DNA of 64,000 nucleotides, taken from the IMG/VR virus record IMGVR_UViG_3300031772_000001, positions 1 to 64,000 of that record; one strand, written 5' to 3'. The DNA comes from a virus. Positions within the stretch are counted from its first letter, which is position 1; every line of letters starts with the position of its first letter. This document shows positions 1 to 64,000 of the stretch, in pieces. The notes under the pieces are model-generated. The model searched no databases. It had not been told where the DNA came from and saw only the letters and a program-made list of their open reading frames with translations. The position numbers were made by a program, and so were the translations under genes.

Positions 1-126
1 CTGTATCAAAGATCGAAACATTTCCAAGATTCTCTTGAACTGATAGCTGCTCAAAAGTGGTAACTGTATCAAAGATCGAAACATTTCCAAGATTCTCTTG
101 AACTGATAGCTGCTCAAAAGTGGTAA
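1..126. repeat. Two exact 63-bp tandem copies inside the fibre gene
   Basis: Bases 1-63 recur exactly as 64-126. The period equals 21 codons, matching the protein repeat, so copy number can change without breaking the frame. The left end may continue outside the window. Confidence 0.9.
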
Positions 127-1351
127 CACCATCGAATACTACTATTGAAGTTGGAGGTATATCTACATCTGTATTCTCCAAAACATGTACTAACTCATAA
201 ACAACAACAGTGATATTTTCAGATTCTTCAACCACATCAAAGACAGAAACAGTATCAACTACAGATATGTAAATAACAGGATTAGAGACACTTAGATTTT
301 CAGAAACATTGACATCCTCAGATATACCTATTCTTCCTAAATCCTCACGGGCATCTATATTTTCAAAAACAGACACAGCCTCAGATACCGAAACACCCCC
401 AAGACTCTCAAACAAAGTCAACAATTCCGACACAGCTATAGAATCAGAAACAGAGATACTCCCAAGATTAAGAACAGAAACACTAACAGCATCAAATACA
501 GAAACAGAGTCATTTATGCTTATAGAACCAAGATCCTCCTGCACACTCAAAACATCAAAAACAGATACCGAGTCAGATACACCTATACTTCCAAGATTAA
601 GAACACTTAAACTCACTACATCAGAAACAGTAATAGTATCACTTACACTAACTGCCCCAAGGTCTTCCTTTACAGACAATACCTCAGAAACACTTACTGT
701 CTCAGAGACAGAGACAGAAGGCAATGGAGAACTAACACTAAGAAGCTCAGAAGAAGTTACCGTATCAGAAACTAAGATATTACCAAGAGTTTCTTGCCCG
801 ATCAACAATTCAGATGTGGTAACTATGTCAGAGACAGAAATACTACCAAGAACCTCTTGGACTGTTACCAATTCAGAAGAAGTTACCGTATCTGAAATTG
901 AAATTAAACCAAGACTCTCCTGAACTATCAACTGCTCAAAGGCAGCCACAGTATCAAAAATCGAAATATTACCAAGAGTTTCTTGTACTGATACTAACTC
1001 AGAAACAGTAACTGCGTCTGAAACAGAAATATTTCCAAGATTCTCTTGAATTGTCACCAATTCAGACGTAGTAACTGTGTCAGAAACAGACAAAAGAATT
1101 GGATTAAGACTAATAGACAGTGTTTCGTTAGTAGCAATAGCATCAGATATGCTTATTGCACCAAGGTCTTCTCTTACCGTCAATAATTCTGAAGTTGAAA
1201 CAGTGTCAGAAACTGACACCAAAAGGGGAATTGAAACAGACAAAGACTCTGTTAGGGAAACAGAGTCAGAAATAGAAACACGTCTTGAAGGACGTAAACC
1301 AACAAAGGGTACGCCAAGTACCGTTACTTTTGTAACGGCAGTAGAACCCAT
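1..1351 (-). CDS. Repeat-rich tail fibre/adhesin, C-terminus outside window
   Basis: The frame starts at an ATG that directly abuts the TAA of the upstream fibre gene and stays open to the window edge, giving about 450 visible codons. After a short N-terminal stretch (starts MGSTAVTKVTVLGV) the protein is built from a unit of about 21 residues resembling ISVSDTVTTSELVTVQETLG, repeated many times with substitutions. Near the edge two units are identical at DNA level (63-bp period). The regular Ser/Asp/Thr/Val-rich period suggests a beta-solenoid or beta-sandwich stalk. Position as the last gene of the fibre locus suggests a receptor-binding or adhesion role (inference). No known domain was recognised. 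Confidence 0.75.
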   Translation of the reverse strand, partial: MGSTAVTKVTVLGVPFVGLRPSRRVSISDSVSLTESLSVSIPLLVSVSDTVSTSELLTVREDLGAISISDAIATNETLSISLNPILLSVSDTVTTSELVTIQENLGNISVSDAVTVSELVSVQETLGNISIFDTVAAFEQLIVQESLGLISISDTVTSSELVTVQEVLGSISVSDIVTTSELLIGQETLGNILVSDTVTSSELLSVSSPLPSVSVSETVSVSEVLSVKEDLGAVSVSDTITVSDVVSLSVLNLGSIGVSDSVSVFDVLSVQEDLGSISINDSVSVFDAVSVSVLNLGSISVSDSIAVSELLTLFESLGGVSVSEAVSVFENIDAREDLGRIGISEDVNVSENLSVSNPVIYISVVDTVSVFDVVEESENITVVVYELVHVLENTDVDIPPTSIVVFDGVTTFEQLSVQENLGNVSIFDTVTTFEQLSVQENLGNVSIFDT

Positions 1352-4300
1352 TTACACTACCTCAAAAGCATCAGTATTAGCAGGAGCACCTGTGAATGCG
1401 TCGCAAGTAAAATGGCCTCTACCTCCTGTAAGACTATAAGCAGTAATAGCCTTTGCCTGACCTGAGAGATTACCGCTCCTCCAAACTATTGTTCTATCTT
1501 TCCAATAATTTGCAGTTGCATTTGTCAAACTCGAAGTCTCAAACTCAGTAGAAGTAGGTGAAAATCCGGCTGTGTCAACTGTACCTGCTTGCATAGTTGC
1601 TGCTGATTCAGATAACCTACTTGCGGCAGTAGCACTTCCTGCTATTTGATCCGTATTAGCAGTGACACGAGCCGTCACTGAACCAACTGCCTGAGACACA
1701 TTGTATCTCGCGGTCTGTGTGAGTGTTCCTGCAAATCCACCCCCTACATTGTCAATATAATCCATACACCCTCTGAGCTTAATTGACCCTCCGGTACAAT
1801 TTGAATCAACAATAACTCTACAATTACCCTCAACAATGGTATAATTACCAGTAGCCATAGAGTTAAGATTTACTCCACCATGCCAATCCCTGAATCCAAT
1901 CCTTGCTGAAGCAGCATAGACAAATACAGGATTTGTGTCTGTAGGATCGCCATCACTGCAATCCAAAGGCCAATAAGTTGCAGAAGCAATCATGGTAAAG
2001 GTTCCGGTAAAGCTACACCGGAAGAACCATGCACTATCCATCGTACATGTGCCTACCAATGAGTCATAAATGTTGGCTCCTGTTCCAGAACTTACTCCTG
2101 TGATACTCGAAGACCCGTAAATTGCAATATTGGAAATACTCTGTCCATTCAAGTCAATAGTATAGTTATCCCCTTTTATAGTGTAATTAGCAGAAGAAGC
2201 TGTCAGTTGAATAGCTGACCCATTTGCTATTCTAAAGTTCTTGATATTTAATGCAGCAGCAAGGGTTAAGGCACTAGACCAGAGATTAGTAGGTTTATCT
2301 ACTGTACCATGCACATAAGATGTAGAACCTGCGATACCATTAACAGTATCTACCCAAATACATCCGTCTTGGTATCCTGCTGCAAGCTGTGAGTAAGGTG
2401 TGGCACACTTCAAGTCAAATCCAGTAGAGCCTTTTGTAAGAAGCATACCATTTCCAGCACCGGCACCAGTGGCATTTATACCGTGACCGGCAGTGCCTCC
2501 TGTAGCAGTAAGCCCATCCCCTGAAGTTGACGTACCAGATATACCAGATCCAGATGTTGCGCCGCCTACACAAGATACTCCGATACCAGTTGCTCCACCT
2601 GTAGATAAGATACCGGCACCAGAGCCATTACCAGCAAGTGACATCCCCACACCATTACCACCACCGGCAGATACGGTTATTCCATTGCCTGAAGTTGTAC
2701 TTACATACAATCCTGCTCCAGAAGTTGAACCACCTGAAATAAGCATACCGTAAGTAGCATTTGTAGCACCTCCAACTGCCGCTATTCCTGCTGTGGATGC
2801 TGTAGTTCCAGAAGTACCTACTATCCCATGCCCACCAGTACCAACACCAGTTGCTGAAATTCCTGCTCCCGCTGTACCGGCTGTAAAGGTTGCAGCAGAT
2901 CCAGAAGTTGCAGATACAACAAGTCCCGTACCTGAAGTAGATCCACCTGCTATAGTCATTCCATTAGTCGCGTTTGTAGCACCACCAATTGCATAAATTC
3001 CAGCGGTTGATGCTGTGGTTCCAGAAATTGCATAAATTCCATGCCCACCGGCACCAACTCCTGTACAAGATAGACCTGCACCAGATGTAGCACCAGCAGT
3101 AATTTTCATCCCTCCACCAGTAGTACCACCGATGCTATACACCCCCGAACCTGCTACGTTACCTACAGTGTAGATACCATGAGCGCCAGAGGCACCTCCA
3201 CTGCATATCAATCCGGCTGTTGTTGATGAATTACCACCAGTAGCCGCTATACCACCTCCGGCAGTATTCCCAAGTGCATATATTCCGTTTGCTAAAGCTG
3301 CTCCACCAGCCGCATAAATACCTCCAGTTATAGCACTGTTTCCACCAACTGCCTTTATTCCGTTACCTGCACCATTACCAGTACAGATAAGCCCCTGCCC
3401 ACCTGTCCCTCCTAATGCAGCTATACCACCAGAGGCTACGTTGGCACCTCCAGTAGCACTAACACCATGACCAGTACCAGTACCAAGGGCAAGGATAGCA
3501 CTTGAGTTAGTTGCTGATGTAGATGCACTAATTCCCGAAGCTCCATCTGTCGCACCACCAACCGCAGATATACCATGACCCGCTGTATTTCCAAGTGCAT
3601 AAATTCCACAAGCTAGTGTAGTACCTCCAGTACATTTTAGACCTGCTGTGGTTGCTGAATTTCCTCCTGTTGCAATAATCCCATTACCTGCGGCTGCTCC
3701 TGTAGCTGACAACCCATGACCGGCAGTACCACCTGTCAAAGTCATTCCATTACCAGAAGTTGACGTTGCTTTTATACCATCACCTGAAGTCCCTCCACCA
3801 ATTGCGAGAATACCGTTTCCGGTTGTTGCTGATCCTACTGCATAAATACCATTATAAGAAGTACCTACTCCTGTTACACTAATCCCATGACCTGAAGTAG
3901 CTCCAGCAGATATAGTCTCTCCATTGCCTGTAGCTCCTCCCGTTATCTTAAATCCTGCTCCTGTACCGTTTCCGGTAGCATTCAATCCATTACCATTCGA
4001 TCCAGATGATGTAAGTACAAGTGCATCCCCACCCGAATTACTTATAGTCATCTGTTTAAGGGTAGCCGATCCCGCAGCACCGTCCGCAAGTAGATTACAC
4101 TGTACCTCAAAATCTGCTTGAGCTAAATTTGTAGCCCCAGATACTGATATGAGAAGTGAGTTTGTTGAAGCAAATCGAGCATCTGCAATATGAATCTCAT
4201 ACACACCTTTATGATTGGTTGCATCTACTTCTTTGAATCTGCATTTGGTAGCAGTTGGAGCAGCATAAGTTCCAAGAGTTGCAATTGTTTCTATTGTAGA

Positions 4301-4477
4301 TCCTGCTTGCGTATAGGTTGTGGCAGACGCTTCAGCTATCTGAATTGTACTAATTATTAGTCCGGCTGAGGAACTTGACAATCCCGTAAGACCTGCACCT
4401 GTAGATACTGAAGAGTCCATTAACTTGACTCTTAATACTACACTCGTAGGTGATACACCATAACAGAGCTTTGCCAT
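1352..4477 (-). CDS. Large glycine-rich solenoid tail fibre protein
   Basis: 1041 residues in three parts. Residues 1-135 form an N-terminal module (GAGLTGL, GTYAAPTATKCRFKEVD, GVYEIHIADARFA) that I recognise as recurring in phage fibre proteins and that probably joins the fibre to the virion. Residues about 136-690 are a Gly/Ala/Thr-rich array of GxGIxAxGG-like units, likely a parallel beta-solenoid shaft. The C-terminal third contains a beta-helix-like segment and ends in a module with YWKDRTIVWRSG and ITAYSLTGGRGHFT, also common at fibre C-termini. It lies between the DUF2341 protein and the 21-residue-repeat adhesin, with stop and start codons adjacent. Role as receptor-binding fibre is inferred. 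Confidence 0.8.
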   Translation of the reverse strand: MAKLCYGVSPTSVVLRVKLMDSSVSTGAGLTGLSSSSAGLIISTIQIAEASATTYTQAGSTIETIATLGTYAAPTATKCRFKEVDATNHKGVYEIHIADARFASTNSLLISVSGATNLAQADFEVQCNLLADGAAGSATLKQMTISNSGGDALVLTSSGSNGNGLNATGNGTGAGFKITGGATGNGETISAGATSGHGISVTGVGTSYNGIYAVGSATTGNGILAIGGGTSGDGIKATSTSGNGMTLTGGTAGHGLSATGAAAGNGIIATGGNSATTAGLKCTGGTTLACGIYALGNTAGHGISAVGGATDGASGISASTSATNSSAILALGTGTGHGVSATGGANVASGGIAALGGTGGQGLICTGNGAGNGIKAVGGNSAITGGIYAAGGAALANGIYALGNTAGGGIAATGGNSSTTAGLICSGGASGAHGIYTVGNVAGSGVYSIGGTTGGGMKITAGATSGAGLSCTGVGAGGHGIYAISGTTASTAGIYAIGGATNATNGMTIAGGSTSGTGLVVSATSGSAATFTAGTAGAGISATGVGTGGHGIVGTSGTTASTAGIAAVGGATNATYGMLISGGSTSGAGLYVSTTSGNGITVSAGGGNGVGMSLAGNGSGAGILSTGGATGIGVSCVGGATSGSGISGTSTSGDGLTATGGTAGHGINATGAGAGNGMLLTKGSTGFDLKCATPYSQLAAGYQDGCIWVDTVNGIAGSTSYVHGTVDKPTNLWSSALTLAAALNIKNFRIANGSAIQLTASSANYTIKGDNYTIDLNGQSISNIAIYGSSSITGVSSGTGANIYDSLVGTCTMDSAWFFRCSFTGTFTMIASATYWPLDCSDGDPTDTNPVFVYAASARIGFRDWHGGVNLNSMATGNYTIVEGNCRVIVDSNCTGGSIKLRGCMDYIDNVGGGFAGTLTQTARYNVSQAVGSVTARVTANTDQIAGSATAASRLSESAATMQAGTVDTAGFSPTSTEFETSSLTNATANYWKDRTIVWRSGNLSGQAKAITAYSLTGGRGHFTCDAFTGAPANTDAFEVV

Positions 4478-4481
4478 AAGT

Positions 4482-5600
4482 TCACCTCAATCCTGTTGTT
4501 CCTGTAGGATATGCTAATTCATTTCTCATCTGCAATAAAGGCCATTTAGCAGAACTTGCGGGGACAGGTGTACCCACAGTAATAAAAGTGGAAGGAGAAT
4601 CTTGTGAGTTGTATGATGTACTTATCCAACTAGCGGATCTGACTACTGAGGATACCCTGTGCTCATCAATTCTTCCCGGCCAACCTGTATCAAAACCATC
4701 TACAGATTGTTTCCACGCATAACGATTCTGTGTAATGTCCCTTGACCAAGAAGTATCCTGGGCGACATACGCCCCATTTCCGTATGATTTTATGGTAGTT
4801 GACGCATTATCATACGATACAGTTATATGTCCCCAATTGGACGATGATGTATAAAACACCCCCGTATTAAATGAAGTAATATTGCTGTCGCCATTGACCT
4901 TGAACTGATCATCATCCCCGTTACCCCAGAGAACAAAATCACAGCTATATCCGGCAGTGCCACCACCCACAAGTCCACGTTGAGTATCATAATATGTAAT
5001 GCTTTGCCATACTTCAACGGTTATTGTAGAAGGATTTGCAAAGGAATTACTCGCAAACCCAGAATTGTAAAAATATGTTGTAGTATTCTGACATTTACCT
5101 ATTTTGCCATCTTCTTCAGTTGACCCCGTTCCAAACTCAGTTCCTGTATGTCCATTGCCTGTTGCATCGGTTAATGTCGTTGTACCGTCCCCATGCCATA
5201 CCAGCATGAAACTATTTGACCATACGGCATTCCTTCCATATGTGTCAGTGACAGCAGGCATTGATGCTGAGGAATTATTGTACCAAACGTAGATGACAGT
5301 ATCTACAGTTGAAGATACTGAAGTTACCTTAACCCAAATTTCAGCTAAACCATTGGCGGGATTATTGTCTCGTGTGAACGAGACTACTTCCACGGGGAGT
5401 TGAGTAGCGCCAGCGGAATCTGAGGAAAACCTAATATCCCCGCCGTCTGAATTGGCAGGGTAGCTGCCATCAGCATCGAACATCTCGGAGGGAAGATTAC
5501 CTACAGTAAATAAAACAGGGAAGTTAGATTGATCTGCACTTACTTTAGTGTGATCAATTGTTAATGAACATCTGCGGTTCCATCCTGAAGGGAAAGCCAT
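4482..5600 (-). CDS. DUF2341 + LamG-like virion protein
   Basis: 372 residues. The N-terminal ~115 residues match the DUF2341 pattern (WNRRCSLTIDHTKV, then DIRFSSD, LPVEVVSF, AEIWVKV and VIYVWYNN). Residues ~130-340 resemble a concanavalin-A/LamG-type sandwich (LVWHGDGTTTLTDATGNGHTGT, ITVEVWQSI, GRIDEHRVSS). Such pairs occur in phage fibres and surface glycan-binding proteins. Only 4 bases separate it from the fibre gene downstream and 7 from the gene upstream, so it is part of the fibre operon. Glycan binding is an inference from the fold. Confidence 0.75.
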   Translation of the reverse strand: MAFPSGWNRRCSLTIDHTKVSADQSNFPVLFTVGNLPSEMFDADGSYPANSDGGDIRFSSDSAGATQLPVEVVSFTRDNNPANGLAEIWVKVTSVSSTVDTVIYVWYNNSSASMPAVTDTYGRNAVWSNSFMLVWHGDGTTTLTDATGNGHTGTEFGTGSTEEDGKIGKCQNTTTYFYNSGFASNSFANPSTITVEVWQSITYYDTQRGLVGGGTAGYSCDFVLWGNGDDDQFKVNGDSNITSFNTGVFYTSSSNWGHITVSYDNASTTIKSYGNGAYVAQDTSWSRDITQNRYAWKQSVDGFDTGWPGRIDEHRVSSVVRSASWISTSYNSQDSPSTFITVGTPVPASSAKWPLLQMRNELAYPTGTTGLR

Positions 5601-5607
5601 GTCTTAC

Positions 5608-6177
5608 TCATGCGGTAAATAAAGTTGTAGCCAGCCAATCAATATTTGAATTTACAAGATTCTGCACTACAGAATCCGCTACAGCGCCTCCGGTAGATTG
5701 AATGGTAGAGTCCTGACTTATCAAAGCCATAAAGTAGCCAATATAATCATCAAGGCTATTAGCTAGGTCTGAAGCAAGTTTTGATCTTTGACTATGATAT
5801 GTGGTATCTGCTGACTCATTGCGAATATCGTATGAAGCCTTCAGCATAGCCCCTTTTGTCCGATCACGCAATGGTCCTGAATTGTAAAGTTTGGAAATGT
5901 TAGATAGTGTTGAGGTTATTACTAGTGAATGATCTGCTTCAGGGGTTTCCACCGTCCGCATGTAATATGCGGCTTCATCTCCAAGTCCCTCATGATAAAC
6001 ATAAAAACCAACACTATTCCAGAGTCCTGTTGGCCTAGATTCATCAGAATCTTTCCCAACCTCAAAGAAACTAACCCGATACCAAGTGACTCCATCCGTT
6101 TCCACTTGCTGCACTTCAGGAGTGCGGACTACAAGATATTTTCCAGATAGTTGAGCCAGCAGTGCAGCCTTATTCAT
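5608..6177 (-). CDS. Hypothetical protein of the tail-fibre operon
   Basis: 189 residues starting MNKAALLAQLSGKYLVV. No domain recognised. The first half is beta-rich (VTWYRVSFFEVGKD, VGFYVYHEGLGDEAAYYM); the second is helical and polar. It sits between the TIM-barrel hydrolase-like gene and the DUF2341 gene with short gaps, so a virion or fibre-assembly role is likely by context only. Confidence 0.6.
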   Translation of the reverse strand: MNKAALLAQLSGKYLVVRTPEVQQVETDGVTWYRVSFFEVGKDSDESRPTGLWNSVGFYVYHEGLGDEAAYYMRTVETPEADHSLVITSTLSNISKLYNSGPLRDRTKGAMLKASYDIRNESADTTYHSQRSKLASDLANSLDDYIGYFMALISQDSTIQSTGGAVADSVVQNLVNSNIDWLATTLFTA

Positions 6178-6192
6178 ACATTTTCCCTCTCA

Positions 6193-7641
6193 TTAAATTT
6201 TTGAGATAAGTTCAGCAGTCACCCAATCGCACGTAAACACATCAGAATCTGTAGTCAAATCCACTTGTAACGTGAGAGCTTGATCTTTATTTGTAGCCAG
6301 TGATCCTCCCGACCCATAGGCGCGGTCAGCATCGTGCCATAGATACCCATCTATATTTGTACCAGCAAGATAAATATGGCCACAAAGAACTATTGGTGTA
6401 TTACCCGTTGCTGCAAGTGCTACTACAGATGTACCGTTCCAGCACAACCTAAAAGTTCCGTTCGCACTACCTGTTGTCCTTCTAACACCGGCCTGTAACC
6501 TCAGTATCCTATTATCTACTAAGGTATAAGCTGGAACAGTTATTGTTTTCAGTATTTGAAATCCAGCACCAGTTGCAGTTGAAGCTGTAGTAGAAACCGC
6601 TATCGCCTGTACAACCTCTTTGTAGTTTATTTTCCAAGTTTGCGCGCTTGCCGTAAAATCAAGAACAAATTCAAAACGATCCGTAACTCTGTGGTACAGG
6701 TTAGTATTGGTCACATCATTTATTACTGACGGTGATAAGGACCAACACGCCTCTGTGTTCAACTTCAATCTTTTCCACCTATTGACTGAAGCACCAGATC
6801 CATAATTTTCGTCGGAGGTTCCCCAAGCATCCAATGACCACATCAAGGAAGATAGATACCCAAAGTTAGATAGCTCTTGTCCTACAACACTAGCATTGGC
6901 TATAACTCCACCGCCTGCTACATTTATCGGATATGAACGCCTAAGACTAACAGCCTTCGCCCCGCGAGCATACCAGTCAGTCTTAGTCTCGTATCCCCCA
7001 GAACCAGAATAAGCTGCTGTGTTTATTGCAAAACTTTCCAAAAGAATCCAATCAATTGATCTCAAATGTGAGGAAACTAATGTTGGATTATAAGTAGAGT
7101 TTGGATAGCTTACATCGTTTGCTATGCCTAACAAGTGATCGGTGTTCCAAGCGTTAGCAAATGCCAACTTTGAGTATGTCCGACTATGCACATAGTCCAA
7201 CATAGTATTAAACTGCGCCCTGGTTACAGTATAGTCATATCCTGACTCATCCATGAACACACCATCAACTTGTAGTGTATTCCACTGATCTACTTTTGTC
7301 TGAAAATTTACCAAAGTTTGGTTCGCAATGACATAACCAAAAATCAAGCATTTTGGATTAAGAACTTTGATTCTGGGTATTATTATCTGGGTATTGACAT
7401 AATCAGGATGTGTAGGGGATTGTATAGTGTCACCAAAAACAATAAGATCATACTTAGCAAAATCCTGTGCCACAGCTTCATTATACCAAGCATTTTGAGC
7501 ACTATTAAAACTATTTAGATAGCCATAGTAAATCAAAAGATTCTTAGGTGAAACCTCTTGTTTTTCCAGAGTATTTACCAAGTTAGATATAGTTTGTATA
7601 TCTTGACTCATCTGTCTATTTAGATACTTTTCACTTGGCAT
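6193..7641 (-). CDS. TIM-barrel glycoside-hydrolase-like tail protein
   Basis: 482 residues. Residues ~35-290 look like the alpha/beta barrel of the spherulin-4 / GH114-type families: LLIYYGYLNSF, YDLIVFGDTI, CLIFGYVI, VDGVFMDESGYDY and LAFANAW occur in order. The acidic DES in the GVFMDESG strand is a plausible catalytic site. Residues ~300-482 are a beta-rich carbohydrate-binding-like tail. In a fibre operon this suggests a depolymerase acting on host surface polysaccharide (inference). The N-terminal ~35 residues (MSQDIQTISNLVNTLEKQ) may form a short coiled coil. Confidence 0.65.
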   Translation of the reverse strand: MPSEKYLNRQMSQDIQTISNLVNTLEKQEVSPKNLLIYYGYLNSFNSAQNAWYNEAVAQDFAKYDLIVFGDTIQSPTHPDYVNTQIIIPRIKVLNPKCLIFGYVIANQTLVNFQTKVDQWNTLQVDGVFMDESGYDYTVTRAQFNTMLDYVHSRTYSKLAFANAWNTDHLLGIANDVSYPNSTYNPTLVSSHLRSIDWILLESFAINTAAYSGSGGYETKTDWYARGAKAVSLRRSYPINVAGGGVIANASVVGQELSNFGYLSSLMWSLDAWGTSDENYGSGASVNRWKRLKLNTEACWSLSPSVINDVTNTNLYHRVTDRFEFVLDFTASAQTWKINYKEVVQAIAVSTTASTATGAGFQILKTITVPAYTLVDNRILRLQAGVRRTTGSANGTFRLCWNGTSVVALAATGNTPIVLCGHIYLAGTNIDGYLWHDADRAYGSGGSLATNKDQALTLQVDLTTDSDVFTCDWVTAELISKI

Positions 7642-7650
7642 AGAATTCCT

Positions 7651-7854
7651 CTACTTAACTGTTCTTCTCTTCGATTTAAGATCAGAAATATCCCACACTC
7701 TCATACAAATAACCTTTCCCCCATGATCACCTGCATACCAACAATCTCGAAGCTCTAAATCACAGTTCCCGTACTCTACATTATGCTTTTTCTTATGATA
7801 ACATTCTGTCTTATCTGTGCATTTCTTATAATAAGAACAACGAAACTTTGTCAT
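7651..7854 (-). CDS. Small Cys-rich hypothetical protein
   Basis: 67 residues with eight cysteines and several histidines (CSYYKKCTDKTECYHKKKH, CDLELRDCWYAG), consistent with metal binding. It starts directly downstream of the glycosyltransferase gene and ends in TAG. Function unknown. Confidence 0.55.
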   Translation of the reverse strand: MTKFRCSYYKKCTDKTECYHKKKHNVEYGNCDLELRDCWYAGDHGGKVICMRVWDISDLKSKRRTVK

Positions 7855-7857
7855 TCA

Positions 7858-8637
7858 CTATGGATACTGCCTTCCAGTTTGCCTATCAATATGTCTACAA
7901 AAGATAGAAGTATCACAAAGAAACGGATGCTCCCGTTTTGCAACTTTCTTCCACCCTGTTTTTTCAAGAACCTTGTTCTCAAGTAACTGATCAAAGAAGT
8001 AAAGATCCTGAGTCCCGGCTTTTCTAGAAAAAGACATACTCTCGGGGTCTAAGAATACCTGCTGAGGTGTCTCAAACACCTTATGAAGCACGGTTCCATC
8101 ACACGCCTTATACTCAGCCGTATGCTCCCACATCCACTTCAAAATCGAAGTATGAATGAGCAAACAACCCATTGGAAGACCATCACACCAAACTTTATCC
8201 CCTATCTTCCAATCCGTATATGACCCATTACCCCGACCCCTAAAAGTCAAAGGAAGTGTAGGTGAAGCCTTCAAGTAATACAAACCAGAGACTACCGGGA
8301 TAGTCTCTTTCTTAGTATATTCAAAAAACCTTAAAAAAAGATCGGGCGGTATTAGTACATCATCTTCAATAGTTATCAGCCAATCAACCCCTAATTCCAA
8401 GGCTTTCTTAGTGATGCAATTGTAGGCATCAGCAATGTTATACCCTATAGCCGTATATGCCAAATCAAACCCAGACGCTTCCCAATTCATCGGAATGATC
8501 TGGGCAAATCTGTTGTGACACCACTCGTAACGCACCCATCCTTCAGTGGGAGTAGCTATAAGAGTCCTTTTCTTCCACTTCTTCTTGCAATATGACAGAA
8601 TCTCTCTTGTCCCGGTTGTCTTTTTTGTCTCTTTCAT
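7858..8637 (-). CDS. Glycosyltransferase-like protein (GT-A fold)
   Basis: 259 residues. RTLIATPTEGWVRYEW opens the nucleotide-sugar domain; residues 90-95 (IEDDVL) give the acidic metal-binding DxD-like motif; SGLYYLKASP and GLPMGCLLIHTSIL follow as in small phage GT-A enzymes. It probably transfers a sugar to a virion, DNA or host-surface acceptor; the acceptor is unknown. The first ~20 residues overlap the zinc-ribbon gene upstream by about 95 bases, so the true start may be later, but no better start with a ribosome binding site is visible. Confidence 0.7.
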   Translation of the reverse strand: MKETKKTTGTREILSYCKKKWKKRTLIATPTEGWVRYEWCHNRFAQIIPMNWEASGFDLAYTAIGYNIADAYNCITKKALELGVDWLITIEDDVLIPPDLFLRFFEYTKKETIPVVSGLYYLKASPTLPLTFRGRGNGSYTDWKIGDKVWCDGLPMGCLLIHTSILKWMWEHTAEYKACDGTVLHKVFETPQQVFLDPESMSFSRKAGTQDLYFFDQLLENKVLEKTGWKKVAKREHPFLCDTSIFCRHIDRQTGRQYP

Positions 8638-8785
8638 CCCTAGTTATCCTTCCGATAGCTAATAAAACTACCTGCTCAAGCAATGGATTCTTGCTTAAAC
8701 AGGATGAACAAGTGTAAACAGAATTCACTAACACCGGACCAACATCAACACTCTTTCTACAAAACTGACATTTAATACTTGGCAT
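8543..8785 (-). CDS. Zinc-ribbon hypothetical protein
   Basis: 80 residues with a clear CxxC...CxxC ribbon near the N-terminus (CQFC and CSSC, 21 residues apart) followed by a charged RDERDKKDNRDKRD stretch. The C-terminal third overlaps the start of the glycosyltransferase frame, an unusually long overlap; one of the two ends may be misplaced. Confidence 0.5.
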   Translation of the reverse strand: MPSIKCQFCRKSVDVGPVLVNSVYTCSSCLSKNPLLEQVVLLAIGRITRDERDKKDNRDKRDSVILQEEVEEKDSYSYSH

Positions 8786-8788
8786 ATC

Positions 8789-9274
8789 CTACTCCTCAAT
8801 CTTGCGAAGTGCAATCTCAAGGGTCGCGTGCTTATCCCACGAAACCTTCTCACCCTTCCAAGGCTTAGGTCTATAAATCTGATAAAGAGGTTGATCTTTT
8901 ATGAAATATGTAGGTGTAGCTTCATTCCAGGGAGAAATATGAGTTGGGTCTTGATAATACCCAAAACTTGTTGCATAAGGGGTCGCTATCATTAACAACC
9001 CGTCAGGAACAAGAACCCTCCAACACTCATTCATTAAGTCAATCTGAAGCCACGGTTTAATGTGCTCCACCAAATGACTCATCACAACAACAGCACAACT
9101 ACAATCTGGCAAAGGCCACGGAAATACCTCTGCATCATGCACTATGTCAACACCATCAACCTTACGCTTGTCCATCCCTGTGAATCCTTTTTGCTTATTG
9201 AATCCACAGCCAACATCAAGACGTAACTTCTGCTTAACTAAGAGTTTCCTTAGTCCTGATTTTTTCGCAGACAT
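8789..9274 (-). CDS. Class I SAM-dependent methyltransferase
   Basis: 161 residues. The SAM-binding motif DVGCGF is at residues 20-25, followed by VDIVHDAEVFPWPLPD (motif II region), VVVMSHLVEHI (motif III, acidic residue absent) and CWRVLVPDGLLMIATP. This is the compact methyltransferase type often found beside glycosyltransferases in phages. The substrate is not evident. The start overlaps the end of the upstream gene by 41 bases. Confidence 0.75.
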   Translation of the reverse strand: MSAKKSGLRKLLVKQKLRLDVGCGFNKQKGFTGMDKRKVDGVDIVHDAEVFPWPLPDCSCAVVVMSHLVEHIKPWLQIDLMNECWRVLVPDGLLMIATPYATSFGYYQDPTHISPWNEATPTYFIKDQPLYQIYRPKPWKGEKVSWDKHATLEIALRKIEE

Positions 9275-9533
9275 TGATACTTAGCCCTCCAGACGAATCA
9301 GACTGTTTAGAGACTTCTTCCTGCACAGGGTACTGCACAGGTCCACCTGTCCCTATATTATACGCTTCATTCATCATTTCTGTAAAGACAAACGTATCTT
9401 TACTTGACAAACAAAATTTTCTTCCCCAAGGCTTACCCTTATAGGTAAACTGCTTGATAGGAGAAAACGGACTTTCTAAAAAAGAAAATGGAGATTGCTC
9501 TCCATTCTCTCGAACATCCAAATTGTCAGCCAT
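9234..9533 (-). CDS. Hypothetical virion-region protein
   Basis: 99 residues, Pro/Ser-rich (SPFSFLESPFSPIKQF) with a short conserved-looking core GKPWGRKFCLSSKDTFVFTE. No domain recognised. Starts 13 bases after the 160-residue gene upstream. Confidence 0.5.
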   Translation of the reverse strand: MADNLDVRENGEQSPFSFLESPFSPIKQFTYKGKPWGRKFCLSSKDTFVFTEMMNEAYNIGTGGPVQYPVQEEVSKQSDSSGGLSINVCEKIRTKETLS

Positions 9534-9545
9534 AACCTTCCAATC

Positions 9546-10028
9546 TTATGAAAACCTCAACTGGTAAGTCGCACTGATAGCTTGGTTACTATTCCATGCA
9601 CTTGAGTTGAACGTCTGACCACACGCCAAAGTTCCACCAGAACTCGTGTTGAACAATCCAAGATTCTGAACACTCGGAGTACCACCGGGATTATCACCAC
9701 TTGCCCATGAAGCAGTACACTGAAGCGTACCAGTCGATACAAGAGAATTGGAAGTAGTCTTACGTGTTCCCGTCTCACCCTGCAAGGAAGTATGCGAGGC
9801 GTTAGGGGCAGTACCGGTTCCAATACCCATGTAACTGATCTGCTTACTTCCACCAAGACCACCAACCGAACCTACGATGTAATTCTGAAATCCATCATTG
9901 ACAACTTGGTTCTCTTGCCAACCAGAGTCACCAACAACCACAGTTTTTCCACCCCTAACCTCACCAATAGCAACACGGAAAAAACCATGTACCTGGATGT
10001 TAGAACTTACACTTCTCTTCTTTGCCAT
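9546..10028 (-). CDS. Putative virion or fibre-associated protein
   Basis: 160 residues, Gly/Ser/Thr-rich and beta-strand-rich (QVVNDGFQNYIVGSVGG, QISYMGIGTGTAP, NLGLFNTSSGG, ISATYQLRFS). The order 'GWQENQVVNDGF ... YMGIGTG' resembles small phage tail-tip or fibre proteins. Starts after a clear AAGGAG ribosome binding site. Structural role is inferred from composition and context. Confidence 0.6.
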   Translation of the reverse strand: MAKKRSVSSNIQVHGFFRVAIGEVRGGKTVVVGDSGWQENQVVNDGFQNYIVGSVGGLGGSKQISYMGIGTGTAPNASHTSLQGETGTRKTTSNSLVSTGTLQCTASWASGDNPGGTPSVQNLGLFNTSSGGTLACGQTFNSSAWNSNQAISATYQLRFS

Positions 10029-10095
10029 ACTAACTCCTTCAAAAAAATGTGTCTGTCAATATCGGATACTGTTTACAGATTTACCATCTGCTAAA

Positions 10096-11064
10096 CTAAC
10101 TCAACATCGAATTTGAAACCACATTCAACTCAAGCTCGGCAGGTGTAGTAGCTGCAAGAGCCGAAATCCGAAGAGTACCAAAAACCCGACCATCAATAGA
10201 CACATTCTTTTCACCTTCACTCTGAACAGAAACTCCAGAAGAAACAAGAACACCAGCATCCGCACCACCCACAAAATTATCAAGAGCACTGATAGCAGCA
10301 TTAACAACACCAGCCGAAACATCAGTAAGAGCAGCAGAAGCCGCCTTACCAACAGTACCCCACGCTGTCCCTGACGCTACACCAGCAATCACTTGAGCCA
10401 CTGTTGACGTAGCAGCCTTGGAAATAGTCACACTATTCTTAGCCCACGCAATTGTCTCAGAACCCGCTGCAACTGTGTTCTGCATAACCACAGTATACTC
10501 ATTGTAAACTTGACCACCAAGAAGAGCAGTAACCGAAACTTTGTTCTTCTCACCATAAGCCTTAGAAGGATTGAAATTGTTATTGCTTTGAGCAAGAACA
10601 AGAGAAACAACACCACCAAAAAGATGCTTAAACATCAGGACAGGATTTACAGGAAAACCCTTTCCACCCTCTTTTTCAAGATTAAGGTCAATCGAAGAAG
10701 GGGCAACACCAACAACCGCATCCGGCATCATACGGATAGCAGTCAAAGCCTGAGCAACAACAGCAGTACCACCAGCAGCAATAGCAGCAATAGTTCCCCA
10801 AGGAGTTCCAGTTACAGTAGCAGCAAGAACCTGAGTAATCGTTGACACACCACCCTGCACATTGATCGTGCAACGATTCGGTGTCCAAACAATCGTCTCA
10901 TGTGTCGCTACTACTGAATTAAGAACCTCCACACCAAAGTCATTCTGCACCTCACCAACATCAATAGCAGTAATGCTCATAATGTTGACCACAGGAAACT
11001 CACCATACGCCTTAACACCAGTAACCACAGGAGCCTGAATAATCTTGCGAATAACGGATACCAT
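10096..11064 (-). CDS. Structural protein with internal duplication
   Basis: 322 residues, Ala/Val-rich. Two homologous blocks are visible: residues 19-91 (AYGEF ... ETIVWTPNRCTI ... GTPWGT) and residues 169-237 (AYGEK ... ETIAWAKNSVTI ... GTAWGT), sharing spacing throughout. The tandem-domain design and position between fibre and head genes suggest an abundant virion protein (tube, decoration or capsid-related), but no family was recognised. I considered it as a major capsid candidate and could not support that. Confidence 0.65.
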   Translation of the reverse strand: MVSVIRKIIQAPVVTGVKAYGEFPVVNIMSITAIDVGEVQNDFGVEVLNSVVATHETIVWTPNRCTINVQGGVSTITQVLAATVTGTPWGTIAAIAAGGTAVVAQALTAIRMMPDAVVGVAPSSIDLNLEKEGGKGFPVNPVLMFKHLFGGVVSLVLAQSNNNFNPSKAYGEKNKVSVTALLGGQVYNEYTVVMQNTVAAGSETIAWAKNSVTISKAATSTVAQVIAGVASGTAWGTVGKAASAALTDVSAGVVNAAISALDNFVGGADAGVLVSSGVSVQSEGEKNVSIDGRVFGTLRISALAATTPAELELNVVSNSMLS

Positions 11065-11085
11065 ACCTGCCTCCTAAAAGTTAAG

Positions 11086-11571
11086 TTATTTCAGTGCTTT
11101 AACTACACTCGAAACTATGAAAGGCAACGTATACAAAGCATTATCAAGATGCTTGCAAACCGTTCCTTCAAGATTCGGATTTCTTATCTTGGGTATTCTC
11201 TTTTCTTTCTTACCAACCACCGAATCAAGCTGAGTCAAGATATATCTGTACCCGTAATAGAGAAATGAAGGACAACCACAATCTACTTTCAAGTCCCCGT
11301 ATATTGCCAACCTCACCCGATCAATCAACTTCAACTTATCATCTGGTATATCTAAAGCAACCTGCAAATCAACCAGTTTTATCTTCTGTTTCCACTTTAA
11401 TCCAGTACCCGGATAGGTCTGGGACTCAGTAGAAAAAATCAAAGAACTACTCTTCTTATCAAACTTTACAAACTTAGTTCCCGAAGGCAACTTCTTAGAT
11501 CGTGCTCGTATCTTAGGCTGAACTGCACCCCTCAAATCCCCGTAAGTAAATTCCAGCAAAGACCCGCTCAT
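11086..11571 (-). CDS. SWIM-type zinc-finger virion-region protein
   Basis: 161 residues. Cys98-x-Cys100 and Cys139-x-His141 form a CxC...CxH SWIM-type arrangement embedded in DCGCPSFLYYGYRYI and LEGTVCKHLDNALY. Small SWIM proteins of this shape occur in structural modules of large phages; role unknown. Starts MSGSLLEF after a weak ribosome binding site. Confidence 0.6.
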   Translation of the reverse strand: MSGSLLEFTYGDLRGAVQPKIRARSKKLPSGTKFVKFDKKSSSLIFSTESQTYPGTGLKWKQKIKLVDLQVALDIPDDKLKLIDRVRLAIYGDLKVDCGCPSFLYYGYRYILTQLDSVVGKKEKRIPKIRNPNLEGTVCKHLDNALYTLPFIVSSVVKALK

Positions 11572-11612
11572 TCAAATTGACCTTCATAGTAGTTTATCAC
11601 ATTAACACATCA

Positions 11613-11924
11613 CTACGACTTATTTATCAACTCATCCAGCTTCTTAATCACCGCCCCAAACCCTTCCTCATCTTGCTTTCTTCGCTCATTATCTTCTATT
11701 TTTTCACGTATCCACTTCACATCTGTTGTAACAACAGTAATACTCTCAACAAGTGCTGCATGGGAACCACACACAAAACCATTCGTCTTCTTACTTGGCT
11801 TTTCAGAAGAATCTTCTCTTTTACCTTTCTTAAAAGCCTCAATAATCTTCACAGTACCTATTCCTCCTCCAGCAAGTAAAGCACCAATTCCGGCACCTAC
11901 TTGCCCAAGATATGATGCATCCAT
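11613..11924 (-). CDS. Small membrane-anchored protein, holin-like
   Basis: 103 residues. Residues 5-30 are glycine-rich and hydrophobic (LGQVGAGIGALLAGGGIGTVKII), a probable single transmembrane or amphipathic helix. It is followed by a basic stretch and a charged, likely coiled-coil C-terminus (WIREKIEDNERRKQDEEGF). The layout fits one-helix phage holins or membrane-associated virion proteins; no family is certain. Confidence 0.5.
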   Translation of the reverse strand: MDASYLGQVGAGIGALLAGGGIGTVKIIEAFKKGKREDSSEKPSKKTNGFVCGSHAALVESITVVTTDVKWIREKIEDNERRKQDEEGFGAVIKKLDELINKS

Positions 11925-11979
11925 AATATTCCTCTTAGATGTAATCCCGAAGATGCTGTATCAAATCTAAATACGCAAA

Positions 11980-12369
11980 TCACGGAGTAGCATCACGACC
12001 AACAAAAATAGTCACAATCGCATCAACAGATATGTGGCTATTTGAAAAGAATAACTTATCAGGATCGGCACCAAGAAGTCCAACCTCCCCGGCACCAACA
12101 AGCAACTGCATAGAATCAAGAACAATCGGAGAACCACCAGCAGTATGCGCTTTATAAGAAAGACCTGCGGGATACTGATTAGCCTTGATAGCAAGAACAT
12201 GAACAGCAGTAACAAGACCTGTAAAAAGATCCACTTCCATGTCAGAACTTCCGTGAGGAACTGACACCTCAACCTTGTCAATAGCCTCACATGTAATGTT
12301 CTTCTGTTCCGAAAGAGAAGAATCTCCGAGAATCTGCGTGTTCTGAGAAACAACTATAGTATTTGGCAT
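11980..12369 (-). CDS. Hypothetical virion-region protein
   Basis: 129 residues, beta-rich (MPNTIVVSQNTQILGDSSLS, CEAIDKVEVSVPHG, MQLLVGAGEVGLLG, VDAIVTIFVG). Preceded by a strong AGGAGG site. Similar in length and style to small head-completion or decoration proteins, but not recognised. Confidence 0.55.
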   Translation of the reverse strand: MPNTIVVSQNTQILGDSSLSEQKNITCEAIDKVEVSVPHGSSDMEVDLFTGLVTAVHVLAIKANQYPAGLSYKAHTAGGSPIVLDSMQLLVGAGEVGLLGADPDKLFFSNSHISVDAIVTIFVGRDATP

Positions 12370-12384
12370 AAGTCCTCCTATTTG

Positions 12385-13680
12385 TTAAAACTCAATTCCA
12401 TTTTTACGGGCATTTTCTACTACTTCCAAAATCTCGTCCACAGAGTCTATGTTTGACCCAACACGGTAACCTTTAACCAAACCACTATTTTCTTTTATCT
12501 TACTAATACATTCCTCAACAGTATCACCTAAAACAATCATAAACCCAACAGGATCAGTTGGTCCTGTCCCAGGTATCACATAATCAAGTCCGTTTACCCG
12601 ACACCTCATCTTCAATTTAACAATTTTTCTTATTGTCTCATCTTCAAAGTATATAGGATTCCAAACAAGCTCAGAGGAATTAGTAAATACTGCTACCTGC
12701 ATGGCATATTTACTTCTGTACTTTGGCTCTGTAACAATTCCCTTTGAACCATACCAAATAATCTCCGCAAGGTTCTCCACCCACTCACACTGAATCTCAG
12801 AATTTGGAGAACCACAACGACAAGTACAATCTATCAGGTAATTATTTCCATCTTCACCCATTCTAACCTCAGTAGCAAACCACCCCCTATACCCATAATC
12901 GGAAAAGACAGGCTTCAACTTGTCCATACTTTCCTTCATGGACTCATGCAGCTTATCATAAGAAACATGCGTCGTTATGTAAGCCTTATCCTTTATCTCA
13001 AAACCCATACCCATCTGTGAAGCATACTCACCATCTACCACAAAAGCATCAACACCACACTCAACTTTTGACTTTATAGGAGACTCAAGTATGTAATCAA
13101 CCTTACCATCTAACTTACGAGCAACCCCAAGATCAGACGCAACTTTCAATAAGAAATCCTCTGACTTTTTATGACTCTCTATGTGGTGTGTCTCAAAAAG
13201 ACCCCTCCACCACGACACCTTCAAGTATAGGTCTGAATTTCCATTCTTTATATGGTCAACAACATCGTCAAAATTAGTAAAATACTCTGCTTCAGATACA
13301 GGCAACCCTATTTTCTTGAATACCTGTTCTCTTGTCTCTATTCGGAGTAGTTCTAACTTCTCTCCATCACGACTCCCCCAAACCCGCTTCCCAAGGGAAA
13401 TAAGATGTTCCTGCAAATCCCCCATATACACATCTGGAAAAACAAACAAATCTACCTCATTAAAGTCATACCCCTTATCTGGACACTTGTAAAACATCTG
13501 ATCAATAACAGTAATTCCAGACAACCCCTCTCCAATCATCGACTTTTTAACATCTGGAAATGAGGAGTAATTAGGAACCCAATAAAACACCTTACCAAAA
13601 TCCCTCGCCAACCTTTCAGCAACAAATGTAAAAACCCCTGTATCTACTACAAGAACTTTTTTGTCTTTAAGATTGTCCAC
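12385..13680 (-). CDS. ATP-grasp ligase-like protein
   Basis: About 430 residues. An N-terminal Rossmann-like part (KKVLVVDTGVFTFVAERLA) precedes an ATP-grasp core: YLKVSWWRG, FVVDGEYASQMGMGFEIKD, FATEVRMGEDGNNYLIDCTCRCGSPN, where the acidic and Asn/Asp residues match the metal-binding strand of ATP-grasp enzymes. Such enzymes join a carboxylate to an amine using ATP. It follows the peptidase-like gene. The start is uncertain: a TTG at 13701 gives the longest frame, but AAGGAT sits just before tandem GTG codons at 13683/13680, so I place it there. The phage substrate is unknown. Confidence 0.65.
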   Translation of the reverse strand: MDNLKDKKVLVVDTGVFTFVAERLARDFGKVFYWVPNYSSFPDVKKSMIGEGLSGITVIDQMFYKCPDKGYDFNEVDLFVFPDVYMGDLQEHLISLGKRVWGSRDGEKLELLRIETREQVFKKIGLPVSEAEYFTNFDDVVDHIKNGNSDLYLKVSWWRGLFETHHIESHKKSEDFLLKVASDLGVARKLDGKVDYILESPIKSKVECGVDAFVVDGEYASQMGMGFEIKDKAYITTHVSYDKLHESMKESMDKLKPVFSDYGYRGWFATEVRMGEDGNNYLIDCTCRCGSPNSEIQCEWVENLAEIIWYGSKGIVTEPKYRSKYAMQVAVFTNSSELVWNPIYFEDETIRKIVKLKMRCRVNGLDYVIPGTGPTDPVGFMIVLGDTVEECISKIKENSGLVKGYRVGSNIDSVDEILEVVENARKNGIEF

Positions 13681-13690
13681 CACTAAATCC

Positions 13691-14233
13691 TTATGTAACA
13701 AAGTAAGTAATTATCCTTTTCAATGCCTCACGAACCTTAACCAAACTCTCCATATCTAAGTTTATGTTGGCGTGATACTTGCCAACAACCGGAATACACA
13801 AACTAAAAACCCTACACCCTCTTTTACTCCAAACACACGACTCATCATCATCCACCGCTACAGGCTTATACTCGTACTGTAAATCCTCAGAATCCAAAAA
13901 ATCACAAAACTGCTTTATCGAAAGCTCATCCCAATTGTAGAAATTCTCAATAGAAAAGTCTTTTCCGTCTGACCTGCCCAAATCAATAACTATAACAACG
14001 TCATTCTTAGAAACAGAAGGAAGATCATCAACCCCAAACTCTTCGCCCTGAGAATGCACAACCTTCAAAGACCCACTCTTACACAACAACCTCAAAGCAG
14101 GATTATCATACACCGTCAAGTACGAAACCAAAACCCCAAGAAAATTATCCAAAAGACCTTGATGTACGCCGCCCTCAAACGTCAAATTTCCGTCATTACG
14201 AACCTTATCCAAATGAGCACTAAGAATAACCAT
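13691..14233 (-). CDS. Compact M20/M28/M42-like zinc peptidase
   Basis: 180 residues from an ATG after GGGAGGT. The metal-site order of di-zinc exopeptidases is visible: HxD at 7-9 (SAHLDKV), Asp29 (GLLDNFLG), Glu64-Glu65 (QGEEFG), Asp84 (VIDLGR) and His154 (VGKYHANINLD). Family members are usually over 340 residues with a dimerisation insert; here that insert is absent. Whether it is active cannot be told. It is upstream of the ATP-grasp gene, forming a ligase/peptidase pair inside a virion gene block. Confidence 0.6.
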   Translation of the reverse strand: MVILSAHLDKVRNDGNLTFEGGVHQGLLDNFLGVLVSYLTVYDNPALRLLCKSGSLKVVHSQGEEFGVDDLPSVSKNDVVIVIDLGRSDGKDFSIENFYNWDELSIKQFCDFLDSEDLQYEYKPVAVDDDESCVWSKRGCRVFSLCIPVVGKYHANINLDMESLVKVREALKRIITYFVT

Positions 14234-14260
14234 AGATACCTCCCATAACATTAGAAACTA

Positions 14261-14443
14261 TTAAGACTTATGAAGACCTTTAACAATCTTCAAAGACCCT
14301 GCTGGCAAAGACTTTACTGGATCAGAAGCAACAACATCCTTTTTATCTTTCTTTTCTTCCGCAACAACCTCTTTAAGTACAACTACAGGGGGTTGTTGCT
14401 CCTCTGGTAGACTCTTCTCGTATATCCTTGATAAGAGATTCAT
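14261..14443 (-). CDS. Putative internal head protein with N-terminal LLxxIYE tag
   Basis: 60 residues starting MNLLSRIYEKSLPEEQ. The first nine residues match the shared tag of this gene block; the rest is Lys/Glu/Val/Pro-rich and probably unstructured. I infer capsid targeting with cleavage after IYE, by analogy with the (L/I)xE sites of T4-type prohead proteases. Last tagged gene of the block in transcription order. Confidence 0.6.
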   Translation of the reverse strand: MNLLSRIYEKSLPEEQQPPVVVLKEVVAEEKKDKKDVVASDPVKSLPAGSLKIVKGLHKS

Positions 14444-14457
14444 AGACTAAACTCCCA

Positions 14458-14991
14458 CTACTTCGAGTAGTAATCAGTTGCCCCTGTCCGCGTAGACTCC
14501 TTCTTACTCAACTCAAGACTCTTCACAACACCCATAGCCACATCATCACTCTCTGTCGTGAAAACTGCTCCCTCTTTATCGGCCCCACGCTTCCAGAGAG
14601 CATCTATACCCTTCGCTTCCATCTTAGCTTCAACATTAGTCAACCCTCGAAGATACCACACCTTATCCTGCTTGTAGACCTCAACAGGATTATTGCCTTG
14701 CTCATTGACCTGCTCTTTAGGCTTCTCCTTTGACTCCTCGTACATCTTAACCATCAAAACCCCCTTGAAAGATTCTGTCTTAGTTGGCATTGCCGCCGCC
14801 CCCAAAGACTTTTTCAAAACAGCAAGCGTCTTAGGATCTTCCTTATCCGGCTGCTCCAACTTTGTCATTATATTGGAAAGCAACTCAAAAGGAATACTAT
14901 CATCTGCCCTCTTCTGGGTCATTCTCTCAGTAACAACACTAAGCAACGTGTGAAGTACGTTATTCTCTTTTGGGGTCAGGGACACATTCAT
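14458..14991 (-). CDS. Putative head protein with internal MYE tag
   Basis: 177 residues. Residues 1-70 are helical (LHTLLSVVTERMTQ, FELLSNIMTKLE). The tag FKGVLMVKMYEESKE lies at about residues 75-88. It is followed by an EQVNEQ linker and a domain with KVWYLRGLTNVEAKMEAKG that resembles the KTWYLVRG and SWFISKRE modules of the 996-codon protein upstream. ATG overlaps the TAA of the preceding gene (TAATG). Internal placement of the tag suggests the N-terminal part could be removed if a protease acts there (inference). Confidence 0.6.
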   Translation of the reverse strand: MNVSLTPKENNVLHTLLSVVTERMTQKRADDSIPFELLSNIMTKLEQPDKEDPKTLAVLKKSLGAAAMPTKTESFKGVLMVKMYEESKEKPKEQVNEQGNNPVEVYKQDKVWYLRGLTNVEAKMEAKGIDALWKRGADKEGAVFTTESDDVAMGVVKSLELSKKESTRTGATDYYSK

Positions 14992-15356
14992 TAGAAACCT
15001 CCGGGGTTATGTGATGCAGCATACGCCGCTGACGACCTCTTTGGTGACTGATCTAAGTTAGTATAGTCAAATTGAATATCCGGCTTCTTCTTTAGAATCT
15101 TCTTACTTTCTTTGGAATCATAAAACTCACCTGTGTCCGGCTGAGTGTCGTACATCTTCTGAAGCAACGACACGTCAACACCTTCGTTCTCAGACTTGTA
15201 CGCCAAGTTTGCTATTCGTATTTTCAGAATGTTCTTTCCATTTACTATAGGCTGTCCATGCACATCCTTACCAATTTCCTTAACAGTAACACGACGATTT
15301 TTGAACTTTCCAGTAAAAATCGTATCCCCTACCTCAATTGGAATAACTATGCTCAT
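14991..15356 (-). CDS. Putative head protein with internal LLQKMYD tag
   Basis: 121 residues from an ATG after GGAAGTAG. Residues 1-60 look like a small SH3/KOW-type beta barrel (EVGDTIFTGKFKNRRVTVKEIG). The tag VSLLQKMYDTQPD follows, then a Lys/Ser/Asp-rich tail. The same order (beta-barrel, then tag, then tail) is seen in the gene at 19.4 kb. MYD replaces MYE here. Lies just downstream of the TnpB insertion. Confidence 0.6.
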   Translation of the reverse strand: MSIVIPIEVGDTIFTGKFKNRRVTVKEIGKDVHGQPIVNGKNILKIRIANLAYKSENEGVDVSLLQKMYDTQPDTGEFYDSKESKKILKKKPDIQFDYTNLDQSPKRSSAAYAASHNPGGF

Positions 15357-15370
15357 AACTACTTCCACAC

Positions 15371-15517
15371 TTACTGTTTTAGTTCTTGTGTAATATCAGA
15401 GTATCCATCTGATATTTTCCTCATACACTTAGCCAATGCCTTACTCTCCACACCTCTCTGATCTTCCCCCTCAGCAATCACCTTTACTTGAGGTGTGTAC
15501 CCTATCCGGCCAAATGC
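15371..15517 (-). pseudogene. Orphan 3' gene fragment beside TnpB
   Basis: Directly after the TnpB TAG stop, the same frame stays open for 48 codons (contains GYTPQVKVIAEGEDQRG and CMRKISDGYSDITQELK) and ends in TAA. It has no start codon or ribosome binding site of its own near TnpB, and its Lys/Glu-rich composition matches the neighbouring small head genes. I interpret it as the 3' remnant of a gene cut by insertion of TnpB; part of it may also belong to the element's right end or guide RNA. Confidence 0.5.
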
Positions 15518-16618
15518 CTATCCTCCACAGTTTATAGTGGACAGACTTTTCTGGCAGGGTTCTTTAGCCGCCCTGTGCAAAATGTTAATGGCTGCGTTAT
15601 AATCCGCGTCCATCTCCACTTTACAATCAATACACTTGTACCGCTCGCCCACACGAGACTCCTTGTGTATTGATCCACACACTGAACAAGTCTGGGAAGT
15701 GTAAGCTGGATTGACCTTTGTAAGAAGAACACCGTTCTCCTCACAAGTTCTCACCAGCTTACCTATTGCCGATAAATAGACCCAATACTGCAACTTGTTC
15801 ATAAACTTTGTCGAAATTCGATGATCCTTCTTAGAATTTCTTTTGACGTTCTTTAGGTCTTCTATAGCAAGACTGTTTACGTTTGACAGGTCTAACTCGT
15901 TCACAACTCGGTTAATTTCATTGTCCCGGAATCTCAAACTCTGCTTAAAATTCTTAGAGTTCCTTACCTTCTTTGATATGTCTGTACAAACTTGCTCAAT
16001 ATCGGTCCCTAAAAACTGACCATCGGAAGTTGAAAGCAATTTCTTGTAGCCAATATCAACTCCCAAAGACTTACCTGTAGATTTTATTACAGGTGCCTCT
16101 TTCTCAAAAGTCAAAAACACAAAATACTTGCCGGATTCGTCTTTGGTTAATTTGATGTTCTTCTTACGCTTCCAATCAGCATACTTCAAATAATGCTTGT
16201 GATACTTGATTGGTAAGTTTATTGTGACTGCTCGATGCTTACCATCCTGAAAATAGGGCAATCGAATATGAATAAACTCATCAAAATGACCATCTTCTTG
16301 TACTTCAATATCAAACATCCGGTCATCCAACGAGATTGAAGTATTTTGTATCTCTGGCTTTGATTTTTTCTGTTTCTTCTGATTGGACCTGATAATCTCA
16401 GATGCTTGCTTATATAAAATTTGTTTCCAAGCAGAATAAGTAAAAAGATTTGAAGGACAATCCTTAGAACTGAGAAACTTCTTCAGTGGAAGTTTCTTAT
16501 CCCAAATTTGATCTATATAAAACTGTAAGTCAACCTTATAGTCTTGAAATAACTGGTCTAATTGCTTAGACTTAGTACCAGTTTGATACTTCAAAATGTG
16601 TTTGGTTGATCTTAACAT
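15518..16618 (-). mobile_element. tnpB: Solitary TnpB, RNA-guided nuclease of IS200/IS605 type
   Basis: 366 residues, typical TnpB length. The RuvC triad is complete: Asp188 (LGVDIGYKK), Glu253 (LAIEDLKN) and Asp339 (MDADYNAAINI). A zinc ribbon with Cys311, Cys314, Cys329 and Cys332 (QTCSVCGS, YKCIDCK) precedes the last catalytic residue. NPAYTSQTC is the family signature. No TnpA lies alongside, so it is a lone TnpB. Family members cut DNA guided by an RNA transcribed across the 3' end, so the guide RNA should overlap 15.4-15.6 kb. Inserted within the internal-head-protein block. Likely active by residues; function could be homing or element maintenance. Confidence 0.9.
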
Positions 16619-16655
16619 AATTATCTATGTATAATTTATCACAACACCCCTTACT

Positions 16656-16814
16656 TTAGTCCTTCAGCAAATCCTGAATTTCATCCTGAGAATGTCCAGC
16701 AGCCTTCATGTAATCCTGAATCTTCTTCTCAGACCAACCACCCTTATTCAACATGAACAAGTAAGCAGCCTTCAAGTCCATCCCACCCATAATATTCGCC
16801 GCCATCTTACTCAT
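16656..16814 (-). CDS. Small hypothetical protein (52 aa)
   Basis: 52 residues (starts MSKMAANIMGGMDLKAAYLF, ends HSQDEIQDLLKD). Two amphipathic helices are likely. It begins 28 bases after the stop of the tagged gene upstream and ends about 38 bases before the TnpB start. The spacing AAGGGGTGTTGTG after its stop looks like a ribosome binding site and start codon now followed by TnpB, perhaps the 5' edge of the interrupted gene. Confidence 0.55.
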   Translation of the reverse strand: MSKMAANIMGGMDLKAAYLFMLNKGGWSEKKIQDYMKAAGHSQDEIQDLLKD

Positions 16815-16841
16815 CTTCAAAGTCTTGAGCGCAATCTTCTT

Positions 16842-17234
16842 TTAATGCCCTTCAGGAACACCCTCTTCTACTTTACCTTCGGTAATCTTCAACTCTTTAA
16901 GAACTTTTGTCAAAATCTCCTGATACGCCTTCATTAAAGCCTTTGCCTGCGGCCCACCCTTCTTCATTATCTTATAAACTTCCATTGTAAATCTTAATTC
17001 TACATTTGCACCTCTACGCACACAATCAACTCTTGCATCACCAACCTTACTAAACAGCTTATCATATTTTGGCTCTTGTTGCTCATAATTTACATTATAC
17101 GCAATATCATCTTGAGGATTTACTTCTTCTGGTACACCTCTAATAACAGCACCAGCAAATCCCCAATCCGATTTCTTTACTTCTATTCCTTCACTTACCT
17201 TCCTGTTTTCATACATCTCTTCAAGTAAGCTCAT
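16842..17234 (-). CDS. Putative internal head protein, N-terminal LLEEMYE tag
   Basis: 130 residues starting MSLLEEMYENRKVSEG; the ATG at 17234 has AGGAG seven bases upstream, so it is preferred to a GTG two codons earlier. Residues 10-130 are an alpha/beta domain (VEVELRF-like strand RRGANVELRFTMEVYK, then helix AKALMKAYQEILTKVLKEL). Tag placement right at the start suggests the mature protein begins after MYE. Function after packaging unknown. Confidence 0.65.
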   Translation of the reverse strand: MSLLEEMYENRKVSEGIEVKKSDWGFAGAVIRGVPEEVNPQDDIAYNVNYEQQEPKYDKLFSKVGDARVDCVRRGANVELRFTMEVYKIMKKGGPQAKALMKAYQEILTKVLKELKITEGKVEEGVPEGH

Positions 17235-17244
17235 AAACACACTC

Positions 17245-17502
17245 CTACATGTAAAGATGACCTAATAACTTCTTTGATTTCAATTCATAAATCCCAACAA
17301 ACCCTGTGTCCATTCCTTGAATATACTTAGCAAACTTCGTTATAAGATCATCAAAACTATCTGTAAAATCCCTTGTATGACCACGCTTTTCTTTGAACTC
17401 CTTTTCATCGTCAGGATCGTGTACTTCTTGTGATGCACCAATAAGAGCATACTTCTTCTTAGAAATTTCCTTCTCGTACATCTTGGTAAAAAGACTATCC
17501 AT
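17245..17502 (-). CDS. Putative internal head protein, N-terminal LFTKMYE tag
   Basis: 85 residues starting MDSLFTKMYEKEISKK after AGGAG. The C-terminal half (DDLITKFAKYIQGM, GFVGIYELKSKKLLG) could be a small alpha/beta fold; no family recognised. Ten bases separate its stop from the next tagged start. Confidence 0.65.
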   Translation of the reverse strand: MDSLFTKMYEKEISKKKYALIGASQEVHDPDDEKEFKEKRGHTRDFTDSFDDLITKFAKYIQGMDTGFVGIYELKSKKLLGHLYM

Positions 17503-17510
17503 AACAACTC

Positions 17511-17912
17511 CTATGACAAGTATGAATTTAATTCATAAGGCTTAGGTGCCTGACTGTTCTTGTAAATATCAAGAACCAAAACACTATTCTTAATCTCTGC
17601 ACAAGTAGGCGCATCCTTCCAAAGCCGCCGCACTAAGTCAATCCGCAACCGTACCGTTTCACCAGAAGACATCGCCCCATTAAACGTCCCTACCCACTTC
17701 TCATCACCAACCACAGGAACAAGACCCAACTCCTCTAACGCTGCCAACACAGTAGTCGTAATATCGCCCAAAGACTTATAATAAGACTCTTTTACAAGAT
17801 TAGAATACTGCCTACGAATCCGAGACGGAAGAGACTCAGACCCCTCTATATGGACAGTCTCACCACTGCCCATCAAGGACATGCCCTCGTACATTCGTGT
17901 AAGAAGACTCAC
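17511..17912 (-). CDS. Putative internal head protein, N-terminal LLTRMYE tag
   Basis: 133 residues. I choose the GTG at 17912: it overlaps the upstream TGA (GTGA) and has AAGAGG seven bases before it, and it places the tag (M)SLLTRMYEG exactly at the N-terminus as in its neighbours. An ATG six codons earlier lies inside the upstream gene. The body contains helix YSNLVKESYYKSLGDITTTVLAALEELG and strand TVRLRIDLVRRLW. Function unknown. Confidence 0.65.
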   Translation of the reverse strand: MSLLTRMYEGMSLMGSGETVHIEGSESLPSRIRRQYSNLVKESYYKSLGDITTTVLAALEELGLVPVVGDEKWVGTFNGAMSSGETVRLRIDLVRRLWKDAPTCAEIKNSVLVLDIYKNSQAPKPYELNSYLS

Positions 17913-18235
17913 TCTAAAACCTCTTTCCATTCAGAGTAAAGTAATGTTACCCCACTCTTCTCAACAGCACCAAAATCAATATCATCCCAATTCCGAATAT
18001 TAGCGTTTGGCCTTACTTTTTTAATAATCAACTTCCTTAACTCATTAGGAACCCCTCCTTGATTATTAAAAATTCGTATGTAAGGATCGGTTGTTATACT
18101 TCCAGAAATTTGTGCGGACCAAGAGTAACCACCAAAATTCTTCTTTAACCACTGCTTCAACTCCTTAGAAAAGTCAGTATAAACCTTCTTTTCTTTTGAA
18201 GAAACTTCCTCATACATCTGCTGAAGCAAGCTCAT
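17909..18235 (-). CDS. Putative internal head protein, N-terminal LLQQMYE tag
   Basis: 108 residues starting MSLLQQMYEEVSSKEK; the ATG follows GGGAGATAAT, which decides the start over an ATG six codons upstream. The body (ELKQWLKKNFGGYSW, PYIRIFNN, LRKLIIKKVRPNANI) suggests a small alpha/beta domain. Stop overlaps the next GTG start. Confidence 0.65.
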   Translation of the reverse strand: MSLLQQMYEEVSSKEKKVYTDFSKELKQWLKKNFGGYSWSAQISGSITTDPYIRIFNNQGGVPNELRKLIIKKVRPNANIRNWDDIDFGAVEKSGVTLLYSEWKEVLE

Positions 18236-18236
18236 A

Positions 18237-18518
18237 TTATCTCCCGAAAACATTTTTACCCTTATACTGAAAGAACACTTCCATCTTATCTGTCAAGGTC
18301 TTGATATTGTCCTTGATTCTATCCTCTAAGTCTTTGGCAACAACCTTGGGATCTTCCTTTTGACGCTCAACACGATCCACAAACTCCTTCTCCCAATCCT
18401 TAGAGTTAGACGCTATTTTCTTTGAAATAGAAGCACCCGAAGGAAGCTCCAACACAACAACTGCCTTGTCCCTCTTAGGGAATGTGCTTACCTCATACAT
18501 CCTTTTCAAAAGAGCCAT
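18237..18518 (-). CDS. Putative internal head protein, N-terminal LLKRMYE tag
   Basis: 93 residues starting MALLKRMYEVSTFPKRD. Lys-rich body with a strand VVVLELPSGASI and a long charged helix (WEKEFVDRVERQKEDPK to IKTLTDKMEVFF). Ends one base before the next tagged ATG. No family recognised. Confidence 0.65.
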   Translation of the reverse strand: MALLKRMYEVSTFPKRDKAVVVLELPSGASISKKIASNSKDWEKEFVDRVERQKEDPKVVAKDLEDRIKDNIKTLTDKMEVFFQYKGKNVFGR

Positions 18519-18520
18519 GA

Positions 18521-19072
18521 CTACACCTTACTTCTCTGAATCTTATTCAACCTATCATTCGACTTCTTAACCCTTTCAGCATCCCCGGACATCCTCGCCT
18601 TCACCACAGAAGCCCTCGCACGAGCAACTTTTTCAGATTTACTACTCACGGCTTCAATAACCCTACCACCCTTACCACGCTTCTTTTTCTTATACTCGGG
18701 GTCAATAGAATCTGTTGAAGGGTAATAAAACTGCTTTCCAGCAGAACCAACTGACCCCGCAGTAGTCAACTCATACATCGCCACAATCAATGGGAAAATG
18801 GATCTTTCGTTCTTTTCTCCTCTTGCCTTCTCAAAAGCAACCGGAGAGTAATCATGTGTCTTGAGCCATGACTTAGCCTCTGCCGGAGTAAACTTGTCTG
18901 CTGAGAACCTAATAGACGCTACCGTTGTCCTCCCACCCTTCTCACCCTTCTTTGCCCTTAGACCATACAGCACACTTATCCCCGGCTTAAAAGCATCCGT
19001 CTTCCAACGATAGCCCTTAAACTTCGTGTTATCTATCGTTGCTGAATGATAATTTACAAAACCACGAGGCAT
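18521..19072 (-). CDS. Head protein with FTPAEAKSWL module and internal AMYE tag
   Basis: 183 residues. Residues 50-80 (VASIRFSADKFTPAEAKSWL, then THDYSPVAFE) match a module that I recognise as recurrent in phage head/protease-region proteins. The shared tag appears internally as IFPLIVAMYELTT at residues ~92-104. A strongly basic tail follows (EYKKKKRGKGGR, VARARASVVKARMSG), suited to DNA contact inside a capsid. Cleavage at the tag would release the basic tail (inference). Confidence 0.6.
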   Translation of the reverse strand: MPRGFVNYHSATIDNTKFKGYRWKTDAFKPGISVLYGLRAKKGEKGGRTTVASIRFSADKFTPAEAKSWLKTHDYSPVAFEKARGEKNERSIFPLIVAMYELTTAGSVGSAGKQFYYPSTDSIDPEYKKKKRGKGGRVIEAVSSKSEKVARARASVVKARMSGDAERVKKSNDRLNKIQRSKV

Positions 19073-19084
19073 GAAAACTCCTTC

Positions 19085-19390
19085 TTATGCGGGTATGATA
19101 TACCCTACCTTCTTCTTATCATCCCAAACTGCAACCTTCTCACCCACATTTGAAAGCATATAACACTTTTCCTCAGACTTTATTTCACCCTTATGAAACC
19201 GATCTAAGTCTTTCTTGGAATAAAAGCAATGTGACTCAGAAGCAGAGAAATACTTCTGCTTTTCAAGAAAGTCGTCAAACTTCTTTCTATCTGTAAACTT
19301 CACTACCTTAGAATTAGCTGAAAGAAGTTTTACAACATCAGGAATAATTGGATCAATGTAATCCTCATAAATCTTCACAAGTAAACCCAT
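19085..19390 (-). CDS. Putative internal head protein, N-terminal LLVKIYE tag
   Basis: 101 residues starting MGLLVKIYEDYIDPII after AAGGAG. The body has KVVKFTDRKKFDDFLEKQKYFSA and CYMLSNVGEKVAVWDDKKKVGYI, a plausible small alpha/beta fold. Function unknown; strong neighbour similarity is confined to the tag. Confidence 0.65.
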   Translation of the reverse strand: MGLLVKIYEDYIDPIIPDVVKLLSANSKVVKFTDRKKFDDFLEKQKYFSASESHCFYSKKDLDRFHKGEIKSEEKCYMLSNVGEKVAVWDDKKKVGYIIPA

Positions 19391-19402
19391 AACAACTCCT
19401 TC

Positions 19403-19852
19403 TTATTTCTCAATTATCTCGTACTTTCCAGACTTCTTCTCTTGATCCAACTTGTCTTTTGTAATAACCTTCTTAATTGACTTACCAGAAATCGGAAACA
19501 CATAAGTCACAGCATATTTACCGTCACTACGAGGTAAACTACTCACATAAAGAGTAGACTTCCCTGTAGGAACATCACCAAAACCTTCGTACATCTTGAC
19601 AAGTAATCCAGTATCAACTGCCTCTACCTTTTGAACTCTTGAATTCCAAAGCCTCAACTCGGACATTGGATTTTTAGGAATCTCTTTGAAAATATAATAC
19701 CACTCGGAACCAATCGCATCTGTTGTTACTCTGTCAACAGTAACAGGGGATTTATCCACAGCACGGGGAAATACTAACTTATCACCTTTCTTATACAACG
19801 GCTTCCCTTTTGGGGCTTCAACCATATTACCCCAAATATCCTTAATCTTCAT
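19403..19852 (-). CDS. Putative head protein with internal LLVKMYE tag
   Basis: 149 residues from the ATG at 19852, which overlaps the upstream TGA (TGATG). Residues 1-70 resemble a KOW/SH3-like barrel (YKKGDKLVFPRAVDKSPVTVDRV, interrupted quote: GDKLVFPR ... VTVDRVTTD). The tag VDTGLLVKMYEGFGD follows at ~80-93, then a second beta-rich part (TLYVSSLPRSDGKYAVTYVF). Same architecture as the protein at 15.0-15.4 kb. Confidence 0.6.
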   Translation of the reverse strand: MKIKDIWGNMVEAPKGKPLYKKGDKLVFPRAVDKSPVTVDRVTTDAIGSEWYYIFKEIPKNPMSELRLWNSRVQKVEAVDTGLLVKMYEGFGDVPTGKSTLYVSSLPRSDGKYAVTYVFPISGKSIKKVITKDKLDQEKKSGKYEIIEK

Positions 19853-20196
19853 CAAAACGCCCCGTGAATCTTAGCATAATCCTCTGGGGACAAAATCTTC
19901 TTTGCCTGATCCATTGCAACTATCATAAACTCTTCTCTGGCTCTTTTTGCACCCTCAGACAAGTGACCAAAATAATCAGAAATTGTCTCTATTGCGTCAA
20001 GAGCCTTCACCATCTTAGTATCTTTCAGGATCTCTTTTGCGAGAATCTTCAAGCTCTCGGTGTGCATATTCTGATCCGTTGCCTTCGCAATCTTTTTCAC
20101 AATAGCATCAAGATCCATGACCTTAGAACCAGACTTCACAGTCTCATCAACTACTTTCTTACTCTTTGTGTACATTTCTGCAAAAAGACCTGACAT
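19852..20196 (-). CDS. Putative internal head protein, N-terminal LFAEMYT tag
   Basis: 114 residues starting MSGLFAEMYTKSKKVVDE after AAGGAG. The tag is variant, with Thr at the position of Glu. The body is all-helical (IVKKIAKATDQ, SLKILAKEILKDTKMVKALDAI, AREEFMIVAMDQAKKIL). If the Glu is needed for cleavage this copy may be uncleaved (inference). Confidence 0.6.
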   Translation of the reverse strand: MSGLFAEMYTKSKKVVDETVKSGSKVMDLDAIVKKIAKATDQNMHTESLKILAKEILKDTKMVKALDAIETISDYFGHLSEGAKRAREEFMIVAMDQAKKILSPEDYAKIHGAF

Positions 20197-20221
20197 AGTT
20201 ACTCCTTTACTTATCCTTTTG

Positions 20222-20818
20222 TTATGCTATGGCAAGACCCCTTCGTGCCTGTCCATCTGCAAAAGCCTGTCGCATTTTTTCCAGTTTTCTCTTAGCATCC
20301 TCATAAGTCTTAGCCGCAAACGTAGACCTTGTTTTCTTATCTGTAAATGCAAATTCCTTTAGGTCTTCCCACCAACCATTAAACAAAACCCCAAGCCTAT
20401 CAGCTATACTCTGACCTTCTTTTTTCAAGTCATCAGGTAGCTGTTCTTCTGTGATAAAATGACAAGACTCAACTGTTGTCTTCCCGTAAGGTGCGTAAGC
20501 AGAAGACCCAACCCCTGACGCTGTAGGACTTGTACCTACAAAACCTCTCCGGTCACTCGTAGCACCTGAATAATCAAATCCAGCAACACTACCCTTCATC
20601 TGAAATCGTTTACCATCCCTGTAAGCCGATACTATCTTACCCTCTTTACCTTTTGCCGAAGACACCACATAAGTCCCATCTTGAAACTCATAAGTATACA
20701 CATCCTTAACAAATCCTGTACTTGACTCTTTTGCCTTAGCATCAGCATCCACTTTTCTCTTGAACCCTGTCAAGAAAAGTTCAGAACCAGATTCGTATAT
20801 GTCAACAAGTAAAGTCAT
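20222..20818 (-). CDS. Putative internal head protein, N-terminal LLVDIYE tag
   Basis: 198 residues starting MTLLVDIYESGSELF at the ATG at 20818, one base after the upstream TGA; an ATG four codons earlier lies inside the upstream gene. The body includes a beta-rich part (VYTYEFQDGTYVVSSAKGKEGKIVSAYRDG) and a C-terminal helix (AKTYEDAKRKLEKMRQAFADG). No family recognised. Largest of the simple N-terminally tagged proteins. Confidence 0.65.
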   Translation of the reverse strand: MTLLVDIYESGSELFLTGFKRKVDADAKAKESSTGFVKDVYTYEFQDGTYVVSSAKGKEGKIVSAYRDGKRFQMKGSVAGFDYSGATSDRRGFVGTSPTASGVGSSAYAPYGKTTVESCHFITEEQLPDDLKKEGQSIADRLGVLFNGWWEDLKEFAFTDKKTRSTFAAKTYEDAKRKLEKMRQAFADGQARRGLAIA

Positions 20819-20819
20819 T

Positions 20820-21074
20820 TCAATTCTCATAAATACTAACCAAAAGACTTACAAAAGACTCGTCTTTTGGACCGTACATATTTCCATACAAAATCTTGTT
20901 GATTTCCCACCTCACAGCCTGTCCCCCCATACTACCAAGATCACCCTTGTCTGGTGCCTCCCCTTTTCTTCCTAACTTTTCCCACTGCCATCTTCGGGTT
21001 GCATAATCCTTTTTAGCAACATTTTTGATCCTACTAATGTACTTCAACATCTCTTTTTCTTTAGGCTCATGCAT
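20820..21074 (-). CDS. Small protein with C-terminal LLVSIYE tag
   Basis: 84 residues (starts MHEPKEKEMLKYISRI). Basic and Trp-rich centre (ATRRWQWEKLGRKGEAPDKG, QAVRWEINKILYG). Unlike its neighbours the shared tag ends the protein (SFVSLLVSIYEN then stop). It may be a fusion of an unrelated small gene with the first codons of a tagged gene, or a C-terminal targeting variant. Preceded by a GAGG site, with a hairpin just upstream. Confidence 0.6.
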   Translation of the reverse strand: MHEPKEKEMLKYISRIKNVAKKDYATRRWQWEKLGRKGEAPDKGDLGSMGGQAVRWEINKILYGNMYGPKDESFVSLLVSIYEN

Positions 21075-21099
21075 ACATCACCTCAACTTTTGAAAAGAT

Positions 21100-21119
21100 G
21101 GGGGCACTTTCGTACCCCC
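21100..21119 (-). terminator. Hairpin with GAAA tetraloop and adjacent G-runs
   Basis: On the minus strand GGGGGTAC-GAAA-GTGCCCCC forms an 8-bp stem closed by a GNRA-type loop, followed by ATCTTTTC. The bases just before it on the minus strand are GGGTGGGGGTGGGGG, which could also form a G-quadruplex. It lies between the 67-residue and 84-residue genes. Terminator or attenuator role is inferred. Confidence 0.6.
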
Positions 21120-21134
21120 CCACCCCCACCCAAC

Positions 21135-21338
21135 CTAATTGATCTTGACAACACTCTGCACAGCAAGAGCCGCCTGAAGTGTGTTCAAAGCACTCGAAAC
21201 ATCAGATGCCAAAGTCTGTACCCCACCAAGAGTAAGCGTGCTGATCGTAATTGACACAGCATCAACACCCACCGCTCCGGCATTCAGAATTTGAGGAACA
21301 TGTGCCTCTAAATCCTTACGCGATTCATACAAACTCAT
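21135..21338 (-). CDS. Small hydrophobic head-block protein with MSLYE start
   Basis: 67 residues from the ATG at 21338 that follows TTGGAGGTAG. It starts MSLYESRKDLEAHV, a shortened form of the shared tag (LYE). The rest is Ala/Val/Ser/Thr-rich helix (AGAVGVDAVSITISTLTLGG, ALNTLQAALAVQSVV). Could coat or line the capsid; function unknown. Confidence 0.6.
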   Translation of the reverse strand: MSLYESRKDLEAHVPQILNAGAVGVDAVSITISTLTLGGVQTLASDVSSALNTLQAALAVQSVVKIN

Positions 21339-21378
21339 AACTACCTCCAAATTTGAAATTATTCCAGACACGAGAACA

Positions 21379-21771
21379 CTAAGAGGCAGGTATCTCTCCC
21401 CACTCTTTTGACTTCATCAAAGCATCCATAACAGAACGGGCCTTCTGGGAAAGTTCCGGGTTTTGCCTGGAATTCCAGCGTTCTATGTTGGAGATCGCTC
21501 TTGTCATTGCCGGTTTACCCTTTTTCTTTGCTATCTTGATAAAATGAGAAACAAGGTCTTTAACCGGCCACTCAGACCAAGAGTTTGCTGGCAACTTCGT
21601 GATACCCGGAAACTTCGCCTTCACCATAACCTTTTCAGAAAGAGTTAGCTCCTCAGAGACTTCAAACTGACCCCAAGCATCAACGAAGTCGTTAGCCGCT
21701 TCAAGAAGTTTCTTGATATAGCCTGACCCACAAGACTCTATCGCCTTTGATCTTTTTGAAAAATTCACCAT
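21379..21771 (-). CDS. Hypothetical head-block protein
   Basis: 130 residues starting MVNFSKRSKAIESCG at the ATG after GGAGAG. Helical, Trp/Lys-rich (SGYIKKLLEAANDFVDAWGQ, ELTLSEKVMVKAKFPG, KPAMTRAISNIERW). Lacks the LLxxMYE tag but lies among tagged genes. No family recognised. Confidence 0.55.
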   Translation of the reverse strand: MVNFSKRSKAIESCGSGYIKKLLEAANDFVDAWGQFEVSEELTLSEKVMVKAKFPGITKLPANSWSEWPVKDLVSHFIKIAKKKGKPAMTRAISNIERWNSRQNPELSQKARSVMDALMKSKEWGEIPAS

Positions 21772-21790
21772 AACTATTCTCTCCAACTTG

Positions 21791-21836
21791 AAAAAAGGCT
21801 GTCAAGGAATATTCCCAAACCCTGACAGCCTTTTCC
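21791..21836 (-). terminator. Rho-independent terminator
   Basis: A stem AAAAGGCTGTCA...TGACAGCCTTTT with a short internal loop lies between two minus-strand genes; on the minus strand it is followed by a run of six T. Because both arms end in A/T runs it could work on either strand. Confidence 0.8.
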
Positions 21837-21858
21837 AAGCACCCACCCCTTGTATCAC

Positions 21859-22392
21859 TTACTCGTCACCCTCATCATCGCCCTCATCATCACCCTCATC
21901 ATCTTCCGCTTCAGCATCAGAAGTCCACTCAACGTACTTATCCATCATCTCCACAAGAGCCTCTTCCGCTTCCTCTGTAGACTCCACAGTCACACCCTCG
22001 TCAACGTCATCACCATTGTTTGCATCAACGGCATAGACATCCATCGCACCATCATACGCCTCAATGATGATAGACACGTCTTCAGATTCATCAGAAGAAA
22101 GAACAAGAAAAGGCTCATCACTGTCATCACGGTCTGACACTGACCAGCCACTTTCCTTCGCCAAAGACTCAACAGTATCAAACCAAGCAGTCACGTCATC
22201 AGTCTCAAGCTGCTCACAAGCAGATGCAGTATCGCCCGATCCATCACCAGAATCATCACCAGAGTCATCACCACTTCCGGGGTCATCACCAGAAGGGTCT
22301 TCTACACCCTTCTTCTTTTTTCCTTTTGCTTCATCGAGGACAGCAACACCGCCTTGCTTTATGTCCTCATATATATCAATAAATACTGACAT
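21859..22392 (-). CDS. Acidic putative internal head protein, N-terminal FIDIYE tag
   Basis: 177 residues starting MSVFIDIYEDIKQGG after GGAGG. The tag is followed by KGKKKKGVED, an acidic GDDSGDDSGDGSGD repeat, a folded-looking centre (VTAWFDTVESLAKESGWSVSD, EDVSIIIEAYDGAMDVYAVD) and an acidic tail of GDDE repeats. Such acidic proteins can act as scaffold/core or DNA-mimic proteins (inference). Sits between two terminators, suggesting separate control. Confidence 0.6.
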   Translation of the reverse strand: MSVFIDIYEDIKQGGVAVLDEAKGKKKKGVEDPSGDDPGSGDDSGDDSGDGSGDTASACEQLETDDVTAWFDTVESLAKESGWSVSDRDDSDEPFLVLSSDESEDVSIIIEAYDGAMDVYAVDANNGDDVDEGVTVESTEEAEEALVEMMDKYVEWTSDAEAEDDEGDDEGDDEGDE

Positions 22393-22417
22393 AGTGCCTC
22401 CAAGATACAGGTACGAG

Positions 22418-22576
22418 TTACTTTGTGGTACTCACTTTGTCTGCTCCTGATTTAGCGTGCAAAGAGACAGAAGCAGAAGGAGACTTCTTTTCTCCCATAA
22501 TCCACGAATCTTCGTCTGACTTGGGATTACCCTTCCGGCTTGCAATAATCTTTGCACGTTTTGTTAAAAAACTCAC
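22418..22576 (-). CDS. Small GTG-start protein with tag-like N-terminus (52 aa)
   Basis: 52 residues from a GTG preceded by GGGAGATTGC. Starts (M)SFLTKRAKIIASRKG, which resembles the SLLTRMYE tag at its first four positions but lacks YE. Basic N-half, Ser/Lys-rich C-half. Lies just downstream of a terminator hairpin. Confidence 0.5.
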   Translation of the reverse strand: MSFLTKRAKIIASRKGNPKSDEDSWIMGEKKSPSASVSLHAKSGADKVSTTK

Positions 22577-22593
22577 GCAATCTCCCTACAAGC

Positions 22594-22636
22594 AAAAAAG
22601 GGAAGGCTTGGGCTTATTAAAACCCAAAACCTTCCC
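22594..22636 (-). terminator. Rho-independent terminator
   Basis: GGGAAGG-CTTGGG...CCCAAAA-CCTTCCC pairs over about 12 bp; on the minus strand it ends in TTTTTT. It closes the transcript of the basic/acidic gene at 22.6-23.3 kb. Confidence 0.8.
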
Positions 22637-22646
22637 TAATACCCGA

Positions 22647-23297
22647 CTACTGCTTGTCTTCAGTACCCTCAGTACCCTCGTCACCTTCACCCTCAAGGTC
22701 TTCCGAAACCTCATCAAGATACTCACAATACGAATCAAGGTACTCCTGATCCCGTTCGTCAATCTTACCCTCATGTGCTATCACAGACTCAACAACCTGC
22801 ATCACAGGAGCAATGTCGTTGAGAACAATCGAATACAGTTCGTCATTCTCAAGACCCTCTGCCACACACTCATTCAGATGTGTCATCAGAGATTCCTTAA
22901 TCTCCTCATAACTCTCGTCTGTGAGCTTCGGATTCTTCTCATCAGAGAGAACCGTCTCAAGAACTGCACGAACATTATCAATAGCACTCTCACCATACCG
23001 ACGCTTACGGGTCTTCAGAGCACGCTTCGCACGAAGACGAAGTTTCGACTTCGGAGTACGCCGCATTGCCTTCTTCATAGCACGGGCAAGAGCACGACTC
23101 TTGTACACACCATGCGAACGACGACGAGCCGCAAGACGACGCTTCCGACGCTCCGACGCAGTAGGCTTACGCGAAGCCTCATCAAGCCCATCACTACCCT
23201 CAAGAACAGGTTCCGGGGCAGCAGGAGCAGCAGGCTTTGACCCTCGACCCGCCATGATCGACTCAAGGATCGCCGCTTCGGTAGACTTTCCACTCAT
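22647..23297 (-). CDS. Basic/acidic two-part head core protein
   Basis: 216 residues from the ATG after GGAGGGTACTGTT. Starts MSGKSTEAAILESIMAG (contains ILE, a possible (I/L)xE protease site). Residues ~45-110 are Arg/Lys-rich (ASERRKRRLAARRRSHGVY, RRTPKSKLRLRAKRALKTRK); the rest is acidic (LTDESYEEIKESLMTHLNE to DLEGEGDEGTEG). This bipolar layout fits a scaffold, core or DNA-condensing protein. It follows the portal region, where such proteins are usually encoded. Not recognised by family. Confidence 0.6.
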   Translation of the reverse strand: MSGKSTEAAILESIMAGRGSKPAAPAAPEPVLEGSDGLDEASRKPTASERRKRRLAARRRSHGVYKSRALARAMKKAMRRTPKSKLRLRAKRALKTRKRRYGESAIDNVRAVLETVLSDEKNPKLTDESYEEIKESLMTHLNECVAEGLENDELYSIVLNDIAPVMQVVESVIAHEGKIDERDQEYLDSYCEYLDEVSEDLEGEGDEGTEGTEDKQ

Positions 23298-23329
23298 AAC
23301 AGTACCCTCCATGTAAAAAGTTTTGAAAA

Positions 23330-26275
23330 TTACTTTCGATCTTCAGGAGACAAGAACACACCCTTCAAGAAATTCACAGCACTTACCTTCTTTCCTTCAA
23401 AAAGATTACCCATCTTCTCATAGGTTAGTGACCTGAAAACATTGAGAGACGGAACCCTTCTGAGGTCATTCTCTTTGACCACCCTACTGAGGCAGGAACT
23501 AAAAGCAAGAACCGCTTTGTTGAAGTCCATATTTTCCGGCAAAAGTTTTCGGATATTTCTATGCAAATCAGTCCGCTTCAAAACCTCCGCTCGAAGATTA
23601 CCCAAGATTTCCTCAGACAAAACCTTCTTTGCCACACCCTCATAATACTCTGGTGTTGCCTTCTCATAAGCATCAATTGGTGTCAAACTTCGATCATACA
23701 TCTCAGTCATAAAAGCAGAAATCTCTTCGTGATCCTTATGAGACAGGGACAAATTCTTTGCCCTCATCACATTCAAAGCAGAATAGAACTCGGGGTAAAT
23801 TTCAACAAACCGATCATACAAACCCTCACAAACCTTGCTGTCTGTCAACTTATCAAACTCAACAAGCAACGGGCTTATAGCACAAAGAGTAGCATCATCA
23901 AGTTTTGAAAACTCCTGCAAAGCATCTGTATCAACCTCTAAGTTTTCTGAATACTTTTTGATGTTTGCTACAATCACACCTTTATCTGCATCCCCAAACT
24001 TATACACAAGAACATTCTCTACAATAGCAGGAATATTAGAGTTTCCTAACAAAGAATCCGCTATCTCTATACCCCTAAACTCAACACCAAAACGCTTACA
24101 AGATTCAGTCAGCTTCTCAATTCGCTTCTCTTGATTATCCTCGTTTATATGGGAGTTGTTCAAAAGATGAAAAACTTCCACAATTGCGGAATCATAAGAC
24201 AAGCTCTCTTCCACTTCCAAAGCAGAGAAACCGCATCGGCCACACTTACCACCAAACCCTTCACAAGCACACCTTGGGCAAATCATACTCTTTACCCCCA
24301 CCCCAGAGGAAAGAACCTGCTCAAGATCGTACCCACAATCCGTACAGTGCTTTGGATAACGCCCACGATACTTCGGAATCAACATCCCGCACGAAGGACA
24401 CTGGCCCTTGTACTTGATCTTGTCAAAAGCAGTCTGCATCCCCGGAGTCATGCCTTGCTCATTTGTCTGCTCATCCGTCTGCTCCCCAAATCTCTTAGCA
24501 ACCTTTTCTATTGCATTCAACATCCTCTCTTCTTTCTTTGCACACTCAGCACAGAAAAGACCAAACGCCTTATTAGAAAGTTCACCTTCTTTACCACACC
24601 TCGCACATTTACCTGTTTTCTTAGAAGATCCTTCTTCTATCTGCTCCCAATTCATATTATTTGCGAGATACTGAGCATGAAGATCATTTACTACCTTCAT
24701 ATCCTTAATACCAAACTGTTGTGAAAACTGAGTAAGAGTCTTACCAGTATCTTTCAAGTCAGAATGATCCTTAAACCAATCAAACATCTTTCGTGTGATA
24801 TTCACACCAGACTCATTTACCTGCTCATTCTGGTCAATAACACTGCCTTTCTTATGAAAAGGAGGATACGTCACCAGAGCATCACCTTCTTTGTTGACCA
24901 TGTAATAACCAGCCAACGTACTATCTTTTACCCTACTCTCATATCCCATCTTCTTAGCAAGTGCATCAAACTCTTTCAAAGTAATATCTGAGGCAATTAC
25001 CTTCGCTTTTCCAGTATCAGTTGTTTCCTTGTTTACCAAAGCAACTGACACTTTAAGAGTTACTTCTACTACCTGCTCATCAAACTTTTTATCCATCGGT
25101 ATAGCTGCATCAGTCCTTACCCCGGAAGGGGGCTTTTCTCTTTTCGATATAAACCAACTATCTCTGTCCTTCCCCTGCCACGCAATAACACCCTTTGGCA
25201 ATTTACCAGCATACGATTTTACAGCCTTGTATGTCACCAAATATGTCCCACCATCCATGATATTCTTTATCATCTTCTCTAAATCATCTGTATCCTCAAT
25301 TATTACATCCTCTTTTATCTCTGACATCTTCTTTACATTCGTAGCCCAATCAGGCAACTCACCTCTCACCAAATACCAAGTCTTATCCCCGTTCTTTTCT
25401 TGAAACGCATGAGTATCTTGGGGAACCTTACCAATAAACTGTTTCAGGTCTTTCTCACTTCCGATCTTAACAATAGCACTCTCTAAAGACACCAAAATAC
25501 CTTGCAAGTCTGTACTAGCTACCCGCTCTACCACTACCTGCTCACTAACTCCCTCTTTCTTAGTCTGTGATTTAAGCACGTCTTTCAAAAAATCTATAGC
25601 CTTAACAGCATACCCATCAAATATCTTTCTTGTTCCTTTGAAAAGAGCTACCTTTCCAACCTTATCAATATTGCTTCTCTCAAGAGTAGCCTTGAAAGCT
25701 GTATTGTACTCAGTAATGTACTTATCAAGCTCTTCCTCGTCTACCTTACTCTCACCCACCACAGAAGCCTCCGGCTGTACCAAGTGCTCCCCACACTCAG
25801 GACAAAACTTAGGATACCTGCCTGGGTAAGTAGGAACCACAAACCCGCAACTGTCACACTTCTTCCAAACATTACCCTTAGAAACACTTCCGTAAACAGC
25901 CTTTCCCATACCCGGAGTCATCTGCTCATTCAATTTATCCAAAACAACACTGGCAACAGTACAGATTGTTGCTGCTTCCTTTGTTGTAATTACTGATTCC
26001 ATGTACTTACGAAAAAGAGAATCAAGAAATATTCCCAAATCAGAAATTCCTGATATGGAATCCTTATCTACACCCTTGACTTTTTTCATTAAGTCAAGTA
26101 TACTCTTAGAAACTTCTTTTGCTTGGGATTTTACATCGGAAGGGAAGTCAACAACAAAATCTCCAAGAGCCTTCAGGAACTCGGCTCCCTTTTCGAGATC
26201 AGAAATTGACTTCACATACTGCGAAGGAACCGACTTAGAAACGGCATCTTCAAATGCATTCTGTTGACCTAACAT
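23330..26275 (-). CDS. Large multi-domain zinc-ribbon head-region protein
   Basis: About 981 residues from the ATG at 26275 (a longer frame to 26320 overlaps the portal end more). Four zinc ribbons are visible: near 140-161 (CDSCGFVVPTYPGRYPKFC), 557-578, 626-647 (CPSCGMLIPKYRGRYPKHC) and 666-681. The first and third are close copies, each preceded by an EQxxTPGM segment. A second repeat is the KTWYLVRG / DSWFISKRE module (~300 and ~375). NEQ-rich linkers separate the parts. The C-terminal ~280 residues are helical and contain FMTEMYDRS, a tag-like peptide. Lies directly after the portal gene; could be a core/scaffold polyprotein (inference). Confidence 0.6.
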   Translation of the reverse strand: MLGQQNAFEDAVSKSVPSQYVKSISDLEKGAEFLKALGDFVVDFPSDVKSQAKEVSKSILDLMKKVKGVDKDSISGISDLGIFLDSLFRKYMESVITTKEAATICTVASVVLDKLNEQMTPGMGKAVYGSVSKGNVWKKCDSCGFVVPTYPGRYPKFCPECGEHLVQPEASVVGESKVDEEELDKYITEYNTAFKATLERSNIDKVGKVALFKGTRKIFDGYAVKAIDFLKDVLKSQTKKEGVSEQVVVERVASTDLQGILVSLESAIVKIGSEKDLKQFIGKVPQDTHAFQEKNGDKTWYLVRGELPDWATNVKKMSEIKEDVIIEDTDDLEKMIKNIMDGGTYLVTYKAVKSYAGKLPKGVIAWQGKDRDSWFISKREKPPSGVRTDAAIPMDKKFDEQVVEVTLKVSVALVNKETTDTGKAKVIASDITLKEFDALAKKMGYESRVKDSTLAGYYMVNKEGDALVTYPPFHKKGSVIDQNEQVNESGVNITRKMFDWFKDHSDLKDTGKTLTQFSQQFGIKDMKVVNDLHAQYLANNMNWEQIEEGSSKKTGKCARCGKEGELSNKAFGLFCAECAKKEERMLNAIEKVAKRFGEQTDEQTNEQGMTPGMQTAFDKIKYKGQCPSCGMLIPKYRGRYPKHCTDCGYDLEQVLSSGVGVKSMICPRCACEGFGGKCGRCGFSALEVEESLSYDSAIVEVFHLLNNSHINEDNQEKRIEKLTESCKRFGVEFRGIEIADSLLGNSNIPAIVENVLVYKFGDADKGVIVANIKKYSENLEVDTDALQEFSKLDDATLCAISPLLVEFDKLTDSKVCEGLYDRFVEIYPEFYSALNVMRAKNLSLSHKDHEEISAFMTEMYDRSLTPIDAYEKATPEYYEGVAKKVLSEEILGNLRAEVLKRTDLHRNIRKLLPENMDFNKAVLAFSSCLSRVVKENDLRRVPSLNVFRSLTYEKMGNLFEGKKVSAVNFLKGVFLSPEDRK

Positions 26276-29200
26276 GGAGTAATTTTGCCCTTTCCTGTAT
26301 TGCAGGAACTCGAAGGTCACTGTGAGAAGGTTTATTGACCCTCTCTTTAATCCAAAACCCAGAACCCACTAAATTTCGGATTTTTTCGGCTCTTACTTTG
26401 GTAGTACCGCTACCGTTGGAGCCATCACCTTCTTCTTGAAGTATATCAAGTTCTGACTCAACACCCTCTTCTTCACCTTCACCCTCCTCGCCACTCCCAC
26501 CTTTTCCTCCACCCTTACCCTCCTCATCCCCTTCATCATCGCCGCTTGGCTTTCCCTTCCTTCTTGGAACCGGAACAGAACCACGAGAACCAAGAGCATC
26601 AGACTTCGAGGAAGAAGACTTATTTCCTAACAACTTATCAATATCAAGATCGGGAAATGCAAATATCTGCTTGAATATGTACTCAACATACATCTTCTTG
26701 TTGATAATTCCTTCCATCTCCCCAGACAAACCAAGCATAGACGTAGCAATACCAATCTTTCTTTCCGTGTACTCCAAACGAGAATCTTCCTCTGCCGAAG
26801 AAATTGGAACCATCCCAATAGACAAATCTTCAACACTTATATCCTGACTGTACTTGTAAGACAGGTGAATTTGAAATAGCCGATACATCCCCTCAATAAG
26901 TGCCCTCTGCACCTTCTTGACCATACGAGCATATCGAATATCCAAACGAGTAAGAGTCTGTGAACCAGAAAACCCCGGTATACTTTCAGAATTGTGAACA
27001 AACACACCACAAGAGAGAGAGAAGTTGTGGTTGTCACTTTCAACAGTTAAATCATAAGCATCTTCAACAACATCAAGATATTCTACATTTACAACTCTAT
27101 GATTGTAACAATTTGCTGCCATCTTCCTTTCAGAAATCATCTTACTATTTGCTTTAGCTCGACAAACCCTCTGGCATCTAACACAGCAAAACCTTGGTGT
27201 CTGTAAGTATGAAGAAATGTCGTTGTAAGGAACCTTCTTCATAAACATCTTCCCACACTCATCACAACAAATCTCAAACTCCTGTGGGTGATAATCACCC
27301 CACCTACCCTGAACCATCTTACCCTTCCAAGAAGCAAACTCAGGACTATCAGGGGAAATAGTCTTCATATAATTAAAGGATTTTCTTCTCCCCTCCTGAA
27401 TAGCCTTAATTATTCCCTGCCTTGCTTTCTCTCTATACTCAGGATTAGCCATCGGGTTATTCTCACCCTTCTGGTAATCCCTGTTAATACCCATCAAAGA
27501 CTTTGATACTTTTGCACCAAACCCATCCGGCTTCTTTCTCCCTTTTCCCAAAACAGACATTCTTTTGGAATACTCAAGCCTCTCCTCTGAAGACATAGCC
27601 TCCCGTCTCTTCCTTGCTGAAACACTTCCCAAAGACCTGCCCATATCTAAAACACTTGCCATCTCTGGATGATACTTAACAAAATGCTCTCGCCTATTCT
27701 CACAAATTGCCAGATTTAAGGCATCATTATTACTCTTGACTTTATCTCTATGATGAACAACTTGCTCAGAAGATAGAACCTTCCCACCATTCAACAAATC
27801 TTCTGCAACAAGACGGTGTACCCGAACATAATGCCGATCCTTATTATCAATAATTCCATAATATCCCTTCTCTGCCCCAGACAACTCAAAGTAATATAGA
27901 GGCATTAAAGATTCCCCAGAGACAAGTTTCTCTGCCTCTTTGTAAGACCCATCTCTTAACATACACCTATGGTCAGGGGTAACGTCAAAATATTCTCCGT
28001 TATCAAGATGCACCCTAACATACTTCGCATTAAGTCGCGTCTTGTTAATATCAGAGATATTCGTGGCGTGAACCCTGCCATCCTTATCACTTGTAAAAAT
28101 TGTCTTGCCCCTGAAATATTCCTTATTCTCAAACATCTCCCTAATAGTAGGTGTAGTTCCATCACATAACCGAATACCAGTGTTTCCTCTCAAACACATT
28201 CCTAAAAATGCGCCGGGGATGCGGATAGCTGCAAGTAGCTTATCCCGAATATACTCAATATCAACTATGTCTTTTATGTTTACATCACCACCAACCGTCT
28301 CAACTCGCATATCCCCTTTTGTACCTGTATAGGGAATAAAAACCTCGTCATTATACTGCAAAGGATTGTACTTCATACGATAGAAATTCACAGGAATATC
28401 TATTGCCTTCTTCTGCATAAATTTCTGCTCAAGATCCTGAATCAAATCCCTACGCTCATCCTTTGTCATACCCTCAGTATTTACATAAAACACACGTATA
28501 AGGGGAGATCGGGCAAGACGAGCAAGAGCAAGAGAGACTTCAAGCAAATTCAGGATACGATAAATCAATCTTGCGTTCTGCAAAATTGACGTACCATACA
28601 TCGAAGTAAGAATCTTTTCAACTAACTTACGCTCACCCTTCGGAACATCCCCACGTCTATTTGCATCAATCATCCTACGGGAAGGAGATTTCTGAGGATC
28701 ACCGCTATCAACATCCCAAGTTGACTTATCAAAAGGTTTTGTATCCTTTGTCTTATCTCCATACTCAGCAGGCTCATCCTCGGCCTCCCCTGTCTTATCC
28801 TCCCCCTCCACAGACTTTTGCATTTCATCTTCCCACATCTTGACCTTTACAGACTCAAAATTGGGTTTGAAGTTGTTGATGAAATGCACATACCCTGAAG
28901 AGTCCATTATCTCTTCCTTACGGGCAGAAATATCCTTCTTGATAAAACAAGCAAGTTTTCCGTCTATGTCAATACGATAAACACTTTTTGGATGTTCCGA
29001 CTCACGAATATTAGTGATCCCTTCACCCTTCTTAGGGTAAACCCTTAACATGAAATCACCATACTTCGCAATATTATAGGTCCACCCCCAAACCTTATTC
29101 TCAAAATCAATTGTTGAAAGAAACTCTTGAAGTTCGTGGCCGTACTTATGCTTTCCACCAATCCATAAAGTACCATTCATTTCATGGGAGTATTGTGTAG

Positions 29201-29483
29201 CATCATCAACAACTAACTCCAAAGCAGATGAAATAATTGGATCTTCTTCCATCTGATCATAATCAGAATACCGAGATTCACGATCTTTTTCCAGTTTCGT
29301 AGCAGCAGAAAACAACTCCCAAACACGACCCTCATTCATCAAAACTTTTACAGTATTCGTTGCCTTATCATCAACAACATACACCTCATTTGACTGACCA
29401 TTTTTTGCATCAGCCTGAAGAGCCTCAAGAACAATATTCTCGTTGACTCTTAACCCACCCTTTTCAAACAGACGAACAGACAT
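26250..29483 (-). CDS. Portal protein with large HNH intein
   Basis: 1077 residues before splicing, about 675 after. Extein features fit a portal: VDDATQYSHEMNG, YGDFMLRVYPKK, LLEVSLALARLARSPLIRVFYV, IEYIRDKLLAAIRIPGAFLG, then SGSQTLTRLDIRYARMVKKVQ. Portal subunits form the dodecameric DNA channel at one capsid vertex. The intein occupies residues 430-831 and interrupts the conserved helix region between GAFLGM and SESIPGFSG. The C-terminal tail is a Gly/Glu/Asp-rich disordered segment. It lies two genes downstream of the terminase, as usual. Begins MSVRLFEKGG. Confidence 0.9.
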   Translation of the reverse strand: MSVRLFEKGGLRVNENIVLEALQADAKNGQSNEVYVVDDKATNTVKVLMNEGRVWELFSAATKLEKDRESRYSDYDQMEEDPIISSALELVVDDATQYSHEMNGTLWIGGKHKYGHELQEFLSTIDFENKVWGWTYNIAKYGDFMLRVYPKKGEGITNIRESEHPKSVYRIDIDGKLACFIKKDISARKEEIMDSSGYVHFINNFKPNFESVKVKMWEDEMQKSVEGEDKTGEAEDEPAEYGDKTKDTKPFDKSTWDVDSGDPQKSPSRRMIDANRRGDVPKGERKLVEKILTSMYGTSILQNARLIYRILNLLEVSLALARLARSPLIRVFYVNTEGMTKDERRDLIQDLEQKFMQKKAIDIPVNFYRMKYNPLQYNDEVFIPYTGTKGDMRVETVGGDVNIKDIVDIEYIRDKLLAAIRIPGAFLGMCLRGNTGIRLCDGTTPTIREMFENKEYFRGKTIFTSDKDGRVHATNISDINKTRLNAKYVRVHLDNGEYFDVTPDHRCMLRDGSYKEAEKLVSGESLMPLYYFELSGAEKGYYGIIDNKDRHYVRVHRLVAEDLLNGGKVLSSEQVVHHRDKVKSNNDALNLAICENRREHFVKYHPEMASVLDMGRSLGSVSARKRREAMSSEERLEYSKRMSVLGKGRKKPDGFGAKVSKSLMGINRDYQKGENNPMANPEYREKARQGIIKAIQEGRRKSFNYMKTISPDSPEFASWKGKMVQGRWGDYHPQEFEICCDECGKMFMKKVPYNDISSYLQTPRFCCVRCQRVCRAKANSKMISERKMAANCYNHRVVNVEYLDVVEDAYDLTVESDNHNFSLSCGVFVHNSESIPGFSGSQTLTRLDIRYARMVKKVQRALIEGMYRLFQIHLSYKYSQDISVEDLSIGMVPISSAEEDSRLEYTERKIGIATSMLGLSGEMEGIINKKMYVEYIFKQIFAFPDLDIDKLLGNKSSSSKSDALGSRGSVPVPRRKGKPSGDDEGDEEGKGGGKGGSGEEGEGEEEGVESELDILQEEGDGSNGSGTTKVRAEKIRNLVGSGFWIKERVNKPSHSDLRVPAIQERAKLLHVRSTECI
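26991..28196 (-). mobile_element. Intein with HNH homing endonuclease in the portal gene
   Basis: 402 residues. Starts with Cys430 (CLRGNTGIRLCDG, block A), has TPDH with His505 (block B), and ends VEDAYDLTVES...FSLSCGVFVHN with Ser832 as the +1 residue (blocks F and G). All residues needed for splicing are present. The insert carries an HNH motif (VVHHRDKVKSNNDALNLAIC) and a four-pair Cys cluster (CCDECG, CCVRC). It should splice out of the portal precursor and could home into intein-free portal genes. Confidence 0.9.
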
Positions 29484-29528
29484 AGAATTCCCTTTTTGTT
29501 AATTAACACTTACAAGAGACAACCACTG

Positions 29529-29762
29529 TCACAGAGGACTAAGATTCACACTCAACTGAGTATCAAGATAATTCAACAGCTTTAACATGTTATCCTTATT
29601 TGAAAACACAAAAGTATTCGCTATACCACTAACACTAACGATCTTTAGACTAAGCCCGTCCAAGACCTTGTAATCATCAATCCCGTCTATGTCAAATCTG
29701 ACTCCTGCTGTAATATCTTGAGCACTTTGATTATCTGTAACAATCCTTACATAACGTGACAT
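29529..29762 (-). CDS. Small hypothetical protein between terminase and portal
   Basis: 77 residues starting MSRYVRIVTDNQSAQDITAG. Predicted beta-rich with an amphipathic C-terminal helix (NMLKLLNYLDTQLSVNL). No family recognised; position suggests a head-assembly accessory. Confidence 0.6.
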   Translation of the reverse strand: MSRYVRIVTDNQSAQDITAGVRFDIDGIDDYKVLDGLSLKIVSVSGIANTFVFSNKDNMLKLLNYLDTQLSVNLSPL

Positions 29763-29772
29763 AAAAACTCCT

Positions 29773-32298
29773 CTATATAGAAGAAAACAAACCGTGGTCT
29801 ATCCCACCATAATCACCCGACTCTAAAACCTTCACCAACTTCAACTCTTTCCCTGTCTTTGGATCAATCCTCTTAGGCATAACCCAACTATCATCAGACT
29901 GAGCTTCCTGTCTCAACCCAAGTGTAAACACTATATCCCCAACAACCTCAGCATTAGTACGGCCAGCAAAATAAGAAGGATCAGCTTCAACAGCGTTCGC
30001 ACAAGCGGCAACAAGAGCATCACTACAACCCTTGTCCCCTCTTGTACCATCATCATTTACATCAGGGTGATCTACCTTCTTAGATTCTACGAAATGATTA
30101 AGGTTAAAAAACTCCCGCTCCAAAATGGAGTAGTTGTACATAATAAGTCTATCTTCATAGATCAAATCCACTACTTGAAGATAAGCAGAGTCATCCTTAT
30201 CAACAGACCTTCTCGCAGCATTAAAAGAGTTTGCTGTAAATATCTGAATTGTATCTTCTGATTGGTACTGATCTAACGAAATCTTCCCAAACCTCATACC
30301 CATCTGCCGAAGTTCAAAGATAAACTTACGGATTTTAGTGAATGAAATCCTATCAGGACTCTTGGGGGCCATCACAGACAAAACAATATCAGTCTCCAAT
30401 TTTGGTATTCTCAACATCGTATTCGGGTCTTCGATCATCTCCGCTATGTGAACAATAGCAAGACCCAAAGTATCATGTGTTGTTGCATAGTCAAGGTGAA
30501 CATACCTCAATGCTTCAGGGTGACGTATTAGCCCCTTGTAACTCGCCTTCCCACTCTCAATCACTTTGTTAAACATCAATTCTGGTAGAAAATAATCTAT
30601 AAGATGCTGTGTTGTTTTCAGGGATATTGTAAAAGTCTCTTTTGTAAAAGGATGTCTTATCTCTGAAGAAATACACTTCTGCCAAGCATACTTCGAGGAA
30701 AACAACTTACCAGACGGTGATATAGACACACCAGCAATATTCCTCAAAGCTCCATACACATCATCTATAAAGTTTTGCTTAAAGTCCATCGGAACTGCTA
30801 CGAAATTATCTATAAACTTAGCTGGTAACTTTACCATAACATCAGACACAGCTTTATCCGTGTCCACACTCTTACCATCTGCAATCATCTTATCCCTAAT
30901 ATCAATAATCTTGGCTCTTATAGCATCAGAACTCATAGGAATAAGACCATTTACAGACGTAACAATAAAAGCATCTTCATTTTCAGAACCCTGAAATACA
31001 AAGAACCTATCATTAGAGTAGTTCCCCGGCTTAACATCCCAAAGAGTCGTAATAAAAATCGTCGCTGAGTTGTACTGTCTGGCTTGCCTAATTCGAGAAG
31101 AAACAAATGAAGACTGAATTGAAGCAGACGAAATAATAGCAGAAAATCCAGGGTCATAACCCTTCATCATAAACCGAGACATACGACGGTCTGTAACTTC
31201 CCTGTAAATCTTAGCCGCCTTTGCAGCATCACCAACTGAGGCACCTGAACCACCCCTACGGTAGAAGTCAGCCTCATCCATAATACACCCAAACAAGTTC
31301 GTTGATATAACAGAGAGATTATCAGAACCCGGAAGGATTGCTATACGTTGAGGAAATTTGAGGATGGACTTGTATGTTCGGTCACGCGGGAACTCTTTTC
31401 GGAAGTACGGTATTGAATCCACCATCGACCTAAACTGCCCAAACCCAACTCTCTCCGCATGTGTCATGTTAATTGACAAATATGCAAACACTATGTCCGT
31501 CATGTCAGACAAACCAAACAATCTCTGAGGATAGTCATAACAAGACAATTCATAAAGTTTTCTAAGCCAACACACGAAAGCGAAGGTAGTCTTACCTGCA
31601 CCTATTGAATTATGAACAAAAACACCAGAGGAAAGAGCAAAGTTATGGTATTTCTCTACCTCAAAATCATACACATCCTCTTTTTCCTCCAACTTTCTAA
31701 CCACCACTACTCTTACAGGACAGGTTAAAAAACTCATCAAACCATCACCCGCCAAAAGCTCTTCCGCACTTCTATAAGAACCATCATCCAACATCCACAA
31801 ATGATCAGGAGTACATCGTTCTTTACCTCCATTACTAAGAACTACCTCTACAATATCTTTTTGCAAACCTGTTTTTCTACATCTACTTGCAACACCAATG
31901 CCATAATGACCATCCAAAGAACAAGATACTACATCAAAAACATGACCAGATTCAGCTAACTCTTTTATTGTTCTATCCCGAAGGTCATATAACCGTATCT
32001 TAGTAGAACCAACAAAACATCCAGTAATTATAGTTTCAGGTTTTTTAGAGTCTATATAAGTTGGTAATGCTTCCTTCCAGTACGGATACAAGTCTTTCGC
32101 AAGTGATCCCAAATAATATGTGTAATTTACCCACTTATTAACAGGTACAATCTCTTTTACCTGAGTAGCTTTTAATACACCAGTCTCTTCAGAGATTGCA
32201 CGACCCAACAAGCTCTCAATAGCGGAAAATTGAGAATCACCTATACCCTCAAAGAACTTTAGGGTTTCAGGAGAGATTTTTTCTGGGATCTCTGACAT
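29773..32298 (-). CDS. terL: Terminase large subunit interrupted by a mini-intein
   Basis: 841 residues, about 704 after splicing. The ATPase P-loop is split: ETIITG precedes the intein and SIGAGKTTFAF follows, giving GSIGAGKTT after splicing. Walker B is FGCIMDEADF. The C-terminal RNase H-like nuclease has YVHLDYATTHDTLGLA, ISLDQYQSED and VNDDGTRGDKGCSDALVA with the expected acidic residues. It cuts and pumps DNA into the prohead through the portal encoded just downstream. The start overlaps the acetyltransferase gene by 32 bases. Confidence 0.93.
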   Translation of the reverse strand: MSEIPEKISPETLKFFEGIGDSQFSAIESLLGRAISEETGVLKATQVKEIVPVNKWVNYTYYLGSLAKDLYPYWKEALPTYIDSKKPETIITGCFVGSTKIRLYDLRDRTIKELAESGHVFDVVSCSLDGHYGIGVASRCRKTGLQKDIVEVVLSNGGKERCTPDHLWMLDDGSYRSAEELLAGDGLMSFLTCPVRVVVVRKLEEKEDVYDFEVEKYHNFALSSGVFVHNSIGAGKTTFAFVCWLRKLYELSCYDYPQRLFGLSDMTDIVFAYLSINMTHAERVGFGQFRSMVDSIPYFRKEFPRDRTYKSILKFPQRIAILPGSDNLSVISTNLFGCIMDEADFYRRGGSGASVGDAAKAAKIYREVTDRRMSRFMMKGYDPGFSAIISSASIQSSFVSSRIRQARQYNSATIFITTLWDVKPGNYSNDRFFVFQGSENEDAFIVTSVNGLIPMSSDAIRAKIIDIRDKMIADGKSVDTDKAVSDVMVKLPAKFIDNFVAVPMDFKQNFIDDVYGALRNIAGVSISPSGKLFSSKYAWQKCISSEIRHPFTKETFTISLKTTQHLIDYFLPELMFNKVIESGKASYKGLIRHPEALRYVHLDYATTHDTLGLAIVHIAEMIEDPNTMLRIPKLETDIVLSVMAPKSPDRISFTKIRKFIFELRQMGMRFGKISLDQYQSEDTIQIFTANSFNAARRSVDKDDSAYLQVVDLIYEDRLIMYNYSILEREFFNLNHFVESKKVDHPDVNDDGTRGDKGCSDALVAACANAVEADPSYFAGRTNAEVVGDIVFTLGLRQEAQSDDSWVMPKRIDPKTGKELKLVKVLESGDYGGIDHGLFSSI
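31609..32019 (-). mobile_element. Mini-intein (137 aa) inside the terminase Walker A motif
   Basis: Residues 94-230. Starts Cys94 (CFVGSTKIRLYDL), has CTPDHLWMLDDGSY (block B) and ends KEDVYDFEVEKYHNFALSSGVFVHN followed by Ser231. No endonuclease domain is present; length is that of a minimal splicing domain. Blocks B and G are clearly homologous to those of the portal intein (TPDHxxMLxDGSYxxAE, SCGVFVHNS/SSGVFVHNS). Unspliced precursor should lack ATPase activity since the P-loop is broken. Confidence 0.92.
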
Positions 32299-32926
32299 CT
32301 TTGTAGTTCTCTACTGCGTCAAGAAACTTGTTTATATCTGTCTGAAGCATCAACGGAAGAAACTTTTTGATTTTCTTCTCCGACCAATCCCACCACTTAA
32401 CCTGAAGAAGCCTCTCAATAATCTTCTCATCAAACCGCATCCGAATTACCTTTGCAGGATTACCACCCACAATTGCATACGATGGAACATCTTTGGTAAC
32501 AACTGAGTTTGCTCCTACAGCCGCACCATCACCTACTGTAACACCGGGAAGTATAGTCACCGAGTCACATATCCAGACATCATTTCCGATAACCACCGGA
32601 CCCTTCACCCGACCGTGCCCACTAACCCCTTCTGCCGCATCCCAAAGAACAGGGAAAGGGTAGGTAGTCACCCAATCAGTTCTATGATCTCCACCAATCA
32701 TCACAGTTAAACAATCAGAAATAGAACAAAAAGAACCTATGGTCAAGCTACCGCCGTACTCCAGCCTACCCAAGATACTCGTGCGTCCAATATATGTGTG
32801 TCTCCCCACAGAAACCCAAGGACACCGTTGTTTGAAAACATCTGTAAAAAGCACAGCATCACGACGGCACTCTATGTTGAACTTCTGCCGATCCTTCTTG
32901 TCCATTCTATCAATCTCAATAGACAT
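32267..32926 (-). CDS. Left-handed beta-helix acetyltransferase (CatB/Vat-like)
   Basis: 219 residues with hexapeptide repeats (VSVGRHTYIGRTSILG, LTIGSFCSISD, VVIGNDVWICDSVTILPGVTVGDGAAVGANSVVTKDVPSYAIVGGNPAKVIRMRF). The active-site loop GGDHRTDWVTTYPF carries the catalytic His typical of xenobiotic/sugar O-acetyltransferases of this group. It may acetylate a sugar, consistent with glycosyltransferases nearby, rather than an antibiotic. Start ATG chosen after GGTAAAGGTG. Confidence 0.85.
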   Translation of the reverse strand: MSIEIDRMDKKDRQKFNIECRRDAVLFTDVFKQRCPWVSVGRHTYIGRTSILGRLEYGGSLTIGSFCSISDCLTVMIGGDHRTDWVTTYPFPVLWDAAEGVSGHGRVKGPVVIGNDVWICDSVTILPGVTVGDGAAVGANSVVTKDVPSYAIVGGNPAKVIRMRFDEKIIERLLQVKWWDWSEKKIKKFLPLMLQTDINKFLDAVENYKDVRDPRKNLS

Positions 32927-32931
32927 CACCT

Positions 32932-33114
32932 TTACCTCTTAATTCCGCGCAGCTTATCCACCAGTGCCAGCATCTCCTCACTCGGCCTCTGTACCTCTCC
33001 TACCTGCACATCCTCAACTAGAGGCTTCCTACGAGGCTTATCCCCGCAACACCCTACTGGCCCCTGCTTCGCAAACCCACCCCCATGAGTCCTCAAAGGA
33101 TTGTCTCTGTTCAT
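32932..33114 (-). CDS. Small hypothetical protein (60 aa)
   Basis: Starts MNRDNPLRTHGGGFAKQG, Gly/Pro/Arg-rich N-half with a CC pair and a helical end (SEEMLALVDKLRG). No family recognised. Sits between the acetyltransferase and a conserved phage gene with short gaps. Confidence 0.5.
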   Translation of the reverse strand: MNRDNPLRTHGGGFAKQGPVGCCGDKPRRKPLVEDVQVGEVQRPSEEMLALVDKLRGIKR

Positions 33115-33142
33115 ACTACTAACTCCTTGTTTTCCCTCACAA

Positions 33143-33445
33143 TTACATCACCTCATCAGTATCTCTCTGCACGTCTTCTACCTTTTCATAAGTAGCTAAA
33201 AATATGTCATTTCGGCAAGGATAAAATTCTCCTTTTACATCACGAATAATGTAATCACCAATATTAGCTACAAAAACACCTTCAAGTGTAGTTATTTTGA
33301 ATTGACCGTCTGTTGGATCAATACCATAACCGCAATCCAAAAAACTTCCCTTATTCGTTATACCAAGAAACTCGTATAACTCATCAAGACTATATTGTGT
33401 TAGCTGAACCGCCTCAATAATAACTGGCTTTTTTCGATACTTCAT
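33143..33445 (-). CDS. Conserved phage protein (KYRKKPVIIEAVQ family)
   Basis: 100 residues. The sequence MKYRKKPVIIEAVQ, FKITTLEGVFVANIGDYII, and VKGEFYPCRNDIFLATYE match a small protein widely seen in phage and prophage genomes, function unknown. Complete at both ends. Encoded immediately downstream of the tRNA cluster. Confidence 0.85.
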   Translation of the reverse strand: MKYRKKPVIIEAVQLTQYSLDELYEFLGITNKGSFLDCGYGIDPTDGQFKITTLEGVFVANIGDYIIRDVKGEFYPCRNDIFLATYEKVEDVQRDTDEVM

Positions 33446-33479
33446 TTACATTTTTACCTTTCTTGGTTTCAGTTTACTA

Positions 33480-33528
33480 ACTCTTCGGTTTTCAGGATCA
33501 ATGCTGTAAACCACTCGACCAACTCTCC
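33480..33528 (-). pseudogene. Decayed tRNA-Ser(UGA)-like 5' half
   Basis: On the minus strand GGAGAGTTGGTCGAGTGGTT begins like a serine tRNA (acceptor and D-arm), and TTGATCCTGAAAACCGA resembles a Ser(UGA) anticodon arm with mismatches and C at the position of the invariant U33. No T-arm follows. It sits 7 bases downstream of tRNA-Leu(UAA) in the same orientation, so it is probably the remnant of a third tRNA. Confidence 0.4.
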
Positions 33529-33535
33529 AAGTAAA

Positions 33536-33623
33536 TACGGGGGATGGGACTCGAACCCACAGGCTCCCTTTCGGGAAAAGCGAATTTTAAGTTCGCCGTC
33601 TATGCCAATTCGACTACCCCCGC
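33536..33623 (-). tRNA. tRNA-Leu(UAA)
   Basis: 88 bases on the minus strand. Acceptor GCGGGGG pairs with CCCCCGT; anticodon arm GCGAA-CTTAAAA-TTCGC reads UAA; a long variable arm (CCCGAAAGGG) marks a class II tRNA; the T-arm has GGGTTCGAGTCCC. CCA is not encoded (A then TTTAC follow). Confidence 0.93.
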
Positions 33624-33628
33624 AAAAA

Positions 33629-33708
33629 TACGGGTGAAGGGACTCGAACCCCCACGCTTTCGCATCAGATTTTGAATCTGAGATGTCTACCAATTCCATC
33701 ACACCCGC
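33629..33708 (-). tRNA. tRNA-Leu(CAA)
   Basis: 80 bases on the minus strand. Acceptor GCGGGTG pairs with CACCCGT; anticodon arm TCAGA-TTCAAAA-TCTGA reads CAA; short class II variable arm (TGCGAAAGCG); T-arm GGGGTTCGAGTCCC. CCA not encoded. Together with tRNA-Leu(UAA) it covers the UUA and UUG codons. Confidence 0.93.
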
Positions 33709-33713
33709 AAGTA

Positions 33714-34109
33714 TTACTCATAAACTCTCTTTTTTCCCACCCACGGAATCCCACCCGCCTTTACAAACTTCTTAGTAGACACCTCAGAGTCAAGTGTTTC
33801 CCTGACTCTTGGAACCCAAGCCTCGCCAGACCGCAACTTCATATCCCCGTCTGTCCAACGGATCATAGGAACTTTTCTAACCGGATGCAATTGCTTCTCA
33901 TCCATCTCCCCACAACGTATCAACCTACCATGCCTGTCATACACCCGAAAACAAAGGTCTTTTTGTGCAGAACTCCATTTGAAAATCTTTGCCCTCGCCA
34001 CACACTCTTCACATCCCCGCTCAGATGCCGAACGGTAGATTGTAGTCCAAACACCACTCCTATCCAAAACATCAAGAGACCACCTCCTTCTCAGTTTTTT
34101 GACATACAT
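33714..34109 (-). CDS. Hypothetical protein (131 aa)
   Basis: Starts MYVKKLRRRWSLDVLDRSG. Basic, with three cysteines near the middle (RGCEECVARAKIF). Contains LCFRVYDRHGRLIRCGEMDE. No family recognised. Overlaps the Cys-rich gene upstream by 38 bases. Confidence 0.5.
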   Translation of the reverse strand: MYVKKLRRRWSLDVLDRSGVWTTIYRSASERGCEECVARAKIFKWSSAQKDLCFRVYDRHGRLIRCGEMDEKQLHPVRKVPMIRWTDGDMKLRSGEAWVPRVRETLDSEVSTKKFVKAGGIPWVGKKRVYE

Positions 34110-34281
34110 AAGAGCACTCCGGTAATCTTACCAATTTAGGGTAGTATGTTCCGTGACTTACAGGCTTACCATATTTCAAACAAATATGAAGACTCTTGTT
34201 CTTTGGAAACCTCTCTCTGCCACTCTCTTCAGGTGACACATAACCACAAAACTCGTCACAAAAACACGCAGTCGATGTCAT
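34072..34281 (-). CDS. Small Cys-rich protein
   Basis: 69 residues with five to six cysteines (ACFCDEFCGYV, LHICLKYG, CSYVCQK), plausibly zinc-binding. Overlaps the lipase stop (ATGA-type) and the following gene. Function unknown. Confidence 0.5.
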   Translation of the reverse strand: MTSTACFCDEFCGYVSPEESGRERFPKNKSLHICLKYGKPVSHGTYYPKLVRLPECSYVCQKTEKEVVS

Positions 34282-35114
34282 ACCGTCACCCGACTTCTCA
34301 CAATCCCCATAAAATGCACACCCTCACCATCCTTGATTGACTTACAATACTTTATCCAAGCATCAGTTGTTGTACTGTAAAAATGATCCTTAATCTTGTT
34401 AAACATAATATGAAAAAAAGGCTCCTCAAGTTTCATAGGCTTGCCAGCATGTTGAAACCCTGCAAACTCTGGTGGAAGATACTGTGTAAACTCATACCCA
34501 TGATGAATATTGATGTAGTTTATGGGAAGACCGTCTACTTCATCACAAAATTCCTTAGTACCAACACGAGGAGCACCATGAGCTACACAAACACAAGGAA
34601 GTCCCAGATTCTTAGCCTTATCCCTTGCTGACAAAATAGTAAGTGCTCCACCCCGCGAATGTCCAGTATCGAGAATTGGAGGAAGATTATTTTCTCTCCA
34701 AATCTCCCCAAGACGTGTCTTCTTGTCTGCCATCATGTGCGTCTTATCATAAGCATATTTTTGAAGATACTCTTGAAAGGTCTGCTTATAGTACAGCCAA
34801 GACTTGTAAAAATCACAGTGAATATAGCCAGCCTTCGTACTACCATCACCAACATACACCAAATATTTCTCTGGACTTGGATCTTGTAGAGGGAACGCAT
34901 CAAAATCACCTATCCACGCAGCAAGATCCTTTGTTCCTCGAAAAGAGAAAACTATCTTATCTGGAAACTCCGCTATGTATGCAAAATCTTTATCATTCTC
35001 CAACGCCGTGTAGATTGAATTTTCAAATTCTGGAAACTTGTCAATAGGAGGACGCTCGTGCATCCCATGACTTGCTGCCTCTGCATACATCCACGACTTT
35101 GCAAAACTATCCAT
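34278..35114 (-). CDS. Class 3 lipase-like alpha/beta hydrolase
   Basis: 278 residues. IVFSFRGTKDLAAWIGDFDA is the oxyanion strand region of class 3 lipases; the nucleophile elbow is GHSRGG with Ser153; a later His (FYSTTTDAW region or GVHFMG) could complete the triad, and Asp near HHGYEF/ EFCDEVDGLPINYIN is a candidate. No signal peptide is visible, so it acts in the cell or in the virion. Lipases are uncommon in phage genomes. Encoded with two glycosyltransferases. Confidence 0.8.
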   Translation of the reverse strand: MDSFAKSWMYAEAASHGMHERPPIDKFPEFENSIYTALENDKDFAYIAEFPDKIVFSFRGTKDLAAWIGDFDAFPLQDPSPEKYLVYVGDGSTKAGYIHCDFYKSWLYYKQTFQEYLQKYAYDKTHMMADKKTRLGEIWRENNLPPILDTGHSRGGALTILSARDKAKNLGLPCVCVAHGAPRVGTKEFCDEVDGLPINYINIHHGYEFTQYLPPEFAGFQHAGKPMKLEEPFFHIMFNKIKDHFYSTTTDAWIKYCKSIKDGEGVHFMGIVRSRVTV

Positions 35115-35125
35115 AAATCCTCCTG

Positions 35126-35782
35126 TTACCTTTTGACAAGTCCAAGAAACTTCTCTAACAACTCCTTCTTGGCTTCTCCTTGTATCCCGTAAGGATGAAT
35201 TATGAAAGCATTATCCAAAACATCACCATCATAATCCCTTGAATGTTTATTAAAAATATCGTTCTTCCACACACAAACATGACTCTTATTTTCTTCTTGA
35301 TTACAAAAAAAGTCTATGGCTCTCTGCTCACAGCCATCATGTAAGTAAGAACAACCCGGACATCTTAACTTACATGGATCAGAATAACCAACCTTCCCAT
35401 AAACATCCCTCAAAAAAGACTCTGACCAAGAACAACTCTTTACAAAGAAAACCCCTGCATTAACACTGCCATTATCAGCCCTTACTCTACTATCACGATC
35501 TCTTGTAATAACAAAATCATTTTCAAAAAACTGCTCCAACCTCATACCCATATCAACAATCACCGCATCAGCGTCAATCCACACTATACCATCGTATATT
35601 GGGGTATAAGTTTGTATAAGTCGTATTTTACTCCAAACCAAAGGTCTATCGGTAACTACACTACTACCGACAGATATTAGTTTATATTTATTCCTTTCAC
35701 AATACTCAAACTTATTCCCAAGAGTCTGCAATGCGTAATCACTAATCTCATGTGTATGCATCGTCAAAACAGCAATTTTCAT
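35126..35782 (-). CDS. Glycosyltransferase (GT34-like)
   Basis: 218 residues. MKIAVLTMHTHEISDYALQT and YKLISV form the start of a GT-A domain; WIDADAVIVD holds the DxD (Asp70, Asp72); NAGVFFVKSCSWSESFLRDVY, CEQRAIDFF and FIIHPYGI follow as in galactosyl/mannosyltransferases of this group. ATG overlaps nothing upstream but the next gene starts within its stop region. Acceptor unknown. Confidence 0.75.
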   Translation of the reverse strand: MKIAVLTMHTHEISDYALQTLGNKFEYCERNKYKLISVGSSVVTDRPLVWSKIRLIQTYTPIYDGIVWIDADAVIVDMGMRLEQFFENDFVITRDRDSRVRADNGSVNAGVFFVKSCSWSESFLRDVYGKVGYSDPCKLRCPGCSYLHDGCEQRAIDFFCNQEENKSHVCVWKNDIFNKHSRDYDGDVLDNAFIIHPYGIQGEAKKELLEKFLGLVKR

Positions 35783-36360
35783 CGTATGTACGGAATCCTG
35801 TGGTAAGGTGCGGGTATTCTTTCCGGTCCTATCAAAGAATATCTTCGTAGGTTCGACAAATGGTAATGATACAACAGCACTTTATCACAAGGGTTCTTTA
35901 CAGTATACCCGACCTTTACAAACTCATAAGCAAGTCTTAGATCACACCCAAATATCCCTTGAGTAAAGTCACAAAACAAATTCTTCTCATCCTTCAAAAA
36001 ATTCCCTCTGAAAATCCAACAATCCTGCCTGTCCGTCATAATATCACCAGCAATAAACGGAACAACACTCAAAACATCCCTTCTCGAAACACACCAAACC
36101 TCATCATAAGTGATGTTAAAAATGTAAGGCAAAGAACTGTGTTCAAGCCAGCAATCTGAATTTATTATTACATTTATATCGTTTGGGAGAGAAACCTCTT
36201 TTATCAAGTCAAAATACTCCCTAAAAGTAGGTCTTCCGTCTATCAACTGTATTGAAGCAATATCTGGAAGACCAACCTGAGTTTGTTGGTAAGAATAAAC
36301 CAACTCTGCGTCACGAACAGGGTCAGGATCAACATACAGGTTGTAAAAAATATTGATCAT
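35779..36360 (-). CDS. Glycosyltransferase-like protein
   Basis: 193 residues starting MINIFYNLYVDPDPVRDAEL. I place the start at 36360 because that ATG overlaps the TGA of the upstream gene (ATGA). VNVIINSDCWLEHSS-like strand (DINVIINSDCWLE) and DCWIFRG, then FGCDLRLAYEF resemble GT-A proteins of large phages that pair with GT34-like enzymes. Its end overlaps the next gene's start. Substrate unknown. Confidence 0.6.
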   Translation of the reverse strand: MINIFYNLYVDPDPVRDAELVYSYQQTQVGLPDIASIQLIDGRPTFREYFDLIKEVSLPNDINVIINSDCWLEHSSLPYIFNITYDEVWCVSRRDVLSVVPFIAGDIMTDRQDCWIFRGNFLKDEKNLFCDFTQGIFGCDLRLAYEFVKVGYTVKNPCDKVLLYHYHLSNLRRYSLIGPERIPAPYHRIPYIR

Positions 36361-36581
36361 GTATGGAAATCTATGGTTGATGGAATAGACATCCAATGCG
36401 TGACCTTCCATGAAGAATCGTCTTCGCGGTCCCCGCACCAATCCGACCACCCAACCTCTTTTTGATACTTGACCTGAAAAACAACCTTCTGTCGGTGTTC
36501 TGGAAGTCCAACCTCACATAATCCAAGTACCCACACATTATCATCTGGCAACCAACCCTCTACCTTTATCCACGTATGCAT
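36357..36581 (-). CDS. DUF551 family small phage protein
   Basis: 74 residues. The family pattern WIxVxxxLPxDxxxVLxL ... VTHWMxxP is clear (TWIKVEGWLPDDNVWVLGL, KVTHWMSIPSTI). Function unknown; common in phage accessory regions. A second, diverged member lies in a gene cassette at 41.6 kb. Confidence 0.85.
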   Translation of the reverse strand: MHTWIKVEGWLPDDNVWVLGLCEVGLPEHRQKVVFQVKYQKEVGWSDWCGDREDDSSWKVTHWMSIPSTIDFHT

Positions 36582-36585
36582 AATC

Positions 36586-36852
36586 TTACTTCCTACCTCT
36601 CTTGCTTTTATGAAACTTCAAAGTCGAAGAAGCATCTTTACTACTTAAAGCATACTCAGGTGGAACTTCGTTGTCGTGAAATGACCTTACAACAAATGTA
36701 TAATGATTCTCTGGATCTTTAGGAACCCTGTACTTAAACCCTACAAGAGCCACATCACACTTCTTATCCTTTGGGTCTGAAATATCCGGGGTAAGTAAGA
36801 AAGATCCCCAATGATCAATCAAATCTTCAGCAACGTCAACGATAATCCTCAA
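36586..36852 (-). CDS. Hypothetical protein (88 aa)
   Basis: Starts MRIIVDVAEDLIDHWGSF after AGGAGG. Contains KKCDVALVGFKYRVPKDPENHYTFVVRSF and a basic tail. No family recognised. First gene after the structured terminator element. Confidence 0.55.
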   Translation of the reverse strand: MRIIVDVAEDLIDHWGSFLLTPDISDPKDKKCDVALVGFKYRVPKDPENHYTFVVRSFHDNEVPPEYALSSKDASSTLKFHKSKRGRK

Positions 36853-36869
36853 TAGACACCTCCTGTAAT

Positions 36870-36971
36870 TAAAAAAGCCCGTAGGATAACTGGAAGGAAA
36901 AACGAGTCCCCACTAAACTCGTACCAGAACCTTACGGCAACCGGCTTCCAGTAGATCAAACCCTACGGGCT
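36870..36971 (-). terminator. Large nested-stem RNA element with U-tract
   Basis: Three nested or branched stems are visible: AGCCCGTAGG (36876-36885) with CCTACGGGCT (36962-36971); ACTGGAAG (36889-36896) with CTTCCAGT (36945-36952); ACGAGT (36902-36907) with ACTCGT (36917-36922). On the minus strand the outer stem ends in TTTTTT. It starts just after a relic stop codon. The size is far above a simple terminator, so it may be a structured RNA that also terminates. Confidence 0.65.
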
Positions 36972-36974
36972 ACA

Positions 36975-37429
36975 CTACTTTCTTTTTTCAGTTTTCGTAG
37001 AACAACAACTCTTAGTTCCATCAGGGAACTCGTAAGTAAGCGTTCTTTCTAACAAATCTACCTTTAACTTCTCCCCTGTCAAATTAAAGTACATTGTCAT
37101 AAGTCTTATCATGTGTAAACTCAACTCCCTTACCAAGTCACTATCCGTCGTAAGCTCAACTCCCTTACCAAGTCACTATCCGTCGTAAGATCCGAATTGA
37201 TAATCTGCGTCAAAGAAACTACATCCCCGACAATTTTCTCTTGTTGCTCTCTCTGATCCCGCTGATTAACGGGTGAAGGCCGCACAAGATTTACCGTATT
37301 CAAAAAAGAAGACAATTCCACATCACTTACTTTCTTCTCTATAACTTCCTGTCCCTTATCTCTGTTCTTCCATGAAAAAACAAGCCAACGTGCAACATCA
37401 ACTATACAATCAGACAAACTTATTCTCAT
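36975..37429 (-). pseudogene. Gene frameshifted by a 35-bp tandem duplication
   Basis: The ATG at 37429 follows GGAGGAG. As written the frame ends at 37130 (99 aa, ending LSLRRIVTW). Removing one copy of the 35-bp duplication at 37120-37189 restores a 139-residue frame that continues ...LSLHMIRLMTMYFNLTG... ELLERTLTYEFPDGTKSCC-like sequence and stops at a TAG at 36975. The restored part has normal protein character, so the duplication is a recent or switchable frameshift, or an assembly error. Function unknown. Confidence 0.65.
37120..37189. repeat. Exact 35-bp tandem duplication
   Basis: 37120-37154 and 37155-37189 are identical (CTCAACTCCCTTACCAAGTC... on the plus strand). 35 is not a multiple of 3, so it shifts the frame of the gene it lies in. 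Confidence 0.95.
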
Positions 37430-37444
37430 ACTCTCCTCCAATCA

Positions 37445-38197
37445 CTATACCATTCCAGCAATATCCGACAAATACAGCTTCCCACTCTTAGCAAGCAACT
37501 CAAGTATCCTCTTTCCTATTACGTTTCTCAAGGGTGACTTTATAAACTTGAAAGCAACCTTAGTCATCTCTATATCAACCCTCTGCTGCTCTTTACCATC
37601 CAATTTCTTACTATTATCTACAATCAAAAAGTTTTCCCCTCCAAACAACGTCTGAAATCCTCCTATATTTCCCTGAACCTGATTCCATGCCTGTTTTACA
37701 AAATCCTCTGGAACACTTCTCTCCCTTTCTTCATTACGCTCAATAGCTACCTCCAAAGAGGTATTTACAAAAACCATGTATGTATCATACCCTATCCTCT
37801 CCATAGTCTCTTTCTGCTTTGTAATCTTCGCTAAATCCTTACCAGTACCGTCAATCACCAAAGGTAACATACCATTCACCCAATAACCCATACGAGTATC
37901 AGTAAGACGCTTCGCAGCCTCCCTTGCTGACAACTGCTTTGCATGAATCTCTTTGTTTGAAGGGTCTATGTCAAACGGAAGATTCTCTTTTTTCAAGTTT
38001 CTCTCAAATACAACATCAGAATTTACAAAATTAGCAAATCCAGCAAACATTTTCTTAGAGTAGAAGCTCTTGCCACTGCCCGGTCCCCCCGCCATAAACA
38101 CACACTTGAACAAGTTCGCATCGTTTATGCTCTCTTTAATCTCATTATCCTTAACATCGTCTTCATACATATCTCTAAGAAGAGCTTTTACTGCCAT
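37445..38197 (-). CDS. Zeta-toxin-like P-loop kinase with capsid tag
   Basis: 250 residues. The N-terminus MAVKALLRDMYEDDVKD carries the LLxxMYE tag of the head-protein block. A P-loop kinase follows: Walker A GGPGSGKS (37-44), FVNSDVVFE, the helical ARLT-type stretch SAREAAKRLTD, LPLVIDGTGKD, YMVFVNTSLEVAIERNEER. This order fits zeta toxin / polynucleotide-kinase-type enzymes, which phosphorylate UDP-sugars, nucleotides or other small hydroxyl substrates. The tag suggests packaging into the head and delivery into the host (inference). No epsilon-like antitoxin was recognised next to it. Confidence 0.75.
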   Translation of the reverse strand: MAVKALLRDMYEDDVKDNEIKESINDANLFKCVFMAGGPGSGKSFYSKKMFAGFANFVNSDVVFERNLKKENLPFDIDPSNKEIHAKQLSAREAAKRLTDTRMGYWVNGMLPLVIDGTGKDLAKITKQKETMERIGYDTYMVFVNTSLEVAIERNEERERSVPEDFVKQAWNQVQGNIGGFQTLFGGENFLIVDNSKKLDGKEQQRVDIEMTKVAFKFIKSPLRNVIGKRILELLAKSGKLYLSDIAGMV

Positions 38198-38212
38198 AAG
38201 TTTCTCCTGTGT

Positions 38213-38413
38213 TTAATTGATTTCTGAAAGTAACACCTTCATCTTCTCTTGCTTACCCTGCATTAACTTCTCATAACAATCATCACACACCACGTCACAC
38301 TCCTCTACAGGCTTATCAAATTCTTGCTTCATCTCGGCAATCGCCTCTTCGTCAGACCACGCTTTTTCAAAAGTACCTCCGCAGACACAACACTTGAAAG
38401 TATTGTCAGGCAT
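38213..38413 (-). CDS. Small two-pair Cys zinc-finger protein
   Basis: 66 residues with CCVCGG near the N-terminus and CDVVCDDCYEKL in the middle, a plausible zinc knuckle pair. Helical acidic connector (DEEAIAEMKQEFDKPVEE). Function unknown. Confidence 0.6.
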   Translation of the reverse strand: MPDNTFKCCVCGGTFEKAWSDEEAIAEMKQEFDKPVEECDVVCDDCYEKLMQGKQEKMKVLLSEIN

Positions 38414-38415
38414 AA

Positions 38416-38703
38416 TTACTTCTCCACTCTTACGCTCAAGTTACCATTACACTTAGGACATTGAACCACAAACTCTCTTGTGTCTGGCTTATCAACATGA
38501 TTGACGTTATAGATACCAAACTCGAAGACAAGAACATTCAGGACAATCAAACGTGCGGATATATGAGGATTATGGTCACTTTTGTAAAGATCAATCTGAG
38601 ATTCAAAGTTTACAAAATTGATCCCATCCTTAAACTTACGAATAACATAGAAAAACGCAAGCTCCCAAGCATAGTTCTTAGATATTTTCGTTCCTATGAC
38701 CAC
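38416..38703 (-). CDS. Hypothetical protein with C-terminal CxxC
   Basis: 95 residues starting MVIGTKISKNYAWELAFFYV. Aromatic-rich; ends with a VQCPKCNGNLSVRVEK half zinc ribbon. Function unknown. Confidence 0.55.
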   Translation of the reverse strand: MVIGTKISKNYAWELAFFYVIRKFKDGINFVNFESQIDLYKSDHNPHISARLIVLNVLVFEFGIYNVNHVDKPDTREFVVQCPKCNGNLSVRVEK

Positions 38704-38729
38704 CGTTCTTTCCTTCCTTATTCTTGTTC

Positions 38730-38921
38730 TTATCTCTTCATCAACGAATGGTCAAGGCAATATTTCTTCCTTCGTACAACACGAAATTCAGCGGTGCATC
38801 CTTCCCACTGACACCGCCTCATAGAAGTATATCGTCTTTTGCTCTGTATTTTAGTTTCTTCTATGTAATACTTATCTATGTACTGATGTCCTTTACTTAC
38901 TATCTCATCAATCCTTGACAT
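38730..38921 (-). CDS. Small zinc-binding-like protein
   Basis: 63 residues starting MSRIDEIVSKGHQYIDKYY at the ATG after AAGTGGTGTGTC. RRCQWEGCTAEFRVVRRKKYCLDHSL gives a CxxxxC...CxxH arrangement. Likely a zinc finger of a type common in phage small genes. Confidence 0.55.
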   Translation of the reverse strand: MSRIDEIVSKGHQYIDKYYIEETKIQSKRRYTSMRRCQWEGCTAEFRVVRRKKYCLDHSLMKR

Positions 38922-38931
38922 GACACACCAC

Positions 38932-39015
38932 TTACTCAAACACCACAAGAAAGCATGTTACATAGCTTTGATCTTCTACTTTTCTCTCTGCTTCCAAACA
39001 AGCCTCGCAACGCAT
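38932..39015 (-). CDS. Possible 27-aa Cys-containing peptide
   Basis: MRCEACLEAERKVEDQSYVT... preceded by GGGTGG and followed closely by the next gene. Very short, so uncertain. The rest of the 38.9-39.2 kb gap shows only weak small frames. Confidence 0.3.
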   Translation of the reverse strand: MRCEACLEAERKVEDQSYVTCFLVVFE

Positions 39016-39191
39016 TATCCACCCGTTTATCTGAATCAACTCGGTGTAAGATTTTTCTTCAAAAGGGAAAAGTCGGCACACAGAAACTGTCCAAAAGTCT
39101 TAGTCCCAAAAAATTTGCAAAACTTGTTAGGCTCACTGACGTTAAAGCACCACAATTAAGATCAAACCGTACTTCTATCATAGAAATCCCC

Positions 39192-39512
39192 TTACTTTGA
39201 TCCCACTCTCTGCTTTCCGCACATAGGACAGAATTTTACACCGTTATCTGTTGCTGTACCTTCAGAAAAACACCACTTATCCCCACACTCCGTATCATAA
39301 GAGTCTGTTGTAGAGTCGTATATCCAATGACAAGTCTTCTTTGGCTTCGCACACACCTCTCCTTCCACTATGATCTCACCTCTTGGACGAACTGGAGGTG
39401 GAGGAGGTGGAGGAGGTGGAGGAGGTGGAGGAGGTGGAGGAGGTGCCGGAACTTTCTTCATTCGCTCCAATTTCTCTGGTGACGGTAAGGATCGTGGCGC
39501 GTTTGTAGTCAT
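39192..39512 (-). CDS. Polyproline + zinc-ribbon protein
   Basis: 106 residues. A run of 17 prolines (residues ~24-40) encoded by a GGTGGA-type microsatellite (plus strand) links a short N-terminus to a C-terminal ribbon (CHWIYDST, YDTECGDKWCF, KFCPMCGKQ). The ribbon is of a kind frequent in phage small proteins. Repeat length probably varies. ATG overlaps the stop of the Lar-like gene. Confidence 0.6.
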   Translation of the reverse strand: MTTNAPRSLPSPEKLERMKKVPAPPPPPPPPPPPPPPPPPVRPRGEIIVEGEVCAKPKKTCHWIYDSTTDSYDTECGDKWCFSEGTATDNGVKFCPMCGKQRVGSK

Positions 39513-39934
39513 TTCTCACCCACTACCTTCAACAAATCATCCATTGTCTCTCTGTCAGCAACAACTACAAAAAGACGCAAAAGATGGTCTACAGCATCTT
39601 TAAGTTCTACCCACTTAGCTTTGAACTTAACATAAAACTTCTCTGGTAACTCATACTCAGAATAGTTAATCTGCTTTTGCATATCAAAAATCTTTGTCTT
39701 AACAACAGCTTCAACATCAGAAACAAGTGAAGGTGAAACTACTAAACGAACTCTTCTATTCCAATACTCTACCGCTTCCTTCTCAGAGTAAACCAACCCA
39801 CCACACGTAGCTCCACAATCACACTGCACTCGAAAATCACCAAGATCGTCAAGCTCCTCGTACATCTCAGGAGTACCGCCACAAAAAGGACAAGGCAGTA
39901 ACCCCTCTACTGGATGGTCTGTCTTAACACTCAT
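39509..39934 (-). CDS. Lar-like zinc-ribbon protein
   Basis: 141 residues from the ATG after GGAAGGAG. LLPCPFCGGTPEMYEE, VQCDCGATCGG and SEKEAVEYWNRR match the Lar (restriction alleviation) small-protein pattern at residues ~13-62; a helical extension of ~75 residues follows. Lar modulates type I restriction-modification in the Rac prophage; whether this one does is unknown. A second Lar-like gene is at 43.3 kb. Confidence 0.7.
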   Translation of the reverse strand: MSVKTDHPVEGLLPCPFCGGTPEMYEELDDLGDFRVQCDCGATCGGLVYSEKEAVEYWNRRVRLVVSPSLVSDVEAVVKTKIFDMQKQINYSEYELPEKFYVKFKAKWVELKDAVDHLLRLFVVVADRETMDDLLKVVGEK

Positions 39935-40089
39935 TGAAACTCCTTCCACACATAACCATGATTCTCTGTGTCAGGATCTACCTTCCACTTCTCATGTTCT
40001 AACCTACCATCATCCTGGTCTTCATTCTCTCTTATATCAGGCTCTTTACCTGCCCCATGAAGAAAATTCTCGTCATCCTCGTACCCCAT
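39931..40089 (-). CDS. Small acidic protein (52 aa)
   Basis: MGYEDDENFLHGAGKEPDIR... ends VWKEFQ with TGA overlapping the next ATG (ATGA). Acidic and polar. Translational coupling supports it as a real gene; no family recognised. Confidence 0.55.
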   Translation of the reverse strand: MGYEDDENFLHGAGKEPDIRENEDQDDGRLEHEKWKVDPDTENHGYVWKEFQ

Positions 40090-40092
40090 ATA

Positions 40093-40335
40093 CTACGTTC
40101 TTTCTCTCTCAAAGGCACACAAGCAGTTTACATAAGACACTGAGTTATATCCTTTAGAACGAAATATCGGCCAGAACTTCTTACCATCAAACTCTGTTAT
40201 CTGTTTTATCTTCTTTGGTATGTGCAACTCCCCATACTTTTCACCTTTTGGTATAGGAACACCATTCACCTCACACTGAGTATACCTCACCGCTTTCATG
40301 TGCAAATAGCGACGTTCAAACTCCTGCTTAGGCAT
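40093..40335 (-). CDS. Hypothetical protein (80 aa)
   Basis: Starts MPKQEFERRYLHMKAVRYTQ; contains PIPKGEKYGELHIPKKIKQITEFDGKKFWPIF-like basic beta-rich stretch (quoted in part). Overlaps the upstream 45-aa gene by 8 bases. Function unknown. Confidence 0.55.
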   Translation of the reverse strand: MPKQEFERRYLHMKAVRYTQCEVNGVPIPKGEKYGELHIPKKIKQITEFDGKKFWPIFRSKGYNSVSYVNCLCAFERERT

Positions 40336-40465
40336 CTAACAGCATTCTCCTCCAACGCTCAAGTGCAGCTACGAATTCCTCTTTTTTATCTTTACCTCTT
40401 CCACAAGCAACATCTGTCCCGTTAATAAAAACCACTCCCCACGGGTCAACGTCAAATAATTCCAT
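40328..40465 (-). CDS. Small hypothetical protein (45 aa)
   Basis: MELFDVDPWGVVFINGTDVA..., with AAGAGAG just upstream; the frame is also open some codons further upstream, overlapping the preceding gene. C-terminal helix EEFVAALERWRRMLLDA. Function unknown. Confidence 0.45.
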   Translation of the reverse strand: MELFDVDPWGVVFINGTDVACGRGKDKKEEFVAALERWRRMLLDA

Positions 40466-40476
40466 GACTCTCTTAA

Positions 40477-40695
40477 TCAACTTTTCGGGGTCTGTTGGCA
40501 ATGCTTCAAAGTATGATTATCAAACATGTACCAATAATTTCTTTTTAGAGGACTCTTAGCCTTGCTAACCTCACGAATGAAAAACTTTGCCTGCTCAAGA
40601 CCTTTAATGAAAGAGTCCTGATCAATACCCTTTGGGGCCATATTAGCTTTACACCACTCAATTTCCTTATCTACAGCATCAAGATACTCCTGCAT
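40477..40695 (-). CDS. Hypothetical helical protein (72 aa)
   Basis: Starts MQEYLDAVDKEIEWCKANMA after GGAGGAAG. Helical (FIKGLEQAKFFIREVSKAK). It is the first ordinary gene beyond the left end of the attC-like cassette array. Confidence 0.55.
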   Translation of the reverse strand: MQEYLDAVDKEIEWCKANMAPKGIDQDSFIKGLEQAKFFIREVSKAKSPLKRNYWYMFDNHTLKHCQQTPKS

Positions 40696-40714
40696 ATTCT
40701 TCCTCCATTATTTC

Positions 40715-40918
40715 TCAACCTATAGTGTCAAGCCGTGTTTTGGGCTTTAGCTGTTGTACGAAGTGGCGCAAATTCCGCAGTGTCCGCCACGCCTTATCCA
40801 ACAGCGTGTACCAATGATAAACTATGAATGCACGCGGGAATCCTGACCAGAAATGCCACTTACCGCAATACGGATAGTTACAGAACGATTTACTTTCAAT
40901 AATGAAACCTCTCCACAT
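40715..40918 (-). CDS. Cassette 8 protein (67 aa)
   Basis: Starts MWRGFIIESKSFCNYPYCG after GGAAAGTAG. Aromatic-rich (KWHFWSGFPRAFIVYHWY) with a helical C-half. No family recognised. Most distal cassette; its 3' end runs into the weakest attC-like site. Confidence 0.5.
   Translation of the reverse strand: MWRGFIIESKSFCNYPYCGKWHFWSGFPRAFIVYHWYTLLDKAWRTLRNLRHFVQQLKPKTRLDTIG
40716..40756 (-). repeat. attC-like site 1
   Basis: CAAC (40716-40719) and GTTG (40753-40756) flank AAGCC/GGCTT and CTA/TAG pairings. Short (41 bp) and the least convincing member. Confidence 0.5.
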
Positions 40919-40971
40919 AAACTTCTACTTTCCGGCGCGGCCTATAAATTCAGGCTTTGCGCCATTTTGTA

Positions 40972-41089
40972 CAACGTCTACGCAATGGGCGATAGTTTGC
41001 CCCTACAATTACACTGGCCTACCACGACCACATGTATGCCATCGGTGTCCTCAAAATAATGAGGGCAAATTTCGGCCCTTGCGGTGTTG
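40972..41089 (-). repeat. attC-like site 2
   Basis: CAAC (40972-40975) and GTTG (41086-41089); inner arms CGCAATGGGC and GCCCTTGCG pair with one bulged base. 118 bp, within the size range of integron attC sites. Confidence 0.75.
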
Positions 41090-41214
41090 GGTGCCGGTTT
41101 GTCAACCACCACGCGGTTGGCCGCGCTCCAACCGATCTCCGCACTCACCATATCTATCTGATAATCACCAGGCCCTTGCGTCTTCCACCACTCACGGAAT
41201 GTCTTCGCGGCCAT
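40978..41214 (-). CDS. Cassette 7 protein (78 aa)
   Basis: Starts MAAKTFREWWKTQGPGDYQI at the ATG after GGAGGTGAT. The TFxxWW opening is shared with the cassette-2 protein and with small phage Eaa-like proteins. Contains ICPHYFEDTDGIHVVVVGQC. Its 3' third overlaps attC-like site 2 and includes the APNTA peptide encoded by the cassette arm. Confidence 0.6.
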   Translation of the reverse strand: MAAKTFREWWKTQGPGDYQIDMVSAEIGWSAANRVVVDKPAPNTARAEICPHYFEDTDGIHVVVVGQCNCRGKLSPIA

Positions 41215-41244
41215 ATCACCTCCAAAGTTGACAAACTGGCATCC

Positions 41245-41364
41245 CAACGTCTTGCGAAACGTGCGCCGTGCTACAGATTATAGTGGCACACCATACACGC
41301 TTCGCCGAGCGAATACCGCCCTGCACGCTCACCACAGTTCGGACATGGCGCACTTTTGCTGTTG
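41245..41364 (-). repeat. attC-like site 3
   Basis: CAAC (41245-41248) and GTTG (41361-41364); inner arms GCGAAACGTGCGCC and GGCGCACTTTTGC pair at 12 of 13 positions. 120 bp. Confidence 0.8.
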
Positions 41365-41486
41365 GTTGTCTGTTGAGCGAGTACAGCGGTTTTCAGAGTT
41401 TGCCATGCTTCATCCGCAAGAACGACATTACCTACATGTATAGCACAATTTTTCTCGATAGCATCAATAGCCTCGATTGGCGTCAT
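41271..41486 (-). CDS. Cassette 6 protein, CxxC...CxxC (71 aa)
   Basis: Starts MTPIEAIDAIEKNCAIHVGN after TATAGGAG. Helical N-half (DEAWQTLKTAVLAQ), then APCPNCGERAGRYSLGEACMVCHY, a zinc ribbon seen in many small phage proteins. 3' end inside attC-like site 3. Confidence 0.6.
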   Translation of the reverse strand: MTPIEAIDAIEKNCAIHVGNVVLADEAWQTLKTAVLAQQTTNSKSAPCPNCGERAGRYSLGEACMVCHYNL

Positions 41487-41525
41487 GGCATACTCCTATA
41501 ATAAATTTTAGAGCGAAATTGCAAA

Positions 41526-41579
41526 CAACGTTCCGGCAAATTGCCGAAGTGTGCATCACATTTTGGCATTTGCCTGTTG
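41526..41579 (-). repeat. attC-like site 4
   Basis: CAAC (41526-41529) and GTTG (41576-41579); inner arms GGCAAATTGCC and GGCATTTGCC pair with one bulge. 54 bp, the compact form. Confidence 0.8.
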
Positions 41580-41780
41580 TGTGCTGTTTTTTGCGCCACC
41601 GCTGCTTTCAGAGGTTGGCGGGGATGGAACGAGCATCCAATGCGTTATTTTGCAATTATACTCGCAATGGCCAGCAATAAAATCCTGTGCGTGAATAGTC
41701 TCGATACTGCCGTTGTCAAAATGAACTAATATCGGGCCATCGTAATCCGGGACAACACCTTCACCTTTTTTGTACCACAT
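41556..41780 (-). CDS. Cassette 5 protein, DUF551-like (74 aa)
   Basis: Starts MWYKKGEGVVPDYDGPILVH after TATAGGAGG; a longer frame upstream is ignored because it crosses attC-like site 5. VPDYDGPILVHFDNG and ITHWMLVPSPP match the core of DUF551. Homologous at family level to the gene at 36.4 kb. 3' end inside attC-like site 4. Confidence 0.65.
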   Translation of the reverse strand: MWYKKGEGVVPDYDGPILVHFDNGSIETIHAQDFIAGHCEYNCKITHWMLVPSPPTSESSGGAKNSTQQANAKM

Positions 41781-41820
41781 AGCCAACCTCCTATAATTTG
41801 AAAGCGCAAAAAATTGCATA

Positions 41821-41947
41821 CAACGTTTTGCTCTATTGCGACGTGCGTGACAACCACTTGTCAACCTTATTACGGTAGCACTCCGAACAACGCGGAGATT
41901 TGGTCCGCACAAAAACGCACTCTCCGCATGGCGTAATAGCGCTGTTG
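41821..41947 (-). repeat. attC-like site 5
   Basis: CAAC (41821-41824) and GTTG (41944-41947); inner arms GCTCTATTGCG and CGTAATAGCGC pair at about 9 of 11 positions. 127 bp. Confidence 0.75.
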
Positions 41948-42090
41948 GGTGCCGTGGAATGAGCATCCGCCAGATAGTGGCCACAGTCGCTGCACAAAGA
42001 ATAGTTGCTGTCCCGAACTATGCATACATCTCGCTTAATGCAATCAAGTTTTTTGTGGCCACCTATAACCTCCAAGCGAATGAATGGCAT
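41833..42090 (-). CDS. Cassette 4 protein, Cys-rich (85 aa)
   Basis: Contains LDCIKRDVCIVRD, LCSDCGHYLAD, TPCGECVF and RCSECYRNKVDKW: several CxxC pairs, likely zinc-binding. The start is uncertain; the ATG at 42090 lies in the cassette leader before a GGAGG. Includes the APNSA peptide encoded by the cassette arm. Confidence 0.5.
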   Translation of the reverse strand: MPFIRLEVIGGHKKLDCIKRDVCIVRDSNYSLCSDCGHYLADAHSTAPNSAITPCGECVFVRTKSPRCSECYRNKVDKWLSRTSQ

Positions 42091-42092
42091 CC

Positions 42093-42225
42093 CAACGATC
42101 CGCGCTACTGGTTCCGTTGCTCGATCTCACGCAGAAAATCACAAAACCTCATTTTTTGCGCATCAGACCGAGAAGAAGACAATGCCAGTTTGCGCACGAG
42201 AGCAATGGCATCTATAGCGCTGTTG
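42093..42225 (-). repeat. attC-like site 6
   Basis: CAAC (42093-42096) and GTTG (42222-42225); inner arms GCGCTA/TAGCGC pair perfectly. The right core GTTGGGT fits the integron GTTRRRY core. 133 bp. Confidence 0.75.
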
Positions 42226-42329
42226 GGTGCCGTTGTTGACAATTCCTCCGGTTTGGAGGCGCAGCGATCGCACGAACCTGCCGGTATGCCGTGCTGACAC
42301 CACCCGTTGAGCAATACGCTATCATTCAT
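42105..42329 (-). CDS. Cassette 3 protein (74 aa)
   Basis: Starts MNDSVLLNGWCQHGIPAG after GAGGAGG. NGWCQHGIPAGSCDRC is a Cys/His cluster; a helical tail follows (AIDAIALVRKLALSS). Contains APNSA from the cassette arm. 3' end inside attC-like site 6. Confidence 0.6.
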   Translation of the reverse strand: MNDSVLLNGWCQHGIPAGSCDRCASKPEELSTTAPNSAIDAIALVRKLALSSSRSDAQKMRFCDFLREIEQRNQ

Positions 42330-42371
42330 TTTGCGCCTCCTCGGCATATCGACTTGTCAACTATGGCATCC

Positions 42372-42493
42372 CAACGTCCGAGCAATGTACGCAGTGCTAC
42401 TGCTTGTGACAAATCGGAACTCCGGTACAGCAACAACTTTTGATAGGATACTTGCAGCTCGCATACAGAGAGCATTGCGTACTTGCTTTGTTG
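42372..42493 (-). repeat. attC-like site 7
   Basis: CAAC (42372-42375) and GTTG (42490-42493); inner arms GAGCAATGTACGCAGTGCT and AGCATTGCGTACTTGCTT pair at 17 of 18 positions with one bulged base. One of the two clearest sites. 122 bp. Confidence 0.88.
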
Positions 42494-42609
42494 GTGGATG
42501 TAAATCTTTCCACCATAGCGTTCTGTGCGGCATTCCAGACGTTGCTATACTTCTCCATATCTCCGCCGCCGCCAACGTTGCTCCACCACTGCTCAAATGT
42601 CATTTCCAT
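42397..42609 (-). CDS. Cassette 2 protein (FEQWW, 70 aa)
   Basis: MEMTFEQWWSNVGGGGDMEK; WNAAQNAMVERF follows. The FEQWW...WNAA pattern is typical of Eaa-like small phage proteins. The last ~30 residues are Cys-rich and encoded within attC-like site 7, so the natural C-terminus may simply be read-through of the site. Start could be the second Met. Confidence 0.6.
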   Translation of the reverse strand: MEMTFEQWWSNVGGGGDMEKYSNVWNAAQNAMVERFTSTNKASTQCSLYASCKYPIKSCCCTGVPICHKQ

Positions 42610-42646
42610 GCCGCACCTACAATTCCAAAGAAAGGTTTATTTCCAC

Positions 42647-42718
42647 CAACGTTTGCGCAACAGCCGAAGCCGCTACGCCCCCTTGCTACGCTTACGCGGT
42701 TTTGGCTTTGCGCTGTTG
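42647..42718 (-). repeat. attC-like site 8
   Basis: CAAC (42647-42650) and GTTG (42715-42718); inner arms GCGCAACAGCCGAAGCCGC and GCGGTTTTGGCTTTGCGC pair at 16 of 18 positions with one bulge. 72 bp, near the classical attC size. Confidence 0.88.
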
Positions 42719-42936
42719 TTTGTTGTTGCCGTGCGCTCAACTGCTTTCTGCGCGGCGGCGATTTCGCTACGTAACGATTCAATAGCTTTGTCAACGCCGT
42801 GACCAAGGTTGTCCTTTAACATACTGTCGAAAAGCATAGAATACACTTGGTCGGTGATAATGTTTTCGGCGTTGACATAAGGATATCCAAACTCACGCAT
42901 ATTGCGGATAGCCGCAGAAATCAATTTATCTCGCAT
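42673..42936 (-). CDS. Cassette 1 protein (87 aa)
   Basis: Starts MRDKLISAAIRNMREFGYPY at the ATG after GGAAAGGAATGT. NAENIITDQVYSMLFDSMLKDNLG matches a small phage protein type that I recognise without a known function. The basic C-terminus (KPKPRKRSKGA) is encoded inside attC-like site 8. First cassette of the array in transcription order. Confidence 0.65.
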   Translation of the reverse strand: MRDKLISAAIRNMREFGYPYVNAENIITDQVYSMLFDSMLKDNLGHGVDKAIESLRSEIAAAQKAVERTATTNNSAKPKPRKRSKGA

Positions 42937-42987
42937 ACATTCCTTTCCGCCGCGCCTATAATATGGTCGCACGGCAATTGCAAACAA

Positions 42988-43275
42988 CTACCTCAATAAC
43001 GCACTCTCAAACCGTAGACATTTCTCTTTTTCTCTCCTTAATTCCTTTACTTCCCGAAACTTACTTGCATTATCAACCTCTAACCAAGTAACCCTCTGTT
43101 GTAACCTGTCAATCTCTTTTCTTAACCAAGCAACCGCATCCGAAGTACCATTACGCTTATTATCCTTACTCTCACTCTCATTCTCACTTGTAAGTCTTTT
43201 TGCAATTCCGAGTAACCAAGTGTTATCCCTGAGATACACACGCGAATTTACAACAACATCAATGCCCCGCACCAC
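42988..43275 (-). CDS. Coiled-coil hypothetical protein (95 aa)
   Basis: C-terminal half is a strong heptad-like helix (WLRKEIDRLQQRVTWLEVDN, KELRREKEKCLRFES). Its TAG stop is the exact right boundary of the cassette array, so the array may have inserted there or just downstream. Overlaps the upstream gene by 17 bases. Confidence 0.55.
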   Translation of the reverse strand: MVRGIDVVVNSRVYLRDNTWLLGIAKRLTSENESESKDNKRNGTSDAVAWLRKEIDRLQQRVTWLEVDNASKFREVKELRREKEKCLRFESALLR

Positions 43276-43477
43276 AAACCTCTTTCAATTCAACTCTCTT
43301 ATTCCATTGCGTCAAGGCAGGATAATGCATAACAACCCCACATCCACTACACTTCACAACCTGCTCATTCCCTACATCATTCTGTATCGACTCCCAATCT
43401 ATATACGCTTTCCCGCCACAAAAAGGACATGGAAGTAACTTCTTCTTGTCTCTATCGTTAATTAAACCTTCCCACAT
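43259..43477 (-). CDS. Lar-like zinc-ribbon protein (72 aa)
   Basis: Starts MWEGLINDRDKKKLLPCPFC after GAGGTTGAA. LLPCPFCGGKAYIDW, VVKCSGCGVVMHYP and ALTQWNKRV are the full Lar pattern at normal length. Possible role against type I restriction by family analogy only. Confidence 0.75.
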   Translation of the reverse strand: MWEGLINDRDKKKLLPCPFCGGKAYIDWESIQNDVGNEQVVKCSGCGVVMHYPALTQWNKRVELKEVCGAGH

Positions 43478-43499
43478 TTCAACCTCACAAAATAAAACA

Positions 43500-43682
43500 C
43501 TACCCACCATAATGACAATGATGACAGCAGTACCCGTTCTTTACAAGATGGTCACACTTAGGACACCTGTGGGTCACTACCCAAACTCTATAGTCAGCAT
43601 TATCCCTAAGAAGCTGATCAACCTGAAGTTCAAGACTCTCAATTCTGGTATCCTTTGACTGTCCCGGCAAACACTCAGCCAT
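43500..43682 (-). CDS. Small zinc-ribbon protein (60 aa)
   Basis: Helical N-half (RIESLELQVDQLLRDNADY) and a C-terminal ribbon HRCPKCDHLVKNGYCCHHCH. Function unknown. Confidence 0.6.
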   Translation of the reverse strand: MAECLPGQSKDTRIESLELQVDQLLRDNADYRVWVVTHRCPKCDHLVKNGYCCHHCHYGG

Positions 43683-43687
43683 ACCTA

Positions 43688-43861
43688 TCAGCCTTTTATC
43701 TTACTTTTAGATAAATACTCAGCTACTTCACGCCTTTCAGCCTCAAACTCTTCTCGCTCACTCAAATCAAAAACCTTGATCCCGTCCCGCGTCATTATTC
43801 TATACCCCTGACCAGCAGGACAAGACACGTCCTCCCAACCTATTTTACGTTTTTCAATCAT
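43688..43861 (-). CDS. Small hypothetical protein (57 aa)
   Basis: Starts MIEKRKIGWEDVSCPAGQGY; charged helix at the end (EREEFEAERREVAEYLSKSK). Fits exactly between flanking genes with 5 to 10-base gaps, which supports it. No family recognised. Confidence 0.55.
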   Translation of the reverse strand: MIEKRKIGWEDVSCPAGQGYRIMTRDGIKVFDLSEREEFEAERREVAEYLSKSKIKG

Positions 43862-43871
43862 ACTTTATACA

Positions 43872-44129
43872 CTACAACGAAACGGCTAACAGTTGCCGCA
43901 GCTTATTAACTACATAAGGTATAAAAATTTCACTCTCATTTTCATAAATACCAGAAAGCTCATTCATGTAAGCGGCAATTTCATCTCGTAGATGTTTCAG
44001 GGTATTCTCTTTGTCTTCTACCAACTCAAGCATCACACATTTTGCCTCTTCCAACATAGGGTTTGGCGCGTGATGCTCAATCAAAGTTGTAATAACAGAC
44101 AGTGCCTCTTCTTTTGTCATCCGGCTCAT
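43872..44129 (-). CDS. Hypothetical helical protein (85 aa)
   Basis: MSRMTKEEALSVITTLIEHH...; helical throughout (KCVMLELVEDKENTLKHLRD). Could start at the second Met. Function unknown. Confidence 0.55.
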   Translation of the reverse strand: MSRMTKEEALSVITTLIEHHAPNPMLEEAKCVMLELVEDKENTLKHLRDEIAAYMNELSGIYENESEIFIPYVVNKLRQLLAVSL

Positions 44130-44172
44130 ACAACCCTGCCTTTCATTGGTTTTACTTACAGCATCCTATATG

Positions 44173-44520
44173 TCAATGATAATCCTTCTCATCCTGCTCC
44201 CATCCATCCTCAGACCTCAACTCACTTTCCTCCACACCCAACGCCTCAGCCGCTTCCTCGTATCCCCAAGGGTATTGATCTTGCCTGTACCGCACACCCC
44301 CACGTCTTTCCAACCCATGCTTAAATACCCTCGAAATAAACTTCTCCCCCGATGCACCTTCTACCAGTGCAAAATACACAAAATGCCCTACGTCCAGTTT
44401 TACCCGGTATCCTGTCCTCCATTGAAGCTGGTGTGATTGTATTGCATCAACCTCAGATGTACCTTCATACTCAAGCCACTCAGACAAATCAGGCTTCACA
44501 TACCTGAATTTGAAAATCAT
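44173..44520 (-). CDS. Hypothetical protein (115 aa)
   Basis: Beta-rich N-half (MIFKFRYVKPDLSEWLEYEG, YRVKLDVGHFVYFALVEG) and a C-half with YPWGYEEAAEALGVEESEL that could be a helix-turn-helix-like or anticodon-like helix pair. Not recognised. Confidence 0.55.
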   Translation of the reverse strand: MIFKFRYVKPDLSEWLEYEGTSEVDAIQSHQLQWRTGYRVKLDVGHFVYFALVEGASGEKFISRVFKHGLERRGGVRYRQDQYPWGYEEAAEALGVEESELRSEDGWEQDEKDYH

Positions 44521-44548
44521 ACTTACACCCCATCCTACTCATATACCA

Positions 44549-44851
44549 TCACGCATCCGTAACTTCAACTCCAGGAAATGCCTCAACAAATTCTACGCGC
44601 CGCTCGGTCAGATTTTCCCAGAACGTCACCGCCTCATCTACACACAACGGCTCTATGCGGTCCTGTTCGCCCTGCCATTTCGTCAGATGCACCGCGAAAT
44701 ATCCACCCTTGAATGTACGATACAGGAAAGTCTGCCGTCCGTGCCGCTCGAAGTTGTGGCCGTCCCAATAGTCATTCCCGGCGATCAACGTAGCAGATTC
44801 AGTGTTGTACTTCTTGCGGTCGATAATCTCGGTCATGGATACTGGCTTCAT
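44549..44851 (-). CDS. Conserved phage/bacterial small protein (YWDGHNFERHGR)
   Basis: 100 residues. RKKYNTESATLIAGNDYWDG, RHGRQTFLYRTFKGGYFAVH, TKWQGEQDRIEPLCVDEA and VEAFPGVEV match a conserved small protein seen in many bacteria and mobile elements, function unknown. About 100 bases upstream is a sigma70-type promoter (P2). Confidence 0.85.
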   Translation of the reverse strand: MKPVSMTEIIDRKKYNTESATLIAGNDYWDGHNFERHGRQTFLYRTFKGGYFAVHLTKWQGEQDRIEPLCVDEAVTFWENLTERRVEFVEAFPGVEVTDA

Positions 44852-44948
44852 ACTCGGTACTCCTTTGGGGTCTTTGCCCCGGTTTGTGTGTGGTCTGTGC
44901 CACTATGCTACTACAACATCAGAATCAAAAATCTTGTCTTACACCTCT

Positions 44949-44977
44949 AATATACTAAACATAATCAGCAAAGTCAA
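44949..44977 (-). promoter_or_regulatory. Sigma70-type promoter P2
   Basis: On the minus strand TTGACT (44977-44972), a 17-base spacer, then TATATT (44954-44949). Downstream AGAGGTGTAAGACA is identical to the same segment at P1. Drives the gene at 44.5-44.9 kb and those following. Confidence 0.8.
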
Positions 44978-45038
44978 CAGAAAAATAAATTAAATTAAAT
45001 CTACGAAGCCACAACACCCCTATCAGTATCAGTCGCCT

Positions 45039-45158
45039 CTACACCCGACGGGATCTCAGATCATTTTGTAAATAATCCTCAAACAGATCCAACTTCCAAT
45101 CATTTTCTGGTGATAATTCTTCATCTTTTCTTACCTGTGGCAATGCGTATTCATCCAC
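45039..45158 (-). CDS. Possible small acidic protein (39 aa)
   Basis: GTG-start frame reading MDEYALPQVRKDEELSPEND..., ending RSRRV. Overlaps the upstream gene's end by 28 bases; ribosome binding site weak. Protein-like composition is the main support. Confidence 0.35.
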   Translation of the reverse strand: MDEYALPQVRKDEELSPENDWKLDLFEDYLQNDLRSRRV

Positions 45159-45343
45159 TTCGCCGTATCCACCCACCCTTCAACAGTCATACTGGTAAGG
45201 TATAGGGTAAACACAGATGTCTCTGTCCACTTCTCAGTCACCCCACCCGCGAAATACCAGTATCCCTGCCCCTTTACCACCTCTACCCCACGAAACCCTG
45301 CTTTCTGGAGTGCGAGATTCACCTTTTTTACAGTTGTACGCAT
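45131..45343 (-). CDS. Conserved small phage protein (GYWYFAGG type)
   Basis: 70 residues. VNLALQKAGFRGVEVVKGQG, YWYFAGGVTEKW and TSVFTLYLTSMTVEGWVD resemble a small protein frequent in phage early regions, function unknown. Confidence 0.7.
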   Translation of the reverse strand: MRTTVKKVNLALQKAGFRGVEVVKGQGYWYFAGGVTEKWTETSVFTLYLTSMTVEGWVDTAKWMNTHCHR

Positions 45344-45384
45344 CCCGGTCCCCTAATTCTTTTGAATTCTCTATCGAGCAAGCC

Positions 45385-45591
45385 CTAATAGTCTAATTGC
45401 CAATTCTGTGCGGCCTCGTAAGCTGCCCCACCATCACGCTCAACATCACGCTCAACATCACGCTCAACACTTTCCTTAGCAATCAGTGAGGAATACCAGT
45501 TGGCTTCTGCCTCAGTCTCAAACCGAACAACCGTCCCATCATCAAATCGAACATACCATCCAGACTGTTCCTGCTTAACAACACTTTTCAT
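45385..45591 (-). CDS. Small protein with RDVE repeats (68 aa)
   Basis: MKSVVKQEQSGWYVRFDDGT, then FETEAEANWYSSLIAKESVE, then three tandem ERDV units from a 12-bp DNA repeat. First gene behind promoter P1. Confidence 0.6.
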   Translation of the reverse strand: MKSVVKQEQSGWYVRFDDGTVVRFETEAEANWYSSLIAKESVERDVERDVERDGGAAYEAAQNWQLDY

Positions 45592-45655
45592 TCTCTACCT
45601 CCTTAGTCTTATCAACTCTATCTTATCTTTTTTCTCTCCCCTGTCTTACACCTCT

Positions 45656-45684
45656 AATATACGCTATTTCGCCGGTAAAGTCAA
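45656..45684 (-). promoter_or_regulatory. Sigma70-type promoter P1
   Basis: On the minus strand TTGACT (45684-45679), 17 bases, TATATT (45661-45656), then AGAGGTGTAAGACAG shared with P2. The matching spacer length and shared start region suggest a common early promoter type, possibly with an operator in the shared 20 bp. Confidence 0.8.
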
Positions 45685-45741
45685 GTTATTTCTAATAAAA
45701 ATGCAAGTAATCCTCGCTGTTTACTGCAAATAGCAACAACA

Positions 45742-45822
45742 TCAATGAGTTACAGAGTTATTTTTTGTGGTTTTGCCGTATTTTTGAGCTATGTCCAATG
45801 ATCTTACACCATCTTTCTGCAT
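45742..45822 (-). pseudogene. HTH-like remnant (26 codons)
   Basis: The frame reads ...ICDVMQKDGVRSLDIAQKYG KTTKN, resembling the first helices of a helix-turn-helix, then stops. Open also upstream into the preceding gene's stop region. Possibly a truncated regulator gene. Apart from this and P1 the 45.6-45.85 kb gap shows no gene. Confidence 0.3.
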
Positions 45823-45845
45823 TACATCACATATTACTGCCCTTA

Positions 45846-46118
45846 TTACTTCTTGTCTACATCACCATCAGCTTCCTTAATAACATCCTCCAAATCCTCA
45901 CCCTCTACATCTGAAATAACATCATCTGAATCCTCCACCGGCAACGGCTCATCAAACGCTACCGCAAATGCAATATCTACCGCCTCCTCTATACACCCCA
46001 ACATCTCATAGTAATACCCCGTGTGCCGCTTGACAAACCCCGTTACATCTACCCACTTGTCAAACCTGTGACACGCCTCCCGCTTCGCATACTCTACTTC
46101 CCCACGCTTACATCCCAT
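45846..46118 (-). CDS. Hypothetical protein, acidic C-terminus (90 aa)
   Basis: VEYAKREACHRFDKWVDVTG, VKRHTGYYYEMLGCIEEAVD and AFAVAFDEPLPVED form a compact helical domain, followed by an Asp/Glu tail. Has the look of a conserved phage protein; function unknown. Confidence 0.6.
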   Translation of the reverse strand: MGCKRGEVEYAKREACHRFDKWVDVTGFVKRHTGYYYEMLGCIEEAVDIAFAVAFDEPLPVEDSDDVISDVEGEDLEDVIKEADGDVDKK

Positions 46119-46149
46119 ACAATACCCCCCTATGATACCTGATCAACGC

Positions 46150-46193
46150 TACATCAACGGTAATCTGATTGACGGTAATCTGATTGACGGTAG
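46150..46193. repeat. Tandem 15-bp direct repeats upstream of the thioredoxin operon end
   Basis: GGTAATCTGATTGAC occurs twice in tandem with partial third and preceding copies (AACGGTAATCTG, GACGGTAG). The surrounding 46.12-46.32 kb gap has no gene. Could be a small iteron or protein-binding site. Confidence 0.6.
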
Positions 46194-46318
46194 TTTTTAT
46201 CAAAAATCAACATTTTTTGACACTAGACGCCCCACCGTTTTTACGACCCCCGCCAACAGGCCCCATAGGGTAAGTCGTCAAGTATATTTTTGAAAAAGAA
46301 TAGAAGAACTGTCTACCC

Positions 46319-46648
46319 TTACCGTTCCCCCACCGTAGCATCAACAAGACACTCCCTTATACACTCTTCAGGATGATAACCTATCACCCTATCTACCTGC
46401 CTACCCTCTTTGTAAATCACCAATGTAGGCACTGCTGTTATGTGATGTAACTTAGCTTGTTCAAAAAACCCTTCGTGATCCTCTACATTTACTTTATAGA
46501 ATTGAATTGAAGGAAACTCTTTTTCAAACCCCTCTATTATAGGGAGAACTTTATTACAAGGAGCACACCATCCTGCATGAAACAAGATCGCCACAATACC
46601 CTCACCATGTGTCACCTCATCATACTGCAACTCTTTTAATAATCTCAT
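46319..46648 (-). CDS. Thioredoxin-like protein
   Basis: 109 residues with the active site WCAPC (Cys28, Cys31), FYKVNVEDHEGFFEQAK, and cis-Pro in ITAVPTLVIYKEG. Complete thioredoxin fold without signal peptide, so cytoplasmic. Phage thioredoxins can serve ribonucleotide reductase or polymerase processivity; the partner is not in the window. Start overlaps the HD gene's stop (ATGA). Confidence 0.92.
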   Translation of the reverse strand: MRLLKELQYDEVTHGEGIVAILFHAGWCAPCNKVLPIIEGFEKEFPSIQFYKVNVEDHEGFFEQAKLHHITAVPTLVIYKEGRQVDRVIGYHPEECIRECLVDATVGER

Positions 46649-47310
46649 GGTGTCACCTTCCTTACTTCCTTCTTGTGTTCCTTACTTTCAGCCTTCTTGC
46701 CAAACATGTGTGTGGACATCAAATCCGCGCCATGTATCAAAGCTGAAAACTTTGTCATCCCACTACCATCACTCATATAACTGTACGGGCTTGACAAGTT
46801 ACAAGACCAACCTCCGTGATGGTGTGCAACCGCTTCTATTTGAGTGTCACTTAAAATTATCCCATGTAAAGCACAAAGCTGAGTTACCTTTGCACTTTCA
46901 TCAGGATATGTAATACCGTCTGCTACTTCCCAAATCTGTCCACCATATTTTGCTTGCCTTCTGTAATCACCCTCCGGCATATCCTTGTACCTGTATAATT
47001 TGTCAAGATCATGCACATAAGCCACAAGTATTACATCGTCCAATGTAAAATCAATAGGATTAACTGCAAGTTTTTCACAATAGGCTGTTACATTATAGTA
47101 ACTCTGAATCGCCAACATCATCACTTCCTTTACATGATCCACATACCCACCTACCCAAGCGTGATGATGCCGCTTTGACGCGGGCCAATAAATAATCCGA
47201 TCCTTCAAACTAGAATGCATCAACGGCAAACTCTCCCTCAACTCCTGATCTAAAATCATGTTGAGCATCTGCGTAATCTGATCGTAACTACTCAGTACCG
47301 TATCTGACAT
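46645..47310 (-). CDS. HD-domain phosphohydrolase
   Basis: 221 residues. Metal ligands in HD order: HHAWVGGYVDHV, AYVHDLDKLYRY (HD pair), VAHHHGGW and IHGADLMSTHMFGK. HD enzymes hydrolyse phosphodiesters or nucleotides; substrate unknown. Translationally coupled to thioredoxin downstream. Confidence 0.85.
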   Translation of the reverse strand: MSDTVLSSYDQITQMLNMILDQELRESLPLMHSSLKDRIIYWPASKRHHHAWVGGYVDHVKEVMMLAIQSYYNVTAYCEKLAVNPIDFTLDDVILVAYVHDLDKLYRYKDMPEGDYRRQAKYGGQIWEVADGITYPDESAKVTQLCALHGIILSDTQIEAVAHHHGGWSCNLSSPYSYMSDGSGMTKFSALIHGADLMSTHMFGKKAESKEHKKEVRKVTP

Positions 47311-47324
47311 CTGAAACCCCCTTA

Positions 47325-47525
47325 TTACTTTTGATTCAGTTTAAGATAATCCCTGCACTGCAACAACGCCCCAATCAACTCCTCAAATGTCAGACTGTCT
47401 ACAATCTCATCCTCAATGTTGTGCTTATTATCCCTAATCAACTGCTGATAACAAAACTCCAAAGTAACCTTCACCGGCTCCTTTGGACGATAACTCTCAA
47501 GTTCAACCTGACTCCTATCCCTCAT
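47325..47525 (-). CDS. Hypothetical protein (66 aa)
   Basis: Starts MRDRSQVELESYRPKEPVK at the ATG after GAGGGGGG. VTLEFCYQQLIRDNKHNIED and FEELIGALLQCRDYLKLN are helical. Not recognised. First gene downstream of the long non-coding block. Confidence 0.55.
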   Translation of the reverse strand: MRDRSQVELESYRPKEPVKVTLEFCYQQLIRDNKHNIEDEIVDSLTFEELIGALLQCRDYLKLNQK

Positions 47526-48713
47526 AGAACCCCCCTCAGTTTTTGAACAAAGGCGCGGATCAATGGGCGGCTCCACTCAGTACCCCGTAAAAGGATAAAC
47601 GGGGCACACTAGGGTTGCTTCCGCTTCACCCACCCCCACCAACCCGCGCCAACTACTACCTTTAATACTACGCTTTTTGGCACTTAACAATTAAGTTAAA
47701 AGCCTTAAAATTAAGCAGAATTTGACCCTCTAAAGAACTCGTGCTCCAGCAACTGCTCTCCTCCAGGCTGTGGCCCCCACCCCTCCAAAATCATAAAAAC
47801 TTCATCCAGCCGACACCCACCACCCTAAGTACACACTCGCTTCCGACTCAATCCAGCAAATCGCAGCTACAACAAGGCTTGGCTATTTAACAACAGACGT
47901 ACTTAACAATGTCGCATAATATACATTACGTAAACTTAACAGGGGATGCGTCTCTAACCCCATGATATATCTGGCTTAAATTGCTTCCGTTTGTCAACTT
48001 TTAGACTTTTCGTTAAGTTAAAATAACCCTAATTTCGCAATGTTTACTTAACGACTGTACATTGCGTGTTATTACTGCTATTTTACCGCAAACCAGAGTA
48101 AAACCACCCAAAACCGTCTGGAACTGGAACCTCACGGCTTCGCACAACACCGCAAGGGCGAAGCCTCAAAACCTGACCCCACCACCCTGACCCCACCACC
48201 CTGACCATGACCTCACATCCAAAACCATGTTAAATGCCGTTAAATAGACCTAGTTTTGGTTAACGCCAACACCAAACCGCTAGCTCTCTCAAAACAAACC
48301 CACTGCCCAAATTTCGCCAAAATCGCCATTTCCAAAAACCCTAAAAGAATTTCTGATGAAAAAGGGAACCGCCGTCGCTTTGAACCCTGTACTTGTTCAG
48401 AAAAAATAGTGCCCTAATTTCGCCAAAATCGCCAGTAGGTAAATTGTGCAGTACGATAATTTTAATGCTCCCATTTAACAGCACTTAACCGATAAACTCG
48501 ACCAAAAACCCCCACCCCGTCTTAACCACGCTCTGCATACCAAACTTTCTTAAAGATTCATCCAGACACACCTACCTGAGTCCACTGTGGCTCGCCTCCA
48601 CCATCAGGCTCCGCTCCTTTCAAATCTAAATAAACCTAAAATTTACGCCCGGAACTCACCCCCACTGCCACTTCCCCGTTCCCTCCACCATCAGGCATCA
48701 GGCTCCCGACCCC
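47526..48713. other. Long non-coding block with ACTTAAC iterations, candidate origin/control region
   Basis: No convincing frame. ACTTAAC occurs at 47682, 47901, 47934, 48046 and 48483, with GTTAAGT at 48012 and further copies at 49087, 49248 and 50131. A 19-bp word AATTTCGCCAAAATCGCCA occurs at 48309 and 48416. A 15-bp unit CCTGACCCCACCACC is tandem near 48172. Iterated A/T-rich words in a gene-free block suggest a replication origin or regulator-binding region. Confidence 0.5.
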
Positions 48714-48959
48714 CTACCGCCTATATCGAATCTTAAAAAGAACACTGTCCAATCCCCCACCAAGGACCACTGGCTCGATAACAGTCTCGATCCCTCTGAC
48801 CTGTGCATACCCTATTCCGGCCTGCATCAAAGTCCATCTATCAAGCCGGGAAACCGTCACAACCGCTGTACAACCATCCAGAACCAGCATCAAAGCCATA
48901 AGGACCACCAGCCCTATTGACTTTCGCCTGTAGGAATAGAACCCTCTAACCCCACTCAA
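48714..48959 (-). CDS. Small lipoprotein/membrane-anchored protein
   Basis: 81 residues from a TTG with AGGGAG upstream. Basic start (GFYSYRRKS), hydrophobic stretch IGLVVLMALMLVLDGC (a near-lipobox with Cys at ~30), then a beta-rich domain with GIGYAQVRGIETVIEPVVLGG. Phage lipoproteins of this size include Rz1-like spanins and exclusion proteins; assignment open. Confidence 0.5.
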   Translation of the reverse strand: MSGVRGFYSYRRKSIGLVVLMALMLVLDGCTAVVTVSRLDRWTLMQAGIGYAQVRGIETVIEPVVLGGGLDSVLFKIRYRR

Positions 48960-49035
48960 AGCACACTCCCTCTTATATCTATGATTTCTTCTTAATTCCG
49001 ACCTTGTTGACTTTTGCCTATAGGAATAGAAACCT
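48917..49035. repeat. 90-bp-spaced near-repeat at the lipoprotein start
   Basis: TTGACTTTCGCCTGTAGGAA (48918 on) recurs as TTGACTTTTGCCTATAGGAA about 90 bp away. On the minus strand both copies encode FYSYRxKS in the same frame, so the N-terminal coding segment appears duplicated upstream of the current start. The 48.96-49.33 kb gap otherwise holds only two ACTTAAC words. Confidence 0.65.
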
Positions 49036-49326
49036 TCACCACCTTTTGACCCTTACCAAACTTGACACGCGAGAACTCGTAAACCTACTTAACGTCTTTT
49101 TGAAAACTGGCATTGATTTTAACCAAGTTAAATCAAAAATTAACTAATATTAACTTGACAAACTCGAATGACAAATGATAAATAAACTCCAAGACCTGTG
49201 TACCAACACCAACTTCTCAAAATCCTGTCATAATCCTTGACATAATGACTTAACAACCCAAATCTCCGTCCTTACATCATGCTTACCAAATCAATTTTCA
49301 GTGCTACACCACAGACTTTTCAAATT

Positions 49327-50043
49327 CTATAGCTTCCCTTGACCTTTCTCGAAATCCTCTACTCGCACACCCTTCTTGCTGGACCCCACCGACGAACCTG
49401 TCCTGGCCTTCTTTACCTGTCCAAGCATCTCTTTAACTGCCTTCAGACCTTCCTCGTCCAATGACCTCACCAGATTCACCAACTCATCACGTTCTGGGTC
49501 TATGATAATTTCCTTTGCCTCTACAGAGAATCTTCTTGCAAACTCCAAGAAGTCATTTACGGTATTTTTTAGTCTTGTATGATGTGTAAACAACTGAGCA
49601 TCACTTAATCCATCTATATTCCTGTCAATTAACAGCTTGTCCTCTACTCTGTGAAGCTGCCCAAGCAATCCATTCAGGTTTGTCATCCGCTGCATTATCA
49701 CATAGGCAATGTAATAACCCATCTTATTTGAAATATCAGCCATCATCTTAGCCAACTGACTCGGCGGCACCGTCTTCTCGCCCCGCATCCACTCGAAAAT
49801 CTCCTTCGGGATCACCGAATTCTTCGCAAGCTCCTCCGTTGGATTAGGCTGCAACTCAGGTTGCTGCCCCGCTGGCTTGAACTGCGTGTCTTCTGGGCTA
49901 ACTTTTTCAAAATTTCTATGTTCCTGCAAGCTACGACTTACCAAGTTCGATATGCCCTCAGATGCCTCTGTAAACCTCGGCTTCGGCACCACCGGCCTCC
50001 CTGCCCTCCCCAAGCTCGTTCTACGCGATGGAATCAATGACAT
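49327..50043 (-). CDS. Hypothetical protein (238 aa)
   Basis: Starts MSLIPSRRTSLGRAGRPVV at the ATG after AAAGGAAATTG. Basic Pro-rich N-terminus, Gln/Pro linker (PAGQQPELQPNP), a helical centre (LAKMMADISNKMGYYIAYVI, HTRLKNTVNDFLEFARRF) and a C-terminal helix (LVRSLDEEGLKAVKEML). No family recognised. Confidence 0.55.
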   Translation of the reverse strand: MSLIPSRRTSLGRAGRPVVPKPRFTEASEGISNLVSRSLQEHRNFEKVSPEDTQFKPAGQQPELQPNPTEELAKNSVIPKEIFEWMRGEKTVPPSQLAKMMADISNKMGYYIAYVIMQRMTNLNGLLGQLHRVEDKLLIDRNIDGLSDAQLFTHHTRLKNTVNDFLEFARRFSVEAKEIIIDPERDELVNLVRSLDEEGLKAVKEMLGQVKKARTGSSVGSSKKGVRVEDFEKGQGKL

Positions 50044-50205
50044 ACTACAATTTCCTTTTACAAAAAGAATATATTTCGCCTTTGTCAAACAGACTCTAAC
50101 TCATTATCAAATATCATGTATATTCTATTTACTTAACTCCGATCTCACACTACTACTTCCCAAAACCCCAACAACCTCTCATAAAAAGAGATACTACCAT
50201 TGCTA

Positions 50206-50796
50206 CTACTGCAATAATTCCGTAGGCAACACACTCTCTGTCGGTCCAATACTGTCGCCACATGTAAACAACTCCTTGAATTGGTTCATACACGTCCTGA
50301 CCTTATCCGTTATGATCCTCAATTTCTCTACTGACTTTTTATACTTTTTAGATGCAGCTTCATAAGCCTCATCTGTAAACTCATTCTCCTTTATGTAAAG
50401 ATATATCTTAGAAAACTTCTTTAACTTCAACAAGTACCGTATATCCGGCACCTTCATTGAACACCCATTAAACATCGACAGAAATAAGATGGTTTCCCTC
50501 CCAAACAATGAATACAACTTACAATAAAAATCATTCTTTGAAAATCCTGATAGCAAACTTACCATCACTATCAGGTCATTCTCTGTGAAGGATGAGGAAA
50601 AATTAAACAATGACTTGTTCTTGTTATGTAAATTATCCCCCTCACTACTATCCCCACTATTATCTACGTCTGCATCAGTTATCTCCGCAACTAATTGTTC
50701 TAATAACCGCTGACTTGATTGAGAACCAATCAACTCCGGTCTTACGCTCATGTCTACTACAGTGTCCGGTGTCAAGCTCGCTGTCGTGTCTGCCAT
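50206..50796 (-). CDS. Hypothetical protein with Mor/sigma4-like HTH segment (196 aa)
   Basis: N-terminal ~60 residues are polar and acidic. FTENDLIVMVSLLSGFSKND and KLYSLFGRETILFLSMFNGC followed by VPDIRYLLKLKKFSKIYLYI resemble the helix-turn-helix layout of Mor-type or sigma region 4 domains. It overlaps the sigma-like gene by ~120 bases in another frame, so the pair could be one split or frameshifted regulator (inference). Confidence 0.5.
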   Translation of the reverse strand: MADTTASLTPDTVVDMSVRPELIGSQSSQRLLEQLVAEITDADVDNSGDSSEGDNLHNKNKSLFNFSSSFTENDLIVMVSLLSGFSKNDFYCKLYSLFGRETILFLSMFNGCSMKVPDIRYLLKLKKFSKIYLYIKENEFTDEAYEAASKKYKKSVEKLRIITDKVRTCMNQFKELFTCGDSIGPTESVLPTELLQ

Positions 50797-51388
50797 GACT
50801 AATCATCTCACTTTCATCTGGAAGAAATGACTGTATTCCACAAGTTGTAATTCCCATTTTATTAAATCTCTCAGATATTGTTTCATACCCCACTGTCAAG
50901 GCACTACGCGCAGCATGACCATCATCCCCTTGCTCATCATCATCCATCAAATAATCAAAGTCTTCGTCAGGAGTCAACTTCTCTCTCCTGAGTTTCCTTA
51001 GAAAATTCCCAATCTCGTTCCTTGCCGTCGAATAAACTATAATTACCAAATCAATATCTGGGTTTATCCAAGGTTCCTTCAGCTTTATAAACGCTTTACA
51101 ATACCCTAATGAGAAAACTTCCCTAATATCAAGATGTGGATTCCTTGGCAAAAAATGTCTTCTTATTACAAGGGAAACAACATCTGAAATCGTAGCCTCC
51201 AACAAATATTTATCGTACTTCTCACCCCTCACAAACAATGAAAGATTCTTATCTGATATTCTCTTCTCCCACCCCGGCCTCTTACTCTGTGCATACACCC
51301 CCGCTAATCCTGTTCGCATAACAAAACACTCCCGATTATCTGTGGTGTAACAACACTTGACAGAATACCAGTAGTCACCAGCAGACAA
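50675..51388 (-). CDS. Sigma-70 region 2-like protein
   Basis: 237 residues. Residues ~62-145 read as sigma region 2: LLEATISDVVSLVIRRHFLP, DIREVFSLGYCKAFIKLKEP, IVYSTARNEIGNFLRKLRRE, then acidic DEDFDYLMDDDEQGDD. The ARNxIxxxLRKxxRE helix is the -10 recognition/core-binding signature. Region 4 is not obvious; the C-terminus overlaps the next gene. It may redirect host RNA polymerase to phage promoters. Confidence 0.55.
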   Translation of the reverse strand: MSAGDYWYSVKCCYTTDNRECFVMRTGLAGVYAQSKRPGWEKRISDKNLSLFVRGEKYDKYLLEATISDVVSLVIRRHFLPRNPHLDIREVFSLGYCKAFIKLKEPWINPDIDLVIIVYSTARNEIGNFLRKLRREKLTPDEDFDYLMDDDEQGDDGHAARSALTVGYETISERFNKMGITTCGIQSFLPDESEMISHGRHDSELDTGHCSRHERKTGVDWFSIKSAVIRTISCGDN

Positions 51389-51871
51389 TCAGGCAAAGAA
51401 TACCAAAAAAGGAATTAAAACCAACCAACTTGACAAACACAAAAAGTAGCAGATATACCAGCAGATTATACAAGCAAAAATTTACAAAAGAAAGTCAACG
51501 CGGCTCAAATAAAAACCCGAAGAATTATTATAAGTTAAGATAACCATTTTCTTAAAAGTCATTTTTAATTATTGACAAAACGCAACAATAACACGGTTTA
51601 TGGCACAAATTCCGGTTGTTAATCTTTGTTCTTCTTTGTTCTTCTTTGTTCTCTTCCATCCACACTTTTCCTTATTCTTCTCATCTTTAATTAACCTCTA
51701 TCCCACCTGTAAATATATGTAATCTCTCCCCAAATATCAAGTACCCAAAACCCGTGTACCAACATCAGATTTCTACATCCCTTACTATCACCTATCCTTT
51801 CCCCTTATCATAACCGTACTATCTTACCTTCTCTAATCCTATAGCCATATCCTCTCTCCCTATACGTACTC
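51389..51871. other. Gene-free interval with promoter-like TATAAT and 10-bp repeats
   Basis: No convincing frame. On the minus strand TATAAT lies near 51465 upstream of the sigma-like gene (TTGACT is 22 bases before it, too far for a normal spacer). TTGTTCTTCTTTGTTCTTCT-type 10-bp repeats lie at 51626-51655. The A/T-rich, C-biased character resembles the 47.5-49.3 kb block. Confidence 0.4.
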
Positions 51872-52699
51872 CTACCAGAATATCCATCTCTTCTTTTCTT
51901 TCTTTGTCTTTATCTTTGTTACTATTTCAGGTTTCTTCTTTGTTAAAGCATTAACATAGAAATCCTTCCTTAATTCCTGTAGGTATCTCTTTTCCATTCT
52001 ACTCAACTGCTCTTCCTCTGTACCCTCCTCTACTCCATTCATTACTCCATCTTCTCTGTTCCTCTCTCTACTCCCTTCCTTCTCCGTCTCTATTCTGCCT
52101 GAAAGAGAAGACTCGATTTCAGATCCATACACTTTCTCAAAATGTATAGGTATAACACCACTTTTTTGATACATTTTAGGGACAGGTTTTGAAGTCACCT
52201 GACTGGCTGAACCACTGGCTGAACCATCTACCTGACCCGCAACAGCCGCAGATGAAGATGAACCATACGGCATAACAAACATACCATTCTGATTCTTCCT
52301 TTGTAAACCCGAATCTGCCGAAAACTCGTATACCGCCTTATACACCTGAACTGTGTATCCACATAAATCCGATAACATCTTAACAAATACTGATATGCTT
52401 ATACTAGAATAAACCCTACACTTATGCGTGACATCATCAAATACCACCAAACCACCCTGAGTATTTTCATATACAATTATGGTAATAACCTGAGTTGACT
52501 CAACCATCTGACCACCATTAGGTATTTTTATAGTTGACAAATCAGAAATACTACCCCCAATATCCAGTTGTATCTTGTCAAGATCAAATAGCCCCCTTTG
52601 ACCACCTTGACCACCCTTTTCATCCTTTTCAACAACCTGTGTAATAGATACATCGTATAAAATAGGATGATCCGTTGATACAACTTGCAAAATATACAT
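51872..52699 (-). CDS. Hypothetical protein (275 aa)
   Basis: N-terminal beta-rich domain (MYILQVVSTDHPILYDVSIT, QVITIIVYENTQGGLVVFDD) followed by a Ser/Ala/Gly linker, an acidic stretch and a basic C-terminus (KKPEIVTKIKTKKEKKRWIF). Starts after CGGAG. Not recognised. The 52.70-52.99 kb gap upstream has no visible gene. Confidence 0.55.
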   Translation of the reverse strand: MYILQVVSTDHPILYDVSITQVVEKDEKGGQGGQRGLFDLDKIQLDIGGSISDLSTIKIPNGGQMVESTQVITIIVYENTQGGLVVFDDVTHKCRVYSSISISVFVKMLSDLCGYTVQVYKAVYEFSADSGLQRKNQNGMFVMPYGSSSSAAVAGQVDGSASGSASQVTSKPVPKMYQKSGVIPIHFEKVYGSEIESSLSGRIETEKEGSRERNREDGVMNGVEEGTEEEQLSRMEKRYLQELRKDFYVNALTKKKPEIVTKIKTKKEKKRWIFW

Positions 52700-52987
52700 T
52701 GCTAAAACTCCGTTTTGTCAATCAATAGTTTGCACCGCACCATGACCTTGAAAAAATACCCCAAAACCTGCCCACATATACCCCAAAACTACCCATTCTT
52801 AATACCAAAAATGAATTGATTTTCCAATTATGTAAGCCATACTCATAATACAAGAAAACCGCATGATATGTCTACAAACTTGAACCTAATTTGATCTAAA
52901 TTTGAACCAGATCCAACCAAACCCCAACCCCACATAACCCTCTAAAAGAAAATGCCCCGAATTAAATCAATAATCCAAAGGCATAAC

Positions 52988-54307
52988 TTAACTTTGCTTT
53001 TTGATTCCTGTTACTAACTCAGAATCTAAACGATCCGCCAACCTATTCTCATACTCCTCAATTATAAAATCAGCCAAAACACGAAAATCATCAGCCCTAT
53101 CTACAATACCAGCACGAAACTCCAACACAGCCTTATCTAATACAATCCGAGAAGCCGCACGTATACCCCTATCTATACCAGCACGATAAGAATTATTTAT
53201 CTTTTCATCCAAAGCATCAGTTGTAAGACCACATACAGCCGAAGAATTAGGTCTTTTGTCAACCTTAAAATACCCAGACCCCTCATCAGGACCACCCTGA
53301 CCCTTACTCTTAACAACCTCCCCAACCTGTTTTACAACGTCACACGTGTTAGGATGAGTAAACTCCCGTACCTTCGGAATAGCCCCTAATATCTTTGAAC
53401 TCTGCACCCGAACAGACTTATTACTTTGTGCCCCCTGAGAAACCATCTTAGCCGTCTCAATCACCTGACCAACCTTACTCCCATCCTTTGACCCACCCTT
53501 TGACTCACCCTTTGACTCACCTTTTGTCCTTACCTTTGACATCCGTTGAATCTCATCCTCAGTAGACTCACATACAGCCGCACAATCCTTCTCGTACTTC
53601 TCCTTCAATCGCTCCAACCGCTCCACAGCACTACCAACCGCCCTGTCAACCTTACCCTTATCAACCAACGGAACACTACCATCCTTGACTGATTGCTTGA
53701 CTGGCTGCTCCACCGGCATACCCGCTATCATCTTTGCCCTGACCCTTGCACGCTCCTCTACCTGCTCTGGAGTAAAACCCCGCCAACCATCACACACATG
53801 CTTTGCAGTAATACGCCTCTTACCACACATCTTAACCCCACAATTACTACAATCCTTTACATCCGAAAACATGTCCTGTGACATAACTCCACTCCCTTTG
53901 TTTTGTAAAGAAACATCACCAACCTTATCACCATTATTATCACCCTTATCAACACCATTTACTTTACTCTGCATAATACTCCTCTCGTGAATCCTAGGAA
54001 GCCCCATCACAACATGATAATCAATAGCCTTCTTCCTGCCAAGCATAACAACATCCTTTTTTATTTGCTTAGTTACATCAACATCATTTAGAACAAAAAC
54101 CTTTTTGACCTTACTTTCTATTACTCGATCTACTGCATTTACATTCTCCACTGCATTTACATTCTCCACTGCATTTACATTCTCCACTATCCACCTATCA
54201 CACACGCTATTGAAAACACGCCATCTCTTACCACACGAACTAACCCCACAATTACTACAGTGTCTACTCACAAATATTCTTTCATCCAACTTCTTTTCCT
54301 TTGGCAC
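52988..54307 (-). CDS. Protein with duplicated CxxCx4C...C motif (439 aa)
   Basis: Two copies of the motif CSNCGVxxCGKR...CDxW occur near residues 17-39 and ~155-178, resembling small phage Cys-box proteins; the first is followed by three VENVNA repeats (18-bp DNA repeats near 54130-54185). The middle is charged with KGESKGESKGGSKDGSK repeats. The C-terminus is helical (ASRIVLDKAVLEFRAGIVD). No function assigned. Confidence 0.6.
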   Translation of the reverse strand: MPKEKKLDERIFVSRHCSNCGVSSCGKRWRVFNSVCDRWIVENVNAVENVNAVENVNAVDRVIESKVKKVFVLNDVDVTKQIKKDVVMLGRKKAIDYHVVMGLPRIHERSIMQSKVNGVDKGDNNGDKVGDVSLQNKGSGVMSQDMFSDVKDCSNCGVKMCGKRRITAKHVCDGWRGFTPEQVEERARVRAKMIAGMPVEQPVKQSVKDGSVPLVDKGKVDRAVGSAVERLERLKEKYEKDCAAVCESTEDEIQRMSKVRTKGESKGESKGGSKDGSKVGQVIETAKMVSQGAQSNKSVRVQSSKILGAIPKVREFTHPNTCDVVKQVGEVVKSKGQGGPDEGSGYFKVDKRPNSSAVCGLTTDALDEKINNSYRAGIDRGIRAASRIVLDKAVLEFRAGIVDRADDFRVLADFIIEEYENRLADRLDSELVTGIKKQS

Positions 54308-54320
54308 AACATCATCCTTT

Positions 54321-54515
54321 TTACTTCTTATTCTTCTTAACCTTAATCTTAGACTTCACTGCCTTTCTTTTTGCCTTCTTGAAAATCCACTTACAGTAAT
54401 CAACATAATTCAAGTTACCACCCCAATATCCCGAATACTAGCAATGATAACCCCTCGCCTTGTGCCATCTCTTACACGTACCACAACATCTCTGTGTAGG
54501 CATCTTATTACTCAT
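54321..54515 (-). pseudogene. Cys-box small gene interrupted by an amber codon
   Basis: MSNKMPTQRCCGTCKRWHKA...HC then TAG (54438-54440), after which the same frame continues YSGYWGGNLNYVDYCKWIFK and a Lys-rich end to TAA. The CxxCxxW...C pattern continues across the TAG, matching the Cys-box of the adjacent 439-residue protein. TAG is an ordinary stop elsewhere here, so a nonsense mutation or read-through is likely. Confidence 0.5.
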
Positions 54516-54540
54516 ACGCTTATTTGCCCCCAAAACGAAA

Positions 54541-54560
54541 GAAGGGCTTTTCAGCCCTTC
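54541..54560 (-). terminator. Rho-independent terminator
   Basis: GAAGGGCT-TTTC-AGCCCTTC, an 8-bp perfect stem; on the minus strand TTTCGTTTT follows. Ends the transcript of the membrane-protein gene. Confidence 0.8.
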
Positions 54561-54570
54561 AAAATAACCA

Positions 54571-54786
54571 TCAAAATCTTTTCCTCATCAATTCCCTCAT
54601 TCCTACAAGTAAAGCCATCAGCGGACCAAATAACACCAACAACATCACCGAAGATAAAACATGAAACCATGACCACGGATACTCAACATCCCAAACATCC
54701 CTCAAATACGCAATCACCAAAAGTAAACTTATTACAAAGTAAATCACCAATAGCCTATGATGCAACATCAAAAAATGTAGTATCAT
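54571..54786 (-). CDS. Two-helix membrane protein, holin-like
   Basis: 71 residues with two hydrophobic segments (LLVIYFVISLLLVIAYL and FHVLSSVMLLVLFGPLMALL) and a basic C-terminus (RELMRKRF). Size and topology fit class II/III phage holins, but no endolysin is next to it, so the role is open. Overlaps the preceding gene by 32 bases and is followed by a terminator. Confidence 0.55.
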   Translation of the reverse strand: MILHFLMLHHRLLVIYFVISLLLVIAYLRDVWDVEYPWSWFHVLSSVMLLVLFGPLMALLVGMRELMRKRF

Positions 54787-55243
54787 TCTCTGCTCCTTTT
54801 CTATCTCTCCGATCCTCCAACATCGAAAAATTCTGTGACTTCATTCTTTCAAAAAATGTCTGATCCTTTAGATGATCATACAAATACGGCATAAACACCT
54901 CTATAAACTCCGCTTGATCCAATTCAATCAAGCTCATCTGCACATCAATCCAATCCGATAAAAGCCGCCACGCCGTCCTCTCTGCTTGTGCGGCAATGCG
55001 ATCCAATGTACCCTCGTGCAGCTTCTTAATCTCCTTCTTCAGCCTTTCCTCCACCCTATCAATACGCGCAGGCAATCTAAATGACATATCACGATTATTT
55101 ACAAATATCACAAAAGCAACACCAACAAGTTTCCCCTTCTCTGCCATCTTCACAACAGTCTTCGCACCAGCAGCTATAAGCCGGTCCTCAATATGCTGCA
55201 CTGACTTACTTGCGGAAACCATCGAAGTGTAATTCTTTATCAT
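54755..55243 (-). CDS. Conserved phage protein (MIKNYTS / GTLDKI-type family)
   Basis: 162 residues starting MIKNYTSMVSASKSVQHIED; the ATG overlaps the upstream TGA. AGAKTVVKMAEKGKLVGVAF, LPARIDRVEERLKKEI, HEGTLDRIAAQAERTAWRLL, WIDVQMSLIELDQAEFIEVF match a conserved protein found in many phages and mobile elements. Function unknown. Confidence 0.8.
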   Translation of the reverse strand: MIKNYTSMVSASKSVQHIEDRLIAAGAKTVVKMAEKGKLVGVAFVIFVNNRDMSFRLPARIDRVEERLKKEIKKLHEGTLDRIAAQAERTAWRLLSDWIDVQMSLIELDQAEFIEVFMPYLYDHLKDQTFFERMKSQNFSMLEDRRDRKGAENDTTFFDVAS

Positions 55244-55440
55244 CAAGAACCCTTTGTAATAAGCAACCTTTTCTTTACCCAAGAAGATACTTCTTTTTCT
55301 TTTGCTTCTGCATTACTCGCATCTATAACAGTCTGCTTCTCCCACCACTCATCAACCTCCTTCGGCACAACAATACCTGCCGCTTCTGCTTCATGCAAAA
55401 CATCAAGTATCTCACGAGGAGGAAGAATATCACAAAGCAT
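55243..55440 (-). CDS. Hypothetical protein (65 aa)
   Basis: MLCDILPPREILDVLHEAEA...; helical and charged, with VDEWWEKQTVIDASNAEAKE. Stop overlaps the next start by one base. Not recognised. Confidence 0.55.
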   Translation of the reverse strand: MLCDILPPREILDVLHEAEAAGIVVPKEVDEWWEKQTVIDASNAEAKEKEVSSWVKKRLLITKGS

Positions 55441-55446
55441 TTTCTT

Positions 55447-55635
55447 TTAAGCTCCAATCCCATTACCAACAGAAGTCAAAACATCAATAGCCCTCTTAAC
55501 TTCCTCTTGTTGCTTTAACACTTCATTAAAATCATCTATATCTCGAACAGAATCATACCTTTTCATAATAAACTCCAACTCGTCATACCTATTCTGAAGG
55601 TATCTAATAGTATGTGGGAATTTCTTGTAATTCAT
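55447..55635 (-). CDS. Hypothetical coiled-coil-like protein (62 aa)
   Basis: MNYKKFPHTIRYLQNRYDEL at the ATG after GAGGAAAAT; helical throughout (DDFNEVLKQQEEVKRAIDVL). Not recognised. Confidence 0.55.
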   Translation of the reverse strand: MNYKKFPHTIRYLQNRYDELEFIMKRYDSVRDIDDFNEVLKQQEEVKRAIDVLTSVGNGIGA

Positions 55636-55643
55636 ATTTTCCT

Positions 55644-55877
55644 CTACAACTCCCAAATAAACATGTCCGTACCAAATCGCCTTCCTAAAGTCCCCAAATA
55701 AATTGCTTTTTGAACAGGAGTAACTACGTCCGGGTGAGAATCACTAACACTAAACAAATCAAAGGATGGGTGACTATCTGTAGACTGATTTTCCTTGATA
55801 GCATACTCTGTAGCAACTGCCTTTGAACCTACAGTGTAGATACTGCCAGTAACATTATTCCGAACAAGATACAACAT
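55644..55877 (-). CDS. Hypothetical protein (77 aa)
   Basis: MLYLVRNNVTGSIYTVGSKA...; beta-strand start and conserved-looking FDLFSVSDSHPDVVTPVQKA. Not recognised. Confidence 0.5.
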   Translation of the reverse strand: MLYLVRNNVTGSIYTVGSKAVATEYAIKENQSTDSHPSFDLFSVSDSHPDVVTPVQKAIYLGTLGRRFGTDMFIWEL

Positions 55878-55889
55878 ACAAATCCTCCT

Positions 55890-56114
55890 TTATATTGCCA
55901 GCCAATTACTAATCTCCGTAACAACTGCACTTATCTCCCGAACATCAGCATCATCTACCCTATCCAAAAAATAAAAAGCCTCACAAATAGTCTGCCTCAA
56001 CTCAGCAACCGTAAGCTCTGAAACCTTCTTCTCAACACCATCAAAAACACCAGCAATTACTTCAGTTGGCTTATACCTCAAAGGTATAATAATTCTCTTT
56101 TTGATATTTTTCAT
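55890..56114 (-). CDS. Hypothetical protein (74 aa)
   Basis: MKNIKKRIIIPLRYKPTEVI...; acidic helical C-half (VAELRQTICEAFYFLDRVDD). Not recognised. Between it and the next gene (56.12-56.22 kb) a short open frame encodes DDQYRSPNKQEIEEVKKILR but lacks a good start. Confidence 0.5.
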   Translation of the reverse strand: MKNIKKRIIIPLRYKPTEVIAGVFDGVEKKVSELTVAELRQTICEAFYFLDRVDDADVREISAVVTEISNWLAI

Positions 56115-56219
56115 AGTTAATCCCTCTTCCTTCTCAGAATCTTCTTGACCTCTTCAATCTCCTGCTTGTTAGGACTCCTATACTGATCATCCAACACCCA
56201 CGCATTCCCATTCTCAAGA

Positions 56220-56486
56220 TCAAAACATCAACCATCCAGCACCACAACACCAATCACACTCGTAGGGAACCTTACACCCACAAGCAACAGTACATGCCTT
56301 ACTCGGCCCCACCGTATGCGCCGCACCATAATCCCGCTCACCCCAAAGTAAACTTGCCTGCTGCATCACAAACCCATAGCCCAACCTCTCACAAATCTGT
56401 TTTACCTGTGCAGTATGCAGCTTATTCATCCCGTCAATCCGACGCTGCAACGCCTCACTCGCCTTTATTTCTTTTTCACTTCTCAT
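56220..56486 (-). CDS. Conserved phage protein with Cys-rich end (88 aa)
   Basis: Contains IDGMNKLHTAQVKQICERLG, GYGFVMQQASLLWGERDYGA, HTVGPSKACTVACGCKVPYE and CDWCCGAGW. The GYGxVMQxASxLWxE...GAxTVGP pattern is one I recognise from phage small proteins. Function unknown. Confidence 0.7.
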   Translation of the reverse strand: MRSEKEIKASEALQRRIDGMNKLHTAQVKQICERLGYGFVMQQASLLWGERDYGAAHTVGPSKACTVACGCKVPYECDWCCGAGWLMF

Positions 56487-56869
56487 ATTGTAGGCTCCAC
56501 AACAGGGACAATAATTGTAGCTTCACTTACAGCAATGCTAAGACCTTCAACAACAGGCTCAATAACTGGCTCGATAACTGGCTTAACCTCAGCAAGAACT
56601 TCCGGGGCAACTTCTTTTACAGTTTCCTCAACCACAACAGGAGGTGGAGGGTACATCTCATCCCAATTTGACGGCTTCACACCAACAACCTCAATGTCCT
56701 TCTCCTTGTAACCGTTCTTCTTCAGCCACTCCAACGCACGCTCCGATACATCAACAATGGTAGGAAAATCCTTACCACGATGAATCTGTGACACATGCGC
56801 GTAACCCCACGGAGTAGTCAACGTAACCGTTGTGGTCTTAGGCGGCAGCTTCTCTTCCTTCTTAGCCAT
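56483..56869 (-). CDS. Hypothetical protein with Val/Pro/Glu tail (128 aa)
   Basis: N-terminal ~70 residues look folded (TTPWGYAHVSQIHRGKDFPT, RALEWLKKNGYKEKDIEVVG); the rest is a low-complexity VKPVIEPVIEPVVEG-type tail. Start overlaps nothing; stop overlaps the next ATG. Confidence 0.55.
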   Translation of the reverse strand: MAKKEEKLPPKTTTVTLTTPWGYAHVSQIHRGKDFPTIVDVSERALEWLKKNGYKEKDIEVVGVKPSNWDEMYPPPPVVVEETVKEVAPEVLAEVKPVIEPVIEPVVEGLSIAVSEATIIVPVVEPTI

Positions 56870-56872
56870 TAT

Positions 56873-57055
56873 TTATCTCCCTGTTCCTATTACAACGTGA
56901 TACAATCCCCACAGAACTGTCAACACAAAAGCCAAAAAATACGAGTCATCCTTACAAACCATAGACTGAATGCCTGTGATGATCCATGACAGGATCACCA
57001 CAGACAAACCAGGATGATTTAACATCGCCCTAACAACATCAAACACCTCACTCAT
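56873..57055 (-). CDS. Two-helix membrane protein (60 aa)
   Basis: MSEVFDVVRAMLNHPGLSVV...; hydrophobic segments LSVVILSWIITGIQSMV and YFLAFVLTVLWGLYHVVIG. Phage membrane protein, possibly holin-related; unassigned. Confidence 0.55.
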   Translation of the reverse strand: MSEVFDVVRAMLNHPGLSVVILSWIITGIQSMVCKDDSYFLAFVLTVLWGLYHVVIGTGR

Positions 57056-57227
57056 CCTTTTTCTTTTCAAAAACAGGAATACCCTGACAACTCATCTCGT
57101 GCTGCACTCCCTCATGCACCACATGCACCGGCCTACGCTCACCATCAGGAAATTTCAAAAAAGAAACATCCTCCTCCGGGGTGCAATCCCGTTTGCAAAA
57201 ACCACAAATTACTTCTTGCTTGGACAT
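57048..57227 (-). CDS. Small Cys-containing protein (59 aa)
   Basis: MSKQEVICGFCKRDCTPEED...; CGFCKRDC plus a later Cys. Overlaps the next start by 8 bases. Unassigned. Confidence 0.55.
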   Translation of the reverse strand: MSKQEVICGFCKRDCTPEEDVSFLKFPDGERRPVHVVHEGVQHEMSCQGIPVFEKKKDE

Positions 57228-57230
57228 CAA

Positions 57231-57878
57231 AACCCCCTGTTAAATCACCATTACCATACCTGAAATCACCATACAACACCAATACTGGACTCCACATCAC
57301 ATAATTCTACTGCACATCACCACACCTTTACGTCACATGACATCACCCGACCGCACGTTACTATACCATCACCTAACTGGACAAAACCGCACGCCACTCC
57401 ACCGCACCGTCACATGACCACACCGAACGCCACTACACCATACCATAACTATACGATACCGCATAACAACTGCACCCCACCAACACTGAAATCCACTGCA
57501 ATCTACTGTACCAATACCTAACGTCACGCAAAGACACCTTATCTTCACCCAACCTGACAGTAGATAACTCCACGGAACGACACCAAACCAATACTGAACA
57601 TCACTCCAACAGACCGGACCCCACCCAACACAACTCAACCGTTACCGTACTCGACGTAACCCCACAAAACTCTACCATCACCAAATTGTACACAATCTCA
57701 CCGAACTCCACCGTCACATCATTGTACAGTAGATAACTCAACCATCACAATATCGTAACGAAACTCGATGTCACTTAACCCAACTTCACCATAACAGCAC
57801 GGAACGATACTGCACCCCACCGCACCAAACCATACCCTAACAGCACGGTATCACACCCCACGACACCCGACCATTACA
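57231..57878 (-). repeat. Degenerate pentanucleotide (GTNNN) array, non-coding
   Basis: About 650 bases in which, on the minus strand, GT recurs every five bases with free intervening bases (for example GTAAC GTGCG GTCGG GTGAT; GTTAG GGTAT GGTTT GGTGC), with occasional one-base slips. The plus strand is correspondingly C/A-rich with AC every five. No start/stop structure or ribosome binding site supports coding. It lies between two minus-strand genes, so it is probably transcribed. Confidence 0.8.
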
Positions 57879-58583
57879 TTAAACTACTTTTGTCAAGGTG
57901 TAGTCATACCTTCCGTACATGCCTGAGTTACGCCACTGACCAATACCCATATACCGGGAAGAGTAATCCAGCAACGTCCTCAGCAACTCCTCGGTCAGTG
58001 TGAACCTTGGTGTCTCCAAGCACTGAATCTGACAATCAAAATGAGCACCCTCCTCAATCATCTCACTCCGCAACAGAAACACACGCGGCCCATCCTTACC
58101 TATCACACGTACTCCACGCTCCAGAAACCCAATCGGCTTATCTGTAATGAGGGGAATCCTTCTGGGATTGACATTAACTGTCCGTGTCACGTTGGCAAGA
58201 AAAGCAGTTACTTTCTCACCAACCTCAACAACATCATCACCATCACTATCATCACCCTTTTTCTTCTTCTTAGTCACCATCTTACCCGTTGCCAAACCAT
58301 TCAACGTAGACGCGGAATCCTTCAGGGCACCCTTCACAACATACGTATAGAGAAGAGGGTTCCCGTCTGCATCCCGATGAAAGCACGTAGTGCCCTTCTT
58401 CACCTCATCCGGCAACGAATCAATTTCTTCTTGAACCTGCTGCGGAGTAAGGTGTGGGTTCTCTTCCAAAATCTTCTTTATCAGATAGTCAAGGGCAATG
58501 GAATCATTGCCAGGCTGACTACCAAGAACCTGAGAATTGAACACCACACTCAAATCGTACACAGACTCTTTCAACAAAGACAT
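57879..58583 (-). CDS. Conserved phage protein (GIGQWR...GYGRxxY type)
   Basis: 234 residues. TTCFHRDADGNPLLYTYVVK, GALKDSASTLNG, VNPRRIPLITDKPIGFLERG, AHFDCQIQCLETPRFTLTEE and YMGIGQWRNSGMYGRYDYTL match a protein family common in phages of various hosts; function not established. Contains a KKKKKGDDSDGDD linker. Confidence 0.75.
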   Translation of the reverse strand: MSLLKESVYDLSVVFNSQVLGSQPGNDSIALDYLIKKILEENPHLTPQQVQEEIDSLPDEVKKGTTCFHRDADGNPLLYTYVVKGALKDSASTLNGLATGKMVTKKKKKGDDSDGDDVVEVGEKVTAFLANVTRTVNVNPRRIPLITDKPIGFLERGVRVIGKDGPRVFLLRSEMIEEGAHFDCQIQCLETPRFTLTEELLRTLLDYSSRYMGIGQWRNSGMYGRYDYTLTKVV

Positions 58584-58690
58584 ACACCCATCCTTTGATT
58601 AAAGTTAAAATAACACCCATCCAATTCAGACATCCTTATAGTATACGTTATCCTCACCAAAAAACATCAGCTTGTCTTACTGCTATTAAT

Positions 58691-59278
58691 TTAGGCAACC
58701 AGAGACTCCTCAGACTCATCAACCGCCGGACCACGCACCACCACATAATCTGAAAAAATGTCCTCTATGATCTCAGCCGTAGTCCTCTTGTCATACCAGA
58801 CGTTCAATTCAGTAATACGGTTGTTGCACTCCTTGGCATCATCAATGTATTTCTTAGCCTTACTTAACGCACCACACCCCAAGGCATCAAAAACTTTCCT
58901 CAAAATCGTCGCAGCAGTGTCTTCACCATCAACAAGAACTGTGTTTTCTTTTGAATCTAAAATAAATTCATGGAAAACTCGCTTTGAAAAGACAGGCACC
59001 TCCGACTTTGGCAGCTTCCGAAGATAGTAAAATTCCCGCATCAAGCGTGGAAGATCGGCCTCCCGAACAGACTCCGGGGATAAGCTATACTCTGGCATCA
59101 CCGAATCATCACGCACGAGCTTCTGTATCATCACAAGATATACCTTGTCACCAACGGCAATCTGTGACCAAAAAGGCTTCTGATTCAGTGCCTCAAGCAC
59201 CAAATCGTCCTCAGCAATCAGCATGTACTTCTTATCATAAGACAAGAACCTCTTCTTGAACAACTCAAGATCCTGCAT
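58691..59278 (-). CDS. Hypothetical protein (195 aa)
   Basis: MQDLELFKKRFLSYDKKYML...; alpha/beta character, with LPRLMREFYYLRKLPKSEVP and TAEIIEDIFSDYVVV. Follows the methyltransferase gene with a 14-base overlap. Not recognised. Confidence 0.55.
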   Translation of the reverse strand: MQDLELFKKRFLSYDKKYMLIAEDDLVLEALNQKPFWSQIAVGDKVYLVMIQKLVRDDSVMPEYSLSPESVREADLPRLMREFYYLRKLPKSEVPVFSKRVFHEFILDSKENTVLVDGEDTAATILRKVFDALGCGALSKAKKYIDDAKECNNRITELNVWYDKRTTAEIIEDIFSDYVVVRGPAVDESEESLVA

Positions 59279-60014
59279 TGATTACCCCACTTCTTAGAAC
59301 ACGAATACGTTCTTCTGCTACCTGACAATACTTCTCTTCCTTCTCAATCCCAATAAAATTTCTTTTGGTATTTATACAAGCAATCGCAGTTGTTCCTGAT
59401 CCTATGCAATTATCAAGAACAACATCATTTTCATTTGTGTAAGTACGAATAAGATACTCAAACAATGCTACAGGTTTTTGGGTTGGGTGAAGCCCCGCCT
59501 CCCTCGCATGATATGCTGTTGAAAATTCTACAACAGAACGAGGATACCCGACATCAGTACCTACAGAACGAAAAACCCCTTCCGTAAATTTACCACACGT
59601 CTCAGTCATCACTGTTTTTTGTGCTGCTCTATGACTTGGCTTTACAAAAAATTGTGGGTTATATGGAGGAACACCATAACAAAAAATAAGAATATCCTCA
59701 TGCTGTCGAAGAGGACGCTTTTTTGCATTTAAGAACCCGACAGTATTAGACTTTCTCCAACACATATCATACTTAAAGTTTGAGACATTGCTCATCACTA
59801 AAGCAGAAGTAAATGGCTGTGACGCAGTTAGTACAATGACACCATTACAGATTCTCTCATACTCCTTCCATAACGGCTCAAATGGAATAACTGTGTCCCA
59901 TTTACACTGTGTAGTTCCATAAGGCAAATCACATAACACCATATCAATACTCTTATCAGGTATTAATGGCATTACCTCAAGACAATCACCATGAATTATT
60001 GTATTTATTTGCAA
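59265..60014 (-). CDS. DNA N4/N6-amino methyltransferase
   Basis: About 249 residues. The catalytic motif is DLPYG (residues 29-33 from the TTG start), followed later by HPTQKPVALFEYLIR and VVLDNCIGSGTTAIACINTK, the SAM-binding motif, so the order is catalytic then SAM-binding (beta class). It methylates an exocyclic amino group of A or C in DNA, probably protecting phage DNA. The start is taken at TTG 60014 after GGGAGAT. No partner nuclease was seen. Confidence 0.88.
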   Translation of the reverse strand: MQINTIIHGDCLEVMPLIPDKSIDMVLCDLPYGTTQCKWDTVIPFEPLWKEYERICNGVIVLTASQPFTSALVMSNVSNFKYDMCWRKSNTVGFLNAKKRPLRQHEDILIFCYGVPPYNPQFFVKPSHRAAQKTVMTETCGKFTEGVFRSVGTDVGYPRSVVEFSTAYHAREAGLHPTQKPVALFEYLIRTYTNENDVVLDNCIGSGTTAIACINTKRNFIGIEKEEKYCQVAEERIRVLRSGVINAGS

Positions 60015-60028
60015 CGCACCATCTCCCG

Positions 60029-60412
60029 TTAGATACTCTCCCCGGCCACGGTGAAGTTGTATTGCCAGCCCTTCTCTGTCCACACACCAGCAATCAAAAT
60101 ATTCTTAACAGTCGCAGCAACAGAAGAGACATTCAACGAAATCTCATAAACTTCCGGGTCCATACTCACAGTTGTTTCTCTGTCAACTATCACAGAGTAA
60201 AGATACGGTCTACGGTTGTCTGGGTCAATCCAATTAAAGCTGAAAGCAAAACTCTCACGCCCATCCTTGTGTGTCCGTCGTATTACCTTCACCTTATCAA
60301 AGTAATACTTGAAACTCTTATCCATCTCCTCCCATGTCAACAAAGTCATATAGCTCATGTGATGGACAATATCATCACCATCGGAAATATCACATAGAAC
60401 ATCAGTATCCAT
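60029..60412 (-). CDS. Hypothetical protein (127 aa)
   Basis: MDTDVLCDISDGDDIVHHMS from the ATG after AGAGGATAAT. Beta-rich (RESFAFSFNWIDPDNRRPYL, YEISLNVSSVAATVKNILIA). Not recognised. Confidence 0.55.
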   Translation of the reverse strand: MDTDVLCDISDGDDIVHHMSYMTLLTWEEMDKSFKYYFDKVKVIRRTHKDGRESFAFSFNWIDPDNRRPYLYSVIVDRETTVSMDPEVYEISLNVSSVAATVKNILIAGVWTEKGWQYNFTVAGESI

Positions 60413-60425
60413 ATTATCCTCTGTT

Positions 60426-60911
60426 CTAAAAGAACTGTTCGTCTCCATTCTCACTACATACGATATGTTCAATCTCATCCTCCAAGTTCGGTAGGATCAT
60501 CCTGGCTTGATGACACCCATACTTGCAGAAATCACACTCCTTAATCCACTTCTCCCAATTATCTGACAGAAGAGATACAAAACTTTCTGGTGATCCCCGG
60601 TCACGAAACCGCTTGAGGAAATCTTCTTTCCTACATTCATCTGGGTACACCAGATAGAAAAATATGCAAGAGTCCAACAAAGCATCACGAACTTCCTTAT
60701 GGGAAGAAACGAAGATGAACTCGTACTTCCCAATATTCTCCTTGATGTGCTGGATATAATTCGCTGGAAAATCTGGATGACGTACTTTAAGTCCAAATTC
60801 TGTAGTCCAGCTAAACAAAGAAGAATCCGAATCCAAAGTTGTTTCATGGTGATTCTTATGATAATAGCTTTTTCCAGTACCAGGAAATGCAGATATTATT
60901 CTAGTTCTCAT
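60426..60911 (-). CDS. Small P-loop kinase-like NTPase
   Basis: 161 residues. ISAFPGTGKSYYHKNH holds Walker A near the N-terminus; DSDSSLFSW, YEFIFVSSHKEVRDALLDS, FFYLVYPD and RKEDFLKRFRDRG follow in the order of small phage nucleotide-kinase-like proteins. Family-level match only; substrate unknown. Overlaps the gene upstream by 4 bases. Confidence 0.75.
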   Translation of the reverse strand: MRTRIISAFPGTGKSYYHKNHHETTLDSDSSLFSWTTEFGLKVRHPDFPANYIQHIKENIGKYEFIFVSSHKEVRDALLDSCIFFYLVYPDECRKEDFLKRFRDRGSPESFVSLLSDNWEKWIKECDFCKYGCHQARMILPNLEDEIEHIVCSENGDEQFF

Positions 60912-61102
60912 GTTATCTCCTTTTTCACCTTATCAAGTTCCGTCTCAAACATGTAGACATTCTTTGCTTCACCATTCAAAAAGTACCTTGTCTCGTACTG
61001 CACCCCAGACTTTGAAACCCAGACAGAAACAATGACTCCAATAGTGTCAAGCTCTTTTATTTTAACCCTCTCAAACAAATCAAATGCTGTCTCTACCCTC
61101 AT
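60908..61102 (-). CDS. Hypothetical small beta-barrel protein (64 aa)
   Basis: MRVETAFDLFERVKIKELDT...; VSVWVSKSGVQYETRYFLNG suggests a small SH3-like barrel of a kind frequent in phages. Coupled to the clamp-loader gene by an ATGA overlap. Confidence 0.6.
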   Translation of the reverse strand: MRVETAFDLFERVKIKELDTIGVIVSVWVSKSGVQYETRYFLNGEAKNVYMFETELDKVKKEIT

Positions 61103-62211
61103 CGTGCAGCCGTCCTATTCCGGTCAACAAGTGATCCACTGGACTTCTGACTTCCTGAAGACATTGCAGGGGCACCATTCCTGAACTGATTATAGACCAA
61201 CCACAACAACGCCTGTAGTGTGGTGTCATTCCTGAAAGAATTAACTGCCCAATCCTGCATCAAAATAGTGAAAAGTTTGAAAATGTCCTGATTCCAAACA
61301 GCACTGACCTTCTTGTAAAGATCCTCAAAGTAAGAAGACCTTATCTTATTGCACGAGATACTGTAGATCAAATTGTTTACAACAAGATATATGTCGTTCT
61401 TAACACACTCCAACATGCATGTAACCAACTCAGCTATTGTCTCAGCAACCACATTCTCATCTGCCACTCGTACCGCCAGCAGGTAATCAAGTACCTTACT
61501 CTCCGCAGACCTGACAGAAGCAAAAAACTTGTCCTTGTCCTCCATCATCGCATACAGATCAAGAAACATGACCGAATCCCGAACGTGCCCCTTACTTGTT
61601 ATTGCTATGTAATAAAGAATCTCGTCAGATATTGTGATGTTTTCTGACTTCACAATCCTTTTCAGATTCTCGGTAATCTCCTCCACAGTCAACGTGCGAA
61701 ACACCAACTCAACTGACCGAGAACGAATAGTATTCTCAATCTTCTCCACATCTGTAGAACAAAAAATTACAAACATGTTCTCAGGTAAATCTTCCAGCAC
61801 CTTTAACAACTGTCCTTGTGCTGGTTTAGATATAAGATGTCCCTCATCAAACACAATCACACGCCAATCACACACTGTAGACGCAGTAAAAAACACCCCC
61901 TTCATTTCCTTAATAGCATCAACATTACCTACATCTCCTGAATCAAACTCTTGGTAGAACGGGACAAACGAAAGATCCGATTGACAAATATCACAAATAC
62001 CACATGGCTTCTTTTCTGAATGTGATTTACAATTCAGACCACGAGCAAGCAAACGGGCAGATGTTGTTTTTCCTGTTCCAAAATCTCCAGACATAACAAG
62101 ACATCTTGGCGCATTGATAGGATTCCGTATGATGGACCTAAGAATCTCCACAGGAGCATCTTGCCCGTAAAGCTCATCAAATATTCTGGACCTATACTGC
62201 TGTGTGAACAT
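61099..62211 (-). CDS. dnaX: DNA polymerase III gamma/tau-like clamp loader subunit
   Basis: 370 residues. N-terminal FTQQYRSRIFDELYGQDAPV matches the DnaX start; Walker A GDFGTGKT (42-49); zinc site Cys61, Cys70, Cys73, Cys76 with the same spacing as bacterial gamma; Walker B VIVFDEGH; sensor 1 FCSTD; Arg-finger region IRSRSVEL. It loads a sliding clamp for replication. Shorter than tau and lacking its C-terminal extension. Other clamp-loader or clamp genes were not recognised nearby. Confidence 0.9.
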   Translation of the reverse strand: MFTQQYRSRIFDELYGQDAPVEILRSIIRNPINAPRCLVMSGDFGTGKTTSARLLARGLNCKSHSEKKPCGICDICQSDLSFVPFYQEFDSGDVGNVDAIKEMKGVFFTASTVCDWRVIVFDEGHLISKPAQGQLLKVLEDLPENMFVIFCSTDVEKIENTIRSRSVELVFRTLTVEEITENLKRIVKSENITISDEILYYIAITSKGHVRDSVMFLDLYAMMEDKDKFFASVRSAESKVLDYLLAVRVADENVVAETIAELVTCMLECVKNDIYLVVNNLIYSISCNKIRSSYFEDLYKKVSAVWNQDIFKLFTILMQDWAVNSFRNDTTLQALLWLVYNQFRNGAPAMSSGSQKSSGSLVDRNRTAAR

Positions 62212-62520
62212 CTACTTCCCCACCAAAATCTTATGTACCGGACAAGAGGAAATACCAAAAACCATAGCAGCGTCATGTGGCTCACTCACAATCGTAAAAT
62301 TACAAGAACAAGTGTCTCCTCTCTTGACAGACCCTACAAGATCGTGACCGTCAACAGCGACTATTACAGCCCTTCCGTCCTCGTGAACAAGAAGACTCAG
62401 CTTCACCTCATCACACGCATGAGAAAACATCCTCACCGCATCTTCAGTAAGACCAATCTTTTTTCCAATGTCCCAAAGTATCTCATCAGATCCATGCACA
62501 TACACGTCAACGTAATGCAT
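62212..62520 (-). CDS. Hypothetical protein (102 aa)
   Basis: MHYVDVYVHGSDEILWDIGK...; alpha/beta, with two Cys pairs (CSCNFTI, SCPVHKILVGK). Ends directly before the clamp-loader start. Not recognised. Confidence 0.55.
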   Translation of the reverse strand: MHYVDVYVHGSDEILWDIGKKIGLTEDAVRMFSHACDEVKLSLLVHEDGRAVIVAVDGHDLVGSVKRGDTCSCNFTIVSEPHDAAMVFGISSCPVHKILVGK

Positions 62521-62523
62521 AAG

Positions 62524-62856
62524 TCACCTCGAAGATTTCGGCAAATCTAAGTTGTATCTTTCTAAAAATTTCTTCTTCCATACCAAGGCAAGTTCTGATC
62601 CCGACTTCATCTCCCCTATCGCCTTCTGCAACTCATCAACACAAACAGGAACTTCCCCACCCAAAATCTTCAGCTTCTTCTGGGCTATGAAAAGAACAGT
62701 ACAGAACGGCTTGTTCAAGACAACTTGCTCACCAAGATCCCCACCATAAACGGCCAAAAATGCCAGCACCCAAACACAAAACTCAGTTGAGTACATTGGC
62801 GCACCAACAGTATCAAAAGCGTCACTGAGATCCATCAAAAGTGCAGAATTATCCAT
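62524..62856 (-). CDS. Hypothetical protein (110 aa)
   Basis: MDNSALLMDLSDAFDTVGAP...; a hydrophobic helix (TEFCVWVLAFLAVYGG) and a helical C-terminus. Not recognised. Confidence 0.5.
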   Translation of the reverse strand: MDNSALLMDLSDAFDTVGAPMYSTEFCVWVLAFLAVYGGDLGEQVVLNKPFCTVLFIAQKKLKILGGEVPVCVDELQKAIGEMKSGSELALVWKKKFLERYNLDLPKSSR

Positions 62857-62859
62857 AGA

Positions 62860-63282
62860 TCACCCCTTAACAAGAACATCCTTGTTCAAATGAACCACAA
62901 AACACCGTATCTTTAACTTCTCAAAAACTCCGACTGCGTTCTTAACCCCACTCGCCTGAAAAGCCAGATCCAAAGCATTCTTTTCAAGAAGTAAGATAGA
63001 CCTGACCAACCTACCCATCGGCGTATTAAGTAGCTCTACCTTAACGGTGAAGTCATCCAAAATCTCCTCTATAACACACACCGCACTCGAAAGACCAAGC
63101 TCAGAATTGATATAACACACCCGACCAAGCCAGTTCTCTTCGTTTTTTATCTCATCCCTAAATAAATAGATCGCCTTCCTTAGAACATCCTTCGGTATAC
63201 CATGCGTGTCCTTTATGTGAAACTCCGCGTACACCTTCTGGTTTTTCGCAAACAACACACTTTTAAGGGTTGCCCTGTCCAT
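62860..63282 (-). CDS. Hypothetical protein (140 aa)
   Basis: MDRATLKSVLFAKNQKVYAE...; beta-rich core with VCVIEEILDDFTVKVELLNTPMGRLV (partly quoted as FTVKVELLNTPMGRLV). Not recognised. Confidence 0.55.
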   Translation of the reverse strand: MDRATLKSVLFAKNQKVYAEFHIKDTHGIPKDVLRKAIYLFRDEIKNEENWLGRVCYINSELGLSSAVCVIEEILDDFTVKVELLNTPMGRLVRSILLLEKNALDLAFQASGVKNAVGVFEKLKIRCFVVHLNKDVLVKG

Positions 63283-63288
63283 ACATCT

Positions 63289-63492
63289 TTATACGATTTT
63301 ACTTCCACTCTCTGTCAGTAGGTTCCCTTGAGGCATCGTGTGGACGTTAATGTGACCCCCAATAGCATCTATCACACACCGAGAAATCACACCATCCTTT
63401 TCAACCTCAATCTCAATCTTGTCTGATAGCTCCGAGTCAATAACCGAAAAATTGTTTTGGTCTTTGTCTTTCGTGTACAGTGTAACCTTCAT
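63289..63492 (-). CDS. Hypothetical small protein (67 aa)
   Basis: MKVTLYTKDKDQNNFSVIDS...; strands IEIEVEKDGVISRCVIDAIG. First gene after a strong terminator, so probably first in a transcript. Confidence 0.55.
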   Translation of the reverse strand: MKVTLYTKDKDQNNFSVIDSELSDKIEIEVEKDGVISRCVIDAIGGHINVHTMPQGNLLTESGSKIV

Positions 63493-63504
63493 ACCTGCCT
63501 CTCT

Positions 63505-63549
63505 AAAAAATGTGGCTGTGACACTAATAGTATAATGTCACAGCCACAT
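63505..63549 (-). terminator. Strong rho-independent terminator
   Basis: A perfect 14-bp stem (ATGTGGCTGTGACA with its complement) with a 12-base loop, followed on the minus strand by TTTTTT. Separates the operon above 63.57 kb from the replication genes. Confidence 0.9.
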
Positions 63550-63568
63550 CCCATCACACCACCAATCT

Positions 63569-64000
63569 CTATGCTGACAACCTACTCTTTGCCCAAGCAT
63601 AACTTCCCTTCTCACAATTCTCTCTTACTGCAAAAAGGGTTGACGTTTGACACAGAAAAGTGAAAAGGTTCACCCAATTCCACACTGAATCAAGTGAAGG
63701 TATCCCGGCACTCACAAGATTCTCTTCGTTTGACTTGATAGCCGCTCCCTTAACACGAGCATCCTTAATAACTCTACGAGGAATCATCTTTGCCTCTTCT
63801 GCCTTATCACACACCACCTCGACAGGCTCATCTACCTTCTTGGCATCAGCTTCCTCAACAAACTGCTTCATACCGGCACCATAAATATCACAATCCCTTG
63901 CACGGGCCTGAAGAACATCCGCAATGAATGTTGGTGTTGCGTTCTTTGTGTCAATCTTGTAGGTCTGGCAATGTGTAGCATTTATCAAGCCATTCTTACA
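63569..64000 (-). CDS. Hypothetical protein, N-terminus outside window
   Basis: The frame is open to the right edge. Visible part includes NATHCQTYKIDTKNATPTFI, QARARDCDIYGAGMKQFVEE, a basic/acidic centre and LDSVWNWVNLFTFLC. Not recognised. Ends shortly before the terminator. Confidence 0.55.
   Translation of the reverse strand, partial: CKNGLINATHCQTYKIDTKNATPTFIADVLQARARDCDIYGAGMKQFVEEADAKKVDEPVEVVCDKAEEAKMIPRRVIKDARVKGAAIKSNEENLVSAGIPSLDSVWNWVNLFTFLCQTSTLFAVRENCEKGSYAWAKSRLSA

Follow-up and report, generated by a model that had tools for sequence, protein, structure and literature searches.

A recurrent peptide ending in hydrophobic-x-E on many dissimilar proteins of an uncultured T4-type phage: a probable capsid-targeting propeptide

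Introduction

The proteins that a phage carries in its head and injects first include anti-restriction and host-takeover factors, and head-carried proteins are hard to recognise, often resembling nothing known. In phage T4, the prohead protease gp21 cleaves after L/I-x-E (PMC9026906). In the T4 internal protein IPIII, residues 4 and 7 of the N-terminal peptide serve targeting and residues 8 and 10 govern processing, and an Asp at residue 10 blocks processing while leaving targeting (PMC9026906). The N-terminal signal of P1 DarB sends this anti-restriction protein, and also a reporter, into the head (PMC9024508). In the giant phage SPN3US, two head proteins have identical 15-residue N-termini (PMC5694885).

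The DNA analyzed here comes from a large uncultured bacterial virus, a T4-type phage. The window comprises bases 1–64,000 of the 167,660-bp record IMGVR_UViG_3300031772_000001, and the remaining record was read as well. Gene models were produced by a simple script (233 called genes, some with wrong starts).

Results

A peptide shared by consecutive genes

A tag with the consensus [S/G/T]-L-L/F-x-x-M/I-Y-E was found on ~16 proteins of one gene block and on about seven proteins elsewhere in the record. The tagged genes and their neighbors are given below, with remarks on the relative G001 (IMGVR_UViG_3300036774_000066), whose capsid protein is 94% and whose protease is 71% identical to that of the present phage.

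14261–14443, minus strand: tagged protein, N-terminal MNLLSRIYE (G001 13002–13247: identical tag and position, downstream part not alike)
14458–14991, minus strand: conserved ~81-aa domain, internal tag VLMVKMYE (tag DNA 14737–14757), then a second module; the G001 counterpart has about 80 additional residues after the tag
14991–15356, minus strand: internal degenerate tag SLLQKMYD (tag DNA 15147–15167; MYK in G001)
15371–16618, minus strand: gene remnant (15371–15517) and TnpB/Cas12f-like transposase gene (15518–16618); the remnant is intact in G001, with the tag-like start MSLFQDMYG
16842–17234, minus strand: tagged protein MSLLEEMYE (G001: same tag, ~63-aa insert, same domain)
17245–17502, minus strand: tagged protein MDSLFTKMYE
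17511–17912, minus strand: tagged protein MSLLTRMYE, GTG start
17909–18235, minus strand: tagged protein MSLLQQMYE
18237–18518, minus strand: tagged protein MALLKRMYE
18521–19072, minus strand: conserved domain, internal tag PLIVAMYE (tag DNA 18770–18790; PLLARFYE in the G001 ortholog)
19085–19390, minus strand: tagged protein MGLLVKIYE
19403–19855, minus strand: fusion of conserved domain, internal tag GLLVKMYE (tag DNA 19586–19606) and cargo
19852–20196, minus strand: degenerate tag MSGLFAEMYT
20222–20818, minus strand: tagged protein MTLLVDIYE, two modules
20820–21074, minus strand: C-terminal tag SLLVSIYEN (tag DNA 20826–20846)
21135–21338, minus strand: weak tag MSLYE
21859–22392, minus strand: tagged acidic protein MSVFIDIYE (MSSLFSDIYE in the G001 ortholog)
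23330–26275, minus strand: large multi-module protein adjoining the portal gene, with modules in common with two tagged G001 proteins
37445–38197, minus strand: tagged P-loop kinase (AAA_33/zeta-toxin-like), MAVKALLRDMYE
141885–142343, 142340–142720, 142722–143171, 143439–143741, 143738–144772 and 162156–162410: further tagged genes (record coordinates, outside the window)

The initial annotation had described nine N-terminal, four internal and one C-terminal tag in this block, and all of these were recovered as described, on the minus strand; its total of ~16 members was reached by adding the weaker MSGLFAEMYT (19852–20196) and MSLYE (21135–21338). The range 14261–22392 that it had assigned to the tagged block does hold these tags and proved too narrow, since a search of the rest of the genome, which it had proposed, revealed about seven additional tagged proteins (at 37445–38197, 141885–144772 and 162156–162410). 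Overall, 16 tags were N-terminal, four were internal and two lay at or near the C-terminus. The internal copies are in frame, some of them 70 to 98 codons into their genes, and in several copies of the tag the last E is missing. A neck-type gene (phrog_222, 145417–146043) is situated close to one of the tagged clusters. The N-terminal starts had been chosen by ribosome binding sites, and a Shine–Dalgarno-like core was found upstream in 15 of 16, which supports these choices.

The exact form LLxx(M/I)YE occurred in 11 copies in the 233 called genes, whereas 500 residue shuffles gave 0.07 on average and never more than 1; the loose form [LFVIM][LFIVM]xx[MIL]YE occurred in 21 copies (1.7 expected, maximum 9 in residue shuffles). 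These counts were made on whole open frames and are therefore independent of the choice of start, and they leave out one further copy in the gene at 142722–143171. When the tag was masked, blastp comparison among the tagged proteins of this phage convincingly matched no pair, in agreement with the initial description of the proteins as unrelated. Pfam and PHROGs searches of the scanned tagged proteins assigned no known family except for the kinase, TnpB being the one further usable match in the cargo scan. The Leu, Tyr and Glu codons differ between tag copies, and thus it is the peptide, not the DNA, that is conserved.

In a table of 42 motif matches from the two phages, the positions L, L/F, M/I, Y and E were rich in information, and a drop followed directly after E. 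Because the search pattern imposed the hydrophobic positions, only the L-L weight, the extent to which E outweighs the other letters allowed at its place and the drop after E are informative. Two rows of the table are flawed: LVLDIYK inside gene 17511 is probably no tag, and for gene 20820 the C-terminal copy is misplaced by a shift. An E-ending with M/I/L two residues earlier was present in 35 of the 42 matches (M/I/L being demanded by the pattern, E not). The end of conservation after E is as expected of a cut site. Conservation of the Y before E goes far beyond what the T4 specificity requires, so that marking a cut may not be the only role of the motif.

Head genes of the phage

The portal and terminase genes lie directly upstream of the tagged block.

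26250–29483, minus strand: portal protein with intein/HNH insert
29773–32298, minus strand: terminase large subunit with intein-like insert

The initial annotation had called for locating the prohead protease, and a gp21-type gene was found at 151071–152579 (phrog_207, 4.6e-32), together with a gp23-type capsid gene at 149622–151055 (phrog_138, 1.4e-44). The protease gene contains a long additional region that was taken as scaffold-like. H83 and S139 were invariant among four aligned proteases, and the protease homologue of LIS04 is annotated as peptidase U9, T4 prohead protease. The nearest named capsid relatives (LIS04, SP-15, GXN1 and Molly) showed about 30–38% identity.

In the same N-terminal stretch of the capsid protein, hydrophobic-x-E-(T/S/A/G/N) was present in 62 of 63 distinct capsid segments from the phage and its relatives, against a background of 5% for windows of equal size in the rest of these proteins. 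The site of the present phage, M-D-E (MDE↓TT), has the same form as the end of the tag, and it is a putative maturation site, because T4 gp21 cuts after L/I-x-E (PMC9026906). An alignment of capsid E66 with the T4 site LTE↓AE was rejected: measured from the conserved PNLIA stretch, this sequence in a T4-type phage lies ~16 residues further upstream, and therefore only the form of the site, not the aligned position, is common.

Cargo exchange between two related phages

This spelling of the tag was seen only in this phage, in one near-identical contig (IMGVR_UViG_3300032053_000075) and in one relative, G001. A collection-wide search with a DNA pattern for MSLLxxMYE returned G001, that contig and single, mostly chance-like matches. 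About 18 tagged genes were found in G001, most of them at 12.3–22.3 kb, with a tagged kinase at 7750–8592 and a degenerate tag at 144081–144356. Two neighboring G001 tags are nearly identical in DNA.

The initial annotation had named loss of the tag in relatives as a refutation, and G001 does keep the tag, with cargo partly exchanged; more distant relatives have differently spelled tags of the same form. Several tagged proteins of either phage have no counterpart in the other. The protein at 16842–17234 has in common with its G001 ortholog the tag and a domain of 85% identity; in G001, about 63 more residues lie between the two. The protein at 19403–19855 is single here, and its halves correspond to two G001 genes, each separately tagged; likewise, the modules of 20222–20818 correspond to two separately tagged G001 genes. 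That a stand-alone module bears its own tag is as expected of a targeting signal.

Other spellings in distant relatives

When the same spelling was sought in relatives with 30–44% capsid identity, only scattered matches were obtained. Some of these relatives use other spellings, and differently spelled tags, also ending in hydrophobic-x-E, can be read in two distant phages. In Streptococcus phage GXN1, five proteins carry MRL(I/V)(R/K)L(T/N/L)E and two others carry looser forms; these proteins show no convincing likeness beyond the peptide, and three of the tagged genes lie ≤4 kb after the capsid gene. In Agrobacterium phage Atu_ph07, ten consecutive genes begin with M(R/K)W..L.E (tag form M(R/K)WxQL(T/N)E). 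The ten proteins mostly look like paralogs and may resemble ADP-ribosyltransferases, an identity that Pfam searches of these proteins did not confirm. One of the ten contains a homologue of the tagged kinase. By mass spectrometry, 29 virion proteins of Atu_ph07 fall within CDS 31–76 (PMC6102473), and the ten genes lie inside this range by gene numbers inferred from counting along the record.

In the kinase homologues of HTVC008M, Melnitz and Atu_ph07, the kinase domain is preceded at constant spacing by a Glu, which may be a protease site or merely part of the fold.

Discussion

The peptide is very probably a capsid-targeting propeptide, CTS-like, of a T4-type phage, cut by the prohead protease. 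From these sequences we infer packaging, cleavage and ejection of the tagged proteins. The hydrophobic half (L-L, residues 3–4) would bind the prohead core during assembly, by which the tagged protein would be built into the head; the prohead protease would then cut after (M/I)-Y-E and free the mature protein inside the head, and some of the freed proteins may be ejected with the DNA and act on the host. Variants without the final E (MYD, MYT, MYV) would be packaged and not cut there. The parts of the packaged and cleaved reading that sequence can address, namely the protease, the capsid site, the cargo swap with G001 and the tags of the relatives, all came out favorable and lend it support.

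Three rival explanations fit less well than a capsid-targeting propeptide. The first, which we consider unlikely, is a docking peptide that is not cut and that binds a single protein of the phage or the host (e.g., scaffold, neck or tail). Such a peptide would be compatible with a Y before E and an L-L conserved beyond the T4-like cleavage rule, with the cluster near the neck-type gene and with the occurrence of variants lacking the final E, but the tag ends exactly in the form of the capsid-type site, where conservation ceases, and the hydrophobic-x-E end is all that the tags of other lineages share with it. It is very improbable that the tagged genes are old, diverged paralogs and the tag a residual likeness: the lack of convincing downstream similarity inside the phage, the internal and terminal tags, the domain–tag–cargo fusions and splits between the two phages and the known, different ancestry of the kinase stand against it, in spite of the tandem arrangement and the two G001 tags nearly identical in DNA. 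That the conserved letters reflect DNA or RNA, as a regulatory or recombination site surrounding the start codon, is suggested by the location of most copies at the start codon and by those same G001 tags, but is scarcely credible given the varying Leu, Tyr and Glu codons and the copies in frame far inside genes.

Returning to the capsid-targeting propeptide, the four copies inside proteins and the two at or near the C-terminus misfit a simple N-terminal targeting peptide. Cleavage at an internal tag would leave a conserved N-terminal domain on one side and a cargo module on the other. We put forward, tentatively and as somewhat doubtful, that the tag serves in addition as a joint: its internal copies would mark packaged precursors split by the protease, and the head cargo would be modular and polyprotein-like, recombining at the tags. 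The spelling would be lineage-specific, so that the packaged proteins of uncultured T4-type phages might be listed from sequence. If the propeptide reading is true, about two dozen proteins encoded here are candidates for packaging, and GXN1 and Atu_ph07 suggest that a recurring N-terminal peptide ending in hydrophobic-x-E near head genes could be read in the same way in further large phages.

Comparison with known systems

T4 IPI–IPIII and Alt, like the tagged proteins, are different proteins that carry a short N-terminal peptide with hydrophobic residues ending in hydrophobic-x-E (PMC9026906), a capsid-targeting sequence (CTS) which in T4 is cleaved by gp21, and T4 and this phage are also alike in the gp21-type protease, the gp23-type capsid protein and the variable cargo. 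The layout of the tag is comparable to that of T4 IPIII, with targeting residues ahead of processing residues. IPIII loses MKTYQEFIAE, whereas the tag reads SLLxx(M/I)YE; there is no letter similarity between the tag and the T4 CTS, and the claim therefore concerns a CTS-like mode of action and not identity with the T4 CTS. Pfam and PHROGs detected none of the T4 IPI–IPIII/Alt families among the scanned tagged proteins. Unlike T4, this phage has M/I at P3 and a near-invariant Y at P2, copies in internal or C-terminal position, domains fused across the tag, and about two dozen tagged proteins where T4 has a few.

In giant phages of the phiKZ/SPN3US type, propeptides are removed after a short E-ending motif, as proposed for the tag. 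Unlike the tag, the motif there reads S/A-x-E or A-x-E, with most propeptides longer than 100 residues, and the passages considered describe no short tag on many unrelated proteins (PMC5694885). The N-termini of the P1 Dar proteins have no consensus according to the authors (PMC9024508), whereas the consensus in this phage is plain. Earlier descriptions of such tags may exist beyond the open-access literature. Further parallels are Atu_ph07 and GXN1, in which an N-terminal peptide ending in L-x-E recurs on neighboring genes, spelled differently from that of this phage; the GXN1 set lies near head genes and the Atu_ph07 set in the range of virion proteins. Compared with known capsid-targeting propeptides, the tag set of the present phage is unusual in its size and modularity.

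Genes flanking the tagged genes and the head genes

Within window 15371-16618, a gene for a TnpB/Cas12f-like transposase adjoins the 3' remnant (final 48 codons) of another gene. The counterpart of the latter is whole in the relative G001 (IMGVR_UViG_3300036774_000066; 14259-14894), with a tag-like start, MSLFQDMYG, whereas its initial ~163 codons have no counterpart in the studied phage. The same TnpB is also carried by the near-identical contig IMGVR_UViG_3300032053_000075.

Intein-like inserts were found in the following genes:
Window 26250-29483, portal gene
Window 29773-32298, terminase gene
Record 156516-160262, MoxR-like ATPase gene

In G001, the portal is free of such an insert, and the terminase frame is not as long as that of the studied phage. 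Two tRNA genes (window 33536-33708) adjoin the terminase region. The MoxR-like ATPase gene, together with a gene for a long acidic, repeat-rich protein, adjoins the head genes (record 152620-160262), and degenerate repeats make up a 957-aa protein at the record end (record 164623-167496).

Comparison with other phages

In Agrobacterium phage Atu_ph07 (L122), an N-terminal peptide ending in L-x-E was common to a run of 10 consecutive genes (L122:39484-49507), whose products are candidate packaged proteins; virion proteomics of this phage has already been published. When homologues of the tagged P-loop kinase (window 37445-38197) were compared, among them the one at L119:5986-6654, a Glu at a fixed distance N-terminal to the kinase domain was observed in all three (HTVC008M, Melnitz and Atu_ph07). 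The N-terminus of the Melnitz homologue, MKTFAELQEG, is close to the T4 capsid-targeting sequence.

Follow-up and report, generated by a model that had tools for sequence, protein, structure and literature searches.

The window analysed here, a 64,000-nucleotide stretch of a viral genome, contains a locus that is probably an integron-like recombination array of N-terminal and C-terminal coding modules, for which we infer an enzyme. In the proposed arrangement two kinds of coding module would alternate, N-terminal modules running from GTTG to CAAC and C-terminal modules from CAAC to GTTG. Every module would carry a pair of inverted arms of its own, and CAAC, which reads GTTG on the opposite strand, would be the core common to all junctions. 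To make a small protein, translation would run from one N-module across the CAAC linker into one C-module without a change of frame. Comparison at the sequence level establishes two parts of this picture: a common site grammar with covariation, matching of each module's own arms and spread over a dozen little-related phages; and lone copies of C-modules with both breakpoints on cores, together with a linker that is nearly always in frame.

Layout of the array and pairing of its sites

The earlier note described eight minus-strand genes, each crossing an imperfect CAAC/GTTG palindrome, and this was confirmed: positions 40716-42988 hold eight CAAC...GTTG palindromes and eight small minus-strand open reading frames (ORFs). 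The noted spans of 54-133 bp hold if the degenerate last site is set aside, and become 41-133 bp with it. The units measure 338, 275, 279, 272, 295, 281, 273 and 256 bp. The GC shift was also borne out, at 0.49 for the array against 0.415 for the genome, which is a complete circle (120-nt end overlap). A ninth GTTG (42988-42985), with no CAAC or L arm before it, sits where the gene before the array has its stop codon; this unpaired GTTG at 42988 has an attI- or attG-like position. The edge and the sites are listed below; sites 1 to 7 were detected by a structural finder.

42979-42994, minus strand: upstream edge of the array, 5′ arm of unit 1
42647-42718, minus strand: site 1, CAAC 42718, inner arms GCGCAAAGCC/GGCTgTTGCGC, GTTG 42650
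42372-42493, minus strand: site 2, CAAC 42493, inner arms GCAAGTACGC/GCGTACaTTGC, GTTG 42375
42093-42225, minus strand: site 3, CAAC 42225, inner arms GCGCTA/TAGCGC, GTTG 42096
41821-41947, minus strand: site 4, CAAC 41947, inner arms GCGCTATTACG/CGCAATAGAGC, GTTG 41824
41526-41579, minus strand: site 5, CAAC 41579, inner arms GGCAAATGCC/GGCAaTTTGCC, GTTG 41529
41245-41364, minus strand: site 6, CAAC 41364, inner arms GCAAAAGTGCGCC/GGCGCACgTTTCGC, GTTG 41248
40972-41089, minus strand: site 7, CAAC 41089, inner arms GCAAGGGC/GCCCaTTGC, GTTG 40975
40716-40756, minus strand: site 8, degenerate and last, CAAC 40756, inner arms AAGCC/GGCTT, GTTG 40719; missed by the structural finder

A repeat search revealed a pairing absent from the earlier note: the first bases of each unit, R′ and roughly 17 nt more, are complementary to the stretch that terminates in that unit's CAAC. 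Of 40,320 permutations, none scored as well as pairing each unit's 5′ arm with its own 3′ arm; the same was true of the inner (loop) arms, in agreement with the earlier claim that these vary yet remain self-complementary. The structural finder detected seven sites in the array. By comparison, 1000 dinucleotide shuffles gave a mean of 0.035 and at most 2, and the remaining 165 kb, both strands included, gave none or one. Among 16 sites of other phages, 66 double changes were counted against 22.5 after shuffling (reached in 0 of 500), an excess that arises partly by construction because these sites were picked by pairing. A covariance model trained solely on other phages' sites matched two short-loop window sites (site 5, E = 2e-6; site 1, E = 5e-4) and nothing further in the window at E<0.4; the related phage G001 gave no match, nor did 776 kb of other loci, mostly IntI neighbourhoods, at E<0.4. 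In the array sites R′ reads GTTG followed mostly by T at position 5, then mixed bases, a bulged base lies on the L′ arm, and the spacers are mostly 1/4-5 nt. Apparent sites on the reverse strand, such as CAACGTTTACGCAAC, were rejected as inverted modules: they are the L′ arm CGTTGCGTAAACGTTG read back.

The ORFs are as follows.

42673-42936, minus strand: unit 1; N-module ends ..ERTATTN at CAAC; C-module NSAKPKPRKRSKGA
42397-42609, minus strand: unit 2; N-module MEMTFEQWW..; C-module Cys-rich
42105-42329, minus strand: unit 3; N-module MNDSVLLNGW..; helical C-module SAIDAIALVRK..
41833-42090, minus strand: unit 4; start codon uncertain; C-module Cys-rich
41556-41780, minus strand: unit 5; N-module DUF551/phrog_924-like; C-tail of 6 residues
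41271-41486, minus strand: unit 6; 5′ arm and N-module 3′ end common to phage G006
40978-41214, minus strand: unit 7; FREWW N-module resembles that of unit 2; C-module different
40715-40918, minus strand: unit 8

Searches of the cassette proteins against Pfam and PHROGs returned only weak matches (DUF551/phrog_924 for unit 5; Zn ribbons) and no function. Reading continues at least 15 nt past CAAC in 45 of the 46 ORFs with SD and ATG, in almost only two phases. Start signals, often a TATAGG element, follow shortly after GTTG, and stop codons fall within or close to the 3′ arm, a placement that would suit hairpins acting in RNA or transcription (as terminators, in processing or in ribosome standby) within a tandem family grown by duplication. 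We regard this as highly improbable: the loop is coding sequence, often of more than 100 nt, pairing links each unit's 5′ arm to its own distant 3′ arm on the other side of the gene, the genes are largely unrelated to one another in sequence, and the window has no Rfam family except two tRNAs.

Exchange of modules at the cores

Near-identical C-modules, matching from CAAC to GTTG, were found in phages G003 (127/128 nt), G010 (70/72 nt) and G013 (144/146 nt). The copies sit between unrelated N-modules and end within a few nt of the core, outside which 13-29 of 60 nt are identical. In G013, one 98%-identical C-module is in frame with two unrelated N-modules; for the G003 and G010 copies, both among the three cleanest, it is not clear that the frame is kept in both places. 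For N-modules, no such lone copy bounded by cores at both edges turned up. Over all shared segments, 24 of 88 ends fell on cores, against a chance expectation of 2.5 on average (maximum 9 in 2000 runs), and many segments begin exactly at R′. Unit 6 and its counterpart in G006 share the 5′ arm (49 nt at 94%), and their C-modules part about 20 nt past CAAC. Inner parts also diverge between matching arms, and strand scans, which were not a systematic search, noticed no reversed module.

Exchange boundaries thus fall at both R″ (CAAC, inside genes) and R′ (GTTG). The expectation that changes would fall at GTTG was correct but incomplete, as they also fall exactly at the intragenic CAAC. Cutting at the GTTG core only, which would move whole-gene cassettes, and cutting at the CAAC core only, which would move a C-module with the next N-module, each conflict with the C-only copies. 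These alignments indicate that a C-terminal half-gene can be exchanged by itself.

With no dedicated enzyme, the cores and arms could be points of short homology or of template switching, which hairpins can promote, during phage recombination and replication; selection for in-frame mosaics of small proteins would then leave the observed breakpoints. In keeping with this, most array phages are without a recombinase, arms are common between units over 20-45 nt, possibly enough for annealing, and the early region around the array is not conserved in G001. We nevertheless consider this explanation unlikely, since the fixed spacers, the fixed place of the bulge and the invariant 4-bp core resemble protein recognition, sharing among phages of 33 to 58% GC needs a common site, and the copies end so close to the core.

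Arrays in other phages and a candidate recombinase

Motif scans of IMG/VR recovered 12 more viral contigs with this kind of array, at GC contents of 33-58%; the number is not a frequency because the contigs were found by motif. The array-bearing contigs mostly share few or no other genes; in the first record set almost nothing was shared, and no protein of at least 60 aa was common to at least three other array phages. Only one relative is very close, L007 (99.3%); its neighbouring genes differ but its array is identical, and at this range the compared sequences revealed no rearrangement. A search of IMG/VR with the pattern CACCCAACAGCGCTAT returned, beyond a near-identical contig, only chance matches in coding sequence. 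The array DNA had no similarity to isolate phages or plasmids, such sites were not above background in IntI-bearing viral and bacterial loci, and none of 399 Pseudomonadota genomes, searched with one exact pattern, yielded a host or host integron with these sites. No published description of such arrays was found in the open-access literature, and the array type could not be matched to any known system.

The absence of an integrase noted earlier extends to the complete window phage, which has no tyrosine recombinase (no TIGR02249 or PF00589 match); several complete array-bearing circles, this one included, have no recombinase. Only 1 of 14 array-bearing records has one at the array head. This record, G010, encodes a 280-aa XerA/C-like tyrosine recombinase with conserved R, K, H/R, H and Y residues and without the IntI-specific insertion. 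The gene lies just upstream of the array on the same strand, with about 45 nt between its stop codon and the first unit. A recombinase in G008 was rejected as the array enzyme, as it resembles an ordinary temperate-phage integrase beside a small HTH gene.

For the modular recombination array favoured here, the enzyme that we propose is a XerA/C-IntI superfamily tyrosine recombinase working on folded or palindromic sites. The window phage would obtain it from the host or a co-infecting element, and G010-type phages would carry the candidate at the array head. Its action would lead to gain, loss and recombination of small early proteins with zinc ribbons, helical tails or membrane segments, and the array plausibly serves as a combinatorial repertoire for host takeover or counter-defence. 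If so, unrelated phages have in common a site-specific system for building such proteins out of halves that can be interchanged, and this would go some way towards explaining the large diversity of tiny phage proteins with these roles.

Comparison with integrons and other known systems

The array resembles integrons, and integrase-free cassette arrays (CALINs), in having small gene units in a row in one orientation, AAC/GTT palindromes with two stems, a variable loop and a bulged base, arms that regain their own partner when a unit circularises, an upstream edge without R″ and no integrase nearby. Furthermore, CALINs are documented in virulent phages, and IntI1 recombined 5 of 6 phage attCs tested (Qi et al. 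2023, PMC9892861). The locus could accordingly be a canonical CALIN of divergent attCs, captured from a host chromosomal integron, with whole genes moved by host IntI at G^TT; the many shared segments starting exactly at R′ would fit. We judge this still less likely than exchange with no dedicated enzyme. The attC covariance-model check, whose silence the earlier note had counted against its reading, was silent: two canonical models, R2 and R3 (class 1 type; Vibrio/Shewanella type), matched neither the window nor any tested phage array. Both recover known attCs, while being home-made and narrow (R2 misses Vibrio/Shewanella sites; R3 matches class 1 sites only weakly). Unlike in a CALIN, every array ORF reads through the first core and C-terminal half-genes move alone, which a single R′ cut cannot achieve. 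Moreover, there is no IntI, and the XerA/C-like enzyme of one phage lacks the IntI-specific insertion.

The integron attC is likewise a palindrome in which R″/R′ cores AAC/GTT close two stems and a variable loop. Its R boxes, RYYYAAC/GTTRRRY, fit only some array sites (e.g. ACCCAAC), and its outer arms are 7 nt rather than about 20. Read the same way, canonical attCs have the bulge on L″ and spacers of 5/6 or 3/3, so that array sites are their mirror image. A complete integron needs intI and attI, and the complete window phage falls short of this in having no integrase match; an integron cassette, which IntI recombines as a folded single strand, is a whole gene plus attC with boundaries only at R′, a rule that the array breaks. 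What survives of the integron interpretation is an integron-like array of gene units with folded, covarying attC-like sites; that these are attC of the known integron type is not supported. Mirrored sites would represent a second solution of the attC problem, in which polarity is encoded in the folded site, and would offer a way to test how integron-like recombinases arose from enzymes of the XerC/D type. Canonical attC models would likely miss arrays of this kind.

The portions of the Treponema report used here describe chromosomal integrons with IntI and attCs with typical R and L boxes (e.g. R′ GTTAGGT), in which the recombinase is transcribed toward the array in the same direction as the genes, as in G010; unlike for the phage arrays, these portions describe no half-gene exchange (PMC3607928).

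The arrays may even form a distinct phage-borne class, neither integron nor shufflon, although we hold this more tentatively than the array reading itself. In such a class, a tyrosine recombinase would act on mirrored attC-like hairpins, with cores both between and inside genes and N- and C-modules serving as independent mobile parts traded by unrelated phages. In shufflons and specificity-subunit loci (R64 pilV/Rci, hsdS), inverted sites flank protein segments and recombinases swap C-termini or domains. The arrays similarly place protein segments between inverted sites, with variant C-termini or domains. In shufflons, segments occur in both orientations; in the arrays, the strand scans, which were not systematic, noticed no inverted segments. 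Unlike in shufflons, the array units are free mosaic small proteins common to unrelated phages, and the sites are hairpins with a bulged base.

Arrangement of the array and its paired arms

Eight consecutive small ORFs form units of 256-338 bp with eight palindromes between them, in which CAAC, A and a 6-bp arm come before the loop, and a single bulged base, a 6-bp arm, 4/5 nt and GTTG come after it. The features of the array and its surroundings are as follows.

42988-40716, minus strand: the array
42096-42060: example of the first 60 nt of array units, where many units in several phages have a TATAGG-like element (TTATAGG, TTGTAGG) 25-40 nt past GTTG; every N-module may bring its own promoter -10 or translation signal in this way
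43259-43510: Lar-like restriction-alleviation gene directly upstream of the array (PF14354 1.1e-6, phrog_599 1.3e-8)
26250-29483: T4-type portal gene containing an intein (Intein_splicing E 1.5e-16; HNH_3 weak)
33535-33709: adjoining tRNA-Leu pair, anticodons TAA and CAA

A structural finder (custom script) detected seven array sites, compared with 0.035 in dinucleotide shuffles, and the eighth, last palindrome is degenerate; an earlier note's description of eight small minus-strand genes across CAAC/GTTG palindromes is upheld. The palindrome loop is coding: every array ORF crosses CAAC together with the first arm, and in most of them the stop codon comes shortly before GTTG. No arm precedes the first GTTG (42988), which in this respect is like an attI or secondary site.

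A second arm set exists beside the inner (L) arms: at its 5′ end, every unit complements the sequence that leads up to its own CAAC, not those of its neighbours. Out of 40,320 assignments, pairing each arm with its own partner scores best, without ties, in both sets, and inverted repeats I1-I5, from a repeat search, also display own-unit outer-arm pairing. Because own arms pair in both sets, the array resolves into N-modules (GTTG...CAAC) alternating with C-modules (CAAC...GTTG), and every module of either kind lies between inverted arms of its own.

The consensus of about 60 sites is ACATCNCACAAC|A-GCGCAAG... and ...(G/T)TTGCGC-AAAC|GTTGTGNGCAAT. A covariance model built from 16 sites, all from phages other than the window's, displays strong covariation, partly by construction since the sites were picked by pairing. 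It matches two short-loop sites in the window and 31 array sites in array phages, has no match in the syntenic phage G001 and finds nothing at E<0.4 (E-values of custom models being rough) across 776 kb of loci elsewhere, most of them IntI neighbourhoods. The model overlooks the majority of long-loop sites, as the loop was left out when it was made.

Spread of the array and exchange of modules

A 60.8-kb contig (L007) 99.3% identical to the window phage carries the array without any difference; nearly all differences lie in two small early-gene patches (38500-39300 and 44500-45100). In G001 (156.6 kb) the array is absent and the region from ~38 to 46.6 kb is not conserved. The G001 portal (L018, 84% identical) is shorter, consistent with absence of the intein. 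Scanning IMG/VR with unit 5′-end motifs and a 16-base L′/R′ junction yielded 12 further array contigs.

Array contigs in IMG/VR (locus and phage genome record)
First six: L205/G003, L210/G004, L213/G005, L216/G006, L217/G007, L218/G008
Second six: L254=G009, L255=G010, L256=G011, L257=G012, L259=G013, L260=G014

These contigs were picked by motif, and their number and host range are not a survey; the host search covered 399 Pseudomonadota genomes with one exact pattern, and none of them matched. Genome GC of the carriers ranges from 33 to 58%, and they have few or no common genes, except G003/G009 (18 protein matches) and the window phage (G000), G005 and G006, which are distant T4-like relatives. 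Terminal overlaps also occur in G003 (97 nt), G005 (41 nt) and G007 (43 nt).

When array units were compared, 24/88 ends of shared segments fell on cores, far above chance: 2000 random shifts (custom script) gave 2.5 on average and never more than 9. For the GTTG cores this agrees with the earlier note. C-modules are copied precisely: three phages each hold one C-module twice, flanked each time by unrelated neighbours, and the two copies agree almost fully over the stretch bounded by CAAC and GTTG (127/128, 70/72 and 144/146 nt), with 13-29/60 nt identical in each flank. Duplicates of whole units occur too (e.g. G003). Window unit 6 and G006 have the 5′ arm and N-module 3′ end in common, and their C-modules part ~20 nt beyond CAAC. 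C-module types recurring with different N-modules (G005 (L237), G004, G003) include DnaJ-like CxxCxGxG fingers, QLKAEIAAIA..RQLSAV helices and basic NKRKPKRG tails.

Modules are also read in frame. At least 15 nt are read past CAAC in 45/46 ORFs having a Shine-Dalgarno sequence and ATG, and two of three reading phases cover 42 of these 45. In G013 both C-module copies are in frame (MTKQPETTEVVKIRLGSSDK...TST|NTGMAAEAAQ... and MPIKTFSSCVHM...KSP|NTGMAAEAAQ...); in G003 and G010 the frame is not clearly kept across both.

Candidate enzyme and mechanism

Neither IntI (TIGR02249) nor a PF00589 tyrosine recombinase has a match anywhere in the full 167,660-bp record, whose first 64 kb make up the window. 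The two ends of the record share 120 identical nt, so it very likely represents a complete circle of ~167.5 kb, and the integrase reported missing from the window is then absent from the phage as well. For the window phage, the array enzyme must be supplied from elsewhere, belong to another family or be nonexistent.

Only G010 carries a candidate array enzyme, a 280-aa tyrosine recombinase on the array strand with its stop codon about 45 nt ahead of the first unit. Its best NCBIfam match is XerA (193.6 bits, cut-off 220), it scores 156.8 against the IntI model (cut-off 265), and its solved relatives are XerA/XerC-like proteins and IntI4. It aligns to IntI at 29-33% and retains the R, K, H/R, H and Y residues and an SPI/SPL end, but lacks the IntI-specific insertion. 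The G008 recombinase was not taken as array enzyme, since it looks like an ordinary temperate integrase.

Sequence comparison establishes the array, its arms and their covariation, its spread, the precise copying of C-modules and the in-frame reading. What is inferred from them is site-specific recombination by a Xer/Int-type enzyme, with folded or palindromic DNA as substrate, as well as the use of the proteins. The best-supported rival is recombination at the conserved arms that needs no dedicated enzyme, by short homology or template switching.

Comparison with canonical attC sites and integrons

Canonical attC models R2 (class 1-type) and R3 (Vibrio/Shewanella-type) recover known and unseen attCs, yet have no hit in the window or in any of the phage arrays tested; the covariance-model check that the earlier note proposed goes against canonical attC. 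In canonical attCs the bulged base is found in L″ and the spacers are 5/6 or 3/3; in the phage sites it sits in L′ and the spacers are 1/4-5. In geometry the coding strand here therefore matches the bottom strand of a canonical site, and by analogy the cut could fall at CAAC, within the gene. A canonical CALIN, an integron-type cassette row without integrase, fails several membership features and could not move C-modules alone.

IMG/VR also holds 270 candidate stretches encoding IntI relatives (loci L116-L195), either true phage integrons or misassigned chromosomal contigs; in L160 there is a cassette array of class 1-like type that includes about 15 canonical attCs. The closest precedent found in the open-access literature is Qi et al. 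2023 (PMC9892861).

Follow-up and report, generated by a model that had tools for sequence, protein, structure and literature searches.

A periodic G-pyrimidine array beside a predicted RAMP gene in a large phage: a probable guide-RNA array of a VIPR-type system

Results

Gene content of the locus

The window, a stretch of 64,000 nucleotides (positions 1 to 64,000) from IMG/VR virus record IMGVR_UViG_3300031772_000001, harbors a periodic non-coding block among genes of the same strand.

57244..57878, minus strand: GY-NNN array with ~124 units of 5 bases (GT in 107), interspersed with ~19-20 six-base steps that carry an extra G; putative vrRNA-like guide-RNA array
57879..58583, minus strand: vipr-like gene encoding a 234-aa predicted Cas7/Csm3-type RAMP, directly upstream of the array and in the same orientation
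57048..57227, minus strand: downstream gene for a small cysteine-containing protein, 59 aa from the ATG at 57227, no family assigned; its ribosome-binding site terminates the array
58691..59278, minus strand: upstream gene for a 195-aa protein, no family assigned
59265..60083, minus strand: DNA methyltransferase (N6_N4_Mtase), second gene upstream of the RAMP, context only

The array occupies the whole intergenic gap, from the stop codon of the RAMP gene to the ribosome-binding site that precedes the small downstream gene. No CRISPR repeat array was identified at the locus, and no cas genes neighbor the RAMP gene. Elsewhere in the window, we observed 63-base tandem repeats (21-residue units) at 1-1090, probably within a coding region, and an adjacent tRNA-Leu pair with anticodons TAA and CAA at 33535-33709.

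Rhythm and composition of the window array

The minus strand of 57231-57878 contains 121 GT dinucleotides within 648 nt, with a base composition of G 247, T 228, A 110, and C 63. GT pairs at a lag of 5 numbered 74, whereas 2000 shuffles that preserved dinucleotide counts gave 22.4 +/- 4.1 (z = 12.6), and pairs at a lag of 10 were similarly enriched in the same test (z = 10.6). Units without GT were mostly AT or TT, and the base preceding GT was unconstrained, being G in 35 of the 124 units. The window array is the sole period-5 block of this kind in the virus record of 167,660 bases. Open reading frames inside the array reach at most 89 aa and no common frame was seen, so that a coding repeat was rejected. 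An earlier note on this DNA had described a non-coding block with GT every 5 bases on the minus strand and the other 3 positions nearly free; all of this stands, the free positions of the units being close to random.

The window array was absent from the tandem-repeat listing by TRF, promoters and terminators within it did not exceed the shuffle level, and an Rfam scan near it returned no match. Its predicted RNA fold had a z of -1.8.

Arrays in other contigs

We searched IMG/VR with a pattern of 8 GT units and one six-base step, and 1 genome per prokaryote species with a pattern of 9 GT units, identifying 76 and 21 stretches, respectively; the loci are almost all metagenomic, and those found by the GT patterns are GT-form by construction. 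Extended arrays at a period of ~5.17 were present in 59 of the 76 IMG/VR stretches, whereas a matched TG control pattern in IMG/VR gave 12 stretches, only 1 of which passed the same score cut-off, and marginally so (12.6). The one close relative of the RAMP gene in IMG/VR (L002; best segment at 55% identity) lies on the 156,609-base contig of a sister phage, and the 834-base array behind it retains the rhythm with different free bases. The pattern recurs with unrelated free bases in this sister phage, ~60 other viral contigs, and a few MAG contigs.

Array sizes range from ~100 bases to at least 2.2 kb, with up to ~420 units in the arrays used for the spacing statistics, and several records have many arrays each. 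The longest is on a sheep-colon Clostridia MAG contig (L093), where 5262-7980 forms an array of ~2.7 kb and >500 units, with more array sequence on L097 adjoining the gene. Rfam annotation of 14 array loci identified tRNAs only and 0 hammerheads, and no recurring 3' tail was found among 47 merged arrays.

Linkage of the arrays to a single gene family

An all-against-all comparison of the open reading frames flanking the arrays at 66 loci, which take in partial contigs, identified one protein family (~212 aa) beside the array in 43 loci, or ~39 after near-identical contigs were dropped. In all adjacent cases the family gene was on the strand of the array. The second most frequent neighbor family occurred at 4 of the 66 loci only, and no recurring accessory (vap-like) gene was identified among them; for this reason, the 195-aa protein upstream of the window RAMP was not assigned as vap. 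With a family profile, the gene was detected in 26 of 27 array-bearing viral records.

We also searched in the reverse direction, using protein patterns alone, and obtained 44 loci, 41 with a near-full-length gene. Arrays accompanied 35 of these 41 genes (16 GT and 19 GC), and after removal of 9 already-known contigs, GTNNN or GCNNN arrays were present at 26 of 32 loci; among 245 random phage DNA stretches, none had an array. The strand count of the GC arrays (19 "minus-strand") has no meaning, because the self-complementary GC yields the same number as there are GC loci (19).

In 9 whole contigs, arrays lay no more than a few kb from the gene, with the exception of one at ~10 kb and one cluster at 11-14 kb; the latter (L054, record G004) spans 78639-80645 on a contig whose RAMP gene is at 92377-92985. 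Several GT arrays but no detected RAMP gene were found in L083 (record G025, 114,823 bases), where the arrays are either orphans or the gene is missing from a partial contig. Two RAMP-like open reading frames occur at one locus (L079, 8375-9394), and the contig of L248 and L249 has 2 RAMP gene copies.

The predicted RAMP protein

The window protein is predicted to be a small phage-encoded RAMP with an RRM core and a G-loop. Its AlphaFold2 model had a mean pLDDT of 81.8, with low confidence around residues 100-122, and the C-terminal glycine-rich loop reads GIGQWRNSGMYG. The best Foldseek match of the model was type VII Cas7 (E 2.5e-8), and comparison with Csm3 gave a structural Z of 13.8. No Vipr chain was present among the fold-search matches listed (library to April 2026), which carries no weight either way. 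Searches of Pfam, PHROGs, and NCBIfam returned weak RAMP hints and nothing stronger.

Sequence-profile matches included type VII Cas7 (E 3.3e-8), Csm4 (0.006), and SUSP1 Vipr (0.27), and an hhalign comparison with SUSP1 Vipr (36pp) gave a probability of 76% confined to 52 C-terminal columns. By these profile scores, the branch to which the window protein belongs is nearer CRISPR Cas7 than SUSP1 Vipr. The case for common descent with SUSP1 Vipr draws on fold, motif, and array logic, the sequence similarity being weak.

Unit core and spacing rule

Across 139 arrays, the unit core was GT in 81% of 8623 units, and GC was the commonest core among the exceptions (833 of 1654). Some relatives of the RAMP gene have GC instead of GT arrays (L221, L222, L224, L227-L231, L251, and others), and the form tracks genome G+C, which is 0.36-0.68 for GC arrays vs 0.35-0.54 for GT arrays. 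The GC-core arrays follow the same step rule as the GT arrays, including the 31-nt steps. Since GC is both the commonest replacement of GT and the core in GC-rich relatives, the common rule can be written as G-pyrimidine-NNN.

Spacing statistics were obtained from 90 arrays with 6170 placed units. Six-base steps were mostly 21-46 nt apart with a mode of 31 (5x5+6), the sixth base was G in 90% of 861 such steps, and the free bases beside them were A-rich. The occasional one-base slips described earlier thus exist, although they are not random. Position-wise mismatch in array duplicates was uninformative, its signal being swamped by chance lattice alignments.

The arrays have a mean period of 5.15-5.17 nt. 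Across the same 90 arrays, the number of six-base steps had a variance of ~0.28 of the binomial expectation, and this ratio was constant from 12 to 96 units, which indicates that the mean period is the average of 5- and 6-nt steps and rules out a half-helical phase lock (period 5.16). A spatially fixed lattice would push the ratio toward zero; as it does not fall, the period arises from counting and not from DNA helix geometry.

Discussion

A guide-RNA array as the best explanation

VIPR, described in a preprint (April-June 2026; PMC13142463), comprises a phage RAMP ("Vipr"), with a thumb domain contacting the RNA, and guide RNAs (vrRNA) made of 9-16 GGY/NN pentanucleotides followed by an invariable structured 3' tail. 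These guides bind double-stranded DNA non-contiguously, with the NN bases pairing and one base skipped, and the system represses genes of competing phages; the non-contiguous DNA pairing was shown experimentally for SUSP1 VIPR, whose Vipr binds RNA of pentanucleotide repeats and uses their variable bases as the guide (PMC13142463). VIPR is known from this one preprint and is proposed to be older than, and related to, the CRISPR effectors; some types are stated to use "a related consensus", and there is mention of "staggered arrays" in which vrRNAs overlap (PMC13142463). The remark in the earlier note that no described phage element of this form was recognised is therefore outdated, VIPR guides being pentanucleotide repeats (PMC13142463). 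Reading the SUSP1 locus directly, we found that the Vipr gene at 28474-29061 matches PDB 36pp across all 195 residues and is flanked by GGYNN tracts of ~13-15 units.

With a probability of roughly 0.8, we consider the block in the window to encode the guide RNAs of a VIPR-type system in a large phage. Cas7-group RAMPs polymerise along guide RNA. By this mechanism, the minus strand would be transcribed into GU-rich RNA, and RAMP subunits would line this RNA, each holding one G-U (or G-C) step per 5 bases. The earlier proposal of a multimeric protein contacting one dinucleotide per subunit fits the adjoining predicted Cas7-type RAMP well. By analogy with SUSP1 VIPR, the free bases between the grips may pair non-contiguously with double-stranded DNA, and this pairing would silence genes of rival phages or of mobile elements. 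The extra Gs, ~31 nt apart, may delimit modules and perhaps show where overlapping guides start in one long array, and these modules may be the staggered guides mentioned in PMC13142463.

Alternative explanations

In an alternative that we regard as unlikely, the RAMP polymerises on GU-periodic RNA whose free bases are uninformative, and the filament serves as a sponge or ruler or has a structural role. Such a scaffold would agree with free positions close to random and with arrays of up to ~420 units, which far exceed known guides. It would also agree with the outcome of the target searches, where 10 decoding rules, applied to phage DNA totalling ~3 Mb, produced no more matches than shuffled decoys did, and an exact pattern of 9 units had no match in IMG/VR; this outcome says little, because the search covered ~3 Mb and relied on candidate rules for decoding the 3 free bases and the extra G. 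However, a scaffold has no evident reason to avoid simple repeats, and in the nearest relatives that have been characterised, the variable bases serve as the guide (PMC13142463).

We assign a very low probability to a DNA-level element, such as an origin, packaging, or partition site bound as double-stranded DNA by the neighboring protein. The mean period of 5.16 is near half a helical turn, but the phase is unlocked, the variance increasing over distance in the way that counting 5- and 6-nt steps produces. Further, the predicted RAMP fold of the neighboring protein is RNA-binding, the array is always on the strand of the gene, and several records have many arrays. The packaging, origin, and decoy ideas raised in the earlier note find no support. 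A TRAP-like attenuator or an RNA decoy for a host regulator, in which a host or phage ring protein would bind RNA once per 5 bases, is scarcely credible, because the likeness to TRAP sites, which have ~5-nt spacing, extends to the spacing only, while a (G/U)AG triplet does not recur in the arrays, the protein linked to them is a predicted RAMP, and GC substitutes for GT in GC-rich relatives.

A possible VIPR branch in large phages

Beyond the VIPR-type guide-RNA reading, we tentatively propose, at somewhat less than even odds, that the arrays represent a distinct VIPR branch in large phages, with a looser code in which the RAMP reads nothing but a G-pyrimidine every 5 bases and 3 bases per unit stay free, an extra G per ~31 nt splits kilobase-scale arrays into modules, many overlapping guides derive from one transcript, and the pyrimidine follows genome composition. 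The novelty of this variant depends on the supplement of PMC13142463, and part of it may already be known.

Our analysis constitutes an independent detection of VIPR-like arrays from sequence alone, and a simple rule, GY-NNN with an extra G about every 31 nt, finds arrays without the protein. The collected set comprises 2 composition-linked forms (GT and GC) and a protein branch that scores nearer Cas7 than SUSP1 Vipr, and it makes it possible to test where guides begin and end, how they are decoded, and how the branch is linked to Cas7.

Comparison with known systems

TRAP and its leader RNA share with the model proposed for the window array a single short contact for each subunit at intervals of ~5 nt, but differ in protein fold and in the repeated bases. 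Class 1 CRISPR Cas7/Csm3 proteins, especially type VII Cas7, resemble the window protein in the predicted RAMP fold, the glycine-rich loop, and the proposed regular subunit spacing on guide RNA, whereas the window locus has neither CRISPR repeats nor adjoining cas genes and a period of 5, not 6. In contrast to VIPR type II (SUSP1), the window code is GY/NNN and not GGY/NN, ~124 units run continuously instead of the 9-16 per vrRNA, quasi-regular six-base steps with an extra G are present, the arrays described here have no visible structured 3' tail and no recurring vap, and the window protein is only weakly similar in sequence to SUSP1 Vipr. As the strict GGY/NN motif is absent, we filed the locus as VIPR-type but not as type II. 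Like VIPR, the window combines a small predicted phage RAMP with an adjoining non-coding pentanucleotide array of G-pyrimidine core and variable bases, at a locus with neither a CRISPR array nor cas genes.
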